Positions 1 to 64,000 of a DNA stretch of 64,000 bases are shown one piece after another; the stretch's first letter is position 1; every line of letters begins with the position of its first letter. Where the stretch lies: the NCBI GenBank assembly GCA_030123605.1, contig CP126123.1, forward strand, positions 1 to 64,000. The letters are read 5' to 3'. Position numbers and translations under genes: made by a program. The notes below the pieces were generated by a model. That model saw only the letters and a list, made by a program, of their open reading frames with translations, did not search any database and was not told the origin of the DNA. Source of the stretch: Nitrospira sp. Its GTDB lineage: Bacteria; Nitrospirota; Nitrospiria; Nitrospirales; Nitrospiraceae.

Positions 1-672
1 GAAGAAGCGTTCCGACGGCTTCCTTCAAACGTGCGCGTCAATTGGCCGCAGGACAACATCTCTCTGTACGATCTGGCCAACGAGACATCCGTGTTTCTAA
101 ATGCCTGGTCGAGTGCAGGAAAGGAAATGAGTTTGCTTGGATTGCCGGTCGTGATTTACTCGCCGCAGCTCATCTACTATCCTTCGGATCTCAACTATGT
201 CGGGACGAGTGAGCAAGAGTTTATCGCGCGGATTGATCAGGCGCTTCGAGACGGATGGAGCATAGAGCGAAGTCGGACAACGTACCGCTGGTTGGCCGTA
301 GAGTATGACTATAGCTTGATCGACATCACCGACGGGTATTCGCCGCAGGATGAGCCGACACGATGGTCGCTTCGAGGGATCAGCAACCGTGTGAAACGCC
401 GGGTGATCCCACTATATCAACAGACTCAAGACTGCTCACGAAGAACTTCATTGCGGTCTTCGCACACAATCGATGCCATATTCCGCCGTGGCGCTGTCAC
501 ACCGTTGGATTCACATGTGGGGAAAACCCTTCCCGATATTTCTCCGGCGGAAGAGGACAGGGCTCTCCGCTTTGAATTGGGCAGGATTGGACGAGCGCTC
601 TTCGGCTCGGACGGCCTTCACGGTCCGAACACGCTCGCGGGTCGATTGCGAAGTTTGAACGTTGAGTCGTGA
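1..672 (+). CDS. Capsule-type polysaccharide glycosyltransferase, C-terminal part (truncated by window edge)
   Basis: The reading frame is open to base 1, so only the C-terminal ~223 residues are visible. The stretch NVRVNWPQDNISLYDLANE, followed by a strand and helix ending in GKEMSLLGLPVVIYS, resembles the nucleotide-sugar-binding half of GT-B capsule polysaccharide synthesis proteins. In those, a 'switch to sector' helix is followed by a conserved G-x-P-V. The last ~90 residues are basic and low in homology signal. It begins a + strand series of glycan genes but is separated from the next by about 220 bases in which I see no gene. The family call is moderate and the substrate is unknown. 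Confidence 0.6.
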   Translation, partial: EEAFRRLPSNVRVNWPQDNISLYDLANETSVFLNAWSSAGKEMSLLGLPVVIYSPQLIYYPSDLNYVGTSEQEFIARIDQALRDGWSIERSRTTYRWLAVEYDYSLIDITDGYSPQDEPTRWSLRGISNRVKRRVIPLYQQTQDCSRRTSLRSSHTIDAIFRRGAVTPLDSHVGKTLPDISPAEEDRALRFELGRIGRALFGSDGLHGPNTLAGRLRSLNVES

Positions 673-893
673 GCAGGATAGAGGTATCCTGCATGCTGTC
701 AATTCGTCGTGGCCGTCAGGACGGTGAGGACGACTATCCAGGCGTCCGGAACGCTACGCCGGCGATGTGATCAAGGCGTCGTCTATCAATACTTTGAAAA
801 AATGACTACACTCCACATAGGCCGATGTCGTGCTTCGGCGCGATTTGATGATCAAGCTAGGTCCGTCCGGGCTTGATTGGATTTCGAGGATCG

Positions 894-2222
894 ATGCCAG
901 GAGAGATCAACGATACCGTTTCTTCTCGCCCTTCTACCACGGAAATGTTTCCGCGTGTCGATTATACGACGCATCCTGCGTACGCCTCGCTGACACAGGA
1001 ACGCACTTTGGATGAACAACGAATCGAGCAAGGCGTCGCGGCGATTGATGACGCATTGCAACATCTTCTGACTTCTGTCGATCGAACCGTCGATCAGTCC
1101 GACGCGCGATTCAATGATACCGTGGGACGTCGGATTGACGAGTTGCAGGCGTATGTATTGGGAGCGCCGGAAATTGCCGGGACACTTGCGGACTCGGCGG
1201 CGCGGGCCATCGTGATGGCGCGTCATGCGCTCATGGCAGAATGGAAATTTCGCATTCGCTGCCATCGAGAGGCGTATCGGCCTTCCTTGAGCGCTGTTCA
1301 CGATAGGAACCTCGATGCGCTGCGTACGGACGGCGTGGTTCGTTTGGATTCTTGGTCGACGTTGGCGCCGAGCCTTTGGAACGATACCTGGTGGGAACGC
1401 GATTTACTTAAAAGGCAGGCAACGAATCTATCGTGGGGGCGATGTGCGATGGCCTTGGATCAAGGCTCGTCTGCAAGTCGATCGATTCAGAATGCCCTGC
1501 GGAGCTCGGGGGTTCTGGATCTTGCGGGAGCTTATCTCGGAGCTCGCATGGAATTTTTATATGCGGCATTGGATTATGCGCACGACCGACAAGCGTGGTA
1601 CAGGGGATGTTATCGTGATATCGGTCTCGACGACAGTGAAACGACGTATATGCACCTGGATGCTGATTGCGATATTGTGAAGGCCATGCTGTATTTGACG
1701 GATGTCAAGCCGGAGAATGGAGCCTTTCGGTTTGTGCGCGGCAGTCATCGATGGACGCGGTCGCCATTCATCATCGCTCTCTACAAGGGATTTGATGCGG
1801 AGCACGACGTTTATTTTCGGCGCGCGTCGAATGGACTCGACTATGAAGGAGGGTATTACCGCCCTCGCTTTCAAGTCGCCGATCATCGCCGAGATCTGAT
1901 GCGTCTTCCCGGCCTCTTCCGAGGTTCCACTCATTTCGGCGACGACGTGATCGACGGGTCCCCTCTGTCGGCCCGGTTGTTGCAGAACGAAGAAATGTAT
2001 ACTGGAAATAAGGGAACATTTGTATTGTTCCACGGTGCGGCGGGTATTCATCGCGGTGCATTGGTGTCGCGTGGTGAACGATGGGCGATACAAATCGCGC
2101 TGCGAGCATCCGGTGAGGTCCGGAGTCGCCCCCGTCCGTATGTGCAAAGGAAGTTGGCCGAATTTCGCTATCAATTGAGACGTCTCAAGCATTGTCTTAG
2201 GTGTGCGCCAAATACGAACTGA
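894..2222 (+). CDS. PhyH-like Fe(II)/2-oxoglutarate dioxygenase family protein
   Basis: About 442 aa. The C-terminal half has the phytanoyl-CoA dioxygenase pattern: an H-x-D iron motif in TYMHLDADCDIVKAMLYLTD, then the typical VKPENGAFRFVRGSHR strand and turn, and a distal histidine in FHGAAGIHRG with a following arginine for 2-oxoglutarate. The first ~150 residues are helical and not recognisable. An in-frame TTG lies at 873, but the ATG at 894 has GAGGA just upstream and is preferred. In glycan loci such proteins are thought to hydroxylate or otherwise oxidise a sugar or lipid moiety; the substrate cannot be read here. It overlaps the next gene by about 20 bases. Confidence 0.72.
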   Translation: MPGEINDTVSSRPSTTEMFPRVDYTTHPAYASLTQERTLDEQRIEQGVAAIDDALQHLLTSVDRTVDQSDARFNDTVGRRIDELQAYVLGAPEIAGTLADSAARAIVMARHALMAEWKFRIRCHREAYRPSLSAVHDRNLDALRTDGVVRLDSWSTLAPSLWNDTWWERDLLKRQATNLSWGRCAMALDQGSSASRSIQNALRSSGVLDLAGAYLGARMEFLYAALDYAHDRQAWYRGCYRDIGLDDSETTYMHLDADCDIVKAMLYLTDVKPENGAFRFVRGSHRWTRSPFIIALYKGFDAEHDVYFRRASNGLDYEGGYYRPRFQVADHRRDLMRLPGLFRGSTHFGDDVIDGSPLSARLLQNEEMYTGNKGTFVLFHGAAGIHRGALVSRGERWAIQIALRASGEVRSRPRPYVQRKLAEFRYQLRRLKHCLRCAPNTN

Positions 2223-3258
2223 CGTATCTGTGACATCATCGAAGGCGCAAGCTGCGCTTCAGCCCATCCTTGAGAGATTGCTCGGCGATCAGCGTCTGAA
2301 TATCGCGGATGCAGGCGCGGCCTATGGGTTGCCGGGGCATCTGCGGATGCTTGCTCCCGTTTCTCTCCTCTGTTTGTTTGAACCTCATGTCCAGCGAGCG
2401 GAAGAGCTTCGCCGGGAATTGGGCGGTGACGTCCGTGTGTTTCAAACGGCGCTGTCGGGTCAAGGCGGTGAACGGACGTTGTATGTGACCAATGTCCCCA
2501 CAGGGAGTTCGCTCCTCCCGCCTGGATCCGATGCGGCGATGAGCCTCACCGAGCGGTCATACTTTTTCCCTGTAGAAGAACGCCGCATCCAGACACGTCG
2601 GCTCCAGGATGTGCTCGGCGAAACCGGGATCACCCGGCTGGATTTCATGAAGGCCGATGTTCAAGGCGCCGAACTCGAAATTGTGCAGGGGCTCGGAGAG
2701 CGGCTCGGCCGGACGCTTCTTGGGGTGGAATTAGAGGTCGGATTTCCCGGCGGTTATATTGGACAACCTGGGTTTGGGACTCTGGATGAATACCTGCGCG
2801 CGCTCGGACTCGAATTGTTGGATTTGCGTCTGGCGAGAATTCACCGGTTCGTTTCCGACGGCTACGCCCACCTTCCGGAGAAAATATTCGGCGTCCATGC
2901 CGAGTCTCCTTCGCTCAGTAGGCGGATTTGGGAAGCGGATGTCCTCTATTTTGTGAAGCCGGCCACGTTGTTGGAAGCCGGTGACGTGTCCGGAATGCGT
3001 CGTCTGGCGGTGCTGTACTGCGCGTATGGGTTTTATACCGAGGCGTATCATCTTTTCGACCAAGCCCGTCAGGCGAAGATCTTATCCACGGACGAGATCG
3101 CCCGACTCCAAAGCGACGTGATCCGGTTACATCGGGCGGCCCGATATTGCGTGTTGGAGTCCGTGATGTGGCGCCGTTTTACGGATCCATTCCGTCGCTT
3201 GGGGGCTCGCCTCCGAAACAAATTGTGCGGCGCTCAACCGAAACAGTGGCAGGAATGA
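2203..3258 (+). CDS. FkbM-family SAM-dependent methyltransferase
   Basis: 351 aa. The core is a class I methyltransferase fold with the FkbM signature. An N-terminal DAGAAYGLPGHL glycine loop is followed by an acidic strand (LFEPHVQRAEEL), then DFMKADVQGAELEIVQG, in which the acidic-Gly-Ala-Glu motif is characteristic. FkbM enzymes O-methylate sugars or polyketides; here a sugar is likely from context. The last ~100 residues extend beyond the family core and are helical. The start is GTG, overlapping the dioxygenase gene; a GTG at 2230 is an alternative. The stop TGA overlaps the ABC transporter ATG (ATGA), which indicates translational coupling. Confidence 0.8.
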   Translation: MRQIRTDVSVTSSKAQAALQPILERLLGDQRLNIADAGAAYGLPGHLRMLAPVSLLCLFEPHVQRAEELRRELGGDVRVFQTALSGQGGERTLYVTNVPTGSSLLPPGSDAAMSLTERSYFFPVEERRIQTRRLQDVLGETGITRLDFMKADVQGAELEIVQGLGERLGRTLLGVELEVGFPGGYIGQPGFGTLDEYLRALGLELLDLRLARIHRFVSDGYAHLPEKIFGVHAESPSLSRRIWEADVLYFVKPATLLEAGDVSGMRRLAVLYCAYGFYTEAYHLFDQARQAKILSTDEIARLQSDVIRLHRAARYCVLESVMWRRFTDPFRRLGARLRNKLCGAQPKQWQE

Positions 3259-5012
3259 CCTCCCCTCTCGGTATGCAATGGCGGACAGTTCGGTCTTGGC
3301 TGAGCACAAGCGGCACCCTTGTGTCTTATGCCATTCGGAAATTTCCGATGCTCACGGCTTGTGTCGTGCTGTCGCTTGTATCGGTGGCGATGGAACTGGC
3401 TGCTATGACGAGCCTGGTGCCGTTAATGGAGCTGGCCGTAGGGCGTCACATTCCGCCGATGAGCAAATGGGCCGTTGTTCCACGGTGGCTGGGTCAGACT
3501 CCGGATATCCACTTCTACGTGATGCTCTTTCTGATTCTGATCCTGTTGCGTCTGCTTACTTCCTTCGCAACCAGCTTGCTGGTATCCCATCTCTCTCGGC
3601 AAATGATCGCTCATTTTTCGTCGGAAGCCTTTGGGACTTTTGTGAATACTCTCGCGTTTGAAGAGATCCAACAGAGGAGCGTCGGCTATTTCATCAATCT
3701 GGCCGGTGACGAGGCGAATCGGGCCAGCCAAGTCATCGCGGCACTCTTGCGCCTGGTTCCTGTGACGGTCCTTGGCATACTGTACTTTTCGGCGCTCGTC
3801 TATAACTCACCATGGGTCGCTATGGGAGTGGCGGGATTTTCCGTGCTTTCTCTGGTCTCCCTGGGCCATACGTTTCGGAAGGTGCACCATTTAGGCGCTC
3901 GGCAGCAACAGGAGTCGAGAGACCTGAATTCGCATTTTCTTGACTCGCTCAATTCCTTGAGGACCGTCCGAAGTTACACGGCCGAGGCTGTCGTGAGCCA
4001 AGAGTACCGACGCATGATTTATCGATATGCACGAACTTGTTTCCAGGTCGACGCGCTTTCCTTGTTGTCCAGTTTCGTGCCGGCGCTCATTTTGATTCTG
4101 GCGAGCGGTGTGGCGGTTCTGTGGGTGATCGATGCATCAGTTGTCACCACGCATGTTTCTTTCATCATGGTTGCCGTTGTCTTATTGCTGAGATTTTTCC
4201 CGGTTGCCGGGCAGGCGATCGACATTTTCTTGCGGTTGGTGGCGGACCTTCGTGCAGGGGATGAATTGCGGCGGGTCCTTCGCGAGATTTCTTCCCGGCG
4301 GACGGTCGAGTCGGCGAAAGATGGCGTCTCGATGATCGAGCCGGTTCGTGAGCTACGGTTTGAGAATGTCTCGTTCGGATATTCTCAGCGCGACCTTGTC
4401 TTGCGAGGCCTGACGGTCTCGTTTCAGGCCGGTCGTAACTATGCCGTCCTGGGTCCTTCAGGGATTGGAAAATCGACCTTTGTCGATGTGTTGCTCAAGT
4501 TTTATGCGCTGCACGACGGTCGGATTACGGTGAATGGTGTGGAGCTTTCCCGCGTCAATACGCAATGGCTTCGAGAACGTGTTCGCGTCGTCGAACAGCA
4601 TGCCCGCCTCTTCAACGATACGATCTTCCATAACGTCGCGTTCGGTTCCGACATCCCGATGGATGCGGTCCGGACGGCCTGTCGAATCGCTTGCATCGAG
4701 TCGGACATCGATCGCCTGCCAGACGGGTTCAACACCCTTGTGACGTATCAAGGAAGCAATCTCTCGGGAGGGCAGCGGCAGAGGCTCGCAATTGCCCGCG
4801 CACTCGTTCGAAATCCTGATGTGTTGATTTTGGACGAAAGCGTCAATGCATTGGATGTGGCGACACGTCGTCAAGTGCTGACGAGCATCCTTGAGGCGTA
4901 CAGACAACGAATGGTGATTTGTATCACTCATGATTCCGCTGTGTCGAAGCAATTCGACCAGGTACTTGAGTTTGCGCAGCTTCACATGGAACCTCAGGCG
5001 CTCACGTCCTGA
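3255..5012 (+). CDS. ABC half-exporter, MsbA/PglK-like (permease-ATPase fusion)
   Basis: About 585 aa from the ATG at 3255, which overlaps the preceding stop by 4 bases. The N-terminal half has about six hydrophobic segments (an exporter transmembrane domain). The C-terminal half is a complete ATPase: Walker A GPSGIGKST, signature LSGGQRQRLAIARAL, Walker B VLILDES, and the switch histidine in CITHDS. Half-exporters of this length dimerise. In a glycan locus the obvious role is flipping a lipid-linked saccharide across the inner membrane, as PglK does in Campylobacter glycoprotein synthesis. MsbA-like lipid A export is the alternative. No Wzx or Wzy is visible in the window, which favours the flippase reading. 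Confidence 0.88.
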   Translation: MTSPLGMQWRTVRSWLSTSGTLVSYAIRKFPMLTACVVLSLVSVAMELAAMTSLVPLMELAVGRHIPPMSKWAVVPRWLGQTPDIHFYVMLFLILILLRLLTSFATSLLVSHLSRQMIAHFSSEAFGTFVNTLAFEEIQQRSVGYFINLAGDEANRASQVIAALLRLVPVTVLGILYFSALVYNSPWVAMGVAGFSVLSLVSLGHTFRKVHHLGARQQQESRDLNSHFLDSLNSLRTVRSYTAEAVVSQEYRRMIYRYARTCFQVDALSLLSSFVPALILILASGVAVLWVIDASVVTTHVSFIMVAVVLLLRFFPVAGQAIDIFLRLVADLRAGDELRRVLREISSRRTVESAKDGVSMIEPVRELRFENVSFGYSQRDLVLRGLTVSFQAGRNYAVLGPSGIGKSTFVDVLLKFYALHDGRITVNGVELSRVNTQWLRERVRVVEQHARLFNDTIFHNVAFGSDIPMDAVRTACRIACIESDIDRLPDGFNTLVTYQGSNLSGGQRQRLAIARALVRNPDVLILDESVNALDVATRRQVLTSILEAYRQRMVICITHDSAVSKQFDQVLEFAQLHMEPQALTS

Positions 5013-5040
5013 GAGAGATCGATCGTTCGGGGCCGGACAC

Positions 5041-5754
5041 ATGGATGTTCCCTTCAAGCACGTTCTGATCTCCTCGCTCTGTTCTTTCATGCGATTGACA
5101 TGTCCGGAAGTCCGCTGGTCGTATTCTCAAGAAGGGGAAGACCTCATTCTGAATCGATTGTTCGAGACTCAACGCGAAGGATTTTATGTGGACGTGGGCG
5201 CTCATCATCCGACCCGATTCTCCAATACCTGCCTGTTCTCATTGCGTGGCTGGCGCGGTATCAATATCGAGCCCAACCCCGATGCGATGCGATTGTTCCA
5301 TAAACTTCGCCCGCGTGACGTCAACTTGGCAATCGGCATTGCCGAATGCGTCGGACACCTTCGTTACTTTGAATTCAATGAGCCTGCCTTGAACACGTTT
5401 GATGAGCACGTGGCGCGGCAACGAGAAACACGGGACGGCTATCGATTGCGTGCGACGACAGTCGTTCCGGTACAACCGCTCCGGCAGGTATTCGAGCAAC
5501 ATCTGCCGAAGGGGCAGGCCATCGATTTTTTATCCGTTGACGCTGAAGGGTTCGACCTGAATGTGATTCGATCGAACGATTGGAACACATTTCGGCCGTC
5601 TTGTCTTCTCGTCGAAACGCTTCAGTCTTCATTGTCATCACTTGCGACAAATACGACCCACCAATATGTGTCAGGACTCGGATATGATCTGTTTGCGAAG
5701 ACGGTCAATACGTTCATTTATCTCGACCGAACCAAGCCGAGTGATCAGTGCTAG
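5041..5754 (+). CDS. FkbM-family methyltransferase (second copy)
   Basis: About 237 aa from the ATG at 5041; an upstream in-frame start at 4930 lies inside the ABC gene and is unlikely. Motifs are YSQEGEDLILNRLF at the N-terminus, the SAM loop FYVDVGAHHPTRFSNT, the acidic strand GINIEPNP, and the FkbM core DFLSVDAEGFDLNVIRSNDW. This is the shorter FkbM subclass that starts with a 'SQxGED' box, unlike the longer copy at 2203. It is probably a sugar O-methyltransferase. Its stop overlaps the start of the following glycosyltransferase. Confidence 0.83.
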   Translation: MDVPFKHVLISSLCSFMRLTCPEVRWSYSQEGEDLILNRLFETQREGFYVDVGAHHPTRFSNTCLFSLRGWRGINIEPNPDAMRLFHKLRPRDVNLAIGIAECVGHLRYFEFNEPALNTFDEHVARQRETRDGYRLRATTVVPVQPLRQVFEQHLPKGQAIDFLSVDAEGFDLNVIRSNDWNTFRPSCLLVETLQSSLSSLATNTTHQYVSGLGYDLFAKTVNTFIYLDRTKPSDQC

Positions 5755-6659
5755 CGCCCATTGCTTTGTTCGTCTATAAGCGTCCTCAGCACACCGAGCG
5801 GGTGTTGAATGGCCTTCAGCGTAACCCAGAAGCGTGTGAATCGGACCTGTACGTGTTTGCTGATGGAGCAAAGGATTCGCCCGCGCTCAAAGGGGTTCAG
5901 GCGGTGAGGGCGTTGGTGCGAGCCATAAGCGGATACCGTTCGGTCACTGTCATCGAACGGGATACCAATCTTGGGCTCGCTCAGTCGATCATCAGTGGGG
6001 TGACCGATTTGACGGTACGGTACGGACACGTCATCGTCTTAGAAGACGACGTCGTCCCATCATCGCATTTTCTTCGTTATATGAACACGGCACTGGATAA
6101 ATATCGGAATGTTCCGGACGTCGTCAGTATTCATGGCTATTCGTACCCTGTACGCGGTTCGTTGCCCGAGACATTTTTTCTGCGAGGAGCGGATTGCTGG
6201 GGCTGGGCGACGTGGGATCGCGGTTGGCGGATATTTGAACAGGATGGAGCGAAACTCCTGGCAAGGCTTTCTGAAAGCGGACAAACCAAGACATTCGATC
6301 TGGACGGCACGTATCCTTATACCCAAATGCTGGCGGATCAAGTGGCGGGGGCTAACGACTCGTGGGCTATTCGATGGCATGCGGCGGCGTTCCTGCAGGG
6401 CTTGCTCACGCTCTATCCCGGTTCATCTCAAGTGCAGAATATCGGCACCGACGGTACCGGGACCCACGGTGCCTACGCCAACGTATTTTCGCATGCCTCG
6501 TGGGGGAGGCCGATCCAGGTACGTGATATTCCCGTGGAAGAAAACCCGCAGGCTCGAAAAGCCTTTATGAATTTTCTTGGATCGGCGCAGGCTTCCGTCC
6601 CTCGGAAAATCTGGAGACGGTTTCAGCGGATGTTTCGCGGTCGCATCGGAGAGGTGTGA
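5748..6659 (+). CDS. GT-A fold glycosyltransferase (family 2-like)
   Basis: 303 aa, GTG start overlapping the previous gene by 7 bases. It opens with PIALFVYKRPQHTERVL, the N-terminal box of a glycosyltransferase 2-like subclass. It then has a strand ending YVFADG, a conserved asparagine in RDTNLGLAQSI, and the metal-binding acidic box VIVLEDDVVPSSHF. The segment RGADCWGWATWDRGW is a typical acceptor-side motif of this subclass. There are no transmembrane segments, so it is cytosolic. It probably adds one sugar to the lipid-linked glycan; donor and linkage are unknown. Confidence 0.8.
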   Translation: MLAPIALFVYKRPQHTERVLNGLQRNPEACESDLYVFADGAKDSPALKGVQAVRALVRAISGYRSVTVIERDTNLGLAQSIISGVTDLTVRYGHVIVLEDDVVPSSHFLRYMNTALDKYRNVPDVVSIHGYSYPVRGSLPETFFLRGADCWGWATWDRGWRIFEQDGAKLLARLSESGQTKTFDLDGTYPYTQMLADQVAGANDSWAIRWHAAAFLQGLLTLYPGSSQVQNIGTDGTGTHGAYANVFSHASWGRPIQVRDIPVEENPQARKAFMNFLGSAQASVPRKIWRRFQRMFRGRIGEV

Positions 6660-6662
6660 AGG

Positions 6663-7490
6663 ATGAAGCGGGTGATCAAAGCTTGGCTCCCTCCGGCCAT
6701 CGTGCATGCCTATCAAGGACTTCGGTCTGACGCCATCCGGTTCAAAGGGGAATTCCACAGCTGGGAATCTGCCCGCGCAGCCTCTTCAGGATACGACAGC
6801 GAAACCATCTTCCAAAAGTCGAGAGCGGCGGCGCTGAAAGTCAAGGCGGGAGAGGCCGTTTACGAGCGTGATTCGGTGCTGTTCGATCATGTGGAATTTT
6901 CCTTTCCTCTCCTCGCCGGCCTTCTGCGTGTCGCATGTATGCGGGAAGGACATTTGAATGTCTTGGATTTTGGCGGGTCGCTGGGAACGACTTATCGCCA
7001 GTTCAAGGCGTTCAAGGCGCCTCTCGAATCGTTGCGATGGAACATTGTCGAACAGCCGCAATTTGTCGAGGCGGGCCGGGCCGAGTTTGCCGATGAAGAG
7101 TTGAAGTTTTTCCCCTCCATTCAGGAGGCTGTGAAGGACGAAGCACCCGATGTGGTGGTGTTGTCCAGCGTGCTGCAATATGTGGATCGACCCTACAACT
7201 TGATCCAGGAGATTTGTTCCGTCGAAGCGCGTAGTATTGTGATCTCGAGGACGCCCTGTGCCAAAACGCCGTATGATGTACTCACGGTGCAGGTTGTTCC
7301 GCCGTCGATTTACGATGCGAGCTATCCGTGTTGGATATTTGCGGAGGCTCAATTGCTCGCCGCGTTTTCTACGTCTCATCGGCTCATTGCATCGTTCCAA
7401 GAGCCGGGCGGACCGTGGCAGAGCGATCACGGGGTGTTCGAACTGGGCGGTTTCGTGTTTGAGCGCGTTCCTTCTTCCTATGCTGGCTAG
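6663..7490 (+). CDS. TIGR04325-family SAM methyltransferase
   Basis: 275 aa, ATG start 3 bases after the previous stop. It shows the family's features: an N-terminal GxF.SWE segment (FKGEFHSWESARAASSGYD), a mid-protein VLDFGGSLGTTYRQF glycine loop, a WNIVEQPQFVEAGR strand, and VVLSSVLQYVDRPY, where the tyrosine follows the 'S.LQY' motif. These proteins occur in O-antigen and capsule loci and are thought to methylate sugars. Its end overlaps the next methyltransferase gene by 11 bases. Confidence 0.8.
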   Translation: MKRVIKAWLPPAIVHAYQGLRSDAIRFKGEFHSWESARAASSGYDSETIFQKSRAAALKVKAGEAVYERDSVLFDHVEFSFPLLAGLLRVACMREGHLNVLDFGGSLGTTYRQFKAFKAPLESLRWNIVEQPQFVEAGRAEFADEELKFFPSIQEAVKDEAPDVVVLSSVLQYVDRPYNLIQEICSVEARSIVISRTPCAKTPYDVLTVQVVPPSIYDASYPCWIFAEAQLLAAFSTSHRLIASFQEPGGPWQSDHGVFELGGFVFERVPSSYAG

Positions 7491-8211
7491 CTTCAAACGG
7501 CATTACCATGCTCAAATGATGTGTCCCGGATTGTCCGGGTTGCTCATCAACCCGTTCTACTTTGCGAGAAAGGGGTTATACGACAACGTCCGACGCCTTG
7601 CTCCCCACATCACAGGACGTGTTCTGGATGTTGGTTGCGGAACACAACCGTATCGACCGTTATTTGTGGCTGTGGATTACACCGGCATGGAACTCGATAC
7701 GGAGGAGAATCGTGCCCGCAAGCTGGCTGATGTGTTTTATTGCGGTCCGACCTTTCCGTTTGACTCCGACACTTTCGATTCGCTGGTGTGTAACGAGGTC
7801 TTGGAACATGTCTTTACGCCCACGGAATTTGTACGGGAACTCAACCGCGTGCTCAAGCCGGGCGGACATTTACTCCTGACGGTTCCGTTTGTTTGGGATG
7901 AGCATGAACAGCCCTATGATTATGCCAGGTATTCTTCTTTCGGCCTCCTCGCCCTCATCACGGGCGCCGGTTTCGAGGTTGTGGAGCACGTGAAGACCAT
8001 GAGCGATGTTCGAGTCCTCTGTCAGCTTGTGAATGCCTATCTCTATAAAGTCACGGTCAGCAAGAGTCGATATCTCAATCTCTTCAACATGTTGCTCTTG
8101 ATGGCTCCCGTGAATATTCTGGGGTCTTTGGTACGATTCATCACTCCTTCGAATCCGGATCTGTATCTCGACAATGTCATCTTGGCGAGGAAAGTCGGTC
8201 GCGAGCGATGA
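7480..8211 (+). CDS. Class I SAM-dependent methyltransferase (Methyltransf_11 type)
   Basis: About 243 aa from the ATG at 7480. The SAM-binding motif I is VLDVGCGTQPYRPLF. The acidic end of strand 2 is in YTGMELDTEE, motif II is FDSLVCNEVLEHVF, and LNRVLKPGGHLLLTVPF is the classic post-II helix and strand. The rest is an acceptor-binding cap. A longer reading from 7258 would run antiparallel to no signal and overlap the TIGR04325 gene heavily, so it is rejected. It is the fourth methyltransferase in six genes, so the glycan is probably extensively methylated. Confidence 0.82.
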   Translation: MLASFKRHYHAQMMCPGLSGLLINPFYFARKGLYDNVRRLAPHITGRVLDVGCGTQPYRPLFVAVDYTGMELDTEENRARKLADVFYCGPTFPFDSDTFDSLVCNEVLEHVFTPTEFVRELNRVLKPGGHLLLTVPFVWDEHEQPYDYARYSSFGLLALITGAGFEVVEHVKTMSDVRVLCQLVNAYLYKVTVSKSRYLNLFNMLLLMAPVNILGSLVRFITPSNPDLYLDNVILARKVGRER

Positions 8212-9194
8212 GATCTGGCGATTTCTCCGGTGCTCGGGTTCTCATTACAGGCGGCATGGGATTCGTAGGGTCAAACTTGGCCCGCGAGCTTGTCAGGTTG
8301 GGGGCCGATGTAACCGTGGTTGACAGTCTTGTTCCGGAATACGGCGGGAACCTTTTCAATATCAGCGGCATCGAACGAAACATTCGTGTCAACATTTCCG
8401 ATGTTCGGGACGAATACAGCTTCCGTCATCTCATTCAAGGTCAGGATTATCTGTTCAATCTGGCGGGACAGACCAGTCATCTCGATTCCATGGAGAATCC
8501 CTACACGGACTTGGAGATCAACTGTCGCGCTCAGCTGTCGATCTTGGAGGTGTGCCGACGCTATCAACCGAAGATCAAGATCGTGTTTGCAAGCACCAGG
8601 CAGATCTATGGAAAACCGGACTATCTGCCGGTAGATGAGAAACACCTGCTTCGTCCCGTGGACGTCAACGGGATCAACAAGATGGCCGGAGAGTGGTATC
8701 ACGTTCTCTATAACAATGTTTATGATGTTCGTTCCTGTGCGCTGAGGCTTACCAATACCTATGGACCGCGGATGCGGATCAAGGATGCGCGGCAGACTTT
8801 CTTGGGGGTGTGGATTCGGTCGCTTGTCGAGGGGAAACCTTTTGAAGTGTGGGAAGGGCAACAGGTACGGGATTTTTCGTTCGTGAGCGATGTCGTCGAT
8901 GCGATGCTTCTGGCCGCGGTCAGTGAAGAGGCCAATGGGCAAGTGTTCAATTTGGGGGGAGAAATTGCCATTGCCCTCAAGGACCTCGGAGACTTACTTG
9001 TGAAAGTCACGGGGGGAGGAAGCTACGTCTTGCGTTCATTTCCGGGAGAACGAAAGCGAATTGACATTGGCGACTACTATGCCAATTTCGACAAAATTCG
9101 AGCCGCGCTTGGATGGGAGCCGAAGGTGTCATTGGAGCAGGGACTCCGTCAGACGGTCGAGTTCTATCGCGCTCATCTGGCTCACTATCTTTGA
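8208..9194 (+). CDS. NAD-dependent epimerase/dehydratase (extended SDR) with altered catalytic motif
   Basis: 328 aa. The Rossmann motif VLITGGMGFVGSNLAREL, NAD-ribose aspartate (VTVVDSLVP) and FNLAGQTSHLDS identify an extended SDR of the sugar nucleotide epimerase/dehydratase group. The usual active site Y-x-x-x-K is here N-G-I-N-K (RPVDVNGINKMAGEWYH), so the general-base tyrosine is replaced by asparagine. I have seen this variant as a subgroup signature in polysaccharide loci. The lysine and the upstream serine (FASTRQIYG) remain. The reaction is therefore uncertain. It overlaps the previous gene by 4 bases. Confidence 0.8.
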   Translation: MRSGDFSGARVLITGGMGFVGSNLARELVRLGADVTVVDSLVPEYGGNLFNISGIERNIRVNISDVRDEYSFRHLIQGQDYLFNLAGQTSHLDSMENPYTDLEINCRAQLSILEVCRRYQPKIKIVFASTRQIYGKPDYLPVDEKHLLRPVDVNGINKMAGEWYHVLYNNVYDVRSCALRLTNTYGPRMRIKDARQTFLGVWIRSLVEGKPFEVWEGQQVRDFSFVSDVVDAMLLAAVSEEANGQVFNLGGEIAIALKDLGDLLVKVTGGGSYVLRSFPGERKRIDIGDYYANFDKIRAALGWEPKVSLEQGLRQTVEFYRAHLAHYL

Positions 9195-9205
9195 GAAGGA
9201 TCATA

Positions 9206-10339
9206 GTGTCGGACATTCCGGCTATTCCTGCCGCTAACCCGCTGGCGGCCTATCTCGCTCGACAACCGGAGATCGATCAGGCGATCCGGCGAGTCCTCTC
9301 CGGTGGGCGATATATCCTGGGGCCAGAGGCCCATGCATTTGAGCAGGAGTTTGCCTCCTATCTGGGCGCTCGATTTGCCGTCGGGGTCGGCAGCGGCACG
9401 GAAGCGTTACATGGGGCGCTGCGTGTCTGCGGCATCGGCTCGGGCGATACCGTCATCACCGTGTCGCATACCGCCGTGGCGACGGTCGCGGCAATAGAAT
9501 TGGCCGGCGCGATTCCGCTCCTCGTCGATATCGATCCTCAGCGGTATACGCTCGATCCGAATCGGCTTGAAGATACGCTCCGGGCCAATCGATCCTTGCG
9601 AATCAAAGCCCTGATCCCCGTCCATCTGTATGGTCATCCTGTCGATATGCCCTCGATAATGAGTATTGCGGAACGTTTCGGACTCCGGGTGATCGAAGAT
9701 TGTGCACAATCTCACGGAGCATCGATCGATGGGCGGAAGACCGGTACGTGGGGGCATTTGGCCGCCTTCAGCTTCTATCCAACGAAGAATCTGGGGGCTT
9801 TCGGTGACGGCGGTGCGTTGGTGACGAACGATTCGAATTTGGCTGAACGTGCGACATTGTTTCGTGAGTATGGCTGGAGGGAGCGCTACATCAGCGAATC
9901 GCCCGGTGCCAACTCCAGACTGGATGAGCTTCAGGCGGCTATTCTTCGCGTAAAACTCAAGTTTCTTGACCAAGACAATGCGAAGCGGCGGGAGGTGGCC
10001 TCTCAGTACGATTCGATGTTATCGGCATCCCAACTCGTGTTGCCGTACTGCGGCCCCGGCATCTCTCACGTATACCATCAGTATGTGATCCGCACCCGCC
10101 GCCGCGACGACCTGAAGGAGTTTTTGACCACGCGTTCTGTGGGGGCGCTCATCCACTATCCGGTTCCGGTCCATCAACAGCCGGCATACCGTGATCGCGT
10201 GCTGACCCAGGGCGGCCTTGAAGCGACCGAGCAGATCTGCCATGAAATCCTCAGTTTGCCCATGCATCCGCATCTGACCTCTGATGAGGTTTGCCAGGTT
10301 GGGAATGTGATGGTGTCGTTTTTCACAGAAGACCTGTGA
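9206..10339 (+). CDS. DegT/DnrJ/EryC1/StrS family PLP-dependent sugar aminotransferase
   Basis: About 377 aa from a GTG at 9206, which has GAGAAGGA five bases upstream; this decides against the longer in-frame start at 9113. Diagnostic segments are SGGRYILGPEAHAFEQEFA, VGVGSGTEALHGAL (phosphate loop), VIEDCAQSHGA, and SFYPTKNLGAFGDGGA with the Schiff-base lysine. RLDELQAAILRVKL is the dimer-partner loop. These enzymes transfer an amino group to a 3- or 4-keto sugar nucleotide. The gene directly follows the SDR, which might make the keto sugar, so the pair probably produces an amino sugar donor. Confidence 0.88.
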   Translation: MSDIPAIPAANPLAAYLARQPEIDQAIRRVLSGGRYILGPEAHAFEQEFASYLGARFAVGVGSGTEALHGALRVCGIGSGDTVITVSHTAVATVAAIELAGAIPLLVDIDPQRYTLDPNRLEDTLRANRSLRIKALIPVHLYGHPVDMPSIMSIAERFGLRVIEDCAQSHGASIDGRKTGTWGHLAAFSFYPTKNLGAFGDGGALVTNDSNLAERATLFREYGWRERYISESPGANSRLDELQAAILRVKLKFLDQDNAKRREVASQYDSMLSASQLVLPYCGPGISHVYHQYVIRTRRRDDLKEFLTTRSVGALIHYPVPVHQQPAYRDRVLTQGGLEATEQICHEILSLPMHPHLTSDEVCQVGNVMVSFFTEDL

Positions 10340-10344
10340 CCTAA

Positions 10345-11364
10345 GTGATGCGTCATTTCTGCACGTATTTTGACCGGAATTATCTGTCTCGAGGTCTCGC
10401 GCTCTACCGCTCCCTTGTGCGGACGTGCTCTTCGTTTCGGCTCTGGATTCTCTGTATGGATGCCGAATGTTATGACCTGTTGACTCGGCTTCGCCTCCCA
10501 CAGGTTCGATTGATCTCAATAGCAGAGCTTGAACTGGCGGATCCGGAATTGGTGGCTACCAAGGAATCGCGATCGAGGATCGAGTACTATTTTACATGCT
10601 CTCCTTCTCTCCCGTTGTACGTCCTCCGTTCGGATTCGGAGATCGATATCATCACGTACCTTGATGCGGACATATACCTCTTTTCAGACCTCGAGCCGAT
10701 CTTTACAGAGTTCGGAACGCACTCTGTTGGAATCACCGGCCATAGGTTTCCCGTGCCGTTGCTTCATTTGGAAGAGTACGGACGCTACAACGTCGGATGG
10801 CTCATGTTCCGAAACGATCGAGCCGGGTTGGAGTGCTTGGCATGGTGGCGAGAGCGCTGTCTTGAATGGTGTTATGATCGGTACGAAACGGGACGGTTTG
10901 CAGATCAGAAATACCTAGATGAGTGGCCGCGGCGTTTTCCTGGAACGGTCGTGCTCGATCATCCGGGTTTGAATGCGGCGCCGTGGAACCTCGGCGGAGT
11001 TTCGGTGTGTGAGACCGAAGCCGGCGTCCAGATCAACGGCCGGCCGCTGGTCTGTTTTCATTTTCACGGATTCAAACGGATCTGGTCATGGCTCTACGAG
11101 CCAAACTTAAGCGAGTATCAGGTCGAATCGTCGTTGGCCATACGGCGTGGTATTTTCGCACCCTATATTCATGAGCTATCCGCGATCGAAGGTGAACTAA
11201 AGGCATTGCCCGGCGGCACTTCTCCGGCGATCATATTGAAGCGTGGAGGCATCCAGTCTATCGGGGCCCTTCAATATCTTGGATGGGTACGGCGGTGGTT
11301 GCGGATCTGCCGCAGATCCGTTATGGGACAATGTCTTATACTGGTGAACGGACGTGTCCTCTAG
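10345..11364 (+). CDS. Glycosyltransferase, GT-A fold, family 8-like
   Basis: 339 aa. It starts HFCTYFDRNYLSRGLALYRSL, the 'free-standing donor reader' segment of this group. It contains IITYLDADIYLFSDLEPIF, where DAD is the metal and nucleotide-sugar motif, and NVGWLMFRNDRAGLECLAWWRERC with FADQKYLDEWP, typical of enzymes that read out a nucleotide sugar. HFHGFKR near the C-terminus is the usual terminal motif. GTG at 10345 and ATG at 10348 are both possible starts. The stop codon TAG at 11362 lies in the first bases of the repeat at 11361, so the last residue or residues may have been set by that insertion. Confidence 0.8.
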   Translation: MMRHFCTYFDRNYLSRGLALYRSLVRTCSSFRLWILCMDAECYDLLTRLRLPQVRLISIAELELADPELVATKESRSRIEYYFTCSPSLPLYVLRSDSEIDIITYLDADIYLFSDLEPIFTEFGTHSVGITGHRFPVPLLHLEEYGRYNVGWLMFRNDRAGLECLAWWRERCLEWCYDRYETGRFADQKYLDEWPRRFPGTVVLDHPGLNAAPWNLGGVSVCETEAGVQINGRPLVCFHFHGFKRIWSWLYEPNLSEYQVESSLAIRRGIFAPYIHELSAIEGELKALPGGTSPAIILKRGGIQSIGALQYLGWVRRWLRICRRSVMGQCLILVNGRVL

Positions 11365-11678
11365 CAGGCTGCAGAAAAGCTCGATTATTGCGTCATACGT
11401 CGCGTTTCGCACAGGGGCCGTCGCGCCTCAGAATCGCCCGCAGGATGTGCAAAAAGGCCGTCCAGCAAGGCCGCAGCGAACGAAGAGGCGAATGGTAGAC
11501 GTTTATCACCCGCCCACCCATCGCCTGAGGGACAGGCGTGAACCCAGGCCGTACGGTGAGCCTCTGAGGTGCGCGAGACGACGAATAAGTCGTCTCATGG
11601 TTGCACACGGGCGCGAGTCGGTGAGCGCCCAGTGTCTTGCGAGAACGCTGCTGGCGGACTTTTTCCGCATCCTGCTGG
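11361..11678 (+). repeat. Palindromic intergenic repeat element (MITE/REP-like), copy 1
   Basis: The left end CTAGCAGGCTGCAGAAAA and right end TTTTTCCGCATCCTGCTGG are imperfect inverted repeats. A nested left arm at 11441-11468 (CAGGATG, AAAAAGGCCGTCCAGCA) also pairs with the right end. Inside are a perfect 8-bp stem at 11575-11582/11589-11596 and a GGGCGC/GCGCCC stem at 11609-11614/11625-11630. The 13-mer GTCCAGCAAGGCC (11460-11472) and a GAGAACGC..GCTGGC motif (11641-11655) recur, inverted, in the element at 36851, so this is a family. No transposase or convincing ORF lies inside. The rest of the gap to 11795 shows nothing clear. Confidence 0.72.
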
Positions 11679-11795
11679 TGAAGCGAACAGGTGCCCGTGC
11701 CGTCAACCTCTGGTTCGGTCGAAGCGTGTGCTGAACGAAAGGGAAGCATCCGGCAAAACAGCGTCACGCATGTTCTCAAGCAGGCGGTATGTGGA

Positions 11796-12713
11796 ATGAA
11801 CGCCTCGTTGCCTCTTATTACGGTCGTCACCCCTTGTCTCAATGGAAGCCTGTTCATCGAAGAAGCGATTCGGAGTGTGCTCGATCAAGACTATCCCAAC
11901 GTCGAGCATATTATTGTTGACGGCGGATCTACGGACGGAACTCTCGAACTGATCAAAAAATATCCGCATCTGCGTGTGATCAGTGAGCCGGATCGAGGGC
12001 TGTATGATGCCTTAAATAAGGGGGTACGGTTAAGCAAGGGGGATATCATCGGCCATCTCAATTGTGATGACCTGTATGAAAAACGAATATTCGAACCGGT
12101 GGCTCAAAAGTTTATGGAGGCGCCTGTTCGAGATGCCGTGTGCGGAGGCGCGATCGTATTTGAGTATGGCCGAGGGGAAAATAATCGTGTCATCGCTCGA
12201 TATACAGGTCCCAAGGATATGGAGCTTTCATTCGAAAATGTGACCACCGGACCCGCGATAACGAACGCGCGCTTTTTTCGAAAGAGGGTCTATGAAAAAG
12301 TCGGACTCTATGAGCCGCGTTTCAGGATTGCTGCCGATCGGGAGTTTCTCATTCGCGCGACCTTGGCGGGAACCGAGAGCATCGGATTATCGACTGTGGT
12401 GTATCGCTATCGAGCCCACTCGGGGTCATTGACTTTCAATCAGGATAGTCCTAATCGCGTAAGGATGCTCAATGAGTTTTTGGAGATCGCTGAGAAACAT
12501 ATGGGCGCGAAGGGCAAACGAGAATTGGTAGAACCATTCTGTCAAGATTGGCATGCCAGAACCGCAGCCGAAGCCGTGTTGAGGGCCTTGCGTGAGAGGA
12601 ACTACAAATCGGCATTGAGCTATGCCGAACGCGGACGAGCGTATAAGCCATTCTGGCCGGTTACTTTCCTGGCCGTTCTGCTCCGAAGAATCACGACCGG
12701 CAAGAGCCATTGA
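11796..12713 (+). CDS. Glycosyltransferase family 2
   Basis: About 305 aa from the ATG at 11796; the in-frame extension to 11691 enters repeat-flanking sequence and is not expected. The GT2 motifs are ITVVTPCLNGSLFIEEAI, HIIVDGGSTDGTLELI (first acidic motif), SEPDRGLYDALNKGVRLSKGDIIGHLNCDDLY (with the metal-binding CDD), and a catalytic-base region near FRIAADREFLIRA. It is a single cytosolic GT-A domain. The 'GLYDALNKG' form is common in WcaA-like enzymes that extend capsule or O-antigen units. It is followed at once by a second GT2 gene. Confidence 0.87.
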   Translation: MNASLPLITVVTPCLNGSLFIEEAIRSVLDQDYPNVEHIIVDGGSTDGTLELIKKYPHLRVISEPDRGLYDALNKGVRLSKGDIIGHLNCDDLYEKRIFEPVAQKFMEAPVRDAVCGGAIVFEYGRGENNRVIARYTGPKDMELSFENVTTGPAITNARFFRKRVYEKVGLYEPRFRIAADREFLIRATLAGTESIGLSTVVYRYRAHSGSLTFNQDSPNRVRMLNEFLEIAEKHMGAKGKRELVEPFCQDWHARTAAEAVLRALRERNYKSALSYAERGRAYKPFWPVTFLAVLLRRITTGKSH

Positions 12714-12727
12714 CTCAGGATCCGTTT

Positions 12728-13570
12728 ATGAAGGTTTCCCTAATTGTCGCGACTGTTGGGCGGACAGCCGAGGTGCACAGATTGTTGACGTCGTTGGATG
12801 CGCAGACCTACAGGAATTTTGAATTGATTATTGTTGACCAGAATCCTGATACTCGGCTCGACAATGTGATTGCTTCATTTTGTGATCGCATGACGGTCCT
12901 CCGTGTGAAGTCATCGCTCGGCGTTTCGCGAGCTCGCAACACAGGAATGAAGGAGATAACGGGAGACGTCGTGGGGTTCCCCGATGACGATTGTTGGTAT
13001 CCCCCTCTGCTTGTGGAATCCATCGTTGCGTGTTTCGAAAGCCACGCCGATTGGGATGGCGTAACGGGGCGCATCGTGAATGAGATGAATGAGCCATGCG
13101 GGGACGCACGATTCGACGCAGAATCCGGATACGTCACCCTTTCGAATCTGTGGCGCCGCACTTGTGCTGCGACGATATTTTTCACGCGGGAGACGGTCGA
13201 AGCGATCGGGAGTTTCGACGAAGAACTGGGGCCTGGCGCGGGAACTCCATGGGGAGGCGCAGAGGATATCGACTATCCTGCGAGAGCCATCAAGGCCGGA
13301 CGCACAATCTTTTATGATCCCACGATCTGCGTGTTCCACCCTGATTTGTCGATTGCCGCTCAAGCGGACCAGTTCAAACGCGCATATTCATATGGAGCTG
13401 GCATAGGACGCGTATGGATGAAGCAGAAGTTTCCGGCCAGGATCATCGGATACTATCTGTTGCGTCCGCTTGTGGGAATGTGTGTCTGTCTCGTCACGGG
13501 TTGCTGGATGCAAGCAAGGTATCGGTGGGCGTCGTTCCAGGGGAGATTGAGCGGGGTGATGTCACGTTGA
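12728..13570 (+). CDS. Glycosyltransferase family 2
   Basis: About 280 aa. The ATG at 12728 is preceded by AGGA seven bases upstream and is preferred over the TTG at 12710. KVSLIVATVGRTAEVHRLL and FELIIVDQNPD are the donor-binding strands; GVSRARNTGMKEITGDVVGFPDDDCWYP carries the DDD metal motif. WGGAEDIDYPARAIKAG is the 'ED' catalytic-base motif. A hydrophobic segment near the C-terminus (IGYYLLRPLVGMCVCLVTGC) suggests membrane association. Donor and acceptor are unknown. Confidence 0.86.
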   Translation: MKVSLIVATVGRTAEVHRLLTSLDAQTYRNFELIIVDQNPDTRLDNVIASFCDRMTVLRVKSSLGVSRARNTGMKEITGDVVGFPDDDCWYPPLLVESIVACFESHADWDGVTGRIVNEMNEPCGDARFDAESGYVTLSNLWRRTCAATIFFTRETVEAIGSFDEELGPGAGTPWGGAEDIDYPARAIKAGRTIFYDPTICVFHPDLSIAAQADQFKRAYSYGAGIGRVWMKQKFPARIIGYYLLRPLVGMCVCLVTGCWMQARYRWASFQGRLSGVMSR

Positions 13571-13597
13571 ACCCTTGTTGATTGTCTTGTACTGATC

Positions 13598-14671
13598 ATG
13601 AGGGTGCTGGAAATCATCGCATCAGGAGATGTCGGCGGGGGGACCAACCATGTGCTGCAGATTCTGCGTGGGCTCAAAAACAGTTTTTCGCTCCATCTTG
13701 TAACACAGCGAGACTCGTACCTTTTCAGAAAAGCTGAAGAAATCGGTGTGCCGTCTTCTGCTCTCGACTTTTTCTCGGGGCGACTGGACCTCCGCGTTCC
13801 ATTTCGTCTTCGGGAGGTGTTGGGGCTGGTGAGACCGCATGTGATCCATGTTCACGGTGGTCGTGCCGCATTCTTTCTGGCTCTCTCGGGGAGCGTCGTT
13901 CCCTCGATTTATACGGTTCATGGATTCCACTTTGTCCATAAACCGTTTCCGTCTCGGTGGCTGGCGATCGGGGCGGAGCGGCTTGCGTTGAACCGCGCGA
14001 ATCATGTGATCTTCGTTTCACAGTTCGACCAAAACCTTGCCAAGACCTATCGATTATTATCAGGCCACACGTCGAATGGCGTGATTCGCAACGGCATCTC
14101 TTGCCCATCGGAGGCGGTCGGCACGCAAGGTCGAGGTCGTTTCATTGGGTTTGTGGGGCGCCTTGAGCCGCAAAAGGACCCGCTTCTTTTTGTGGACAGT
14201 GTGGGGGAGCTCCCCGGCTATCGCGCCGTGATCATTGGGACCGGGTCGCTAGAAACGGCCGTCCGAAAAGAAATCCAACGCAAACGATTGGGGGACCGTG
14301 TGATGATGTTGGGCGGCCTCACGCACGAGGAAACCATGAAGGCGATGCAAGATCTTCAATTGGTGGTCATGACATCGCGATGGGAAGGGTTGCCCTTGCT
14401 TCCTCTCGAAGCAATGAGAATGGGGATCCCCGTCGTAGCCACTGATGTCGGAGGAGTGAGGGAAATCATTGAGGATGGTAAGAGCGGCATCCTGGCTCCC
14501 GTCCGCACATCAACAGCCATTGCTCTGGCGGTCAAACGAGTTTGCGAGAACGACAGCTTACGCGCCAGTCTTGTCAAGGAGGCTCATGCTCGCGCAAATG
14601 AAATGTTTTCGGAGGAGGCCATGTTGTCCGAAGTACGAATGGTATATGAGAGGATTGCTCGCATCGGTTAA
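13598..14671 (+). CDS. Glycosyltransferase family 4 (GT-B fold)
   Basis: 357 aa. The N-terminal domain has the GDVGGGTNHVL glycine-rich acceptor loop and IHVHGGRAAFFLAL. The C-terminal domain has FIGFVGRLEPQKDPLLFVD, MMLGGLTHEETMKAM, and the GT4 signature SRWEGLPLLPLEAMRMGIPVVATDVGG, in which the two glutamates bind the nucleotide sugar. The enzymes retain anomeric configuration. No signal peptide is seen; it acts on the cytosolic side. About 200 bases follow before the next gene, in which I see no gene and no clear terminator. Confidence 0.88.
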   Translation: MRVLEIIASGDVGGGTNHVLQILRGLKNSFSLHLVTQRDSYLFRKAEEIGVPSSALDFFSGRLDLRVPFRLREVLGLVRPHVIHVHGGRAAFFLALSGSVVPSIYTVHGFHFVHKPFPSRWLAIGAERLALNRANHVIFVSQFDQNLAKTYRLLSGHTSNGVIRNGISCPSEAVGTQGRGRFIGFVGRLEPQKDPLLFVDSVGELPGYRAVIIGTGSLETAVRKEIQRKRLGDRVMMLGGLTHEETMKAMQDLQLVVMTSRWEGLPLLPLEAMRMGIPVVATDVGGVREIIEDGKSGILAPVRTSTAIALAVKRVCENDSLRASLVKEAHARANEMFSEEAMLSEVRMVYERIARIG

Positions 14672-14885
14672 GTCGTCGAAGATTTTCTTGGGAGAATCGA
14701 TGGAGCTTCCAGTAGGAACCATCATGTCCAACCTCAGGCCGTGAACAAGACACAGGATAGAGCGGAAGACGGGCTACATTGCCGTACGGCTTGGTATCAT
14801 ACCGACGAATAAGGCGATGTCGGTGGTTGCCGTTACTAATCGACGGTCGTATGTGTGTTGATCGCTCTTAGAGGTGCACGTCAAA

Positions 14886-16073
14886 ATGATAGCTTCCGTT
14901 CGCGTCGCCATCGTTCACGACTGGCTCACGGGGATGCGGGGGGGCGAACGGTGCCTGGAAGCCTTTTGTGAATTGTTTCCGGACGCCGATCTCTATACCC
15001 TGCTTCACGTCAAGGGAAGTGTCTCGCCGGCGATCGAACGCCACCGCATCAGGACCAGTTTTGTCCAGTCCCTTCCTTTAGCCGCGCGCTGGTATCGATA
15101 TTACCTCCCGTTTTTTCCCGCGGCGATTGAGCGGTTTCGGTTGCAGTCCTACGACCTGGTATTGAGTTCGAGCCATTGCGTGGCGAAGGGGATTCACTCG
15201 CCTTCGAGGGCGAGACATCTCTGCTACATCCATTCACCGATGCGCTACATTTGGGACCAGTTCGAGAATTATTCAGGACAGGGACGCTCCGGGTTGGTCG
15301 CACGGTTCGGTATGGGTCTGTTTCGTGCCCGCTTGCAATCCTGGGACGTGGCCACCGCCGCGCGAGTTGATCAGTTCGTGGCCAACTCCCAGAACATCGC
15401 CGACAAGGTGCGGCGCTATTACGACAGACCCGCCTCCGTCCTCCATCCCCCGGTCGATTGGGGAACGTTTCAGGCTTCTGAGAAATCCGAAGGTTTCTAT
15501 CTCATGGTGACGGCCTTTGCCCCTTATAAGCGTGTTGATCTGGCCATTCAGGCGTGTAATGTTATGAAGCGACGGTTGAAGATTATCGGCAAGGGACAGG
15601 AAGAATCGAGATTACGAAAACTTGCCGGTCCGACTGTGGAGTTTCTCGGCTGGCAACCGGACGAAGTGGTGCGGGACCAGTATGCGCGCTGTCAAGCACT
15701 GCTCTTTCCAGGCGAGGAAGATTTTGGTATCGTCCCGCTGGAGGTCATGGCTTGCGGTAAACCGGTGATCGCGTTTGGGCGTGGCGGGGTCTTGGAAACC
15801 GTGCTCCCGCTGGAGGCGGCGACAAGCACCGGAAGGGGAATCGCGCGGGTGGATCACGACGGTAAGGGTGATCGAGACCGGACCGCCACGGGAATATTTT
15901 TCTCCGAGCAATCCACGGAGTCGGTCGTTCAGGCGATGGAGTTGTTTGAGCGCCGACAGGCCGAGTTCGATCCCCACGCCATCCGAGAGCACGTGGCCCG
16001 GTTCGACCGGCCGCTGTTCAAAGAACGAATCAAAGCCTTTGCGATGGCGGCCCTGACCAGCACCGCTTCGTAA
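14886..16073 (+). CDS. Glycosyltransferase family 4, WbaZ/mannosyltransferase-like
   Basis: About 395 aa from the ATG at 14886; a GTG at 14874 is an alternative. The N-terminus VRVAIVHDWLTGMRGGERCLEAF is the hallmark of the WbaZ-like mannosyltransferase branch. LCYIHSPMRYIWDQFENY and FVANSQNIADKVRRYY follow, then VTAFAPYKRVDLAIQACN, and FPGEEDFGIVPLEVMACGKPVIAFGRGG with the donor-binding E-x7-E. The nearby manC and manB genes make GDP-mannose, which fits a mannosyl donor. It sits 8 bases before the polyprenyl-phosphate transferase gene. Confidence 0.87.
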   Translation: MIASVRVAIVHDWLTGMRGGERCLEAFCELFPDADLYTLLHVKGSVSPAIERHRIRTSFVQSLPLAARWYRYYLPFFPAAIERFRLQSYDLVLSSSHCVAKGIHSPSRARHLCYIHSPMRYIWDQFENYSGQGRSGLVARFGMGLFRARLQSWDVATAARVDQFVANSQNIADKVRRYYDRPASVLHPPVDWGTFQASEKSEGFYLMVTAFAPYKRVDLAIQACNVMKRRLKIIGKGQEESRLRKLAGPTVEFLGWQPDEVVRDQYARCQALLFPGEEDFGIVPLEVMACGKPVIAFGRGGVLETVLPLEAATSTGRGIARVDHDGKGDRDRTATGIFFSEQSTESVVQAMELFERRQAEFDPHAIREHVARFDRPLFKERIKAFAMAALTSTAS

Positions 16074-16081
16074 GGGGGGTC

Positions 16082-17482
16082 ATGCTCAAACGCCACTCTC
16101 AATTTCTCAAGAGTCTGCTCTTCTGCATCGATCTGGGATTGATTTGCGCCTGCTGGATCGGTGCCTACTACTTTCGTTTCTCGGAACTGGGCGCTCCGGC
16201 ACCCAAAGGCATTCCACCCCTTTCCATGTATCTGTGGTTACTCCTGCCGATCGTGGTGGTGTGGGGAATCTCATTCCAAGCCTTCGACCTCTACCGACCG
16301 CGGCGGATGGGCACACATCTGGCTGAATTCCTCGATCTGGCGAAGGCCAATACCCTGTCGGTGTTGATTCTCGTCGCGGTGACGTTTTTTTTGCGGCAAC
16401 ACGAATATTCCCGTCTGGTATTGCTGTATTTCTGGTTGCTGAACCTCGTCACCTTGGGATTTTCGCGAGTGTTGTTCAGAGAGGCGCTCCGATTCCTTCG
16501 CCGGCGTGGGTACAACCAACGGCATGCACTGATCATCGGTGCCGGCCGCTTGGGACGCCGGGTGGTGGACGCGCTGGCGCAGCATCCGGAGCTGGGAGTC
16601 AAGGTGCAGGGTTTCTTGAGTTCGGACCCGCGTGGGGTCGGCGAGCGCATTCACGATGTACCGGTCCTCGGGAGGTATGATCACCTCCTGGAGCAGGTGC
16701 AGTCGGGAATCGATATCGTGTTTGTCTGTTTGCCCCCGGAAGATGAGCAGTGGGCGGAGAAAATGTTCGCGGTCTTGTCCACCACCATGGTCGAGGTGAA
16801 GGCCTTGCCGGCGATTTGTGAATTCATGAGTTTGCGCGCTGAAGCTGAAATGTTCGAGGGCCTTCCGATCATCACGCTGCAGGGGACACCGCTTCATGGA
16901 TGGAATTTAGTGATCAAGCGCGTCATGGATGTGGTCGGCGCTTCTGCCGCACTCCTGTTGTTTGCGCCGGTGTTGTGCGCCGTGGCTGCCTTGGTAAAAA
17001 TAACTTCCCCCGGCCCCATCTTTTTTCGCCAACTCCGCATGGGGTTGGATGGGCTGGCGTTTGAAATGTTGAAGTTCCGTTCCATGAAGGTCGATGCGGA
17101 ATCGGAAACTGGTCCGGTCTGGACGCAGCCCAACGACGATCGGCGGACCCCCATAGGCGCGTTCTTGCGGCGCACGAGTCTTGATGAGTTGCCTCAGTTC
17201 TGGAACGTGTTGCGAGGGGAGATGAGCATCGTAGGACCCAGGCCCGAGCGGCCCGAATTCATTGCCCGCTTTCGCGAGACCTTACCGCAATACATGCTTC
17301 GTCATAAGATGAAGGCCGGAATCACCGGGTGGGCGCAAGTCAACGGCTGGCGCGGCAATACCTCGCTGGAAAAACGGATCGAGCACGACTTGTATTACAT
17401 CGAACATTGGTCGATCTGGTTCGACCTCAAAATCATGTGGCTCACCTTGTGGAGAGGGTTCATCCATCGGCACGCCTATTGA
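16082..17482 (+). CDS. Undecaprenyl-phosphate sugar-1-phosphate transferase (WbaP/WcaJ type)
   Basis: 466 aa. The N-terminal part has about four membrane helices, followed by a CoA-binding-like Rossmann domain (HALIIGAGRLGRRVVDAL). A further helix begins KRVMDVVGASAALLLFAP. The C-terminal catalytic domain has FRQLRMGLDGLAFEMLKFRSM, RTSLDELPQFWNVLRGEMS, IVGPRPERPEF, and KAGITGWAQVNGWRGNT. This long form initiates exopolysaccharide, capsule or O-antigen synthesis by moving hexose-1-phosphate, usually glucose or galactose, from UDP-sugar to undecaprenyl phosphate. It marks the locus as a lipid-linked glycan pathway. Confidence 0.93.
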   Translation: MLKRHSQFLKSLLFCIDLGLICACWIGAYYFRFSELGAPAPKGIPPLSMYLWLLLPIVVVWGISFQAFDLYRPRRMGTHLAEFLDLAKANTLSVLILVAVTFFLRQHEYSRLVLLYFWLLNLVTLGFSRVLFREALRFLRRRGYNQRHALIIGAGRLGRRVVDALAQHPELGVKVQGFLSSDPRGVGERIHDVPVLGRYDHLLEQVQSGIDIVFVCLPPEDEQWAEKMFAVLSTTMVEVKALPAICEFMSLRAEAEMFEGLPIITLQGTPLHGWNLVIKRVMDVVGASAALLLFAPVLCAVAALVKITSPGPIFFRQLRMGLDGLAFEMLKFRSMKVDAESETGPVWTQPNDDRRTPIGAFLRRTSLDELPQFWNVLRGEMSIVGPRPERPEFIARFRETLPQYMLRHKMKAGITGWAQVNGWRGNTSLEKRIEHDLYYIEHWSIWFDLKIMWLTLWRGFIHRHAY

Positions 17483-17608
17483 TCGTCTCCGCCGATCTCC
17501 GTGACCATTCCGACCAGCCGCGATGAATCGGGACACTCCGGCATGGGCGAGTTTCCTTGAGTTTCAATCGACGGCTTGTTAACATCGACCTCAGGCTAAA
17601 GCGTCCGC

Positions 17609-18148
17609 ATGCCCAACACCGGTCGTCGAAAAAAAACACCATCCGTTTCTCGCTTGTCCGTGCAAGGGATCCTGCGTCGTATTCGACTGTTCGCGACGGA
17701 TGTCGATGGGGTTTTGACGGACGCGGGCATGTATTATTCCGAATCCGGCGACGAATGGAAAAAATTCAACACCCGCGACGGGATGGGAATCAAGCTCCTG
17801 CAAAAAGCCGGCATTCTCACCGCCGTCATCACGCAGGAGTCGACGAAAATCGTGATGCGCCGGGCTCAAAAACTGGCGATTCCCGAAGTGCACCAGGGGG
17901 TGTTCGATAAATTGGCGCTGTTGAAAGAGCTCATCATGCGACACGGCCTCACGATGGAGCAGGTGGCCTACATCGGGGACGACGTCAACGATATTGAAAC
18001 CCTCGGGGTGGTCGGATTTTCGGCGGCTCCGGCCGACGGGATGCCGCTTGTGCTGAAGACCGTTCGATACACATGCAAGAAAAAGGGCGGAGAGGGCGCC
18101 GTGCGGGAAGTGGCGGACCTCATTTTGGCGGCTCAGAAGCCGCGGTGA
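17609..18148 (+). CDS. kdsC: 3-deoxy-D-manno-octulosonate 8-phosphate phosphatase
   Basis: 179 aa, full length for the family. This HAD phosphatase has motif I LFATDVDGVLTDAG (nucleophile Asp), NTRDGMGIKLLQKAGI, a threonine/serine in AVITQES (motif II), and YIGDDVNDIETLGVVGFSAAP (motif IV). The C0-type HAD without a cap domain, forming tetramers, is typical of KdsC. It removes phosphate from Kdo-8-P to give Kdo for the LPS inner core. KdsA and KdsB are not in the window. It follows about 126 non-coding bases and is 5 bases ahead of manC, so the two may be co-transcribed. Confidence 0.9.
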   Translation: MPNTGRRKKTPSVSRLSVQGILRRIRLFATDVDGVLTDAGMYYSESGDEWKKFNTRDGMGIKLLQKAGILTAVITQESTKIVMRRAQKLAIPEVHQGVFDKLALLKELIMRHGLTMEQVAYIGDDVNDIETLGVVGFSAAPADGMPLVLKTVRYTCKKKGGEGAVREVADLILAAQKPR

Positions 18149-18153
18149 GTGAA

Positions 18154-19602
18154 ATGGATATGAAGGAACGACTTTATCCGGTGATCTTGGCCGGAGGCAG
18201 CGGGACTCGGTTCTGGCCTTTGAGTCGCCATCTCTATCCGAAGCAGCTGCTGCGGATCATTGGCGATGAGACGCTCATTCAGCAGACGATGCGGAGAGTG
18301 CTCTCCTGTGCCAAGCCCGACCAGGTCCTCATTTCCACCAATCCGGGCCAAGCGGATTCGATTCGCGTGCAATTGGGGGAGTGGAAGTCCGATCTGAAAG
18401 ACAACTATGTGGTCGAACCCGTCGGACGAAACACGGCTCCAGCCATTGCTTTGGCTGCAATGGAGATCGTTCGGCGCGATCCTGAAGCGATGATGCTGGT
18501 CTTGCCGGCGGACCATGTGGTGACGGGCAAGAAGGCCTTCCAGGCGGCGGTGGCGCTGGCTGCTCAACTAGCCGACAAGGGCCATCTGGTCACGTTCGGG
18601 ATCACACCCACCAGGCCTGAGACGGGGTATGGCTACATACAACCGAATCGACGAACCGTTTTGGCCAAGAAGGGGCGCTTGACCGGCTATCCGGTCGCAC
18701 GATTCGTCGAGAAGCCGAACCGGACCAAGGCGGCACAATATCTAAACAACGGCAACTATTTTTGGAACAGCGGTATGTTTCTCTGGAAGACCGCCACCAT
18801 TCTGGAGGAAATCCGGCGGCATCAGCCGCAGCTTGCCAAGGCCGCGCAGAAGGTCCATGCCCTCATGGCATCGGGCGCTGAGTCGCGTCTGATCGAGGAG
18901 GCCTACAAAAAGGTTCCCTCGATATCGATCGATAACGGGGTCATGGAGTTGTCGGCCAATGCGGCGATGATTCCCGTCTCGTTCGGCTGGTCGGATGTGG
19001 GGAATTGGAGCAGTCTCGAAGAAGTCGCCCCACGCGATAAAGCCGGCAACGTGGTAAGCGGACGGGTCATCGACCTGGACAGTACCAATTCTGTTCTTTA
19101 CGCCGACCGTCGGGTCGTGGCCACGATCGGGCTCACGAATATGGTGGTGGTAGACACGCCGGATGCCACGTTGATCTGTCCGAAATCACGCTCGCAGGAC
19201 GTGAAACAGATGGTCGAGATTCTGAAGCGGCAAGGTGCCCCCGAACATTTGGAGCACCTCACGGTGTTCAGGCCTTGGGGATCCTATACGGTGCTCGAAG
19301 AGGGGCCCGGATATAAGGTCAAACGCGTGACGGTGAACCCCGGCGGGCGACTGTCGTTGCAACTCCATCATAAACGCAGCGAGCACTGGGTCGTGATTGC
19401 CGGGATTGCGCGGGTCACCAGGGGAGAAGAGTTGCTGGACCTGCAGGTCGGGCAGAGCACGGCGATTCCGGTGGAAACGCCGCACCGTCTTGAAAACCCC
19501 GGCACCGAGACCCTGCATATCATCGAAGTGCAGAACGGGCCCTATTTAGGTGAAGACGACATCGTGCGGTTCCACGACGATTATGGACGAACGCCCCGAT
19601 GA
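18154..19602 (+). CDS. manC: Mannose-1-phosphate guanylyltransferase / mannose-6-phosphate isomerase
   Basis: About 482 aa from the ATG at 18154, the usual size of the bifunctional ManC/AlgA type. The N-terminal nucleotidyltransferase has VILAGGSGTRFWPLSRHLYP and KQLLRI, VLPADHVV, PETGYGYI and FVEKPN. The C-terminal cupin isomerase half has FRPWGSYTVLEEGPGYKVKR and LSLQLHHKRSEHWVV with metal-binding histidines. It converts fructose-6-P to mannose-6-P and mannose-1-P to GDP-mannose. With the phosphomannomutase that follows, this completes GDP-mannose supply. Confidence 0.93.
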   Translation: MDMKERLYPVILAGGSGTRFWPLSRHLYPKQLLRIIGDETLIQQTMRRVLSCAKPDQVLISTNPGQADSIRVQLGEWKSDLKDNYVVEPVGRNTAPAIALAAMEIVRRDPEAMMLVLPADHVVTGKKAFQAAVALAAQLADKGHLVTFGITPTRPETGYGYIQPNRRTVLAKKGRLTGYPVARFVEKPNRTKAAQYLNNGNYFWNSGMFLWKTATILEEIRRHQPQLAKAAQKVHALMASGAESRLIEEAYKKVPSISIDNGVMELSANAAMIPVSFGWSDVGNWSSLEEVAPRDKAGNVVSGRVIDLDSTNSVLYADRRVVATIGLTNMVVVDTPDATLICPKSRSQDVKQMVEILKRQGAPEHLEHLTVFRPWGSYTVLEEGPGYKVKRVTVNPGGRLSLQLHHKRSEHWVVIAGIARVTRGEELLDLQVGQSTAIPVETPHRLENPGTETLHIIEVQNGPYLGEDDIVRFHDDYGRTPR

Positions 19603-19701
19603 ATTTGCTGAGCGAGCGATCCGCTGACTGAATCATTGGTCCGGATGCACATTCCCAAGATCATCCGATCACCACATCGTACTTTCTACCTGGAGTGATG
19701 C

Positions 19702-21102
19702 ATGGCGCTGTTTCGCGAATATGATCTCAGAGGCATTGTCGGGGAGGAACTGACGGAGGAGATTGCCGAACAGGTGGGGCGCGCCTATGCCACCATGGTG
19801 CAGGGACAGGGGGTCTCACGGATCAGTCTTGGGCGAGACGGGCGGCTGAGCTCGCCCGGGTTGCAGCAGGCGTTGCTCCGCGGCCTGTTGGCCGGTGGAC
19901 TGGACGTGGTGGATCTGGGACTCTGTGCCTCGCCGCTCCTATATTTTTCGTTGTTTCACCTGCCGGTTCAGGGCGGGATCATGATTACGGGCAGCCATAA
20001 TGCTGCCGAATACAACGGATTCAAAATCTGCATCGGCAAGGAAGCCATCCACGGCGAAGACATTCAACGGTTGCGACAGGTCATGGAAACCGGCCGGTTC
20101 GTTTCGGGCTCCGGGCAACTCTCCGCCCACGCGATCATTCCGGATTATTTGCAGTATCTCAAGAATGACTTTGCCGATGTGAAGGCGGACCATCTGCATG
20201 TGGTGATCGACTGCGGTAACGGTGCGGCGTCGTTGGTGGCCAAACAGGCTCTGGAGCAAATGGGTTGTCGCGTCACCGGACTCTACGACGAATTGGACGG
20301 GCGATTTCCCAATCACCATCCCGATCCTACGGTCGTGGACAATCTGCAGGACTTGATCGCGGCCGTGAAGGAAGAAAAGGCGGATGTCGGCATCGGCTAC
20401 GACGGGGATGCCGACCGCATCGGCGCGATCGATGAGCAGGGACAGATTCTATGGGGCGATCGCCTGATGGTGCTTTATGCCAGGGACATCCTGGCACAGA
20501 GGCCCGGTACGACCTTTATTTCCGAGGTCAAGGCTTCGCAATGCCTGTACGACGATATCGCCGACAAGGGCGGGCGCCCGATCATGTGGAAGACCGGCCA
20601 CTCCCTGATGAAGGCAAAACTGAAAGAGGAGTCGGCTGTTCTGGCAGGCGAAATGTCTGGCCATATGTTTTTCGCCGACCGCTATTTCGGCTTCGATGAC
20701 GCCGTCTATGCTTCCTGCCGGCTGGTTGAAATCCTGGCCAAGACGAAACAGGCGGTGTCGAGTCTGGTGGCCGATCTTCCGCAGACGACTGTGACCCCGG
20801 AAATTCGTGTCGATTGTCCCGATACGTTGAAGTTTCAACTGGTCGATCAGGTGCGGACGCAATTGACGGCCTATCTGGATGGCGGGCGGCCCGTGGGCGC
20901 CTCCAACCTTCACCTGCGAAATCTGGTGACGATCGATGGAGTGCGTGCGATTTTCGACGATGGCTGGGGTCTCATTCGAGCGTCGAATACCCAACCGGCG
21001 CTGGTGCTGCGGTTTGAGGCTCCCTCGCAGGCTCGTTTGGACATGATCCGCGCGACCATCGAGACCGAACTTGCGCAGGCCCGCCGTGTCCTTTCAATGT
21101 AG
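19702..21102 (+). CDS. manB: Phosphomannomutase / phosphoglucomutase
   Basis: 466 aa. FREYDLRGIVGEELTEE opens the family, TGSHNAAEYNGFKI is the phosphoserine loop (HNP-like with A for P), and GIGYDGDADRIGAID is the Mg-binding loop. AGEMSGHMFF reads the sugar, and the C-terminal SNTQPALVLRFEA binds phosphate. It interconverts hexose-6-P and hexose-1-P, feeding ManC. AlgC-like enzymes also act on glucose. It starts 99 bases after manC. Its C-terminus overlaps the start of the DUF3108 gene in another frame. Confidence 0.9.
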   Translation: MALFREYDLRGIVGEELTEEIAEQVGRAYATMVQGQGVSRISLGRDGRLSSPGLQQALLRGLLAGGLDVVDLGLCASPLLYFSLFHLPVQGGIMITGSHNAAEYNGFKICIGKEAIHGEDIQRLRQVMETGRFVSGSGQLSAHAIIPDYLQYLKNDFADVKADHLHVVIDCGNGAASLVAKQALEQMGCRVTGLYDELDGRFPNHHPDPTVVDNLQDLIAAVKEEKADVGIGYDGDADRIGAIDEQGQILWGDRLMVLYARDILAQRPGTTFISEVKASQCLYDDIADKGGRPIMWKTGHSLMKAKLKEESAVLAGEMSGHMFFADRYFGFDDAVYASCRLVEILAKTKQAVSSLVADLPQTTVTPEIRVDCPDTLKFQLVDQVRTQLTAYLDGGRPVGASNLHLRNLVTIDGVRAIFDDGWGLIRASNTQPALVLRFEAPSQARLDMIRATIETELAQARRVLSM

Positions 21103-21916
21103 AACGACATCTTCTCCCTGTTTTCTTTGTCCAACGTTGTTTCTTGCGGCCGCATGTGTGATCGGCGTTCTTTTTGCGGACGGTTCCCTGTCCGGAGCGT
21201 CGCAGGAGGAGACCCCCTCGACCTCAACCCGGTTGCCGTTTCCAGCCGGTGAACGGCTCTCCTATGATTTAAGCTGGCTGGCCATGCGTGCCGGCATCGC
21301 GACCCTCACCGTCCAAGAGGGCTCGGTGGAGGGAGGGCGCCGGCGCATCATGTTGGGGATGGTCGCCCGATCGAGCCCCGTAGTGACCAAGTTCTATCCC
21401 GTCGACAATCGCGTGGCCTCCACGGTCGATGTCGAATCGTTCTTGCCCAGGCACATGACATTCTCACGCCGGGAGGGAAAACGGTCCAACGAGTTTGACT
21501 ATACCTTCCGGCACAGCGAAGGCCTGGTGACGGCCGTGAAGGACGGCAAATCCGATGAGCTTTCCATTCCTTCCGATGCGCAGGATGCCATTTCGTGCCT
21601 GTATTATGTGCGTAAGGTGTTGCCGATGGCGCCGGGGGCTTCCCTGGCGATGACGGTGCATCATGACAAGAAAAACTATCGGTTGAACGTTCGGGTCGAG
21701 GCGCTGGAAACCTTGGAAGGGTCATGGGGAAAACGACAGACCGCCCGCGTCCTGGTCATCATGCCGTTTCAGGGGATCTTCCTGAACGAAGGGAACATCC
21801 GCGTCTGGTTTACGACCGATGAACAGCGTGTGCCGGTCAAAATGAAGGCCAAAGTCATTATCGGATCGATTGTGGCGGAACTCACGGAGGGATACGGCTC
21901 ACCCGGACGGTTGTGA
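21086..21916 (+). CDS. DUF3108 domain-containing protein, likely periplasmic
   Basis: About 276 aa from the GTG at 21086; the TTG at 21071 is an alternative. A hydrophobic stretch (CPTLFLAAACVIGVLFADG) looks like a signal peptide. FPAGERLSYDLSWLAMRAGIATLTV is the typical DUF3108 opening, followed by a beta-rich lipocalin- or LolA-like region with DNRVASTVDVESFLPRHM and VRVWFTTDEQRVPVKMKAKVIIGS. The function is unknown; DUF3108 proteins are thought to be envelope proteins. It overlaps the manB end. It is followed by a hairpin and then the fbp promoter. Confidence 0.75.
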   Translation: MSFQCRTTSSPCFLCPTLFLAAACVIGVLFADGSLSGASQEETPSTSTRLPFPAGERLSYDLSWLAMRAGIATLTVQEGSVEGGRRRIMLGMVARSSPVVTKFYPVDNRVASTVDVESFLPRHMTFSRREGKRSNEFDYTFRHSEGLVTAVKDGKSDELSIPSDAQDAISCLYYVRKVLPMAPGASLAMTVHHDKKNYRLNVRVEALETLEGSWGKRQTARVLVIMPFQGIFLNEGNIRVWFTTDEQRVPVKMKAKVIIGSIVAELTEGYGSPGRL

Positions 21917-21935
21917 GCGGAGGGCCGATCCTTGA

Positions 21936-21964
21936 TTGCTCACCCAACCTAAAACCGTTATAAT
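21936..21964 (+). promoter_or_regulatory. Predicted sigma-70 type promoter for fbp
   Basis: A TTGCTC box at 21936-21941 is separated by 17 bases from a perfect TATAAT at 21959-21964. This lies about 80 bases upstream of the FBPase ATG. The -35 box falls in the right arm of an inverted repeat (TGAGC/GCTCA) that begins in the last codons of the preceding gene. I read the spacing and boxes directly; activity is inferred. Confidence 0.62.
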
Positions 21965-22045
21965 CGCGCCACGTTTCCAGACAGTGAGCCCTCTTTGACG
22001 CTTCGGTAGGCGCCCGACGCTTTCCGTACCCAGGACATCGACAGT

Positions 22046-23044
22046 ATGGCGAAATTTCCCATTACATTAAGCCGCTTTATCATCGAACAGCAGGCTGCGC
22101 ATCCCGAAGCCACCGGCGAATTCTCCGTCCTGTTGACCCAAATCGGCCTGGTCGGCAAAATGATTGCGCATGACTTACGCCGAGCGGGATTGAACAAGAT
22201 CCTCGGCACGACCGGAGAGACCAATATCCAAGGTGAGGTGGTCAAGAAACTCGATCAGATCGCCAACGATACCTTCGTTCGTCTGTTCGAACACAGCGGG
22301 CTCGTGTGCGTCTTGGCGTCTGAAGAGATGGAAAAACCTCTGAAAATGGTCCATGAAGACGCGAAGTACATGCTCTTGGTCGATCCGCTGGACGGATCCT
22401 CCAATACCGATGTCAACATGCCGTTGGGAGCCATTTTCTCCATCCGTAGGTCGCAGACGGGGCAGCGACTGCCTGTGGAGGACGAGTTGCTTCAAAAGGG
22501 GACCGAGCAGATCGCCGCGGGGTACGTGTTGTACGGGGCGAGCACCATGCTCGTATTCACGATCGGACAGGGAGTGCATGGCTTCACGCTCGAGCCGTCC
22601 ATCGGGGAATATCTCCTGTCCAACGAGAACATTCGGATTCCCGCGAGGGGCAAGGTCTATTCGGTCAACGAGGGAAACTACCACCGTTGGCCTGCCGGGA
22701 CACAGAAATACCTCGATCATCTGAAAGTGCAGGACAAGGCGACCGGACGGCCCTACAGCGGACGATACAGCGGGTGTTTGGTCGCGGATGTTCATCGCAT
22801 CCTCTTGGGCGGCGGCATCTATCTGTACCCGGGTGAGAAGGACAAGCCGGAAGGAAAACTGCGATTGATGTATGAGGGCAATCCGCTTGCCATGGTCGTG
22901 GAACAGGCCGGCGGCAAAGCATCGACGGGGACGATGCGTATTCTCGACGTCGAACCGAAGGCTCTCCATCAGCGGGTTCCATTGATCATCGGGAGTGCCG
23001 AGGATGTCGCCCAGGCGGAAGCCTGCATCCAAGGACGTGCGTAA
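22046..23044 (+). CDS. fbp: Fructose-1,6-bisphosphatase class I
   Basis: 332 aa, full length. Motifs are GETNIQGEVVKKLDQIAND, SEEMEKP, VDPLDGSSNTDVNMPLG (metal and phosphate site), the GYVLYGASTMLV strand, and a C-terminal LRLMYEGNPLAMVVEQAGG with the fructose-6-P binding region. It catalyses the irreversible gluconeogenic step. It has its own promoter and is followed 35 bases later by the DhnA-type aldolase, making a two-gene gluconeogenesis module suited to an organism that builds hexose from C3 units. Confidence 0.95.
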   Translation: MAKFPITLSRFIIEQQAAHPEATGEFSVLLTQIGLVGKMIAHDLRRAGLNKILGTTGETNIQGEVVKKLDQIANDTFVRLFEHSGLVCVLASEEMEKPLKMVHEDAKYMLLVDPLDGSSNTDVNMPLGAIFSIRRSQTGQRLPVEDELLQKGTEQIAAGYVLYGASTMLVFTIGQGVHGFTLEPSIGEYLLSNENIRIPARGKVYSVNEGNYHRWPAGTQKYLDHLKVQDKATGRPYSGRYSGCLVADVHRILLGGGIYLYPGEKDKPEGKLRLMYEGNPLAMVVEQAGGKASTGTMRILDVEPKALHQRVPLIIGSAEDVAQAEACIQGRA

Positions 23045-23079
23045 CGACTAACGTGAACGAGGGTTGTTGGAGGTTGATC

Positions 23080-24003
23080 ATGAACAAACGGGTCCAGGAA
23101 ATCCTGAGTTGGTATGACAGCGACAATGCGGGAACCAAAACGAACATCGCACGTCTGCTGAATCACGGGAAGCTGGCCGGCACGGGCAAGTTGGTGATCC
23201 TGCCGGTCGATCAGGGGTTCGAGCATGGGCCGGCGAGAAGTTTCGCACCCAACCCAGGCGGCTACGATCCGCGGTATCATTTTCAACTGGCGATCGATGC
23301 CGGATGCAATGCCTACGCAGCGCCGCTCGGGTTCATCGAGGCCGGCGCGAGCCAGTTCGCCGGGAGCATCCCGCTCATTCTCAAGCTGAACAATCACGAT
23401 GTGCTGCACGATGAGAAGGATCCGCTTCCTTCGGTGACGGGAAGCGTGCGGGAGGCCTTGCGGTTGGGCTGTTCGGCGGTCGGGTTTACCATTTATCCCG
23501 GTTCCTCCCATTGCACCCACATGTACGAACAGCTGCGGGTGATTGCGGAGGAGGCCAAGGCCTGCGGGTTGGCGGTCGTCGTCTGGTCCTATCCACGCGG
23601 GTCTGCGTTGAGCAAAGAAGGCGAGACGGCCATGGATGTGGTGGCCTATGCGGCGCAGATCGCGGCGCAATTGGGCGCCCATGTCATCAAGGTCAAATTG
23701 CCCACGGCCCATCTGGAGCAGGCTGCAGCCAAGAAGGTGTATGAAGCCGAACAGGTGCCGATCAAGACCTTGGCGGATCGGGTCACACATGTCGTACAAA
23801 GCTCGTTCGACGGGCGCAGGATCGTGATTTTCTCCGGCGGTGCGAAGAACGACGAAAAAGCGATCTTCGATGAGGTTCGGGCAATCCGCGACGGCGGAGG
23901 ATTCGGGTCGATCATCGGACGGAATTCCTTCCAGCGCCCCAAAGCTGAAGCCGTGAAGTTTTTGAATACCATCATGGGGCTGTATGCGGGCGAGCAGCCC
24001 TAA
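23080..24003 (+). CDS. fbaB: Class I fructose-bisphosphate aldolase, DhnA/FbaB type
   Basis: About 307 aa from the ATG at 23080, which has GGAGG six bases upstream and so overrides the in-frame GTG at 23053. LVILPVDQGFEHGPARSF, GCSAVGFTIYPGS, YPRGSAL and HVIKVKLPTAHLE (which contains the Schiff-base lysine region) identify the archaeal-type/DhnA family. It interconverts FBP with dihydroxyacetone phosphate and glyceraldehyde-3-P. Its adjacency to fbp suggests it works in the anabolic direction. Confidence 0.92.
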   Translation: MNKRVQEILSWYDSDNAGTKTNIARLLNHGKLAGTGKLVILPVDQGFEHGPARSFAPNPGGYDPRYHFQLAIDAGCNAYAAPLGFIEAGASQFAGSIPLILKLNNHDVLHDEKDPLPSVTGSVREALRLGCSAVGFTIYPGSSHCTHMYEQLRVIAEEAKACGLAVVVWSYPRGSALSKEGETAMDVVAYAAQIAAQLGAHVIKVKLPTAHLEQAAAKKVYEAEQVPIKTLADRVTHVVQSSFDGRRIVIFSGGAKNDEKAIFDEVRAIRDGGGFGSIIGRNSFQRPKAEAVKFLNTIMGLYAGEQP

Positions 24004-24030
24004 GCGGCTTACTTTCCGATACGACATACC

Positions 24031-25581
24031 ATGGAAGATTTTCGTATACCGACCGAAGAGAAGTCGTCGCGGCGGTCCTGGCTGTTTCCGTTGCTGCTGT
24101 TGATCGTGGGGGTGCTCATCGGAGTCATCGTCACCTCCGATCTCGGATGGTTGCCGACCGGGCACGCTGTTCCGGAATCGGCTCCGGTCCCTGTTCCTGC
24201 TGCTCGACCGGTTGCGACGGTGGTCCAGCCATCGCTGCCTGGGGCCGGGACGCAGAGCTTCGTCGATGTCGCCAAGTCGGTCAAACCGGCGGTGGTGAAT
24301 ATCTTCGCGACCCGCAACGGACAGAGCGAGGGGACCCAGGGCACGCCGTTCGACGATCCCTTTTTTCGGCGGTTCTTCGGCGATGAATGGATGAAGCGGT
24401 TCGAAGCTCCGAAGGAGCGAAAGGAACGGGGATTGGGGTCCGGAGTCATTGTCGATCCCAGCGGGTTGATCATCACGAACAACCATGTGGTGAACAAGGC
24501 CGACGAGATCAAGGTGTTCCTGTCAGACAAACGCGAGTTCAAGGCGAAGCTGGTCGGAACGGATGCCAAAACCGACGTGGCTGTCCTGAAAATTGAGGCG
24601 GCCGGCTTGCCCACGGTGGCCTGGGCCGATTCCGAAAAGCTGGAGGTCGGGGAGTTTGTCCTGGCGGTAGGAAATCCGTTCGGTCTCACACAGACCGTGA
24701 CGTTGGGAATTGTCAGTGCGCTCGGCCGCGCTGCCGGTATCGCCGAATATGAAGACTTCATCCAGACCGACGCCGCGATCAACCCAGGTAATTCGGGCGG
24801 AGCCCTGGTGAATGTGCGTGGCGAACTGGTTGGCATCAACACGGCGATCTACAGCCAGAGCGGTGGAAACATGGGCATCGGATTCGCGGTTCCGAGCAAC
24901 ATGGCCCGCTCCATCATGGATCAGTTGGTACAGCATGGCAAGGTGGTGCGCGGATGGCTTGGTGTCTCGATTCAGGAGCTGACCCCGGAGCTGTCTTCTC
25001 AATTCGGTGTGCCGAAAGACACCAAGGGGGTGTTGGTCAGCGATGTGATGGACGACAGTCCGGCCAAGAAGTCGGGGTTCGAGCGAGGGGACGTCATCGT
25101 CGAATATGACGGCAAACCAATGGATTCGCCGGCTCACTTGCGGAACGCCGTAGCCCAGACGTTCGTCGGGAAAAAGGTCACGGTCAAAATCATCCGTGAA
25201 AAGAAACCGAAGGCGATCGACCTGACCATCGCGGAGCAGCCCAAGAATTTGGCCCAGGTCGGATCGGAGGAGGGCGGCGAGTCCGTAGCGCCCGCCGGCT
25301 TGCTGTCCGATATCGAGGTAAAGGAGTTGAACAACGAGCTGGCCGGCCGGTACGGATTGAAGGGGAATGACCACGGTGTCGTGGTGGTTCGCGTGAAGCC
25401 CGGAAGTTCCGCGGAAGAGGCTGGCGTGCGCGAGGGCGATCTCGTGCTGGAGGTGAACCGCAAACCGGCGGGGACGTTGAAGGCCTACGAACGGCTCGCC
25501 GCAAATTTGCCGAAAGATCAATCGGTCTTGCTTCTGCTGAAACGGCAGGGGCGAGCCATATATTTGACGCTGAGGCCGTGA
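24031..25581 (+). CDS. Periplasmic serine protease of the HtrA/DegP/DegQ family
   Basis: 516 aa. A basic N-terminus and one hydrophobic segment ([18 protein letters not shown]) give a membrane anchor or signal. The trypsin-like domain has His in [12 protein letters not shown], Asp in [12 protein letters not shown], and Ser in [14 protein letters not shown]. Two PDZ domains follow, around [16 protein letters not shown] and from about [18 protein letters not shown]. It degrades or refolds misfolded envelope proteins. It starts 27 bases after the aldolase stop, so co-transcription is possible though not functionally obvious. Confidence 0.93.
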
Positions 25582-25630
25582 TCACTTCGGACTTCCGTTC
25601 GGAGTCGCTCACAGAGAGGAGGGAAACAGT

Positions 25631-26656
25631 ATGGTAGTACGGGCCATATTTGTTCTACTCAGCGCTCTTGCCGGCATGGCCTTGTTTCTGCGGGCCCAAG
25701 ATCCGAGTCGTGAGTTCTTGTTGACGGGGTTCGGCATCGGTGCCGCTGCCGGCGGACTCATTCTGGCCGGCGAATACGCGCTCCGGAGACTCTCATTCGG
25801 CATTATTGTCGGCGGCGCCGCCGGGCTCGCCGGCGGTCTTATCCTCACGGGTTTGGTGGAGTGGGTGGGGAGCGCGGTCTTCGATGTCGAGACGTTTCTA
25901 TTTCATATCGGTGGGTTGGTGTTCCTTTTGGGATTGCCGTATCTGGGCTTAGCCATGGGGGCACGGTTCGGGCATGAGCAGTTTCCCGGCGTCGCTCAAG
26001 GACCGGCAGGAGTCGGGGCTTCCAGCGCCAGTCTCAAGGTCCTGGATACGAGTGTGATCATCGACGGGCGGGTGGCGGATCTCTGTGAGACGGGGTTTCT
26101 CGAGGGGCCGTTTCTGGTTCCCCATTTCATTCTAAACGAACTGCAACACATCGCGGATTCGTCCGACTCTCTCAAGCGGGCGCGCGGTCGACGAGGATTG
26201 GACATTTTGAACAAGATCCAGAAAATGGCCGATGTCGATGTCCGGATCGTCGAGGAAGATTTTCCCCACGTGAAGGAAGTGGATGCCAAGTTGGTGGTCC
26301 TGGCCAAGAAAGTGGAAGGGCGCATCATCACGAATGATTTGAATTTGAACAAGGTGGCCGAACTGCAGGGTGTGCGCGTGCTCAACATCAATGAGTTGTG
26401 CAATGCCCTGCGGCCAGTCGTTTTACCGGGCGAAACCATTCGAGTGTTCGTCTTGAAGGAGGGCAAGGAGGCGGGCCAGGGCGTCGCCTACCTGGACGAC
26501 GGGACGATGATCGTGGTGGACAATGCCCGCCGCTGTATCGGTCGTAATGTAGACGTGACCGTGACCAGCGTGCTCCAAACGACGGCGGGACGCATGATCT
26601 TCACCCGCTTGAAGGAGGAGTCGGAACGAGAGGAGTATCAGGTCGCGCGTGGGTAA
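25631..26656 (+). CDS. PIN/TRAM domain membrane protein, YacL-like
   Basis: 341 aa. Three or four hydrophobic segments cover the first ~120 residues. A PIN nuclease domain then begins [21 protein letters not shown], with acidic residues in [10 protein letters not shown] and [18 protein letters not shown]-terminal TRAM domain ends near [15 protein letters not shown]. This architecture equals YacL of Bacillus, and as there it sits directly upstream of ispD and ispF, a conserved order. It is likely an RNA-acting membrane protein of unknown substrate. A GAGAGGAGGGAAA ribosome site precedes the ATG. Confidence 0.88.
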
Positions 26657-26673
26657 CCGAACCGCTTCTTCTT

Positions 26674-27435
26674 TTGCCGAGTGTGCTCGTGTCCTCTCGT
26701 GAAGAGCCGCAGTCGCGGACAGGACCGCGGACGATCGCCCTGGTGCCTGCGGCAGGGCGCGGGCTTCGCATGGGAGGACATATCCCCAAGCAGTTTCTCC
26801 TCCTGAGGGGGCAGCCGATCCTCACGCATTCCCTCCGCGTCCTTCAAGCCTCCCCGGTCATCCATGAGATTATTCTGGCGGTACCGCAGGCGGAGCGTCA
26901 GCATTGTCTGGACCATATTCTTGGCGAGGGAGAGTTCGGTAAGGTGACGAAGGTGGTGGCGGGCGGCGCACAGCGTCAAGATTCTGTTCGACATGCGTTG
27001 GCGGAGGTGAGCGGGGACACGGACATCGTTCTGGTCCACGATGCCGTGCGTCCCTTTTTGACCGAGGACATGGTGCGAAGGGTGGTGGAGGCTGCGGCGG
27101 AACATGGAGCGGCGATCGTCGCGCTTCCCATGCGTGATACAGTGAAGTCGGTGGGTGCGGACGGGGTGATCGAACGAACGGTAGACCGCAGGCCCCTCTG
27201 GTCGGCACAAACGCCGCAGGCGTTCCGTCGCGCCTGGTTGGAGGAGGGGCATCGCAAGGCCTTGCTGGAGGGGATTCACGCGACCGATGACGCCCATCTC
27301 GTGGAACTGATCGGGAAACCGGTGGTGGTCGTCGAGGGCAGCGGCGACAATATCAAGGTGACGAGGCCGGAAGATCTCGTGATCGGAGAGGCGATTCTCA
27401 ATTCACGAACTGCGGCGAGGAGTGATGTCGGATGA
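26674..27435 (+). CDS. ispD: 2-C-methyl-D-erythritol 4-phosphate cytidylyltransferase
   Basis: About 253 aa. LVPAAGRGLRMGGHIPKQFL is the CTP-binding loop; VLVHDAVRPFLTEDMV and AAIVALPMRDTVKSV are family motifs, and the C-terminal VEGSGDNIKVTRPEDL is diagnostic. It makes CDP-methylerythritol in the MEP isoprenoid route. The start is uncertain: TTG at 26674, or GTG at 26683 or 26689. The stop overlaps the ispF ATG by 4 bases. Confidence 0.93.
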   Translation: MPSVLVSSREEPQSRTGPRTIALVPAAGRGLRMGGHIPKQFLLLRGQPILTHSLRVLQASPVIHEIILAVPQAERQHCLDHILGEGEFGKVTKVVAGGAQRQDSVRHALAEVSGDTDIVLVHDAVRPFLTEDMVRRVVEAAAEHGAAIVALPMRDTVKSVGADGVIERTVDRRPLWSAQTPQAFRRAWLEEGHRKALLEGIHATDDAHLVELIGKPVVVVEGSGDNIKVTRPEDLVIGEAILNSRTAARSDVG

Positions 27436-27914
27436 CGGCTATACGTGTGGGATGTGGGTGGGATATCCATCCGCTGGTGGCGGGACGCAAGTTGATCTTG
27501 GGCGGACTCGAAATTCCGCACAGTAAGGGACTGCAGGGGCATTCGGATTCCGATGCGCTGGTCCACGCGATCTGTGATGCGCTGCTCGGGGCGATGGGAG
27601 AAGGGGATCTCGGACGCCACTACCCGAGTTCTGACCAGCGGTTTAAGGACATGTCGAGCCTGAAATTGCTGGAGGATGTCATAGAGAAATTGCATGCGAA
27701 GGGCTACCGTCTGGCCAACGTGGACAGCACCATCATCGCCCAGGCCCCCAGGCTGAGTCCGCATCTGGCGGCCATGCAGAAAATCATCGCCGGGGTGCTG
27801 CAGGTCGATCCGGATCTGGTGAATGTCAAGGTGAAGAGCGGTGAAGGGTTGGACGCGGTCGGACGCGAAGAAGCAGTCGCAGCCCAGGCCGTCTGCTTGA
27901 TCGAACGGGCCTGA
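27432..27914 (+). CDS. ispF: 2-C-methyl-D-erythritol 2,4-cyclodiphosphate synthase
   Basis: 160 aa, full length. RVGCGWDIHPLVAGRKLILGG gives the metal-binding Asp and His, GHSDSDALVHAICDALLGA supplies the third His, and the C-terminal VKVKSGEGLDAVGREEAVAAQAVCLI is conserved. It forms the cyclodiphosphate in the MEP pathway and works as a trimer. ATGA overlap with ispD gives coupling. It is followed by cysE 36 bases on. Confidence 0.95.
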   Translation: MTAIRVGCGWDIHPLVAGRKLILGGLEIPHSKGLQGHSDSDALVHAICDALLGAMGEGDLGRHYPSSDQRFKDMSSLKLLEDVIEKLHAKGYRLANVDSTIIAQAPRLSPHLAAMQKIIAGVLQVDPDLVNVKVKSGEGLDAVGREEAVAAQAVCLIERA

Positions 27915-27950
27915 GTCCTGTACCCTGGCCGTCATCGAGCCGGTGCATGC

Positions 27951-28601
27951 ATGTTTAAGGCGATCTCTCAGGATCTCCAAGCGATTTTCGATCGCGATCC
28001 CGCGGCGACCAGCCGGATCGAGGTCATCCTCACCTATGCGGGGTTTCATGCCCTGCTGGCCTACAGGCTGGCCCATCGGTTGAAGCTGTATGGGGTGCCG
28101 TTCCTCCCGCGAGCGATTTCCCAGTTGGCCCGGTGGATCACGGGGATTGAAATTCATCCGTCCGCGAAGATCGGCACGGGGTTCTTCATCGACCATGGCA
28201 TGGGCGTGGTCATCGGAGAGACGGCCGAGGTCGGCGACCATGTCACATTGTTTCAGGGAGTCACGCTCGGAGGGACCGGGAAAGAGCGCGGCAAACGCCA
28301 CCCGACGCTCGGCAACCACGTCGTCGTGGGAGCGGGGGCGAAAATTCTCGGTGGGATCAAGATCGGCGACAATGTGAAGATCGGAGCCAATTCCGTTGTG
28401 TTGAAATCGGTCCCGCCGAACTCGACGGTCATCGGCGTGCCGGCGCGCATCATCAAGTCGCAAGGGGAGCGCCTGCCGGACGCGACGATGGACCATACCA
28501 ATATGCCCGATCCTATCGCCGACCGGTTCGCTGCGCTGGAACTGGAACTGATCGAACTCCGGAAGAAACTCGAAAATCAAGACGGCGGTCAGGTCCGATA
28601 A
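27951..28601 (+). CDS. cysE: Serine O-acetyltransferase
   Basis: 216 aa, the short EpsC/CysE form. A helical N-terminus ([24 protein letters not shown]) leads into left-handed beta-helix hexapeptides: [50 protein letters not shown] and NVVIG-like repeats, then the [10 protein letters not shown] end. The active-site His-Asp pair is in FIDHGMG. It acetylates serine for cysteine synthesis. It lies 36 bases after ispF; co-transcription is plausible but the functions are unrelated. Confidence 0.93.
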
Positions 28602-28744
28602 CATCCTGCTTCCGCCTGCGTATGTTCCTCGCGAAGGTGAAGGCGCCGGGACAGGGTCTTCGGCGTGATCGGTCCGACAGGAGGACGGAGTGGGCGAAAT
28701 GACGGCGTTCTTCCCGTGCCAGGTAGGTGGGCATGAGGGACTGA

Positions 28745-28772
28745 TTGACAGGGATCGCCTCAGGGCTATACT
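28745..28772 (+). promoter_or_regulatory. Predicted sigma-70 type promoter, near consensus
   Basis: A perfect TTGACA at 28745-28750, 16-base spacer, and TATACT at 28767-28772, one change from consensus. The predicted transcript would begin near 28779, just before the AAGGAGG ribosome site of the small membrane protein. This also fixes that gene's start at 28798 and not further upstream. Confidence 0.7.
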
Positions 28773-28797
28773 TGATCGGTATCCGGAAGGAGGCCAC

Positions 28798-29154
28798 ATG
28801 GACTGGTATTTGGCGGTGTGGACGGGATTCAGCTGGTTGTTTAGTGGAGGGATTCTCTACTTGGTCTATCGATTCGGGCTCAACAATGCGGCGGAGCGAG
28901 GGATCAAAATCAAGACCTGGCGCAGCATCGGACTGTTGCTCGGCTTTCTGGTGTCGCTGGCGATGTTTGGGACGGACTATCCGGACGAAGGCCTCCTTGT
29001 TGCCTATGATCGGGAAGACCTGTCGCGCATCGTCGGAATTTTTGCTGTGCTCGTGGCAGCCTATGTGTTCGGCTATGTCGACGGGTTGTCCTGGGCGAAA
29101 GACCGGCCGAAAGCGACCGTGACGGAAAAACCTGCATCCGACTTGGCCGCCTAA
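28798..29154 (+). CDS. Small integral membrane protein, function unknown
   Basis: 118 aa from the ATG at 28798, with GGAGG four to five bases upstream and a near-consensus promoter before it. Three hydrophobic segments are visible: about residues 3-28 (WTGFSWLFSGGILYLVYRFG), 41-60 and 80-100. The C-terminus is charged. An upstream in-frame extension to 28690 would pass through the promoter and is rejected. I do not recognise the family. Its strong promoter and good ribosome site suggest notable expression. It converges on truA, with a 4-base overlap of the ends. Confidence 0.7.
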   Translation: MDWYLAVWTGFSWLFSGGILYLVYRFGLNNAAERGIKIKTWRSIGLLLGFLVSLAMFGTDYPDEGLLVAYDREDLSRIVGIFAVLVAAYVFGYVDGLSWAKDRPKATVTEKPASDLAA

Positions 29155-29954
29155 GGTTCGCCCTGCTCCTGCGTTCTGTTCCCGACCTCCTCGATCTTCT
29201 CCGGACGACCAGCCCCATCGCCGTATTCCACCCGCACCAAATAGAGGCCATGGGCCGGAGCGGTTCTTCCCGCCGCAGCACGTGAGCGGGCGGCGAGCAC
29301 CTTGCGCATGTCGGCCGGCGTTCGTTTGCCCTGTCCCACCTCCACCAGGGTTCCCACCATCGAGCGCACCATCTGTTTGAGGAACCGATCCGCGTGGAGG
29401 GCAAGGACGATGAGGTCCCCACGATGCTGGAGATCCAGGCGGTCTAATCGACAGTGCGGGTTCTCATTGTCGGTCGGGGCGGTTTGAAACGAGGAAAAGT
29501 CGTGTGATCCGATCAAGCAAGCGGCTGCCTCAGCCATGGCTGCGAGGTCCAGTGGTTTATAGAGCAGCCAGGCTCGGTTCCTCAGAAGCGGTGCCCGTTC
29601 GGCGCGATTCAGCAGGTGATATTCATACAGCTTGCCCCTGGCCGAGTAACGCGCATGAAAATCATCAGGAACCTCTTCGACCGACAGGACGCTGACGTCG
29701 GGAGGCAAATGGGCGTTCAGGGCGCGAAGCCATTCCCGCTGAGACAATCCCCGATCGGTCTTGAAGCTGGCTACCTGGCCGAGGGCATGGACCCCCGCGT
29801 CCGTGCGGCCTGCTCCGATGATGGTGAGGCGGGTCTGTGCGATCGCCGTGAGGGCCTCTTCGACCGTCGCCTGGATGGTGGGCGCGTTCACCTGCCGTTG
29901 CCAGCCGGCATAGCCGGTTCCGTCGTACTCGATGACGGTCTTGTAGGTGGTCAT
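29151..29954 (-). CDS. truA: tRNA pseudouridine(38-40) synthase
   Basis: 267 aa. The catalytic aspartate is in GAGRTDAGVHALGQVASF. YDGTGYAGWQRQVNAPTIQ opens the protein, YSARGKLYEYHLLN and HDFSSFQT are family boxes, and DRFLKQMVRSMVGTLVEVGQGK closes the second lobe. It modifies the anticodon stem-loop of many tRNAs. It ends against the small membrane protein gene. Its start is 38 bases from the end of the amidase gene upstream on the same strand. Confidence 0.95.
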   Translation of the reverse strand: MTTYKTVIEYDGTGYAGWQRQVNAPTIQATVEEALTAIAQTRLTIIGAGRTDAGVHALGQVASFKTDRGLSQREWLRALNAHLPPDVSVLSVEEVPDDFHARYSARGKLYEYHLLNRAERAPLLRNRAWLLYKPLDLAAMAEAAACLIGSHDFSSFQTAPTDNENPHCRLDRLDLQHRGDLIVLALHADRFLKQMVRSMVGTLVEVGQGKRTPADMRKVLAARSRAAAGRTAPAHGLYLVRVEYGDGAGRPEKIEEVGNRTQEQGEP

Positions 29955-29992
29955 ACGATGGAAAAAACTCTAGCCCAAGACGGATCGACCTG

Positions 29993-31321
29993 TCACCTGG
30001 AAGAATTCGTGTTGAGGTAGGTCTTGACCCCTTGGAAAATCGATTCTGCGATATGGCTGAGGAAGGCCTGCGTCCGCATCTGCTCTTCCTCGGTGGGATT
30101 CGACATGAAGGCGATTTCGGCGAGGATGCTGGGCATGGTGGTGAAACGGAGTACATAGAAGGGCGCAGTTTTCACCCCGTGGTCGATGGTGCTGTACCGT
30201 CCGTTGAGGTTCGACACCATGGCTTGCTTGGCGGTCCAGGCCAGTTCGAGGGAGTGCTCGATTTTTTTCGAAGTCAGCAGGTCGGCGACGAGGTATTCCC
30301 AGCCCACGCCGGTATTGTTGAGCGGCGTGCCGTTTTCCCTTGCGGCGACTTCCAGGGCGCGTTGGTCCTTCGCCTCTCCGAAGTGATAGATCTCCAGACC
30401 GCGGATGCCTTTGTGCGGATGGGAGTTCACGTGGATGGAGACGAACAGGTCCGCGTCCTTCCCGTTCGCAAACTTCGCCCGGTCTTCCAACTCGATGAAG
30501 GTGTCGCGTTCCCGCGTCATGAGTACTCGCGTATTCGGCAACGTCCCGAGCAGGTCTTTCAGGAGCAGGCCGACTTTCAGGGTGACGTCCTTCTCCGTCG
30601 TGCCGTGGCGCCCGATGGTACCGGGATCTTTTCCGCCGTGTCCCGGGTCGATGACGATCGTCCTCACAGGATCAGCTTGTTTGGGCACGATGGGGCGAAC
30701 AGGGTCCGTTACGGTTGGGCTGGGAATCGTCGGCGGCGTCGGCAGCGGCGTGAGTGGAACGGACGGCGACGTCGTTGAGGTGTCGCCGATCTGTCGGATC
30801 GTATCCTTGGAACGTTGGTACAGGTCGATGACGAGGCGGTCAGGATTGGCCAGCGAGAACACTTTATAGCGGGCGACCTGACCGCGCGGCAGGGTGATGG
30901 CGACCACGCGCGGGCGACTTTGGGCGATCTGAAACGGCCGGGGAATCGTTCCACTCGACACCCGTCGCCGGGACGATTTACCCAAGATGGTGTTGGTCAC
31001 TTCGATGACGACCCGTTCTGGATTACGCAGGTGAGATTCAGAAAACGATGCTTTACGGTTCAGGTCGAGAACGAGTCTGATGCCCTCGTCGGTCGTCCAG
31101 GTTCGAAGGTCGCGGACGATGATCGGGTAACGTGATGGGCCGGCGCCTTCTTGCCGGACGGTCAGGACACGAGGGGTCGCTTCTTCTGCTGCCGGCTGGG
31201 CCGGCCTAGGCCAGGGAGGCGCGCTCGGCATGTCGGCCATCGATGGAGCGACGGCGCCGAAAAATACCCACAGCAAGATGAGACCGAGGAGGTGACGGGT
31301 CAGGACGGAGACATGAGTCAC
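29993..31321 (-). CDS. N-acetylmuramoyl-L-alanine amidase with AMIN domain (AmiC-like)
   Basis: About 442 aa from a GTG at 31321 that has GAGGAG upstream; the longer in-frame start at 31405 would place the signal peptide internally. The signal peptide is VLTRHLLGLILLWVFFGAV. An AMIN-type beta domain covers about residues 60-190 (YPIIVRDLRTWTTDEGIRLV and on). The Amidase_3 domain has the zinc ligands His in IDPGHGGKDPGTIG, Glu in TTEKDVTLKVG, and His in SIHVNSHP, with Glu in AEIAFMSNPTEE. It cuts peptidoglycan cross-link peptides at the septum. AMIN targets it to peptidoglycan. Confidence 0.92.
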   Translation of the reverse strand: MTHVSVLTRHLLGLILLWVFFGAVAPSMADMPSAPPWPRPAQPAAEEATPRVLTVRQEGAGPSRYPIIVRDLRTWTTDEGIRLVLDLNRKASFSESHLRNPERVVIEVTNTILGKSSRRRVSSGTIPRPFQIAQSRPRVVAITLPRGQVARYKVFSLANPDRLVIDLYQRSKDTIRQIGDTSTTSPSVPLTPLPTPPTIPSPTVTDPVRPIVPKQADPVRTIVIDPGHGGKDPGTIGRHGTTEKDVTLKVGLLLKDLLGTLPNTRVLMTRERDTFIELEDRAKFANGKDADLFVSIHVNSHPHKGIRGLEIYHFGEAKDQRALEVAARENGTPLNNTGVGWEYLVADLLTSKKIEHSLELAWTAKQAMVSNLNGRYSTIDHGVKTAPFYVLRFTTMPSILAEIAFMSNPTEEEQMRTQAFLSHIAESIFQGVKTYLNTNSSR

Positions 31322-31415
31322 GAGACGAGGCTCCTCTCGATGCGGGGCCGCATAAGGCCTTTTCTCAGATGTTTGTGTTATTGTCAACAGAAGGCCTGAA
31401 ACCATGTGATTGTAG

Positions 31416-31949
31416 ATGGCGACGCATCTGCTTGTCGATGGATATAACCTGTTGGGCAGCGTCGGAATGGGCGGATCGTCCGCTCAAGGCCGCCTTGAGG
31501 AGGCGCGGGAGGCGCTCCTGCGCGACTTGACAGGATACCGGCATAGGAAGAGCCATGCGATTACCGTCGTCTTCGATGGGTGGCAGGGCGGCCTGAGAGC
31601 AGAGCAGCGTGAGTTCCGGTCCGGTGTCGAAGTCGTCTATTCCAAGCGGGGAGAGAAGGCGGACCAAGTGATTCAGCGCCTGGCTCGCCTGTACGGTGGA
31701 AATTGCGCCGTCGTGTCCTCCGACCATGAGGTGGTCAATGCAGCCCGAGCAGCCGGTGCTTTTGTCATGGGGGCGTCGGAGTTCCGCGCCAAGTTGCAGG
31801 AACGGCCTTCAGGCCAGCCGGCTGTTGCCTTCAAGGAACTGGATTGCGGGGACGACGAGGCGGTGACACGATCGAAAGAGAAACGTGGCAATCCGCGCAA
31901 GTTGCCGAAGTCGCGGCGCAGACGTAACCATCAACTCAGGGAATTTTGA
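31416..31949 (+). CDS. NYN-domain protein, YacP/Rae1-like predicted endoribonuclease
   Basis: 177 aa. MATHLLVDGYNLLGSVG opens the NYN (PIN-like) fold with a conserved Asp, AITVVFDGWQGGLRAEQ gives the second acidic site, KRGEKADQVIQRLAR the third, and VSSDHEVVNAARAAGAFVMG the fourth. The basic C-terminus (RKLPKSRRRRNH) suits RNA binding. YacP/Rae1 of Bacillus cleaves mRNA at the ribosome; the activity here is inferred. It is transcribed away from the amidase gene and its 3' end overlaps that of tatD by 14 bases. Confidence 0.82.
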   Translation: MATHLLVDGYNLLGSVGMGGSSAQGRLEEAREALLRDLTGYRHRKSHAITVVFDGWQGGLRAEQREFRSGVEVVYSKRGEKADQVIQRLARLYGGNCAVVSSDHEVVNAARAAGAFVMGASEFRAKLQERPSGQPAVAFKELDCGDDEAVTRSKEKRGNPRKLPKSRRRRNHQLREF

Positions 31950-32727
31950 AGAGGCGGCGTGCGTTTTCGCTGGTGATGCGGCCCACGTCTTCAACGGTCA
32001 CGAGGCTGGCTCCGGACGCGCCTTCGGACGTGATTGTGGCCAGCAGTTCTGCGACATGTTTCACATAGGCCGGTTCGTTGCGTTTACCGCGGTGGGGTAC
32101 CGGGGTCAGGTAGGGACAATCGGTTTCGATCAGCAGGCGATCCCTCGGAACCTGTTTGGCGATGTCCCGCAGCATGGTGGCATTTTGAAAGGTCAGGATG
32201 CCGGAAAACGACAGGTAAAATCCCAAATCGATCGCGTCCTTTGCCAGCCAGGCATCCCCTGAAAAACAATGAAAGACCCCGCCGACCTCTGAAGCCCCCT
32301 CTTCCTTCAGGATGCGGATCGTATCGTCCTGCGCTTCTCTGGTGTGGATGATGACCGGGAGGTGCAATTCACGCGCCAGCCGGATCTGTTCACGGAAACA
32401 CCGGCGCTGTTGTTCCGGGTCGGAATGGTTGTAATGGTAGTCGAGTCCGATCTCACCGTAGGCCACGACCTTCTTCTGTCGCGCCAGTTGCCGGAACTCG
32501 TCGTACCACCCGTCCGCGATGTGTTTGACTTCGTGTGGGTGCACTCCGATCGACGCATAGACGAAGGGATACTGCTCGGCGAGGGCGGCGGCCGCACGGC
32601 TCGTGGTAAGGTCGCAGCCGATGGTGATCATCGACTCCACCCCGGCCGCTCGCGCACGTGCGATCATGGCTTCGCGGTCGGACCCATACCGTGCGTCATC
32701 CAGATGGGTATGGGTGTCGATCAGCAT
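31936..32727 (-). CDS. tatD: TatD family metal-dependent hydrolase
   Basis: 263 aa. Metal ligands are in MLIDTHTHLDDARYGSDRE, SIGVHPHEV, GEIGLDYHY, VIIHTREAQDD, VFHCFSGD and LLIETDCPYLTP, all six conserved. It is a TIM-barrel nuclease or deacylase; TatD proteins have 3'-5' DNA exonuclease and D-aminoacyl-tRNA deacylase activities in various hosts. Downstream of the DAHP synthase by 38 bases on the same strand. Confidence 0.92.
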   Translation of the reverse strand: MLIDTHTHLDDARYGSDREAMIARARAAGVESMITIGCDLTTSRAAAALAEQYPFVYASIGVHPHEVKHIADGWYDEFRQLARQKKVVAYGEIGLDYHYNHSDPEQQRRCFREQIRLARELHLPVIIHTREAQDDTIRILKEEGASEVGGVFHCFSGDAWLAKDAIDLGFYLSFSGILTFQNATMLRDIAKQVPRDRLLIETDCPYLTPVPHRGKRNEPAYVKHVAELLATITSEGASGASLVTVEDVGRITSENARRLFKIP

Positions 32728-32765
32728 GGGGCGTGGGGCCGCGGTAAGAAGAGGTCCGAATCGGA

Positions 32766-33824
32766 TCAGACCGGTTTCGTCGCGAGCGACTCGGCCATTC
32801 CGTAGAGCAGCGCCTCGGTGTCGCTCCAGCCCAGGCAGGAATCGGTGATCGACATGCCGTAGGTGAGGGCCTTTCCGGGGTCCCAGGTTTGGCGGCCGCC
32901 CTGCAAATGGCTTTCGAGCATGAGGCCCATGATTGAGCGGCGGCCGTCCCGAAACTGTCTGAGCACTTCGCCGGCGACTTCAACCTGACGTTGATGGTTC
33001 TTGCCTGAATTATCGTGTGAACAGTCCACCATGACCCCGCGGGCCAATCCTTCATTCGCCACGGCGACTTCCGCCCGGGCGATGTCTTCGACACTGTAAT
33101 TGGTACGACCCCCACCGCCGCGGAGTACGATATGGTGGTCCGGATTGCCGGTGGTCTTGATGATGGAGGTCACTCCGTCGGCATTCACACCGACAAAATG
33201 GTGCGGCGAGCGGCTGGTGATCATGGCATTGACGGCGACTTGCAAGCTGCCTTCGGTTCCGTTCTTGAATCCGACCGGCATCGAGAGGCCGCTGGCCATT
33301 TCGCGATGGATCTGGCTTTCGGTGGTCCTTGCGCCGATGGCGGTCCAACCCAACAGGTCGGCGATGTATTGAGGCGTGACCGGATCGAGCAGTTCCGTCG
33401 CGCAGGGCAGGCCCTTTCCGTTGATGTTCAAAAGAATCGTTCTGGCCAGTTGGAGTCCCTGGGCGATCTCGCAGGTGCCGTCTAGGTGGGGATCGTTGAT
33501 CAAACCCTTCCAGCCGACGGTCGTTCGAGGCTTCTCAAAATAGGTGCGCATCACGATCAGGAGTTTGTCTCGGACCGCCTGTGCGACCGGCTTGAGTCGA
33601 TCGGCATAGTCGTAGGCAGCCTCGGGATCGTGAATCGAGCAGGGTCCGACGATCACGATGAGCCGTTCCATGTCACGGCCGTGCAGGATATCTCGGATGG
33701 CTTGCCTGGTTTGAAACACGACCTCGGCTACCTCGTCGCTGATAGGCAAACGCGTCTTCAGGTCACGCGGCGAGGGGAGCGGCTTGATTTCAATGACGTG
33801 TTGGTTGTCTATCGGCCTGGTCAT
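32766..33824 (-). CDS. aroG: 3-deoxy-7-phosphoheptulonate (DAHP) synthase, class I
   Basis: 352 aa, the size of E. coli AroF/G/H. GPCSIHDPEAAYDYADRLK, RTYFEKPRTTVGWKGLINDP, PVGFKNGTEGSLQVAVNAM, and VDCSHDNSGKNHQRQ carry PEP, erythrose-4-P and metal sites. It makes the first shikimate-pathway intermediate. Which of AroF, G or H feedback types it is cannot be told by eye; the gene symbol marks the family. The ATG has AAAGGACCACC upstream. It is divergent from the small His-rich gene. Confidence 0.93.
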   Translation of the reverse strand: MTRPIDNQHVIEIKPLPSPRDLKTRLPISDEVAEVVFQTRQAIRDILHGRDMERLIVIVGPCSIHDPEAAYDYADRLKPVAQAVRDKLLIVMRTYFEKPRTTVGWKGLINDPHLDGTCEIAQGLQLARTILLNINGKGLPCATELLDPVTPQYIADLLGWTAIGARTTESQIHREMASGLSMPVGFKNGTEGSLQVAVNAMITSRSPHHFVGVNADGVTSIIKTTGNPDHHIVLRGGGGRTNYSVEDIARAEVAVANEGLARGVMVDCSHDNSGKNHQRQVEVAGEVLRQFRDGRRSIMGLMLESHLQGGRQTWDPGKALTYGMSITDSCLGWSDTEALLYGMAESLATKPV

Positions 33825-33980
33825 GGTGGTCCTTTGGCTTGCCGGCTTATTGAAGAAAGCGTCACAACATAGCGAATTATGGACGGAAAGTCCAGAGGGG
33901 ACAGCCCGTAAGGATCATTCTTGCTTTCACGAGGGGGCTTTGTTACAACTCAGCCGTCGTTCTCTGTGGCAGGAACATCA

Positions 33981-34301
33981 ATGGTCCGTCGTCACCAGTA
34001 TAGCAATTGCTGCTCCTTTGTCGCGTATCTCGTCGCGTGCCTCCTGCTCGCGATGGCGCCCTTTGCCGCGGCGTTGGAGATTCACCACGAACTGGCCGCC
34101 GCCGACCACGATGGTCACGAACATTCCGACACCGACCTCTGCCAGTGGGTCCAATACCATACAGGCCATTCCCTGACCGGCGATATGCCGGTGCCCTGCG
34201 CGCTCCTGGTCGAATCGCCTCCTGAGCCTGTTCGTACCCAGATTCTCTCGTCCCAATCGCTCCCTGCCTCTCGTGCCTCCCGTGCGCCTCCTCGAGCCTG
34301 A
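33981..34301 (+). CDS. Small exported His-rich protein upstream of TonB receptor
   Basis: About 106 aa from the ATG at 33981, which follows CAGGAA. A signal peptide or anchor covers CSFVAYLVACLLLAMAPFAAA. The mature part starts EIHHELAAADHDGHEHSDTD and goes on to LCQWVQYHTGHS; the many His and Asp suggest a metal-binding periplasmic peptide. The C-terminus is Pro/Arg/Ser rich. It is about 100 bases before a TonB-dependent receptor and has a family look, similar to DUF2946-like proteins linked to metal import. The function is inferred from context. Confidence 0.62.
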   Translation: MVRRHQYSNCCSFVAYLVACLLLAMAPFAAALEIHHELAAADHDGHEHSDTDLCQWVQYHTGHSLTGDMPVPCALLVESPPEPVRTQILSSQSLPASRASRAPPRA

Positions 34302-34403
34302 TCCCAACGCCACGTTCATATATCTTGGCATTCCCCGCGCCGTCACATGGTAGGGCCTTGTCCTCGGCCGTCGCCTGGGTGCGGGATCATCGGGGAGGCT
34401 TGC

Positions 34404-36848
34404 ATGGTCTTGTCGGTCAGAACAATGTGTCATTTGTGCGCCGGATTCGTTCTCTGTGCACATTCGCTTGGGCCCCTGCCGGTTCAGGCGCAGGAATCGG
34501 TTCCGTTTGGAACCCGTGCGCATACCATCAGGGGAACGGTCCAGAATCAGGACCTCCGGCGTGTGCCGCAAGCGACGGTGGAGGTGAAGGATCAAGAAGG
34601 AACCCTGATCGGGACGGCGGTGGCGAACGGGGCGGGAGAATTTGCCGTCGAGATCCCGGATGAAGGGACCTATTCCGTGAGTGCGGTGCAAGATACCTAT
34701 CGAAGTGAGTATGTGATCATCAAAATCGGCACCGAGCCGATCCCGCTGGTCACGCTCACGCTCTCGAACACCAGGGAAATCGCGCTTGAAGTGCGGTCGT
34801 CCTTGCCGCCCATTCAGTACAAGGCGTCGAGCGAAACCTATGCCCTCAGTCGAAAGGACATCGAGATCCTACCGCGCGGGAACAACAACGAGTTGCAGGA
34901 TGTGCTTCTCACGATCCCCAGCGCCGTCTATGGAGCGCTCAAGCAGGTCCACATTCGCCAGGACCATGCGAATCTGCAATTGCGGATCGACGGTGTACCG
35001 ATTCCGGACACCGTTTCGTCCACCTTCTCCGACGTGATCAGCCCGCGGGCGTGGGAACGGGCCGACATCATCCTGGGCGGTATGGAAGCGCAATACGGCA
35101 ACAAGACGGCCGCCGTCCTGGACATCACGACGAAGAGCGGCACGAAGCCGTCGTTCGGGTCCCTTCAGACGATAGGGGGATCGAACCGGACCGTGAATCC
35201 CTCGTTCGAGTACGGAGGAACGATCGGGGAAAAATTTCGCTTCTATGTCTTAAATAGTTACCAGACCACGAATCGCGGGATCGAGCCGCCGACGTTGGGC
35301 CATTCGATTTTCCATGGGCAGAGCGAGCGGAACCAGACCTTCCTCCGCGGCGACTATCAGCACGACAACAGGAACAACTTTACCTGGCTCTTCTTGAACT
35401 CGGTGGCCAAGTACCAGATCCCCACGACGCCTGGGTTGGAACTCGACCCGAGCGGGCAGATGTTGCCGTTATTACAAGCCACGCAACCGGGATTCACCCC
35501 CGTCGCGTCGCAGGCGATCAATGAATTTCAAAAGGAGAACAATCAGTACGGCCACATGGTGTGGCGGCACGATGTGAATGCCAACAACTTTTTCAGCTTG
35601 GCCGGGTATGTTCGGCATACCCGCGCGACGTTCAAGACCGATCCCCTCAACCTGCTGGCCTACACGGCCGATCCGTCCGAACCGTTTTCGGCGTCCGACC
35701 AGGATCGCAACGCCTATTCGACCGGCCTGCGGCTCGATTACACCTACGTGTACAGCAAGCAACACCTCATCAAGACCGGGTTCCAGATCGACCGGACCCA
35801 GGCCGTGAACAAGACGCGGCTGTTCACCTTCGCGGACGACGGGACGGGGAACCCTACCGGCAACCTGCTCGGCCTCGATGCCGACAATCGCCAGATCGGC
35901 TATCGCCAGGAGTTCTGGATTCAAGATCAATGGACTCCCAATGACAAATGGACCTTCAACCTCGGGTTACGCGGCGACGCCGTCCAGTACCTGCGCAGCG
36001 AAGGACAGGTCAGCCCGCGTGTGGGCGCGACCTATAAATATGACCAGTCGAACGTCTTCCACGCGTTTTACGGCAGGATGTTCACGCCGCCGAACCTGGA
36101 GGCGATTTCCTTCGCGAAGTTGAACACGGCCGGCACGAGGGCTCAGCCTGAAGATACGACCAACAATACGGTTCGAGCCGAACGGGCGCACTACTTCGAG
36201 GTCGGCAGTTACCACGCGCTGAACCGCTACGCTACGCTGCAGCTCACGGGGTGGTACAAGATCAGCAACTTCCTGTCCGATGCAGGACAGTTCGGCAGCA
36301 CGCCGTTGCTGAACTACTTCGCCTTCGATCGAGGCTGGCAACGCGGCATCGATGGCGCCTTGAAACTGCAAGTGAACGAGAACCTCGCGGCGCGCGGCAA
36401 CGTCGCCTGGGGACAATGTAAAGGCTACGGCCTGCAATCCGGCCATTTCCTTTTGGATGCGAAGGAAATTTCCGACATCAATTCACGGGGCGGCGTGTTC
36501 TGCGACCACATGCAGACCCTGACGAGTTCCGCGGTCGTGACCTATCGCTTCCTGGAACGGACGACCGTGACGGGGCAGATGTTGTTCGCGTCGGGGTTAC
36601 GCACGGCGGAGAACCAAGACGCCAAGACGAACTCCACCCACAGCCCGTCCTATACGATCTACAATTTTTCGATTTCTCATATATTCCCGTTGCCTTGGGA
36701 GGGACAGAAATTTTTGCTGGGGTTCGATATCATCAACCTGTTGGATCAGAAATATTTCATCAATCAAGGGGAAGGCAGCATCGGACTGGGGGTGGCCCAT
36801 GCGGGGATGCCGAGGTCGTTTTTCTTCCGCGGCCAATGGTTCTTTTAG
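34404..36848 (+). CDS. TonB-dependent receptor with N-terminal carboxypeptidase-regulatory-like domain
   Basis: About 814 aa from the ATG at 34404, with GGGGAGG five bases upstream. A signal peptide ends near VQAQE. A beta-sandwich follows (HTIRGTVQNQDLRRVPQATVEVKDQEGTLIG and on, typical of CarboxypepD_reg), then a plug domain (about residues 110-240), and a 22-strand barrel with repeated aromatic ends finishing in GMPRSFFFRGQWFF, the terminal phenylalanine needed for outer-membrane insertion. Substrate is unknown; the His-rich neighbour suggests a metal complex or cation. It sits between that gene and a TonB-C-like gene. Confidence 0.88.
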   Translation: MVLSVRTMCHLCAGFVLCAHSLGPLPVQAQESVPFGTRAHTIRGTVQNQDLRRVPQATVEVKDQEGTLIGTAVANGAGEFAVEIPDEGTYSVSAVQDTYRSEYVIIKIGTEPIPLVTLTLSNTREIALEVRSSLPPIQYKASSETYALSRKDIEILPRGNNNELQDVLLTIPSAVYGALKQVHIRQDHANLQLRIDGVPIPDTVSSTFSDVISPRAWERADIILGGMEAQYGNKTAAVLDITTKSGTKPSFGSLQTIGGSNRTVNPSFEYGGTIGEKFRFYVLNSYQTTNRGIEPPTLGHSIFHGQSERNQTFLRGDYQHDNRNNFTWLFLNSVAKYQIPTTPGLELDPSGQMLPLLQATQPGFTPVASQAINEFQKENNQYGHMVWRHDVNANNFFSLAGYVRHTRATFKTDPLNLLAYTADPSEPFSASDQDRNAYSTGLRLDYTYVYSKQHLIKTGFQIDRTQAVNKTRLFTFADDGTGNPTGNLLGLDADNRQIGYRQEFWIQDQWTPNDKWTFNLGLRGDAVQYLRSEGQVSPRVGATYKYDQSNVFHAFYGRMFTPPNLEAISFAKLNTAGTRAQPEDTTNNTVRAERAHYFEVGSYHALNRYATLQLTGWYKISNFLSDAGQFGSTPLLNYFAFDRGWQRGIDGALKLQVNENLAARGNVAWGQCKGYGLQSGHFLLDAKEISDINSRGGVFCDHMQTLTSSAVVTYRFLERTTVTGQMLFASGLRTAENQDAKTNSTHSPSYTIYNFSISHIFPLPWEGQKFLLGFDIINLLDQKYFINQGEGSIGLGVAHAGMPRSFFFRGQWFF

Positions 36849-36850
36849 GT

Positions 36851-36973
36851 CAGATGCCGAACAAGGTTGCCAGCGGCGTTCTCAGTCACTCGTCTCCCTA
36901 CGACGTGCCGCAAGGGTACGCCTCAGTCGCCGAGTTCCTTGTGGCCTTGCTGGACAACCTTGTTGGGCATCTG
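36851..36973 (-). repeat. Palindromic intergenic repeat element (REP-like), copy 2, inverted relative to copy 1
   Basis: The left arm 36851-36874 and right arm 36949-36973 are inverted repeats: CAGATGCCGAACAAGGTTG and CCAGC against CAGATGCCCAACAAGGTTG and TCCAGC, with one mismatch and one indel. It begins 3 bases after the TonB receptor stop. The 13-mer GTCCAGCAAGGCC occurs on the minus strand (36943-36955) and GAGAACGCCGCTGGC at 36869-36883; both match copy 1 at 11361, in opposite orientation. It is short, without a gene. It may also act as a transcript end for the receptor gene. Confidence 0.7.
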
Positions 36974-37075
36974 CTTCCGACAGAAGAATATTGGCGCTCC
37001 GGTTCGTGCATCGCCTGCGGCCTTATTGGATGGCCCGTTTGAGCATCATCACCTTGCAATGATTCGGAACGACCT

Positions 37076-37543
37076 ATGATACGTATCATCCGTACGATGT
37101 TGTGTAGGACAGAACGTGCGATCTTCGGTTGTGCGTTCGTTGTGTGCTTGTCTCCGGCCTACGTCTATGCTGCGGCCGGTGATGAGGCGACGCATGAGGA
37201 GGACCATGCGCAGGATGTGGACATCATCGAATTGCCGGAAGTCCACGTCCACGGTCTGCCGCTGAACAAAGATCAACAGCTGGGGCCGGTGCCGAAATCG
37301 ACGCCCTGGCCGGCTATTCCATCGTCGCTGGACGGCAAGCCGCTCGACGACTGGATGAAGGCGCGCTTGCTCGTGTCGAAGGACGCGCAGGTGACGGTGG
37401 TGGTGCTGGAACCGGCGAGGCACCGCGAGTTGACCGTGGCCGGCATCATCGCGCTCAACAAATGGACGTTTGCTCCGCAGCTCAAGGGCGACGATCCCGT
37501 CGACGGTGAACTCACCGTGCGGATTCACTTCCGGGCGCAGTAA
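37076..37543 (+). CDS. TonB C-terminal-like periplasmic protein
   Basis: 155 aa. A signal peptide covers AIFGCAFVVCLSPAYVYAAAG. The mature part has EEDHAQDVDIIELPEVHVHG, then a C-terminal domain (about residues 95-155) that runs WMKARLLVSKDAQVTVVVLE and TVAGIIALNKWTFAPQLKGD, like a TonB C-terminal or energy-transducer fold. It lacks the usual TonB proline-rich stalk and inner-membrane anchor, so it is not a full TonB. The linkage to the receptor suggests it helps energise or gate it. Confidence 0.65.
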   Translation: MIRIIRTMLCRTERAIFGCAFVVCLSPAYVYAAAGDEATHEEDHAQDVDIIELPEVHVHGLPLNKDQQLGPVPKSTPWPAIPSSLDGKPLDDWMKARLLVSKDAQVTVVVLEPARHRELTVAGIIALNKWTFAPQLKGDDPVDGELTVRIHFRAQ

Positions 37544-37619
37544 ATCAATCTGGCTTTGTCTGAGGCGAGGTTTCATAACATCAAGAACACATATCTGAGA
37601 TGTGTATGTGCCATTGCTC

Positions 37620-39671
37620 TCAATCTGCGAGAGATTTGATGAGTGCGTCCTTCCCCTCCGTGAAATATTGGATGTTGATTTTGGTGGCCATGTCATCGGA
37701 GAGATCGTTCATTTGTTTTCTCGCAGAGACAGGGATCAGAAGAGTGGTGGCTCCCTTCTCCACAGCAAGTTCTGCGACGTTCACTGCATTGTAGATCGGT
37801 TCAATCGAACCGCCGAGATTCAGCCCACCGGCGACAACAAGTCCACCCTTCAGGCTTTTCTGCAAGAGGGCCGAGCAGAGGGCGAGCAACACTCCGACCC
37901 CAACCGCCGCACCACTTTTCGACGCATCAAATGCCCGAAGCTGAACTGAGAACTCATGTTCTCGAGGAGCACGGTCTCCCACCAGTTCTCTGGCCCTTGT
38001 GTAGAGATTTTGCTCGGCACATCGAACGCTTTCCTTGAAGGGCGCGGGAGCCGGCTGATTCAATATCTTGACGCCATTGCCAGGACCCTCAGTCGCATCA
38101 ATTCGATAGAGGCCTGAATGTTCCTCCTGCGCGCTCGGCGCAATCACCCAGACCTGCCCGGGGGGAAGCGGGTCGGTGCCGATGCTGTCTTCACTGTAGA
38201 GCTCAGGAGTAGCTACGAATTGTTCCACACCACCTTCGCCCAGCGAGTAACTGAATTGGGTGTTGCGAAACTCGGCCGATCCGATTCGTTTTTGCTGCTC
38301 TTTCACGCGTCGCCTGCATTCCAACGCAAGCCGGGAAGCCCATTCCAACAGTTCATCTGTCACAGGAGATTCTGGATTCGGTGACAGCAGTTTCACGAGC
38401 CCGCTCACTGTTTTCTGCACCGCCGTTGCATCACGCCCGCTCAAGGCTCCGCCGAGATGCATCCTCCCTTGGAATACGGACTGACGGCTATGGCGGCGCG
38501 TTTGATTCCAGCATTCTGATAGAAAATCACTGACCAGCCCAAAGTGGTCGGTCAAGATCTCTCGGCTGATCTTCGGGATGTCCCAGCCTGGCAAATACGA
38601 GTGGATCCGATCCATAAAAGCCGTGTCGTCGCGCATTTCCTGAGGCAGAGGACCGAAGAGATGCCCGACACGCTGCTGATGTTGGACGTCCACGTCAAAG
38701 TTGCCGACCATGACAACCCCACCGTCGGCCCGGATGCTTTCCTTTCCTCGACTGAATTCGCCGGACTCCATGTATCCCTTCATGATGTTCACGCCGTCCT
38801 TTTGGTCGAAGGAAACACCGGAGATCTCATCGAAGCACACTACGTCATATTGGCAGACCAAGCCGCGTTGTCCGCTGGCATTGTTGACAAACATCCTCGC
38901 CACCGTCGCTTTTCCACCTGAAATCAAGTGGGCATAGGGAGAGATCTGCTGGTATAAATGACTTTTTCCCGTCCCTCGCGGACCAAGTTCCACCATGTTG
39001 TAGTTTCGTTCGACAAAGGGGACCATCCGAAGGATGCACATGTCTTGAGCTCGTGGGGTCAATTTCTGTGGTTCTAAGCCGACGCTTCTGATCAGGAACT
39101 GCTTCCATTCATCGAGTGAGAACAGCTCTCTGCCTCGATACAATGTGGGCAACACATCGCGTTTCGAGATTTGGATCTCCCGCAAAGATTCCACACCAAA
39201 GGGGCGTCCGTTCCGTTCTTGCGCGATGGTGGGGTCGTAGGTCAGCTCCACCTCGGCATAAAAGCCGCCGGTGAGCATGCGCTCGTTCGCATGAACTAGC
39301 TCCGGATCAATCCGAACGTCCTTGAGCTGCAGGCTGGGCAACGTGGCTAAGAAGGAATCCGTCGCGGCATCAAGGCGGGCCGTGATCAGATCGATTAGCT
39401 TTACGTGCCCTCTGTCTTTAGCGCGCGCCTTAAACAGTTCATGCTCGCCGGCCCGCACGGTCTTTTCACCCAGCTGCCGTTCCACAATCTGCAACCCCTC
39501 GCGAATTTCTTCCTCGTCGACCGACGCACAGTAGCGACCGAGCAAGAATTCCGCGACATAGGTCGGCACGGGGTACTGGCCTTTGAACTTGCGGACCAGA
39601 TCTTTACGCACCACGTATCCCTCAAAGGCCTTGGCCGAGAGTTTGTCGAGCGAGTCGAGTTCCACTGTCAT
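37620..39671 (-). CDS. brxL: BREX protein BrxL (AAA+ with Lon-like C-terminal domain)
   Basis: 683 aa. An N-terminal domain is followed by an AAA+ core: Walker A LGPRGTGKSHLYQQI (about residues 229-237) and Walker B YDVVCFDEISGVSF. The Lon-like domain is at about 560-683 (KSGAAVGVGVLLALCSALLQ). By alignment with Lon's KDGPSAG, the catalytic serine is here an alanine, and the lysine of the GLKEK box is a valine, so protease activity is unlikely. Family work treats BrxL as a DNA-acting AAA+ motor. It is the last gene of the operon and overlaps pglZ by 4 bases. Confidence 0.93.
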   Translation of the reverse strand: MTVELDSLDKLSAKAFEGYVVRKDLVRKFKGQYPVPTYVAEFLLGRYCASVDEEEIREGLQIVERQLGEKTVRAGEHELFKARAKDRGHVKLIDLITARLDAATDSFLATLPSLQLKDVRIDPELVHANERMLTGGFYAEVELTYDPTIAQERNGRPFGVESLREIQISKRDVLPTLYRGRELFSLDEWKQFLIRSVGLEPQKLTPRAQDMCILRMVPFVERNYNMVELGPRGTGKSHLYQQISPYAHLISGGKATVARMFVNNASGQRGLVCQYDVVCFDEISGVSFDQKDGVNIMKGYMESGEFSRGKESIRADGGVVMVGNFDVDVQHQQRVGHLFGPLPQEMRDDTAFMDRIHSYLPGWDIPKISREILTDHFGLVSDFLSECWNQTRRHSRQSVFQGRMHLGGALSGRDATAVQKTVSGLVKLLSPNPESPVTDELLEWASRLALECRRRVKEQQKRIGSAEFRNTQFSYSLGEGGVEQFVATPELYSEDSIGTDPLPPGQVWVIAPSAQEEHSGLYRIDATEGPGNGVKILNQPAPAPFKESVRCAEQNLYTRARELVGDRAPREHEFSVQLRAFDASKSGAAVGVGVLLALCSALLQKSLKGGLVVAGGLNLGGSIEPIYNAVNVAELAVEKGATTLLIPVSARKQMNDLSDDMATKINIQYFTEGKDALIKSLAD

Positions 39672-42007
39672 GGATTTACTCCTAAGGTCGTCGGTAACGA
39701 GTGGATCACCTGGTTGGACGCATTCAGAAGGACGATCGTGGCGTGCATGCCGATATCCGCATCGTTCTCCAAGAAGACCACCACAGCCCCGTCGTCGCTG
39801 ATCGCTTTGGCTTCCTTCCGCACCAAAAACGAGGTGCCGGCATCACCCTGGCGCGATCGTATATCCACGCTGATCCCCTCCGTTGATCCATCGACGGTCA
39901 GCCGGCATCGCGCCCCTGTCCAGCGTGCGTCTGTCAGCCTGGTTTCCCTTCGGGACTGTTGTCCGGCACGCACCATCATATGGGGAACGACCATCTCCTG
40001 TAGCGAGACGCCTCCATGCGAGTACTCCATCCCGGCCTTGAAACATCCCGCCCCGGGTGGCACGACAACTTGAACGGAATCATTCCACCGCCAGATGAAC
40101 TCCGGTAAATTCGTCACCACCCCTGGCTTGATGGCTGCACAGCGTCCCCATCGATGTTCAGCGAGGAAGGCTTTCAGCTCCACCTTTGGTAATCCATGTG
40201 GAAGCAACAACCAACCGTGGTCTGTCACCACATGAATGACTGACCAACCCGCTTCCATCAATGATCGAATGCGGATCGTCAAATCGCGAACTTCACCGGC
40301 CACGGCGCAAGCCAGCTTCCAGCCTTCATTATGGCCACGCTTGTCGAGCGTTCCGGTTTCCGTCCACGCTGAGCCATTCGGATCGCCGAGATCTGCACTA
40401 GCCAGCACTTGCCATCCGGAAGTCCTGAGTGCCTGAACGAATCGGTCCTGCGTCATGCGCTGGCCGTTTTCTAAGGTGGGGGCAAATTCGTCGCTGATGG
40501 CTCCATGTTGCAGCGAATCGACCAGGGGGGAGCACAGAGGCTTTGCGGTGGCCGTCACGCTGGGGATGGGTGCCCAATCCCAATCGAGAGTGGTTTCCAG
40601 GCCGTCTTCAGCAAGGTGCTTCTTCAGTAAACTCGCGACGTCGAACCGCAGCCCGTCGGCAAACAACACGATATGGCCGGCGGTCGGAGTGAAGACAGGA
40701 TGCCGCCGTGCCGGAGATTTCCGAGCCGCTGCCAGCACATGCTGGAGATGCCGGGCCGTCGCCTCCAGCCAGGGCAAGTACATGGCGCGTAAGGCTCCCA
40801 ATATCGGCCCATGCTGATCGAGAGCATCGCAGGATGCCATTACGGCGAGTGCCGCGGCATCGACCTCCCAAGCCTGTGTCACATACACCTCGGCAAAGGC
40901 CTCGGCGGTCGGGCCGCCCGGTGTCTGCCGGCAGAGTGCCGCCACCTTGGCCAACGGTTCCAGCGTGACCGCAAGTGGGCTCAAGCCAAGGGCACGCCAT
41001 GGATAGTGACGACGAACGCCGTGGTGGCTCTCCAACTGCAGAATCTCCTGAGCGGCTTGATCCTGTGGGAGATTCGCCACCCTTGCAAGCGCGGTGGCAA
41101 GTTCGCGTTCCTGTTGGTCATTGATCGAGGGCCAGACTTCACCGGTGTCATACATTGAGCGAGTTTTTGGTCCGGCGCGTCGCAGCCATTCGACCACCCC
41201 TTGGTAGTTTGTCGGCGCTTCAGTGAAACGATTCCACACCACGCCCCAATGGTTCTCCCGGCCTGCCAACCGTTCCGCTGCCCACATCGATCCGTCCTTC
41301 TCGGGATCGAAACGATATTCTGTTGTGCATTGATCGCGGAACGCGTGCCATTCAGGTCCCTTCGTGCACTGTTTGAAGCCATCAGGATCGTTCAGCCAGC
41401 GCAAGATCGATCCAGCGGCGTCCGGCGCCATGAGTTCATTGAAGAAGTCGGCATTGAGGGTTTTGCCACGTACATCATCCACCCGTTCCTGCATCAGCTT
41501 AGACAGGGCGCGCATAAGGGCGTCCTGAGTCGCCTGATCACGGGGGACATCGAGGCCTAGACCCCCGTGACCAGAGATCAGGAAGGCCAACGGCGTCCAC
41601 TCTTTGCCATTCGGGTGGAGCCAGAGGGCTCCTCGAAATTGCATCTCAGCCAAAGGGGAAAGGTCGGAGGTGATGGCCTCAAGATCTTTCAGTTGGTCCC
41701 ACTTTACATTCGGCAGGTAAAAGATCGGCGTGGCCCCTGCATCCGGCGCTTCAGGAACCGTCCTGGCCTCGACGCAGCGAAGCCATAAGGCGGGCCCCCG
41801 ACGTTCCGCCGGCGCATAGTCTCCAAGGACAAAGAGTTCCTGTATCGACTTGGTCAGCGCAGGAATCATCGCCTCCCAGAGACAATCAGGATCCAACCAG
41901 AGCACAGCGCAAGGTGCGATTTGATCTCCCGTCGCATAGGCTCGAGACAGTCCCCGCAGAGCCTCAGCCAACGCTCCTTCGACGGTCATGCTGACAGGTA
42001 ACCTCAT
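39668..42007 (-). CDS. pglZ: BREX phosphatase-like protein PglZ
   Basis: 779 aa. The alkaline-phosphatase-like PglZ core begins HIVLFADGLRFDVASLLKKH (about residues 445-465) with the nucleophile-side Asp, and continues to WSVIHVVTDHGWLLLPHG with the metal-binding TDHG. The first ~430 residues are helical. PglZ is required for phage defence and forms a complex with BrxB and PglX. It is coupled to brxL downstream and to abiEii upstream by ATGA overlaps. That the toxin gene, not pglX, is its direct upstream neighbour is unusual. Confidence 0.93.
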   Translation of the reverse strand: MRLPVSMTVEGALAEALRGLSRAYATGDQIAPCAVLWLDPDCLWEAMIPALTKSIQELFVLGDYAPAERRGPALWLRCVEARTVPEAPDAGATPIFYLPNVKWDQLKDLEAITSDLSPLAEMQFRGALWLHPNGKEWTPLAFLISGHGGLGLDVPRDQATQDALMRALSKLMQERVDDVRGKTLNADFFNELMAPDAAGSILRWLNDPDGFKQCTKGPEWHAFRDQCTTEYRFDPEKDGSMWAAERLAGRENHWGVVWNRFTEAPTNYQGVVEWLRRAGPKTRSMYDTGEVWPSINDQQERELATALARVANLPQDQAAQEILQLESHHGVRRHYPWRALGLSPLAVTLEPLAKVAALCRQTPGGPTAEAFAEVYVTQAWEVDAAALAVMASCDALDQHGPILGALRAMYLPWLEATARHLQHVLAAARKSPARRHPVFTPTAGHIVLFADGLRFDVASLLKKHLAEDGLETTLDWDWAPIPSVTATAKPLCSPLVDSLQHGAISDEFAPTLENGQRMTQDRFVQALRTSGWQVLASADLGDPNGSAWTETGTLDKRGHNEGWKLACAVAGEVRDLTIRIRSLMEAGWSVIHVVTDHGWLLLPHGLPKVELKAFLAEHRWGRCAAIKPGVVTNLPEFIWRWNDSVQVVVPPGAGCFKAGMEYSHGGVSLQEMVVPHMMVRAGQQSRRETRLTDARWTGARCRLTVDGSTEGISVDIRSRQGDAGTSFLVRKEAKAISDDGAVVVFLENDADIGMHATIVLLNASNQVIHSLPTTLGVNP

Positions 42008-43059
42008 GTGGTCTGCTCTATGCCCGCCGCTTGCTGGTTGTTGATCTGCCTCTCAAGGGTTCTCAAGCCGCTGAGGATCTCCTCCCACGAAGGATAGGCA
42101 CCGAAGATCATGGCCCGCATCTGACTGTAGTCGTTCCGGAGCGTGGCCATGCGATCCGCCGGCGGAAGCAGGTGAAACGTGCCCGGCTTGGCCGTCTCAT
42201 AGTTCGCCCAGGCGGCTGCGAAAAACAACCGCTTGTGCGTGACGACCCGTTCCAGCAGATCGAGCTTGGCCAAAGCCTGCCGGCCGATCTCATGCTGCGA
42301 CAGCCGGTACAGGTCATAAAAATGCCTCGACACACGTTCCGTCGCGGCCTTCTGAGCTGGACGGTGGTAATCGGCATGGAGGAGCGTCGCCTTTTCCCAG
42401 AACGTTCGCGCGGCCTCCATGGTCCGAACGGAACAGGAACGGGCGATGTCAAACGCCTCAGGAAACGCCTCGGCCGCATAGGGGCTGATGTCGCGCTCCT
42501 CAGCAGGCCAATCGTTAGAACGTGCGCCCATCTCCAATCGGATCGCGGGCCGAATATAGGTCGCCGCCCCTTCCGACAAGCCGCTGCGAGGGTAGGTGAA
42601 GATCACCGTGTGTGGATCGGCAGGATCGAGGTCGGCGTTCCATCCGGAGGTGCCGAGCACGCGAGCAAAGTCCTCACGAAGTTCCGGCAAGAGTCTCTCG
42701 CGGATGGCCTTGTGACAACCGGCTACCAGCGCGTCAAGCCGCCGCTGCGCCTCCTTCTTGCTGATGCCGGGCTGTTCCGGGTCCCGGCCATCGGCAAACC
42801 CGAGATCGCGGCGGCTCAGGGAGAGGTCCACGTCCTCCGAAAACCGTTCGATCACCTGATAGGCCTTGGAGAGCGAGGTGCCACCCTTGAAAATCAACTG
42901 TGGCCGAAAGCGCATGATCGCGAAAATCCGGCGCAAGGTCCAGCAGACCCAGAAGTCCTTTTCGATGATCGCGGGGGCCCGCGTCGGGCGCAATTGGGCG
43001 GCGGCCTGTTGAAAGAGGTCGGCCCGTTCCTCCGGCGAAGCTGCGGCAATCCTGTCCAC
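42004..43059 (-). CDS. abiEii: AbiEii-type nucleotidyltransferase toxin
   Basis: About 351 aa. The start is the GTG at 43059, sharing one base with the antitoxin stop and preceded by AAGGA eight bases upstream; the 43107 start is a longer in-frame reading. The nucleotidyltransferase motif is LIFKGGTSLSKAYQVIERFS followed by EDVDLSL (about residues 51-77), with an N-terminal IEKDFWVCW box and a C-terminal RHFYDLYRL helix. AbiEii toxins block growth, probably by modifying tRNA acceptor ends. Its stop overlaps the pglZ ATG by 4 bases. Confidence 0.9.
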   Translation of the reverse strand: MDRIAAASPEERADLFQQAAAQLRPTRAPAIIEKDFWVCWTLRRIFAIMRFRPQLIFKGGTSLSKAYQVIERFSEDVDLSLSRRDLGFADGRDPEQPGISKKEAQRRLDALVAGCHKAIRERLLPELREDFARVLGTSGWNADLDPADPHTVIFTYPRSGLSEGAATYIRPAIRLEMGARSNDWPAEERDISPYAAEAFPEAFDIARSCSVRTMEAARTFWEKATLLHADYHRPAQKAATERVSRHFYDLYRLSQHEIGRQALAKLDLLERVVTHKRLFFAAAWANYETAKPGTFHLLPPADRMATLRNDYSQMRAMIFGAYPSWEEILSGLRTLERQINNQQAAGIEQTT

Positions 43060-43673
43060 TATCGCGATCCTTGTGCAATGATCTGCTGCAAAACCGGCTT
43101 CATCCAAGCGGGAGCTTGGTGGAGCGTCTGCGTCAGTTGAGCCTTGTCCTGTTTGGAAAGCAGCCTGCGCAGGTGGGTGATCATCTCAGGAGTCACACCC
43201 TCGTTGCCGAGATACCGAAGCGCTTGGAGCACCAACGAACTCACGCGACCTTCCACCTCCATGGTCTTCGGTCCACGGTTCAGGAGCCGGATGGAGTAGG
43301 GGCCCAACGTCAGCGTCTTGGTACGGCCGTTTGTGTAGTAGATGATGTTCGCCGGGACTTGCGTCGAAAGTCCGAGAAGGTTGGCGGCATAGGCGCCGGA
43401 CGGAACGAGCCGTAACCCATTTTTCTTCGCCCAAGCTTGGGCCAATTCGTCCGGCGACGGCACCATCGGCCGCTTGAGCAACGCGCCCATCCGAGGCCAA
43501 GAGTACAAACCTCGGCGAACCCGCTGGATGCGACCCTGACGGACTAAGCGCGACAGGGCCTGATCCACGGCAGCCCGAGGTCCTAGGTCCAACAGATCGG
43601 CCACAGACAGGACTGTTCCTGAGGATTCAAGCCTCGCCAGCACCTTGTCGGCTACGGGATGTGAGACGTTCAT
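43059..43673 (-). CDS. abiEi: AbiEi-type antitoxin and transcriptional repressor
   Basis: 204 aa. The N-terminus is a winged-helix domain (PVADKVLARLESSGTVLSV to about residue 65, with QALSRLVRQGRIQRVRRGLY as recognition part). The C-terminal domain includes LVPSGAYAANLLGLSTQVP and the YYTNGRTKTLTLG strand, as in DUF6088/AbiEi proteins. It is type IV: it does not need to bind the toxin. AbiE antitoxins repress their own promoter by binding inverted repeats, and such a repeat is present at 43684. Confidence 0.88.
   Translation of the reverse strand: MNVSHPVADKVLARLESSGTVLSVADLLDLGPRAAVDQALSRLVRQGRIQRVRRGLYSWPRMGALLKRPMVPSPDELAQAWAKKNGLRLVPSGAYAANLLGLSTQVPANIIYYTNGRTKTLTLGPYSIRLLNRGPKTMEVEGRVSSLVLQALRYLGNEGVTPEMITHLRRLLSKQDKAQLTQTLHQAPAWMKPVLQQIIAQGSR
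43068..43072 (-). promoter_or_regulatory. Ribosome binding site that decides the abiEii start
   Basis: AAGGA on the minus strand, eight bases before the GTG at 43059, inside the last codons of abiEi. It supports the short reading of abiEii and coupled translation with the antitoxin. Confidence 0.6.
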
Positions 43674-43683
43674 GGTGATCTGC

Positions 43684-43713
43684 TGTCAGAAAAAGCGATC
43701 TCTTTTTCTGACA
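43684..43713 (-). promoter_or_regulatory. Perfect 12-bp inverted repeat, probable AbiEi operator
   Basis: Arms TGTCAGAAAAAG (43684-43695) and CTTTTTCTGACA (43702-43713) are exact reverse complements around a six-base loop. It overlaps the last three bases of the predicted -10 box and the expected transcription start and lies 10 bases ahead of the abiEi ATG. This position fits a self-repressor operator. A/T-rich arms and the lack of a following U-run argue against a terminator. Confidence 0.68.
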
Positions 43714-43739
43714 ATAGCCGGACCGTCCCTCAATTGCAA
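43711..43739 (-). promoter_or_regulatory. Predicted promoter of the abiEi-abiEii-pglZ-brxL segment
   Basis: On the minus strand, TTGCAA (43734-43739) is followed by a 17-base spacer and TATTGT (43711-43716). It lies in the 90-base gap between pglX and abiEi, the only real gap inside the BREX operon. If active it would transcribe the toxin-antitoxin pair and, by coupling, pglZ and brxL. Confidence 0.58.
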
Positions 43740-43763
43740 GATGTGGCGGCACATGACAACCGG

Positions 43764-45722
43764 TCACGTTCTATGCGCAGCCCGTGCCTTCCGCTTTTCG
43801 TCGAGCGTCAAGTGATGGCCGTTGATGCGCTCGCCTTTGAAGACTTTGAACCAGGGGGCGCTCGTGACATCCGTTCCGCGGTCTTTCTTCCAGTGAATGT
43901 TCGGCTTGGCGCGGAGAATGCCCGCGCCCTTCTTGCTGACATCTTTCGCGCTCATGAAGGGGCGAATGTTCAGCCGGACGCCATCATTGAGATCGGGATC
44001 CCAACCGATCGATTGTTTCTCAATACCTTTCCAGCGCACAAAGATATCGTAGGGCGGTTCACCTTCGAGGATCTTCTGCAGTTCTCCCTGCAACTCTTTC
44101 GCGGCTTGAAGGCGCGCATCGCTGCCGGCTTCGCCGGACGCAACCGCCGCCTTCTGGCGGCTGATCCAATCGCCGAGGTACGAGTATGTGAGCTTCTCTA
44201 AGTTCGCCTTGGTGAGTTGATGGTAGTTCACCAACGCGCTGAAGCCATCATTGCGGCCGTCCCAGATGTGCCAGATGAACGGGCGATGGTGAAACAGCGC
44301 GCAATGCTGTTCGAAGAATCCATTGCGGAGCCAGTCTTCGAGAGACTTGCGGACATAGCTGACTTGTGTGAGGAGTTCAGTTTGTTTCGCCGCGCTCCAC
44401 TCAGAACCATAGGCAGCGGCGAGGAGAGAACGTAATCGTTCGGCAGCCGGTTCCTCACCTTTGATGGCCGAGATACAGACAATGCCATCGCTGTCTGCGA
44501 ATTTCTCCAGACCGTCAGTGCCCAATGTAGGGCAATCGGGAAAGCTAGAGCCAGTTTGACGAGGCCAGCGGTAACCAAGTAACCGGGCAACCGCCGCCTG
44601 CAAGGGATGATCTGACCCCTTGGGATGGCCGCTGAAGAGCCACTGGGTTGGATCGGTGGAGTATGGCTTTGGCAGACCGTGTGGGTATTTCTCGGTTGCC
44701 ACCTGCTGCCAGTGCTCGAGGTCGAAGGGAACTTTCGACAATGTTGCCGGAGTAACCCCGACTTTATTGTCCAAGAGCCGAACTGTCCTGGCGTATTCTT
44801 CTGAAGAAACGAAGCACCAAACTGCCGCGATCAGTTTTTCATCTGACGGAACAATAGCCGCTCCGTTCTGGTCAAAGATTTCTCCAGTGTAGAGCGTAAC
44901 CGGAAGATCGCCCATTCGATGCACCAGAAGCCCACGCTTTCCCCAAACGCTGTTCCCTCTCTGGTCCGAGTCGTGCAAGCGCTCTCGCCGAATAGCAGCC
45001 TCCTCACGTAGATGCCCATTCTGCTCGTCAAAAAACACCACCTGCTCTCTGCCGCCAAACGGAATTGTCGTCCCAACCGTGCTCTGCTGGAATGCCCACT
45101 CGTGCGGACGGAATGAAAATTCCCAGAAGAACTTTTGGAACCTGGGCGAATCGCCATTGAGAATTCCGGTGAGACACGTAACGCTTTCTCCCAAAATCGG
45201 CAGTTTTGATGGTTCGGTCAGAGCAACTCTTCCATCAGGATTATTTAACCGTTCCTTCTGGCCAAATTGAGCCGAAGATTCGCAGCAAAGAGAGGATGCT
45301 TTCTCTGTTGGTGTGGGCTTATCAGCTACGTCCAGGCCCATGAATTGGTGCTTCTCTTCGGGATGCTGATTCGTTAGAGCCAACAATACGATGCTGAAAT
45401 CATACATTGGGGTTTGAAACCCCTTCGGCCCAAGACAAGCTACAAAATCCCATTGAGCTTCTTTCAAAAGGCGTCGTCTGATTTTCAGATATGCACCGAG
45501 GAACAGCCAATTATGCGGCGTTACGAGTGCCACAGATCCGCCGTTAGAGCAGAAGGTCACACATCGTTCCAAAAGACATGTCGCAAGGTCGTGTTTGCTA
45601 TCAGGGTGAACTCGCTCGCAAAACTCTCTTAGGGTTTCCTCCTGCTTCTTGTATCCGAGGTAAGGTACATTGGTCGCGACAAGTGTGAATTGGCTCGCGA
45701 GAATCTCGGCAGCCTGGGCCAA
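43764..45722 (-). CDS. pglX: PglX (BREX methyltransferase), C-terminal part after frameshift
   Basis: 652 aa in this frame; the TTG at 45722 is only the first possible start, not a likely one. The N-terminal segment AQAAEILASQFTLVATNVPY carries methyltransferase motif IV as NVPY (usually NPPY), then GGSVALVTPHNWLFLGAYLK, typical for PglX. The rest is target-recognition and coiled regions and ends with a basic tail. Joined to the N-terminal part, the protein would be about 1117 aa, normal for PglX, an N6-adenine methyltransferase. Confidence 0.85.
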   Translation of the reverse strand: MAQAAEILASQFTLVATNVPYLGYKKQEETLREFCERVHPDSKHDLATCLLERCVTFCSNGGSVALVTPHNWLFLGAYLKIRRRLLKEAQWDFVACLGPKGFQTPMYDFSIVLLALTNQHPEEKHQFMGLDVADKPTPTEKASSLCCESSAQFGQKERLNNPDGRVALTEPSKLPILGESVTCLTGILNGDSPRFQKFFWEFSFRPHEWAFQQSTVGTTIPFGGREQVVFFDEQNGHLREEAAIRRERLHDSDQRGNSVWGKRGLLVHRMGDLPVTLYTGEIFDQNGAAIVPSDEKLIAAVWCFVSSEEYARTVRLLDNKVGVTPATLSKVPFDLEHWQQVATEKYPHGLPKPYSTDPTQWLFSGHPKGSDHPLQAAVARLLGYRWPRQTGSSFPDCPTLGTDGLEKFADSDGIVCISAIKGEEPAAERLRSLLAAAYGSEWSAAKQTELLTQVSYVRKSLEDWLRNGFFEQHCALFHHRPFIWHIWDGRNDGFSALVNYHQLTKANLEKLTYSYLGDWISRQKAAVASGEAGSDARLQAAKELQGELQKILEGEPPYDIFVRWKGIEKQSIGWDPDLNDGVRLNIRPFMSAKDVSKKGAGILRAKPNIHWKKDRGTDVTSAPWFKVFKGERINGHHLTLDEKRKARAAHRT

Positions 45723-47118
45723 ACCTTTGGCGGGTCACTGCTAATTCATGCCCTGTCTCATCTCCACGCTCATCCTCCCGTTCCAATGCTTTCTGTAGCA
45801 ATGGTCGCAGTTCATGAAACTCGGCAGTGAGGAGATCTCCACCAAAGGTTCTCGGGTTGATGAGGCTCCCCAACGTAGGCCCGTCCTTGAATAACTGATA
45901 GAGTCGCTCCATGCCTTCGCGGAGACGCTGGTTGCCATTCGCAAGCTTCGTCCACGTCTCTAATTTTGTTCGCGGTGCGAGGCCGGAGCAGGCGAGGTTC
46001 AACGGCGGAAGCTTCTGATAGCCGGCGAGTTTCCAAGCGGCAAGCGCGAGGTTAAAGGCCGCAATCTGCGTACAGCGTGGATCCAATTCAAGGCCAAACA
46101 GGTTCGTTCGCAGCACGGCTGTGACGGCCTCTTCCTTGGGTAATCCTTCTTCAGCCATTCGCATGGCCGCAAGGATCGGCAGCTCAGCCACCAGGAAGTG
46201 CCCACTGCCCATGCAGGGATCGAGGACACGGATCTCTTTCGCGGTTTGGGGCCAGCCCTCAAACGTGCCGGCTGCGGGGCGCCAATTGCCTGATTCGTTC
46301 TTGATGAATCGGAGATAGGTCCATTCGATTCCCGGCAGGCCGGCTGCTTGCCTTGCCTCCTCCTCCGTTTGAACCTTGAACGTATTCGGATCTTTTTGAG
46401 CCAGCTTCCCGGCCCACCAGGCGCCGAGCGTGTTGTGCAGGAGAAAGAGGACCATATAATCTTCGGTGAAGAGCTGGGTGACCGGCGCGAGTTCGTCCGC
46501 TCCAATTTTGGTGCCGGACTCGTTCACCTCTTCTTTCCGCTTCGCTTGCCAGAACTGATAGACCCATCCAAGCGAGTCGTCGGCAAGAAAGACTTCTGTC
46601 GGCAAACTGGTGACGAGTTGGAGCAGTGGTTTCCGATCTTCGACGGGGAGGTCAATGTGGCTCGCTGGATCATCTGTACGGAAAATCTCCGGCAATTCGG
46701 TCGCAGCAAACCTAGCCGCCACCGCCCACCCGTCGGGGAGCCCGAGTGCCGGCGGGAGTTCCTCGCAGTCGTGAAACGTCACGGCCACGCCATGTTCGGG
46801 AGAGAGGAGCAGGTTATTCTCGATCAGAAACCGGGCGAAGAGGAGGCGATGCCACTGATCGTACGCGACCTTCTCTTTCAGATGAACAATCTTGTAGGAG
46901 CCCTTCTTTGTACGGCTCTCCTCATCACCCAGTTGCCTGGCCTGTGCTCGCAAGGCTCGCCGGAGTAGGCGTTGCTCTTCACTGAGGTGTTTGTAGGGTT
47001 CCGGTTCGTGGACTGCGAGGGCTTCGAGCGCCTTCCGCGACCCGGTTTCAGCCGTCGCTCGTGCCTGAAGGACAGTTTTGCCCAGCTGTTTGCGAAGTTC
47101 GGAGGAGAGGACCTTCAT
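45601..47118 (-). CDS. pglX: PglX (BREX methyltransferase), N-terminal part up to the frameshift
   Basis: 505 aa, of which about the last 40 are out-of-frame. It includes the helical N-terminal domain and SAM motif I, VLDPCMGSGHFLVAELPIL (about residues 299-315), followed by LFGLELDPRCTQIAAFNLAL, the post-I acidic strand. It lacks the catalytic motif IV, so it would be inactive alone. It overlaps brxC by 4 bases. Confidence 0.85.
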   Translation of the reverse strand: MKVLSSELRKQLGKTVLQARATAETGSRKALEALAVHEPEPYKHLSEEQRLLRRALRAQARQLGDEESRTKKGSYKIVHLKEKVAYDQWHRLLFARFLIENNLLLSPEHGVAVTFHDCEELPPALGLPDGWAVAARFAATELPEIFRTDDPASHIDLPVEDRKPLLQLVTSLPTEVFLADDSLGWVYQFWQAKRKEEVNESGTKIGADELAPVTQLFTEDYMVLFLLHNTLGAWWAGKLAQKDPNTFKVQTEEEARQAAGLPGIEWTYLRFIKNESGNWRPAAGTFEGWPQTAKEIRVLDPCMGSGHFLVAELPILAAMRMAEEGLPKEEAVTAVLRTNLFGLELDPRCTQIAAFNLALAAWKLAGYQKLPPLNLACSGLAPRTKLETWTKLANGNQRLREGMERLYQLFKDGPTLGSLINPRTFGGDLLTAEFHELRPLLQKALEREDERGDETGHELAVTRQRFGPGCRDSREPIHTCRDQCTLPRIQEAGGNPKRVLRASSP

Positions 47119-50100
47119 AGGATCACAGGTCCATCTTTGAGCTTCTCGGCAATTTGCTCCCTGGCATCATCCAGCCAACTATCGAGTTCGGCTTCATTTT
47201 TGATCGTGGTGGAGGGCAGGGTGATCCGGACCGCAGTCGGCTCCAACAGTCGGGCCGCTTCTTCCAGCGCTTTGGTGAATCGTTGCGGAATCGCGTCCAG
47301 CAGATTGTGGCGCTCGGATAACGAGCTGCTTCGCAGGGCAGTCAGAATGTCCTGTTCGCTCCCCAGCGGCACGATCGCCGGCGGCATCAGTTGGAACCGG
47401 GCCGTAAGGTCATTTCGCTGATCGGCCTTCAACCGTTTCCACTCATCCGACCGTGCCAAGCGCGCTTCCCCCAGCGCAAAGGCTGTGTTCATGTCGTTCT
47501 GAAGCTTGGTGATCGCCACACGGAGCACCTGCACGACTGTATGAGTGAGGTGCGGTACCGGATCCGGCTCATTCAAGAGTGAACGGTCTTTGATGATGGC
47601 CTCGATGGACGAGGCCCAGTCCTTCGACTCTGCGAGTCTATTTGCGAAGTGGTTGAACTCAAGCAAACGCTCCCAGGCCGGAAATCGTTTGGCGATCCCA
47701 TCTCCGGCTTTCTTCCACGATGTGATCACGCGTTCGATCTCTGCCTTCTTGCCATGGATCTCCAGCAGCTGCGCGTTGCCGCTCAACATTTGAAGCTCTC
47801 GGACGGCTTGCGTGTCCGGCACCGTGGGGCAGGGGGCCTCGCCACCGGCACCGGCCGCAAGCGCGAGCAGCTTCGTCAAAAACTCGGCGGCTGCCGAAGA
47901 TTCCTCGCCGCCGGTTCTTATGGTCACACCGGCCTTCTGGAACAGGGCCTTCAAGTCCAGGCGCTGGGTGACGTTCAGCGGTGGCACGTCCACATAGAAG
48001 CTGGCTGCTCCCACTTGATTCTGAGGGAGGTCTCGTTGAACCGGCTGACCGTTGAGTGTCGCGCGGACGTTGCCCGCCACCATCAACGTATAGAGGGCGC
48101 CATCAACCGCATCCTGAGGCCAGCCGAAGGGAGCGGACTTAAAGTAATCGCGTATGTCTTTCCCCCTCTTGCCGGCCCCGACCAAGTCGAATACCTGTCG
48201 GCAAATCGGATGGTGGCTGGTTTCTCCGCGATACCCAATCTGTGAGAGCGCATCAACTGCGCCACCTCTGGCCCGGCTCACGACTTGCCCCCAATTTGCA
48301 TGGTCTGCGTCGGCGAATTTCGGAAACAGGCGAACCAGTGATCCGGTGCCTGCTTGTTCCACCTTGTCCGCGAGCTCTACGCCGGACGCTTCCTCTCCCC
48401 CACCGAGAAATATCTTTGCGCCTCCGACAATCTGCCCCAGCAGTTCTTTACTGCGATGCCTCGCCACCGCAAGATGGGTTTCCACGGCTTTGCGGGCTTC
48501 AATGGCTTCCGCTGTGGTCACGGCGCCATGAGCTTGCAATGTCTCGTTGGCCGCCATCTCGGAGGCAATGGCCTGCCGCAGTTCTTCATGACAGAGCCGT
48601 GGCAAGTAACCGAACAACATCGGGCTATTTGTACCGGCGGCTCTCGCGTCGTTCAGCACGGCTTTTTCCTCGTCATTCCATCCGTCTCGAATCCAGAGGG
48701 TAATGCCTTCCTTGCTTTCTGTGGGCTTGAGCGTATTGAGTTCGTGAAAGAGTTTCCGTACCTGGTGCGACACTCCATGCTGCAGCGACACCGGTCGAAG
48801 CGCCTGCTCCACAGCGTCGCGTAACAGCTCGTCACGCCTCGCGTTGATACGGGCCTCATCGTTCAAGACGCCGGTGCGGCGGCGGGTGAAATCATGCGTC
48901 CATTTCGCGCCTTCGCGCGTCTGCAGTCGATATTCGCTCTCGACCACCATCACATGGCCGTCCTTCACGAGCTGCTCAAGCAATTTCGGGATTTCTTGCC
49001 GTAGGGTCGGACCATCTTTGCTCAGATCAGCCACGAGGAGGTCCGCCAGCGTTTCCACGGTCGCACGCACGCCATCATCGGCTCCGGGATCACGGGATAG
49101 TTTGCCGATCAAAAAAATGAGTGCGCACAGACGCGATCGCAGCTCTCCCTTCGCGGTTCCGTCACGCTGCTCTAAGATGATCTTGTTGTATTCACTCTCG
49201 AGCTGGCCCGTATTCAGTAAATCCGTTGCAATTTGGTCATAGATAAAATCAGCGGGAACGACGGTGCCGATCGGTTTATCCGCAGTTTCACGAGCAGCGT
49301 CGAACACAATCTTCAGCTGTGTGCGTAGTTGAGTGGCAGTCCCCGTCTGATCGGTGTTGCGTAAGACCCGTTCCCAGAAACGCCGCCGTACAGGCAGCAG
49401 GGGGTAATCCGGTACATACAACGGATCGTCGGCCTGTATGGTGGCCAGCCTTGTATTCTGAAGATGCCGACTGATCTCACCTTGATTCGCCTCAATGTTT
49501 TGCCGAATCTGTCCTTCACGTTCTGGTCTCTTTTGGAGGACCGTTTTCCGGATCACTGTCTCCACATCCGTATCGGAGAGCTGCACTCGCACTGCAAAAC
49601 GAGCCTGTAGCCGCTGGAGACTTGGCGTCGTATTCAAGGCTGATTGGCCTGTGCCGACCAGGAGGAGGCGTCTGTCCAGCTTTGTACAGCAGCTCTCCGC
49701 AATTTCCTGCACATCCATGGCTCGGGGAATGTTTTGGCCGATGAATTGTTGCACCTCATCGACAACAAGGAGCGTACAGGGTAATTCTCCGTCGTTACCA
49801 AGTACCTGGCGGATCAACTCAAGGCTTTCATTGATGGTGGGCGAGGTACTGTCCGGAAAATCCGCCCGAATCGCAGCCTGGGCATTTGGTACGGTGCCAT
49901 ATTGGGGGTCAGCTTTTAACAATGCTTCTGCAAGGGGTGTGGAGAGTTTGAGGTTCCGGACTTCCCTCCGCAGGCTGCGATTTGTTTCCTTGAGGGCGTC
50001 TTCCACCTTCCTGGTAAGACCTGTAGTCGACAGCCACAATAAAAATCTAGCCTGTGCGAGTGTTTCCGGCAGGCCTGCCGACCGGAGGACTAGTTGTAGA

Positions 50101-50552
50101 AAGGCCAGGCGTACGTTCTCCATATTGCCGGCGCCGAGCGTTCCAGCAGCCGCCCGTAAGCCGCCATAGGCTTTGCTTCTGTTGCTGAGTTCCGTCAGCA
50201 GGTCGGACACTTCAACGGGAAGTTTGGTCAACGATCGTGCCGTCGCGCCGTCTGAAAAACGATAATCCTCCCATAAGTACCGCAGCATTTTGACTAAGTG
50301 CGATTTGCCGCTCCCGAAGAAGCCGCTGACCCACACAGCCTTTTGCTCCTCGCGGTTCAGGCCTTCCAGATAAGCTTTGAGAATTCGCTCAAGCCCACGC
50401 GCATATTCCCCGTCGCATACGAAGGTTTCCAGCTCGAACCGGAGTGTTTTGACCTGTTCCGGATCATTCTCAATTTCTGCGACCTTTGAGACGCCGTTAT
50501 TGAGCAACTCTACTGTGAGCGGATCACGCCAATAGACTTCGCGGTTTTTCAT
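47115..50552 (-). CDS. brxC: BREX ATPase BrxC (PglY-like)
   Basis: 1145 aa. The P-loop ATPase domain has Walker A GFFGSGKSH (residues 77-85) and Walker B CTLLVVDEVQQFIG (about 255-268). NREVYWRDPLTVELLNNGVSK at the N-terminus and the length match BrxC. The C-terminal two thirds are mainly helical. BrxC is required for both methylation and defence in type 1 BREX. It overlaps brxB and pglX by 4 bases each, so brxA to pglX are coupled. Confidence 0.94.
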   Translation of the reverse strand: MKNREVYWRDPLTVELLNNGVSKVAEIENDPEQVKTLRFELETFVCDGEYARGLERILKAYLEGLNREEQKAVWVSGFFGSGKSHLVKMLRYLWEDYRFSDGATARSLTKLPVEVSDLLTELSNRSKAYGGLRAAAGTLGAGNMENVRLAFLQLVLRSAGLPETLAQARFLLWLSTTGLTRKVEDALKETNRSLRREVRNLKLSTPLAEALLKADPQYGTVPNAQAAIRADFPDSTSPTINESLELIRQVLGNDGELPCTLLVVDEVQQFIGQNIPRAMDVQEIAESCCTKLDRRLLLVGTGQSALNTTPSLQRLQARFAVRVQLSDTDVETVIRKTVLQKRPEREGQIRQNIEANQGEISRHLQNTRLATIQADDPLYVPDYPLLPVRRRFWERVLRNTDQTGTATQLRTQLKIVFDAARETADKPIGTVVPADFIYDQIATDLLNTGQLESEYNKIILEQRDGTAKGELRSRLCALIFLIGKLSRDPGADDGVRATVETLADLLVADLSKDGPTLRQEIPKLLEQLVKDGHVMVVESEYRLQTREGAKWTHDFTRRRTGVLNDEARINARRDELLRDAVEQALRPVSLQHGVSHQVRKLFHELNTLKPTESKEGITLWIRDGWNDEEKAVLNDARAAGTNSPMLFGYLPRLCHEELRQAIASEMAANETLQAHGAVTTAEAIEARKAVETHLAVARHRSKELLGQIVGGAKIFLGGGEEASGVELADKVEQAGTGSLVRLFPKFADADHANWGQVVSRARGGAVDALSQIGYRGETSHHPICRQVFDLVGAGKRGKDIRDYFKSAPFGWPQDAVDGALYTLMVAGNVRATLNGQPVQRDLPQNQVGAASFYVDVPPLNVTQRLDLKALFQKAGVTIRTGGEESSAAAEFLTKLLALAAGAGGEAPCPTVPDTQAVRELQMLSGNAQLLEIHGKKAEIERVITSWKKAGDGIAKRFPAWERLLEFNHFANRLAESKDWASSIEAIIKDRSLLNEPDPVPHLTHTVVQVLRVAITKLQNDMNTAFALGEARLARSDEWKRLKADQRNDLTARFQLMPPAIVPLGSEQDILTALRSSSLSERHNLLDAIPQRFTKALEEAARLLEPTAVRITLPSTTIKNEAELDSWLDDAREQIAEKLKDGPVIL

Positions 50553-51106
50553 GATCTCAAGAAGCTCTCCGTGGTGGTGATGGGGACCGCCATATAGTTG
50601 AAACCGTCCCGCGCGTCCATGAAGCGATAGCTATTGTGTCGATACTCTCCGGGGAAGAACACGAGCAGTCGGCCTCGAATGGCGGCTTCCACCGCATCGA
50701 GTAGGCGTGACACCCGGATGAAGTCAAAGAGGCACCCGAGACCTACCAGCGCCACCACCGTGTTCGAGTCGGCTTCTTCTACAGAGCAGGCCGTCTTGAT
50801 CCGTTCGATGGCGAGCTCTTCCACTTCTTGATGTGCGGTTAAATAGTGAGGCTCGGCGAAGATCCCGTCGCGGTATTCATGCTGCGACAACCACTCGGGG
50901 AGTAGGCGCGTCAAATCAACCACGAGCCAAGAATGCTTGGCTTCCAGTGTGGCTGTTTCGAAATGCTGAAGGTGCGCACGTATGCGCCGTTCCTCGGCCG
51001 GCGGGTAGACCGCGAACCACACCCGTTGTTTCCCAGCCAGGTTCTGCGCCCAAGGCAGCGCCACTTGCCGCTGATAATTTGCGATCAATCGATCAACGGC
51101 ATTCAT
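50549..51106 (-). CDS. brxB: BREX protein BrxB (DUF1788)
   Basis: 185 aa, full length. FDFIRVSRLLDAVEAAIRGR leads to LLVFFPGEYRHNSYRFMDAR and DGFNYMAVPIT, the diagnostic DUF1788 end. The N-terminus has a PWAQNLAGKQRVWFAVYPP segment. BrxB is a small core protein that binds PglZ. Starts and stops overlap both neighbours by 4 bases. Confidence 0.93.
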   Translation of the reverse strand: MNAVDRLIANYQRQVALPWAQNLAGKQRVWFAVYPPAEERRIRAHLQHFETATLEAKHSWLVVDLTRLLPEWLSQHEYRDGIFAEPHYLTAHQEVEELAIERIKTACSVEEADSNTVVALVGLGCLFDFIRVSRLLDAVEAAIRGRLLVFFPGEYRHNSYRFMDARDGFNYMAVPITTTESFLRS

Positions 51107-51891
51107 GGCGATACATGCTCAGTTGCGGGAAAGCCAGGAAAGGTTAACTCCACAATTTCTCCGATTGCTCGCATGGAGAGCAGCCCATGCCGGTGCGCCT
51201 CCATCGCTCGCGTTCTTGCTTGGTCGGCTCCGAGGTCGAGCAGCCTGCACCAGGGGCTTGTAAAGGTAGAGAGCCCGTGGAAGCCGGCTAGGTCGCTGAG
51301 CCACAGAGCCATGGCCACCGCACCGGCTGTCGGCTGCACGCGATGGCGGACCTTCCTGGTTCGGCCACTCAAGTGTCCGGATTGTGTCCATGACGATGCG
51401 GCGTTCCGCGCGATTTTGTTTTGATTCAATTCCGAATACTGGTCAGGAAATGCTTGGGCGACCGCCTGAGCCAACGTCCTTGTGTGGACTTCCGCTCCGA
51501 CAGGAACCGTCAGCACGGCCGGGGTCGTTGCCCGAAACAACGGATCCCTGCCCCAAGCAGAGAGCAGAGCCAGCAATGGAAGCCCTTGCGGATCAGCGGT
51601 ATACAGACGGCGAAGTACGAAAAAGACCGGGACGGTTTCGGATAGTGCATAGAGCTCACGGAGATGTCGGATCGATTTCTGGCGCGTACTTTCCGTGCCT
51701 TTCCGGAGCACGTTGCGTTTCACAACGGCTGATCGGTAACTCTCCGGGTCGGTTCCCATTGGAACAGCGTCTAAGACCGCCTTCAACTCGGTCAACATCA
51801 AGGTGCGGCTGCTGTGCGACCCACCCGCCGTGAATTTGTAGCCCACGTGCGTGAGTGCTTCGCGCTGTTCCGGCGTAACGATGAATTCCAT
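51103..51891 (-). CDS. brxA: BREX protein BrxA (DUF1819), longer than usual
   Basis: About 262 aa from the ATG at 51891, which follows GGAAGG nine bases upstream; the TTG at 51909 is another in-frame start. The central NVLRKGTESTRQKSIRHLRE and LYALSETVPVFFVLRRLY match the DUF1819 pattern, and YKFTAGGSHSSRTLMLTELK is the N-terminal box. Usual BrxA proteins are about 200 aa; the C-terminal ~60 residues here are extra, and the match to the family is moderate. BrxA binds DNA in studied systems. First gene of the BREX operon. Confidence 0.75.
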   Translation of the reverse strand: MEFIVTPEQREALTHVGYKFTAGGSHSSRTLMLTELKAVLDAVPMGTDPESYRSAVVKRNVLRKGTESTRQKSIRHLRELYALSETVPVFFVLRRLYTADPQGLPLLALLSAWGRDPLFRATTPAVLTVPVGAEVHTRTLAQAVAQAFPDQYSELNQNKIARNAASSWTQSGHLSGRTRKVRHRVQPTAGAVAMALWLSDLAGFHGLSTFTSPWCRLLDLGADQARTRAMEAHRHGLLSMRAIGEIVELTFPGFPATEHVSP

Positions 51892-51900
51892 GGTGTGAAA

Positions 51901-51919
51901 CCTTCCCAATATCGGAAGG
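51901..51919 (-). promoter_or_regulatory. Inverted repeat covering the brxA ribosome site
   Basis: CCTTCC and GGAAGG arms are 7 bases apart (51901-51906, 51914-51919). On the transcript the GGAAGG arm nearest the gene is also the brxA ribosome site, so a hairpin would hide it. It could instead be an operator. A TATATT/TATTAT-like -10 lies just upstream but no good -35 is seen. No BrxR-like regulator gene is present upstream. The rest of the gap to 52111 shows no gene and no clear terminator. Confidence 0.42.
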
Positions 51920-52111
51920 GATAATATACTGTTCCTGCAACCCAGTCATAGCCTCAAGTTAAGGCGATCAGGCTGAAGGCACATGCGGTGTTGGCAGCAC
52001 GGGTGAGGGGGTAGGGATATGAAAGGTAGAGTGGAATGCGCTATGAGTTATCAAGAATGTGTTTAGTGCCGGTTGGTAGGGTTTCCATCTTTGCTCGGGT
52101 TTCTCTGCCTT

Positions 52112-53827
52112 CTACTCTTCCTTCTTCTCCGCCACATCGAACTCCAATCCGCTCGATTCTTCCCCTCGGCCTGGGCTCTTCCGCCGACCGATCCACAGAT
52201 GCGTCGAGCCGTCGATCCAGCGCGCATATTGATAGGTCCTGGTGACTCGCGCGCCTTCGCGCGGGACTTCCTCTTCGTAGAGCAAGAGTTCGCGGTTCGG
52301 TTCAAGCAATCGACCCTTCGGACGTTGTACGCCTTGAATGCCGCCTTCGCCGAATGCCGGCAGCACTCCGCGCTTGAGCCGCAAGGCGTTGCCGTCTTTC
52401 ACCGGCAGCAACGGAATCCAATAGTCGGGCACCTGGGTGCCGAGCCGGTAGATCAGCGGCGCGCTGTCACTGCCGGCGGCAGGCGAAGGCGGCTGTTCCG
52501 CCAGCGTCTCTTGAGAGGCTTCATGACGGTCTAACGGACGGCCGGCGGCGCTTTCGACCACCCGCTCCACGGCCCAGGCCACGTTGGCCATTTCATCCCT
52601 CAATAACGACAGGTCTTCCACCGGCCGGCTCTCCAACAACGGGCCCAATACCGGCGGCAGGAAGAACAACTGCTGGGTATCGTTCGTGAGGCTGAACATG
52701 CGCCAGGGCGAGTTCGGCCCATCCACATCGGTCGTGTGGGAAATGAGGAACCGTTCGCCGAACGTGTTGGTCACGACGAGCGCACGGACCTGCGAGAGCG
52801 TGCCCACGGAAAGCTCGAGCGGCAACAGGAACCAATCGTTGCTGTATTCCAGCGCAAACTTCACGAGTAGCAGGCGGGCCAAATCTTGCGGCGCGGCCTG
52901 GACGCTTGCGAAATTCACAGCCCCGTCTTCGAATTCCCACAGGCGCGCGGAGGGCATGCCGCGAAACGAGACCGGCGCGGGGAGAAAGGCTTCCGTGAGG
53001 GATGTGCGGCTGTCGGTGGCGCCCAGACCGTTTCCTGAACTCATCGTGAACGAAAACCAGTCCAGCCGTCCATCGAGATACTCCGGAGCGGTCAACACCA
53101 CCTCGCCTGCCGCTGTCTTGCCGGCGATACTCAGCGCGTATTCCATCCGTTCTGGAATCCAGGCAGAAGGGGCGGCGCCTTGTTGGAATAGGCCGTCGAG
53201 CCAGGTCAGCCAGGCGGTGACGATGGCGATTACCTTTGGTTGGTCTCCTGCGACAATCTGATCGAACGGCGCCTCGCGAAATAATTCATTCAACCTGTTC
53301 CCGGCCTGTAACGCGCGGACTCGTGCGGCAAACCGCAGGCCGTCGATGGTGCGACCGGTCAGCACGCGGATGAAGGACAGGCTGGCGGTATCGGTCTCCT
53401 TGGCCTGCTCTTCTGTGGGAGCGGACAGGACGTAGGCGCTCGCCAACCATTGTGCGCGCGTGGGCCCGAGCCTGGCCGTCTCCAGGAGGCGCAGCAGATG
53501 CCGCCCGGATTCGGCGGCCAGCCGCCAGTTGGGGCGCGAGCCGTCCGTCACCGGTTCCGCTTCGACCAGCGTTTCCAGAGCCAACTTGTCGGTTGCATAA
53601 GAATTCGCAGGATGTTGGACGGAACGCGGCCCCGGTTGATAGCGGGTCACAGCGGCCGTATCCACGATCACCTGCGCGACGGCAGGCGAACCGGCATCGG
53701 CCCCGTTGAACTCGCCGAACTGCCATTGGCGTCCCAGCATCCAAAGCGGATCGTGGATGCGCGCCTGCAGCCCGTCCTGCAAGCCTGGATTGTGGGTGCT
53801 GAGGTCGAGTCTGATTCGTGAGGCCAT
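52112..53827 (-). CDS. Uncharacterised protein with DPLWMLGRQWQFGEF motif, giant-protein cluster
   Basis: 571 aa. The N-terminus has RIHDPLWMLGRQWQFGEFNG and ADAGSPAVAQVIV, then helical and beta regions, a LVKFALEYSNDWFLLPLEL strand, GERFLISHTTDVDGPNSPW, and a C-terminal QYARWIDGSTHLWIGRRKSP and GRGEESSGLEFD. These boxes recur in a widespread family with no assigned function, as far as I recall. No signal peptide, no membrane segment, no nucleotide motif. The start ATG is 2 bases after the 1772-aa gene and has GGGAGGGG upstream. It is the last gene of the cluster. Confidence 0.7.
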   Translation of the reverse strand: MASRIRLDLSTHNPGLQDGLQARIHDPLWMLGRQWQFGEFNGADAGSPAVAQVIVDTAAVTRYQPGPRSVQHPANSYATDKLALETLVEAEPVTDGSRPNWRLAAESGRHLLRLLETARLGPTRAQWLASAYVLSAPTEEQAKETDTASLSFIRVLTGRTIDGLRFAARVRALQAGNRLNELFREAPFDQIVAGDQPKVIAIVTAWLTWLDGLFQQGAAPSAWIPERMEYALSIAGKTAAGEVVLTAPEYLDGRLDWFSFTMSSGNGLGATDSRTSLTEAFLPAPVSFRGMPSARLWEFEDGAVNFASVQAAPQDLARLLLVKFALEYSNDWFLLPLELSVGTLSQVRALVVTNTFGERFLISHTTDVDGPNSPWRMFSLTNDTQQLFFLPPVLGPLLESRPVEDLSLLRDEMANVAWAVERVVESAAGRPLDRHEASQETLAEQPPSPAAGSDSAPLIYRLGTQVPDYWIPLLPVKDGNALRLKRGVLPAFGEGGIQGVQRPKGRLLEPNRELLLYEEEVPREGARVTRTYQYARWIDGSTHLWIGRRKSPGRGEESSGLEFDVAEKKEE

Positions 53828-53829
53828 GC

Positions 53830-56800
53830 CTATGCCCCTCCCGCTGGATCGATGACACTTGTGAAGTCGACGGTGCCGCCGGTAAACAACAGTGCCGGTG
53901 CCGATGGGTCCTGCTCACCGGAACCGACCGGCTGCAACGCGCGTTTGCCGGCGCGATCCCAAGTGGCCATCCCGTCGAACAGGGTGAAGGCCATGCCGTC
54001 CACGATCCGTCCTTCGAGCCCCACGGTCGCGGCCGGCACGTCGAGCCGAACCCACCGGCCCGGCGGCGGCAAGGGGCCCATGTACTGGCGGCTCGCGGTA
54101 TTGTCGGTTCCCCACGCAATGAGATTTTCGCCCCAATAGGCACGATGTTCCCAACTGCCGTCATGCCACTGCAGCATGACCTGTCGCGGCATACGCGCGG
54201 GATCGAGGTAGAGATGCGCGAACAGTCGGTCTCCCACGCTGACGAACAGCGGGGCCTTCGCGCCTCGAAAATAATGTTGATGCATGCCGGCGGCAACTAC
54301 CGATTGATGGGCGCGTGTGCCGGACAGCGGTTCCGGCTTCAGGCGAATCCAATTCCAGGTTTCGCCGTCGCCGAAAGGAGCGGCGCCTTCCGGCAGCTGA
54401 TCCTCTACCCAGATCACTTCATCGCCGCTGTCGGGCGCGACGGTGCGGAGTCTCGCCAAGTCCATCGTCTCCTGCAGGACGGCTTCCAGGCTGTTGAGAT
54501 CCCACGTCGTCCGCCGGTCAGCCGGCACGGCGAGCAGTAGCGCCTGCGGCGGCGCGTTATTGGGTTGATCGTAATGAAAGGTCACACCCGTCGTTTCGCT
54601 GGGGCTCGGCACCGTTTCCACCCATTCGTCGATCAAGAGGCCTGCGAAGGGTTGATCGAAGCGGAGCGGTTGCGCCGACGACATCTGCGCCACGAGCGAG
54701 AGGCGCCCGCGTGGAATGGGTTTGTCCGGCGCTTGTGGCAGGGCCACCCAGCGATCCTGCGCCTGAAGGGGGAGTTGTCCGACCTGGAACCGGAGCGTGG
54801 CGTTCCCCACCGTTTCGGCATAGAGCATGGCTTCATTCAGGCGTGTGGCACCAGGCCTGACGTAGGCGGCACGCTGGAACCAGGTGACGGCGGCCATCGG
54901 GTCCTGCCCCTGGAGCGAGAGTCCTGCGGCGAACGTCTCATTCAGTTGCGCGGCATTGGCTGCGGTCATGCGGGGCAGCGCCAGGAAGTCCTGGCCGAAG
55001 ATGATCCGGAGTCGCGCGAGGTCATGATCCCGCCGTTCTTCCGGTGTGGCGTTCGCACGGACAAAGGCCTGGTCGGATTCGGCGACTCGGTCCAGCCGAC
55101 GGTGCGCTTCGAGGAGGACCGACCGTGACTGCGTCAGGAGCAACGACCGCACCTCCGATCCCGTGCCGCCGATGTCCATGGGGGCGGCGCTCGGCATGCC
55201 GAAGCTTGCCATGTCGAACAGGGCGCGGCGAACCTCGTCGAGGTTGGACGTCAGGTCATCCGATGGAGGTGGTGGCAGCAGGCCGTTGAGCCTAGCGCGC
55301 GCGTCGGTCAGGGTTTGCAATGCACGAGCTGCGCGGCCTGCAAACTCTTCATGGTCCAACCCGGAGTCGGCGGGTGATTCTGGCAAAGACAGGTCGCGAC
55401 CGTCGACCGAACGGGCGTTGCTGAGCAGGCGCCGCACCGTGATTGCGACCTCGCACCATTCCGCCACGCTCACGATCTCCGTGCCCCAGCCATTGTCGCG
55501 GCCGAATTGCAATCGAATGACGGCATCCGGCGGCACCGTCGCAGGTCGCGTCTGTTGCAACACGAATCGCCAACGTTGTTCGATTTCGGCCTGCTGTGCC
55601 CGATTGTTGCCTTCGGCCAGGTAGACGGCATCCAGCGGCGCCAGTCCAAGAGACGTCAGCGAGCTTTCGACTGTCTGATAGATCTGGCCGTTCTGTTGAT
55701 TGACGTAGTCGGCTTTGCAACGAACCTGGGCCGGATTGGACAGGAGCGTTGCGACCCATGCGTTGAGAATCGGCTCGGCCTGGGCGCGTGCCGATGGAGT
55801 GGATGTCGGCCATCCTACCGGTGCGGTCCCGTCGGTCGCCGGGAACAGCGTACAGAGGCGATGGGTCAGTCCGATGCCGCTTCTCGGCGTGCGGATCACG
55901 TCCAGCTCCGGCGGCGGCACTTCACCCGCGGCGATGGCATCCAATGTGGCGCCGGAGCGGAGGGGATTGCCTTGAACGAGTTGATACAGACTCTCGGCCA
56001 CGACACTGTCTCCCACGGAATCGACCAGATCATCGAGCGCCGTGAGCGCCTCCACCAGTGCTGTGAAGTCGGGGCTGCCGGGCGGCGGAAATCCCAAGGT
56101 CGTATTGCCGAACGGAACGGTGGTGACATCCCAGGGTGTTTGCGGCGCCTGGCGTTGCTGGCTGGCGGTCCATCGTCGATGCAGGGCCAGCCCGTCCACG
56201 ACGGCGGCAGCCGGCAGCGACTTCAGCGCCCCATTCCATTGCGTCGCGAGGCGGGTGGTCAATGCGGCTCTGGCGGCGATGAGGTCGGCCATGGCCTTGC
56301 CGCGTTGGCCTCCTTCCTTGGCAAGGGCCTGGCGGTCCAGATCGGCGGCGAGCGCATCCTGGCGTGCAGCCATCTGGTGCGCGGCAGGGATCGAATCCGG
56401 ATCGGCGGCGTTGAGCAGCCTGGCCTGGGCCCGTTCCGCGAGCAGACGTGAGCCCTCCCGTGCGCTGACTGTCTGCTGTGCCGCGGCAGCCTGGGCCAGG
56501 GCGGTGGTATGGACCTGGGTCAACTGTTCCACGCGGTTGTCCCAGTCATCCAAATCCCGCGCCTCCAACAATTGAACGGCATAACGTCGAGCCGAAGGTT
56601 GGATCACCTTGCCTTGTGGTTTCGCCGCCTGTTGTTGCGCCAGCACCTGTGCCGCCTGCGTCACCTGTGTCTGCGCGGCCTGTGCCTGTTGCGCAAGCGT
56701 GGCAATCGCGCCCAGTTCGGCGCGATAGGTGTGTTCGCGGCGCTCCCGTTCGGCCTTCAAGCCTCGGGCGTCTTCGGCCCGGCGCAGGGCCTGGTCGCGT

Positions 56801-59148
56801 TGCGCCGTCAGCAGCGTCACCTCCTGCGTCAGCCGTTCAGCCTGCGTGACGGTGTTTCGGATGTCGGCGAAGCGGTCCGTGCCGGTGAAGCTCGTGAGGG
56901 CGCGGAAGCGTTGGATGTAGCGGTCCAAGCCGCGTTCGTGGAGACGGCGTTCGAATCGATACCCGAGTAGGGCGCTGAGGGACTGACCCTGGCGCACGCC
57001 GTCGAGCAGCCACTTGGCGCGATGAACCCGTTCGGACGACAGGTCGACGGCAAAGGGTGAGGTGCCGGACGGACGACTCGACTCCTGCGACAGGTAGCCG
57101 CTTCGCAACACGGCTGCCGCCGCCGCATGCCCCAGTGAGGGCGCATGGACGAATCCCTTGTTCTGCGCTGAGCGCGAGACCGGCGCCGTGACCCCGGACG
57201 GTGGTGCGGACACTGGTTGTAACGGGGCCGCACGCCGGACCTGTTCCACCCAGCCGTAGGCGCCGAGCCTGATGCCGGTGGGCGCCGCCTGCCGCATCAC
57301 GGCGAGCCGTCTGGCTGCGAAGGATGTGCCCCAGGCATCGAGGCGATAGGTGAGCAAATCCATCACCTCTGCGAGCAGTTGTTGCCGAACCGGTTCGGGC
57401 ATGCTCATCAATTCGTCCCATGCAGGCTCGTGCGGTGCCGAGAGCGCGCGGGTCAGCAGCAGCGTCCGGAAGGCCGGAGTCAGCAGCCGTTGCGGCACGG
57501 GCGGTTGTTGATTGGAAACCTCCGGAAATTCGCGCATCGTATAGCGGCAGGCGTTCGCTTCCTGAGCCAGGAGCACGACGGGGTTGGATTCCACCGTGGT
57601 CTGAAGGGCCTGCGGCACCTGACGGCGTCGAGCCGGCCGTTGGGCGCGCCACCAGGCGGCCAGCGCCCTGTCCTGGTCTTGATCGGACGTCGAGGTCCAT
57701 CGGTCGAGCGCCGCCACCGGCAACAGGCCGTAGGGCTGGTTGTCGATACGTAGGACCGGGAGTGGCCCGCGGGCCCGGACGTACTTCGCGAAATGGTCGC
57801 GCAACACCTCCGCACCGGCTGCGCCAAGCAGTTGACGCAGCAGCGGACTGTCGCACAAGGCGAACAGGGCCGCCTGCATGAGCGACGACCGATGCTGTTC
57901 CGTACCGTCGGCTCCACGGACATGGGCAAAGACGGAGGCGGACAACCCCAGAGCTTGTGCCAGCCGATCGCCGTCGGATCCGGGGCGGATCAGCGAGCCG
58001 CCTAGCTCTACGTCCATGCTGCCAGCGGCGTCGCGTTCGGTTGATCGATAGCCGGCGGAGGCTTCCGCGCTGTTGTTCGTCGGCACCAGTTGTTCCACGA
58101 GGGCGAGGCTGCCGGTGTAATGGTGGGCATCGAACAGTCCGACCAATCGGCCGGCCGTGGTCGGAGCGTCCCAGGAGGCCTTGAGGCCCAGCACCACAAT
58201 CCGATCGAACCCTGCCTGGGCATCTTCCTCTATGATGGGAATACGTAGCCCCATCCCGATCGATTCAGCCGTATCGAAATCGGTGATCCACGCCATGCCT
58301 TCATCGACGGGAGGCAGTCCATTGTTGCCGGGCAGGCTCGTGCTGCGCGGGTCCGGTCCGACCGCCACGGTCTCAGGAATTGGATTCCCCCAAGCCGTGA
58401 CGCGGGCCGCATCGCCGCGATAGCCGATAGCGACCCAGCGATCCGGCAGGACCTGCGTGTGGGGAGCGCGCGTCCAGCTGTCGTTGCGTCGCGTGACCGT
58501 TTCTGCTCGTGAGGGATCGAGCAGATGCGCGATCCAGGACGCGCGGGTGGTGCCGAATTGCTCGGTGAGTCGTTGCCAGCCTTGCCTGATCTGTTCTTGT
58601 CGGTCGGTTCCGGCAGAGGCGGCGGCAACATGGGCCCAGAACTCCTTGCCGCGGCGTTCTTCTTCCTCAGTAAGGGCCGGTTCGTGACTGTCGAGATGGA
58701 TGTCGTCCGGATATAGGCGCAACAGAAGGTCGGTGCCCGGTCCTGTCCGTCTTGCCGCAAACCTGGTTTCCATGCGGACTGGGAACAGCAGCAGCGGATG
58801 GGTGGTCGCGACTGTGCCGCTGAGGCGATCCGTCCCGAGGAGGCGGGCGGTCGCGGCATCGCGGGCGACGCGGTGTTCGTCGACTTGTCCCGACAGCGCT
58901 GCAACTTCGGTCTTCTTGCGAGTCACCGCGTCCTGTGCGGCCGTGATCTGGGCGTTCACCCGGGTCAGTTCGGCCTGGTAGAGCGCATGGTCCCTGAGCA
59001 GCGAAGCGAGTCGCCGTTGGGCTGCCTGGGCGCGCGCCACGGCGCGGTCGTGCGCTGTCTGCAACCGGCGCAGTGCGGTGGCCCATGCGCGAAGCAGGGC
59101 CGGCGGAATCCCTCCGGGTATGTCTGGTCCTTCAGTGATCGGCCTCAC
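53830..59148 (-). CDS. Giant uncharacterised protein (1772 aa) with coiled coils and C-terminal jelly-roll-like domain
   Basis: GTG start with AGGA eight bases upstream. Residues about 1-95 are a coiled coil (AHDRAVARAQAAQRRLASLL); about 115-175 have LLLFPVRMETRFAARR and LYPDDIHLDSHEP; about 725-745 have LLGYRFERRLHERGLDRYIQ; about 755-930 are a long Ala/Gln coiled coil. About 1490-1590 have FAGLLIDEWVETVPSPSETT and APPQALLLAVPADRRTTWDL; about 1630-1750 have GDRLFAHLYLDP, LQWHDGSWEHRAYWG and VDGMAFTLFDGMATWD, resembling a carbohydrate-binding or LamG-like jelly roll. No signal peptide. Function unknown. Confidence 0.72.
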   Translation of the reverse strand: MRPITEGPDIPGGIPPALLRAWATALRRLQTAHDRAVARAQAAQRRLASLLRDHALYQAELTRVNAQITAAQDAVTRKKTEVAALSGQVDEHRVARDAATARLLGTDRLSGTVATTHPLLLFPVRMETRFAARRTGPGTDLLLRLYPDDIHLDSHEPALTEEEERRGKEFWAHVAAASAGTDRQEQIRQGWQRLTEQFGTTRASWIAHLLDPSRAETVTRRNDSWTRAPHTQVLPDRWVAIGYRGDAARVTAWGNPIPETVAVGPDPRSTSLPGNNGLPPVDEGMAWITDFDTAESIGMGLRIPIIEEDAQAGFDRIVVLGLKASWDAPTTAGRLVGLFDAHHYTGSLALVEQLVPTNNSAEASAGYRSTERDAAGSMDVELGGSLIRPGSDGDRLAQALGLSASVFAHVRGADGTEQHRSSLMQAALFALCDSPLLRQLLGAAGAEVLRDHFAKYVRARGPLPVLRIDNQPYGLLPVAALDRWTSTSDQDQDRALAAWWRAQRPARRRQVPQALQTTVESNPVVLLAQEANACRYTMREFPEVSNQQPPVPQRLLTPAFRTLLLTRALSAPHEPAWDELMSMPEPVRQQLLAEVMDLLTYRLDAWGTSFAARRLAVMRQAAPTGIRLGAYGWVEQVRRAAPLQPVSAPPSGVTAPVSRSAQNKGFVHAPSLGHAAAAAVLRSGYLSQESSRPSGTSPFAVDLSSERVHRAKWLLDGVRQGQSLSALLGYRFERRLHERGLDRYIQRFRALTSFTGTDRFADIRNTVTQAERLTQEVTLLTAQRDQALRRAEDARGLKAERERREHTYRAELGAIATLAQQAQAAQTQVTQAAQVLAQQQAAKPQGKVIQPSARRYAVQLLEARDLDDWDNRVEQLTQVHTTALAQAAAAQQTVSAREGSRLLAERAQARLLNAADPDSIPAAHQMAARQDALAADLDRQALAKEGGQRGKAMADLIAARAALTTRLATQWNGALKSLPAAAVVDGLALHRRWTASQQRQAPQTPWDVTTVPFGNTTLGFPPPGSPDFTALVEALTALDDLVDSVGDSVVAESLYQLVQGNPLRSGATLDAIAAGEVPPPELDVIRTPRSGIGLTHRLCTLFPATDGTAPVGWPTSTPSARAQAEPILNAWVATLLSNPAQVRCKADYVNQQNGQIYQTVESSLTSLGLAPLDAVYLAEGNNRAQQAEIEQRWRFVLQQTRPATVPPDAVIRLQFGRDNGWGTEIVSVAEWCEVAITVRRLLSNARSVDGRDLSLPESPADSGLDHEEFAGRAARALQTLTDARARLNGLLPPPPSDDLTSNLDEVRRALFDMASFGMPSAAPMDIGGTGSEVRSLLLTQSRSVLLEAHRRLDRVAESDQAFVRANATPEERRDHDLARLRIIFGQDFLALPRMTAANAAQLNETFAAGLSLQGQDPMAAVTWFQRAAYVRPGATRLNEAMLYAETVGNATLRFQVGQLPLQAQDRWVALPQAPDKPIPRGRLSLVAQMSSAQPLRFDQPFAGLLIDEWVETVPSPSETTGVTFHYDQPNNAPPQALLLAVPADRRTTWDLNSLEAVLQETMDLARLRTVAPDSGDEVIWVEDQLPEGAAPFGDGETWNWIRLKPEPLSGTRAHQSVVAAGMHQHYFRGAKAPLFVSVGDRLFAHLYLDPARMPRQVMLQWHDGSWEHRAYWGENLIAWGTDNTASRQYMGPLPPPGRWVRLDVPAATVGLEGRIVDGMAFTLFDGMATWDRAGKRALQPVGSGEQDPSAPALLFTGGTVDFTSVIDPAGGA

Positions 59149-59169
59149 TTCGCTGGTCCTTTCGTTAAC

Positions 59170-59979
59170 TTAGGGGCCATCCTGCAGATGCTGGTTGATC
59201 TCGGCTTCGGCAGTTGCCAGCGCTTCTTGGGCTGTCGCCTGCTGTGCCTGCGCCCCTGGGAGTTGTGCCGCGATCGCATTGAGTTTGGCCGTGAGGTCGC
59301 CGCGTCGGGCAATGAGGTCCGCGAGCAGGGCCTCCGCATCCTCCAGGTCGAACCGCGCCACCAGATGGGATTCCTCCAACGTCGCCGTGCGGGCCGAAAG
59401 TTCCGCTGCGATTTGTTGCAGGGTCGGTCTCACCAGTGGATCGCGGGTAATTTCTGCATTCATACGCTCGATCTCGGTGAGCTTCGCGTGTAGTTCCTGC
59501 CGTCTGGGTTGGAGGGCGGCGATCGCAGTCTGGGTGGCTTGCACTGCGGCTGTCGCCGCCGCAACCTGGCGATCCGCAGCCTGCACCAGTGTCTTGGCCT
59601 GCGCGACGCCCTGTTGCGCTTCGGTGACCTTCGCATGGGCCGCGGTTGCGGCGGTCTTCGCCTGGGCGAGCGTTCTTCGCAGCGCGGTCAGACGCGCTCT
59701 CCAGGCAGCCGGAGGAATGCCGGGAGGCGGTTCGGACGCATCCCGAAGGTTCTGCTCAGCCTCCGCGACCTGTGCGTCCGCTGCGGCGGCCGCAGCCTGC
59801 AGCGGCGGAATGCGTGCCTGGGCCTGAGCCACGCCGTTCTGTGCATTGGTGCGCTGAGTCTGTGCCGCCGTCACCGCCTGCTGCTGCGTGGTAAGGTGTG
59901 CCGTCAAGGCGGCTTGTTGTGCGCCTAAGGCGTGCAGGGCGGCCTGAAGTCGAGCGGTGTCTTGTTCTAAATAGGGCAT
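59170..59979 (-). CDS. Alanine-rich coiled-coil protein of the giant-protein cluster
   Basis: About 269 aa from the ATG at 59979, which follows GGAAAGAGA; the longer reading from 60207 runs back into the 869-aa gene and is rejected. Nearly all of it is heptad-like Ala/Gln/Leu-rich helix (LQAALHALGAQQAALTAHLT, and so on). A segment PPGIPPAAWRARLTALRR matches the N-terminus of the 1772-aa protein (GGIPPALLRAWATALRR), showing shared origin. It is probably a scaffold or partner. No signal peptide. 20-base gaps on both sides place it in the operon. Confidence 0.65.
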   Translation of the reverse strand: MPYLEQDTARLQAALHALGAQQAALTAHLTTQQQAVTAAQTQRTNAQNGVAQAQARIPPLQAAAAAADAQVAEAEQNLRDASEPPPGIPPAAWRARLTALRRTLAQAKTAATAAHAKVTEAQQGVAQAKTLVQAADRQVAAATAAVQATQTAIAALQPRRQELHAKLTEIERMNAEITRDPLVRPTLQQIAAELSARTATLEESHLVARFDLEDAEALLADLIARRGDLTAKLNAIAAQLPGAQAQQATAQEALATAEAEINQHLQDGP

Positions 59980-59999
59980 GATCGCGTCTCTTTCCGCCG

Positions 60000-62609
60000 C
60001 TATTGTCTGACGGGCAGCCAGGTTCTCGCATGGACCGCCACGCGGAAGGGCGGTTGTCTGGTGATGGCGGCCATATGCGCCGAGTTCTTTCCCCAAGGAA
60101 TCTGATCGACGATGACATCCTTCAACAGGCCGTCGATCGGCACATACACGATCTGTTTCAGCGCGGCTTCGTCTTGCGCCAGGTGACCCCACGTCAGGTC
60201 TGGCCAATGGGCCGGCGTGCCGCCGTAGGTCGTGGCGACGTCCAGGCCGAACCGCGGCTCTGTCGGCTGTTCCTGCAACACGAAGAACCAGCCCGGGTGT
60301 CCTCCGGCTTTGTTATCGGCCCCGCGCACGTCCGCTTCGGTCAGCGGAAAGCCGAGCATGGTGATGTCCGGTGCCTGGGTCGCACGAAAAATGGGATAGC
60401 GTTCCGTCGTACCCAGCTCTCGCCTGGTGCCGTCCGGCGACCAGACACTTTCGAGGGCATAGACCATGGCTCGCGGGTAACGCCGCAGGAGGTCGCCGCG
60501 GATCAGGAGCACCAGCTGTCCGACCGCCGTACCGCGAGGACTATGGTTGCCCAGGCGGCTGTCGGTCGGCCAGGCGGTGATCCGGGCGATGTCGAAACGG
60601 GATTCGCGCTCCGCGTCGGTGGTTGGAAGTTCATCTCCGCCGGCGTCCCAGAATTGTCGGAAGTAGGTGCCGCGCTGATCGGTCGGAAATCCACGCCAAA
60701 GCAGCTCGCGGCTCATCTCGTGGTTGAGCCCGACCATGTAGGCCTCGATCAACTCGGGATTGGTTTTCAGGAGCGCAATCGTATTCGACGGCACCTGATC
60801 CATGCCGGGCAATAGCATGTCTGGTGCGTAGTCGCGCAGAGGTTCATACATCGGCTGCGGGAAGCTCGGCGCGAATGCCGTCAACTCGGTGTTCTCGACG
60901 GTCGGCATCGTCCTCCGCACCGCGGCCAGTACCGCATCTTTCGGGGAGAGGCGCCGCAGCACCTCCGCTTTCACCTCCGACCATTCGCGCAGTGCCGGCA
61001 CCTGCCGCTGCTTGGTGGCGACGGCGAATTGCATAAGCGGGCGAAAGGCCTGCCCCGCCGCGGAGGCGGGCGACGTGGGGGGGAGCCGAAGCGCGTCAAA
61101 TGCGGCGGCGTGGGAGGCGATCGGTCCATTCACTCGAGTCAAGCGGCGGAAGGCGCCGGTCACAGCCGGATGACCGGCAAGCAGGTTGCTGCTCTCCATC
61201 GCCGGCGTCGATGACGTGGCGAGGCCTGTCAGGGCCCGGAGCGCCGGTCCCGTGAGTTGCAGCAGACCGGCCGGGTCGAGCGCCGCGAGGTGTTTCTTGG
61301 AGAGGCTGTCTCCGACCGCCTCGGCCAACTGCGCACGCTTGAGCCGCTGCCGGTCCCGTCGTTGTTGTTCCAGTTGATCCCAGGCCGAGGCCATCAACGA
61401 CTCCTGCTCGTTGCGGATCACCATCGTGCCGATGCCGGCGGCGATGCGGTGGCGCGGATCCAGATTCAGATCGCGGAACCAGTGCGGCGGTTGGTCGGCG
61501 GGCGGCAGGCTGTCCCGGTCTACGTACCATTGCCCATAGAGCGGCGGACCGAGGAGGGCGAGGGCTCCGCTCGTGCCGGCCATGGCTGCCGGGGCGTTAA
61601 GAATGGTGCCGAGCGCCTGTTGAAACGTTTTGCGTGGTTGATCGGGCCAGGCACGCGGTTGCGTCTCGGGAGTCTGCAAGGCTCCACCCAGATCCAAGAG
61701 GCTGCCCGGTGCGCCGACCGGCAAGGTCGGCATACCCCAGCCGGGGGTTCGGATGTCTACTGGCCGCAAGCCCACGGTGGACGGCAGGGGCTCGGCTTTC
61801 AAACGGCGCGCGAGCGATTCGAAGTCTCCTGCGAGGCCGGTTCGAAACTCCCACTGGAAATAGACCGGCAGCGTGACCGGCTCGGACGGGGCGGTCTTCG
61901 TCCATGCGGGTTTCAAGGCCTGTTCGTCTTCCGGCTTGATCGGCTCGCCCAGGCCGGCTTTCCTTCCCACGTCATAGGTGGGAACGAGGCAGGCGTAATA
62001 GGCTGTGTTGGGATCGAGTCGGCGCGGAGCCACCAGCCGCGAGAGTGTGCGTTCCGGATGGTCGTTAAGAATTTGCTGCAGCGTCGCGCGCGGCGAGGGA
62101 TCGGGCGTCGAGCGTTGGCCTGCCACGATTTGGGCATGGGCCCAAGCCCATGACTGGTCGAGGTCCGGCAAATCTTCCAGGACGCAAGTGATCGTCGGCA
62201 AGGGCCGCTGCGGGTTGGTCTTGAGAGTCGCCCGTTCTTTCGGGATGACGATCAAGCAGATCCAGGGACGGAGGCGCCGCGCGGTATCTGCCGCCGCCGG
62301 GGTGAAGAGCCATGGAAAATCCGGGCGATCGAATTCGATGGCCGGAAAATAATTCGGTTCGAAATCGGTCATGTGGGCATGGGGTTCCGTGCGAATGATC
62401 TCGCGCGCGTCGAGGCCTGTGATGTCGCCGGGGCCGTAGAGTTGTACGTTGACTTCGAGAGGCGCGCGGTCGTTCACTCGAAGCCGAACGGGCAGCGCGA
62501 GGCGTCCCGCCGTGGGCTGGCTGGAGGCGCCGGGGTCGGAGAGGCCCGCGAGGAGTCCTTGGCGGAGCCAGGAATAAAAGCGATAGGTGGCTGCGGTCGG
62601 TTCAGGCAT
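60000..62609 (-). CDS. Uncharacterised large protein (869 aa), giant-protein cluster
   Basis: ATG with AGGA nine bases upstream. Boxes: YRFYSWLRQGLLAGL at residues 9-23, VQLYGPGDITGLDAREIIRT, TDFEPNYFPAIEFDRPDFPW then LFTPA at about 80-105, GLNHEMSRELLWRGFPTDQR then GTYFRQFWD at about 630-660, and YPIFRATQAPDITMLGFPLT and GWFFVLQEQPTEPRFGLD near 745-820. These look like a conserved family, but I know no function. It has no signal, no membrane segment, and no catalytic motif I can name. The high conservation of aromatic boxes hints at a structural role. Confidence 0.7.
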   Translation of the reverse strand: MPEPTAATYRFYSWLRQGLLAGLSDPGASSQPTAGRLALPVRLRVNDRAPLEVNVQLYGPGDITGLDAREIIRTEPHAHMTDFEPNYFPAIEFDRPDFPWLFTPAAADTARRLRPWICLIVIPKERATLKTNPQRPLPTITCVLEDLPDLDQSWAWAHAQIVAGQRSTPDPSPRATLQQILNDHPERTLSRLVAPRRLDPNTAYYACLVPTYDVGRKAGLGEPIKPEDEQALKPAWTKTAPSEPVTLPVYFQWEFRTGLAGDFESLARRLKAEPLPSTVGLRPVDIRTPGWGMPTLPVGAPGSLLDLGGALQTPETQPRAWPDQPRKTFQQALGTILNAPAAMAGTSGALALLGPPLYGQWYVDRDSLPPADQPPHWFRDLNLDPRHRIAAGIGTMVIRNEQESLMASAWDQLEQQRRDRQRLKRAQLAEAVGDSLSKKHLAALDPAGLLQLTGPALRALTGLATSSTPAMESSNLLAGHPAVTGAFRRLTRVNGPIASHAAAFDALRLPPTSPASAAGQAFRPLMQFAVATKQRQVPALREWSEVKAEVLRRLSPKDAVLAAVRRTMPTVENTELTAFAPSFPQPMYEPLRDYAPDMLLPGMDQVPSNTIALLKTNPELIEAYMVGLNHEMSRELLWRGFPTDQRGTYFRQFWDAGGDELPTTDAERESRFDIARITAWPTDSRLGNHSPRGTAVGQLVLLIRGDLLRRYPRAMVYALESVWSPDGTRRELGTTERYPIFRATQAPDITMLGFPLTEADVRGADNKAGGHPGWFFVLQEQPTEPRFGLDVATTYGGTPAHWPDLTWGHLAQDEAALKQIVYVPIDGLLKDVIVDQIPWGKNSAHMAAITRQPPFRVAVHARTWLPVRQ

Positions 62610-62629
62610 GGTCTGTCATCCTATTTCAA

Positions 62630-64000
62630 TTACAACCTGGCTGTTGTTGCACTCACCCGTCGTCGTTTGCGCGCGGGGGCCTGGCCGGCGGCGCCGAAGG
62701 GGGCGACCCGGGCCAGCACGGCCGCCGAGAGCACATAGCCCGGCTTCGGCCGCTCCGGCGGCCGCGTCGGATCAAGCAGGAGCGTCTCATAGGCAATCGG
62801 CGCCGCGAGGCCCAGCTCGTCGTCTACGGCGAGATCGTCCGCCGCCAGGGTGAGGCCGCCGTCGAGTGGCATAAAGGCCGGCTGCGCCAACTGCTCATCC
62901 TCCCGCAGGTCCTCGAACTGGGCCAGGGCGAAGGGCTCATGCACCGGCGTCGTGCGCCAGGGGGAGGCCCCGGCGCGATCGGTCACCGAGACCGTCACCG
63001 TCGTGGGCCCGCCGACCAGCGGTGCGGTGCCCAGCTTCGTGAATCGTCGGTTCAACGGGGCAATCCGCTCCCGCACCGTCAGCTCCGCCCAGGGATGCAC
63101 CCGCAGTCCGGTGGGTGGTGGGGTGGTCTCTCTGATGGTCACGACGGGCGCACTACTGCGGGGCACCGTCCCGTTCCAATTGCGCTGGTCGGCCAGGGCG
63201 GCGGCGATCAAGCTCACCACATCCACGGCCGCGGGGAGCGGCGGGGCAGCCTTGCTCCCGAAGGTCCGTGAGAAGGACACCGACACCGAGAAGAACAGAA
63301 TCTTGATCTTGGCCTTGCCTTCCACGTGCCAGGGCGTGGGCCCGGCTAATCGGCCCTTGAACGAGATGCCCATCAATAAGCGGCCGTGATAGCGCAGGGC
63401 CAGCGCGGCGCCGACCTCCACCTCAAAGGCCAACGGAGTCAATTGGATGAGCGCATCGAAGCCGAGCATCCCGTCGAAGCTGAAGCCGCCGCCGGCTGCA
63501 TGCAAATCTACTCGAGCGCCGAACTGCACCGTATTGGAGGTGACCGCCAGATAGGCCTGACAGCGCAACTGGAGCGAGTCGCCGTCGGCCAGTTGCAGGG
63601 CCAGTCGCTTCAAGGCGGGCAGGCCCGGTGGCGCGGCAAAGCGGGGATGGAAGCCGCCGATCGCCAGCACAAATTGTGGCTCTCGGCCCCAGCCCGCGCG
63701 CAAGGCCATGTCGCCGGTCAGGGTGAATTGCAGGATGCGTGACTCATAGAGCGTCGCATCCAACGCCACGGTCTCGGCACTCACATCCAGCACACCCAAG
63801 GCATCCATGCGAATCTGGATGAGCGGATGGGTCTGGTTCGGCAGCAGGACTTGCAAGCGACCGAGCACGATCATCCGAACGGGGCTGGGCAGTTCGACCA
63901 GCAGGGCCAGGTCGAGCGTGAGCAGGGTCGGCGTGCCCCAGCGCAGTTGCACCATCGGGCCGAGCACATGGCGGCCCGCCGTCGGGGGGAACACCCGGCG
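62630..64000 (-). CDS. DUF6603-like protein, C-terminal part (truncated by window edge)
   Basis: The frame is open to base 64000, so about 456 C-terminal residues are seen. IQIRMDALGVLDVSAETVAL, LTGDMALRAGWGREPQFVLA and IGGFHPRFAAPPGLPALKRL, VTSNTVQFGARVDLHAAGG, and LAGPTPWHVEGKAKIKILFF are boxes I associate with DUF6603 proteins. The pattern is alternating hydrophobic residues, a long beta-strand array. The C-terminus is basic (ARKRRRVSATTARL). This is the first gene of the operon visible here; the rest lies beyond the window. The name is from memory and should be checked. Confidence 0.62.
   Translation of the reverse strand, partial: RRVFPPTAGRHVLGPMVQLRWGTPTLLTLDLALLVELPSPVRMIVLGRLQVLLPNQTHPLIQIRMDALGVLDVSAETVALDATLYESRILQFTLTGDMALRAGWGREPQFVLAIGGFHPRFAAPPGLPALKRLALQLADGDSLQLRCQAYLAVTSNTVQFGARVDLHAAGGGFSFDGMLGFDALIQLTPLAFEVEVGAALALRYHGRLLMGISFKGRLAGPTPWHVEGKAKIKILFFSVSVSFSRTFGSKAAPPLPAAVDVVSLIAAALADQRNWNGTVPRSSAPVVTIRETTPPPTGLRVHPWAELTVRERIAPLNRRFTKLGTAPLVGGPTTVTVSVTDRAGASPWRTTPVHEPFALAQFEDLREDEQLAQPAFMPLDGGLTLAADDLAVDDELGLAAPIAYETLLLDPTRPPERPKPGYVLSAAVLARVAPFGAAGQAPARKRRRVSATTARL

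What the first reader, a model, noticed from the sequence alone, without database searches (positions are those of the whole stretch)
58860..59979. Shared coiled-coil motif between the 269-aa and 1772-aa proteins
The 269-aa protein has GIPPAAWRARLTALRR and the 1772-aa protein begins with GIPPALLRAWATALRR, each followed by an Ala-rich heptad region. Two neighbouring genes carrying the same helix start suggest duplication, or a pair designed to assemble through the same interface.
Basis: seen in the sequence. Interest (0 to 1): 0.55.

Follow-up and report, generated by a model that had tools for sequence, protein, structure and literature searches.

The report
Coiled-coil partner of a giant protein
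Two neighbouring genes of a Nitrospira-type bacterium share a short helix-start signature; it does not look like a duplication, but the two proteins always occur together and may zip up through another part of their long helices, inside a large and apparently unstudied protein system.

Summary
In detail: both motifs are where stated (12 of 16 residues identical; next best in 406 background ORFs is 8 of 16). The duplication reading fails. In the 19 other gene pairs compared, the two sites agree in only 2-8 of 16 residues; only the window's own C reads GIPPA where 17 relatives read RVPPA. Matched residues share codons as often as chance predicts (4 of 12, expected 4.2). The motif is a proline cap at the start of a long helix. 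The 'pair that assembles' reading survives in changed form. B (269 aa) is present in exactly the 19 of 295 Nitrospirota genomes that carry the arm-bearing 1772-aa C; B-less C relatives lack C's 200-aa inserted hairpin. A single-chain proxy model pairs B's third helix with C's N-terminal helix, the segments that also co-diverge most (partly explained by linkage). Both sit in an operon whose DUF6603-A-C-D core recurs in Streptomyces, haloarchaea and Rhizobium. Contact is predicted, not shown.

The parts
59170..59979 (-). Gene B, 269-aa all-helical coiled-coil protein
   Evidence: ORF; 20 orthologues of 269-272 aa, gaps only at the C-terminus; AF2 three long helices, pLDDT mostly over 90
59740..59967 (-). 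B helix 1 (aa 5-80, break at 56)
   Evidence: AF2 secondary structure
59446..59712 (-). B helix 2 (aa 90-178); begins at the second Pro of GIPPA
   Evidence: AF2 secondary structure
59674..59721 (-). GIPPAAWRARLTALRR motif of B (aa 87-102): turn and helix cap
   Evidence: GIPP in 18 of 20 B orthologues, WR in 20 of 20
59179..59430 (-). B helix 3 (aa 184-267); predicted partner of the C N-terminal helix
59157..59162 (-). AAAGGA, ribosome-binding-like site 8 nt before the GTG of C: C is a separately started gene
   Evidence: read by eye: AAAGGA in 17 of 20 B-C junctions, GAAGG in the other 3
53830..59148 (-). Gene C, 1772-aa protein
   Evidence: ORF; orthologues in 18 other genomes: 84-88% identical in 14, 60-70% in 4
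59065..59112 (-). GIPPALLRAWATALRR motif of C (aa 13-28): helix cap; relatives read RVPPA
58837..59103 (-). C N-terminal arm, one helix (aa 16-104)
   Evidence: AF2: 16-103 in C(1-1200), 16-104 in the B+C proxy
56221..56877 (-). C mid arm (aa 758-976), helical hairpin inserted at one site
   Evidence: AF2; 243-248 aa between LLGYRFER and VVDGL in 3 B-bearing C, 39-44 aa in 9 of 9 measurable B-less Nitrospirota C
53833..54378 (-). C C-terminal extension (aa 1591-1772), missing from the 8 B-less relatives aligned
   Evidence: alignment A1
60000..62609 (-). Gene A, 869 aa, conserved neighbour
52112..53827 (-). Gene D, 571 aa, conserved neighbour
62630..64000 (-). DUF6603 protein gene (runs on to 65914 of the contig)
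   Evidence: Pfam PF20248

Best explanation
B is a dedicated, probably non-enzymatic coiled-coil subunit of whatever complex the A-B-C-D operon builds. It folds as an antiparallel hairpin (helices 1 and 2) plus a third long helix that has no partner inside B. That third helix pairs antiparallel with the 89-residue N-terminal helix of C, giving two hairpins of about the same length (76-89 residues per helix, roughly 115-130 A by the usual helix rise); the hairpin inserted in the middle of C in the same lineage would be a further part of the same strut. The shared [IV]PPA sequence is a proline helix cap that starts the second strand of each hairpin. It marks equivalent positions; it is not the interface and not the trace of a duplication. 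Shown: the sequences and the co-occurrence. Predicted: the helices. Inferred: the contact, the strut and any role in the complex.
For: Co-occurrence: an HMM of B hits 19 of 295 Nitrospirota genomes, exactly the 19 in which arm-bearing C was found (in one of them split over two contigs), B lying next to C; 9 further genomes with other C relatives, and a second C locus in G094, have no B. Mid arm only in B-bearing C. B length fixed at 269-272 aa. AF2: helices B 5-80, 90-178, 184-267 and C 16-104, pLDDT mostly above 90 in the B+C proxy; the C arm in C(1-1200) has block pLDDT 42-70. VIA-align rows that run from B helix 3 into the C arm on one chain: 9nn1_M, 199..383, 156 residues, 3.3 A, Z 7.8; 5d80_G, 199..384, 160 residues, 4.9 A, Z 9.8; others stay within B helices 1-2: 6ewy, 2..185, 184 residues, 3.6 A, Z 11.0. 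Co-divergence: B helix 3 and C arm have the highest partial correlation of amino-acid distances, 0.72, of 15 segment pairs (next 0.53); of 186 evenly spaced window pairs only 1, an overlapping one, is higher (mean 0.37, sd 0.13).
Against: The proxy is one chain with an 8-residue linker, made by reading the natural stop codon as Gln: the linker alone can favour the hairpin. pTM is only 0.54. No control model of the C arm alone was possible (2 of 2 jobs used), so the rise in pLDDT may come from the shorter construct and other alignment. Synonymous distances of the same two segments also correlate (0.52; window mean 0.24, sd 0.18), so linkage explains part of the co-divergence. The co-occurrence may reflect a single ancestral event. 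Helical-looking N-terminal extensions of C occur without B in L044, L045, L075, L076 and in the broken C of L043, so the N-arm by itself does not need B. VIA Z values are in the range that helical bundles reach by common arrangement.
Confidence: 0.45

Rival explanations
1. The likeness is a coincidental, partly convergent helix cap: Ile/Val-Pro-Pro-Ala is a common way to start a long helix, and both proteins are Ala/Arg-rich coiled coils. B and C work in the same operon but do not touch through these helices.
For: Only the window's own C has the close likeness; other pairs match in 2-8 of 16 residues. Codons agree by chance only. A similar SIPAA starts another C helix at aa 919-923, and 12 of 39 predicted C helices have Pro at or next to their first residues.
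Against: B and arm-bearing C are always found together; predicted helix pairing; highest co-divergence of the two segments. The first half of this rival (a mere cap) is also part of my best explanation; what differs is the contact.
Confidence: 0.35
2. B arose by duplication of the C N-terminal arm (or the reverse), and the motif is the remnant of common descent.
For: blastp E = 0.002 over 76 columns; hhalign prefers the C arm over every other C segment, 25.8-28.8% against 2.5% or less, and over reversed controls; scores above shuffles in all 20 pairs.
Against: Only 22-24 columns align; the motif likeness falls in the most diverged pairs L022 and L024 (3 and 2 of 16); codons no more alike than chance; B has an internal repeat (helix 1 against helix 2, 88%) far stronger than any B-C signal; N-terminal helical extensions of C exist in B-less relatives.
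Confidence: 0.1
3. B packs mainly on the inserted mid hairpin of C, not on its N-terminal arm, because these two appeared together.
For: Mid arm present only in B-bearing loci; B helix 2 and mid arm are the second most co-diverging pair, 0.53.
Against: Not modelled: B was not folded together with the mid arm. The helix 3 / N-arm signal is stronger.
Confidence: 0.15

Closest known systems
Antiparallel coiled-coil hairpins (V1-ATPase chains 9nn1_M, 5d80_G; RipA N-terminal domain 6ewy; Smc arm 5xg2)
   Same: two long antiparallel helices as a stiff rod
   Different: no sequence relation found for C (B was not searched against PDB sequences); Z values in the range of a common arrangement
DUF6603 (Pfam PF20248) neighbourhoods
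   Same: the operon carries two DUF6603 proteins, and a DUF6603-A-C-D-like gene order recurs on Streptomyces, Salinigranum and Rhizobium plasmids
   Different: no B gene is annotated between A and C there; the Nitrospira operon adds B, the mid hairpin and the C-terminal extension of C, plus PhoD-like and subtilase genes
TcA-type toxin subunits (among the top Foldseek rows for C)
   Same: large protein with a long helical part; Foldseek E 0.02-0.5
   Different: in VIA only the helical hairpin around 757-976 aligns; no E under 0.001; no Pfam, NCBIfam or PHROG family on C: a generic coiled-coil match

Membership tests
Paralogous (duplicated) gene pair | clear similarity outside the motif | tested here: not met
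   motif-masked score 60 vs null 43+-7, 12 of 500 shuffles reach it; only 22-24 columns align by profile; codons at chance
Coiled-coil protein (B) | long continuous helices with hydrophobic repeat | tested here: met
   three helices of 76-89 residues; 3.5-3.67-residue periodicity in 8 of 17 windows reached by 20 or fewer of 300 shuffles
Coiled-coil arms (C) | long helices with hydrophobic repeat at aa 16-104 and 758-976 | tested here: inconclusive
   helices predicted; periodicity clear at aa 1-84, but in only 1 of 15 mid-arm windows
Partner pair B-C | strict co-occurrence | tested here: met
   19 of 19 genomes with arm-bearing C have B, and no other of the 295
Partner pair B-C | direct contact | tested here: inconclusive
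   only in a linked single-chain model
Tc-type toxin subunit | shared domains beyond a helical shaft | tested here: inconclusive
   only the helical hairpin aligns; no family hit on C
SMC/Rad50 proteins (B) | ATPase head domains | tested here: not met
   B matches only coiled-coil stretches of such models, far below cut-offs; no head domain in its 269 aa
BREX defence system | A-D match BREX components | tested here: not met
   PADLOC finds BrxA, BrxB, BrxC in the neighbours, nothing on A, C, D and only weak coiled-coil hits on B

The most novel reading that the evidence does not exclude
B is a lineage-specific structural subunit that clips onto a giant scaffold protein by completing a split coiled-coil hairpin (B helix 3 with the C N-terminal helix) and was gained together with a 200-residue hairpin inserted in C, remodelling a widespread, unstudied DUF6603-A-C-D machine of bacteria and archaea.
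Probability: 0.35. Interest if true: 0.5.

Novelty: new variant of a known kind. Interest (0 to 1): 0.33.

Why it matters
The motif itself is ordinary. What may matter is the context: a module (DUF6603, A, C, D) kept together in Nitrospirota, Streptomyces, haloarchaea and Rhizobium with no named function, no solved relative of A, C or D by sequence and, in one full-text search for 'DUF6603', no paper in the library. B and the arms it occurs with give a concrete handle: a small soluble coiled-coil protein with a predicted binding site on a giant partner, easy to test.

Tried and rejected
Pfam, NCBIfam, PHROGs and PADLOC on B gave only coiled-coil matches, below the curated cut-offs where these exist; on A, C and D nothing. 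PDB sequence search with profiles of C, D and A: best E 0.72, 0.11 and 0.55, rejected as chance. Foldseek on C(1-1200) in the PDB, and on the proxy in the PDB and in BFVD: 0 matches at E <= 0.001 each. Presence in viruses: no relative of D or B confirmed in viral contigs (27 and 114 pattern stretches); one D-like hit in an unverified 'Bacteriophage sp.' faecal scaffold is not taken as evidence. The 156-aa 'gene' between A and C of L043, first taken for a B analogue, is the front of a broken C. Literature, search listings only, no paper opened: 'DUF6603' 0 papers; Nitrospira, coiled-coil, subtilase, PhoD, 3 of 4 terms; Nitrospira and BREX; coiled-coil, hypothetical gene cluster, Streptomyces, haloarchaea, PhoD, 4 of 5 terms; nothing on this operon seen.
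Full report
What is there. The window is bases 1-64000 of a 4.3-Mb single-contig genome; the nearest named relatives of C are Nitrospira MAGs. On the minus strand lies an operon: PhoD-like protein (797 aa; PhoD match just under the curated cut-off), DUF6603 (1084 aa), S8 subtilase (871 aa), DUF6603 (1094 aa), A (869 aa), B (269 aa), C (1772 aa), D (571 aa). No Pfam, NCBIfam or PHROG family covers A, C or D. BREX genes follow downstream.

The motif is real in this genome. B aa 87-102 and C aa 13-28 share 12 of 16 residues; in 406 background ORFs the next best is 8. The local score of B against C(1-120) is reached by 0 of 500 plain shuffles and 1 of 500 window shuffles.

It is not conserved as a likeness. 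Twenty distinct B orthologues were aligned (L003 and L004 left out because they lie on the same contigs as L018 and L012): GIPP is in 18 of 20, WR in 20 of 20. In C the same site reads RVPPA in 17 of 20, RVRPA in L022, has no such motif in L024, and reads GIPPA only in the window. Site identity in the 19 other pairs is 2-8 of 16; 18 of 406 background ORFs, B and C included, have a 16-mer with 7 or more. The segment score stays above shuffles in all 20 pairs (z 2.3-6.2; 0-7 of 200 shuffles reach it), as two Ala-rich coiled coils with a common cap would. Profile comparison gives 22-24 columns at 25.8-28.8% for the C arm; the 8 other forward segments give 0.1-2.5% and the 10 reversed ones 0.1-1.0%. 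Codons at the 12 shared residues agree 4 times, 4.2 expected. I therefore reject recent duplication and conversion, and think old common descent unlikely. Against me: all four changes of the own C within the 16-mer go to the B residue.

What the motif is. In the AF2 model of C(1-1200) (20 rows, mean pLDDT 68, pTM 0.49) the N-terminal helix is 16-103 and begins at the second Pro of IPPA, though at low local confidence. In the B+C proxy B helix 2 is 90-178 and also begins at the second Pro. 12 of 39 predicted C helices carry Pro at or beside their start, among them SIPAA at 919-923. That proline is favoured in the first turn of helices is recalled textbook knowledge, not a call.

B and C belong together. 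A B profile hits 19 of 295 Nitrospirota genomes at E <= 1e-12. These are the same 19 in which C was found with its arms. Nine other genomes and a second locus of G094 have C relatives without B; the 8 of these 10 that were aligned are 30-42% identical to C. Between LLGYRFER and VVDGL there are 243-248 aa in the 3 B-bearing C measured and 39-44 aa in 9 of the 10 B-less Nitrospirota loci; the tenth (L043, broken C) could not be measured. The N-terminal arm is less exclusive: L044, L045, L075 and L076 have N-terminal extensions of 71-112 aa without an annotated or found B. The B-C junction keeps a stop, a short gap (13-27 nt in 17 of 20 loci; 62, 80 and 204 nt in the others) and an AAAGGA or GAAGG site before the GTG (ATG in L024); the two genes are in the same frame in 11 of 20. 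They are two genes, not one protein with a leaky stop.

Contact. No separate-chain modelling was available. I folded B, the stop read as Gln, seven linker residues and C(1-130) as one chain, with 30 rows, 10 of them paired: mean pLDDT 85.6, pTM 0.54. VIA-align rows include some confined to B helices 1-2 (for example 2..185) and some that run from B helix 3 to the C arm (199..383, 199..384, 182..382) on single chains; many further rows span nearly the whole model at very high rmsd and tell nothing. The C arm rises from block pLDDT 42-70 in C(1-1200) to 78-97 in the proxy. Linker, construct length and alignment all differ, so this is suggestive only. Coordinates and PAE were not given by the tool.

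Co-divergence. Over 19 loci (L023, incomplete, left out), controlling for globular C, B helix 3 and the C arm correlate at 0.72, the highest of 15 pairs (one search gives the same with 0 of 999 permutations reaching it, as do several other pairs). Of 186 window pairs with the same spacing one, an overlapping one, is higher. Synonymous distances give 0.52 for the same pair, so shared history of adjacent DNA is part of it.

The wider module. D has tblastn relatives in 15 of 72,556 plasmid records, among them Streptomyces, haloarchaea, Gemmatirosa and Rhizobium. The four plasmid neighbourhoods opened show DUF6603 followed by large, mostly hypothetical proteins ending in D; in Rhizobium A and C look split in two. 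DUF6603 is in 0 of 14 control genomes. Function remains inferred: probably a large multi-subunit complex, with B as a strut or clip on its largest subunit. No catalytic motif of B was sought.

Verdict. Observation confirmed. Duplication rejected. Assembly as partners plausible (0.45), by a different interface than proposed. Modest interest, mainly for the unstudied module.

Noticed in passing
window 37620-51909: A BREX cassette (BrxA, BrxB, BrxC by PADLOC; BrxL, an AbiEii-type gene and methylase ORFs by Pfam) lies directly downstream of the operon; the methylase looks split in two overlapping ORFs, 45601-47118 and 43764-45722.
   Followed up: partly
L014, between B and C (204-nt gap): A palindromic, MITE-like insert lies between the stop of B and the start of C in G094.
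   Followed up: no
L073-L076 (plasmids of Streptomyces, Salinigranum, Rhizobium): The DUF6603-A-C-D order recurs across bacteria and archaea, with variable lengths and extra annotated domains.
   Followed up: partly
L043 (G133): The C gene is broken into pieces by a frameshift or stop.
   Followed up: partly
C aa 12-28, window 59065-59115: The window's own C has four substitutions inside the motif, each to the residue that B carries, seen together in none of the 18 other loci compared.
   Followed up: partly
L013, L015, L023 (genomes of another genus): Their C is about 86% identical to the window's, as close as within the genus, while at least one same-genus genome has no C: possible horizontal transfer of the operon.
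   Followed up: no
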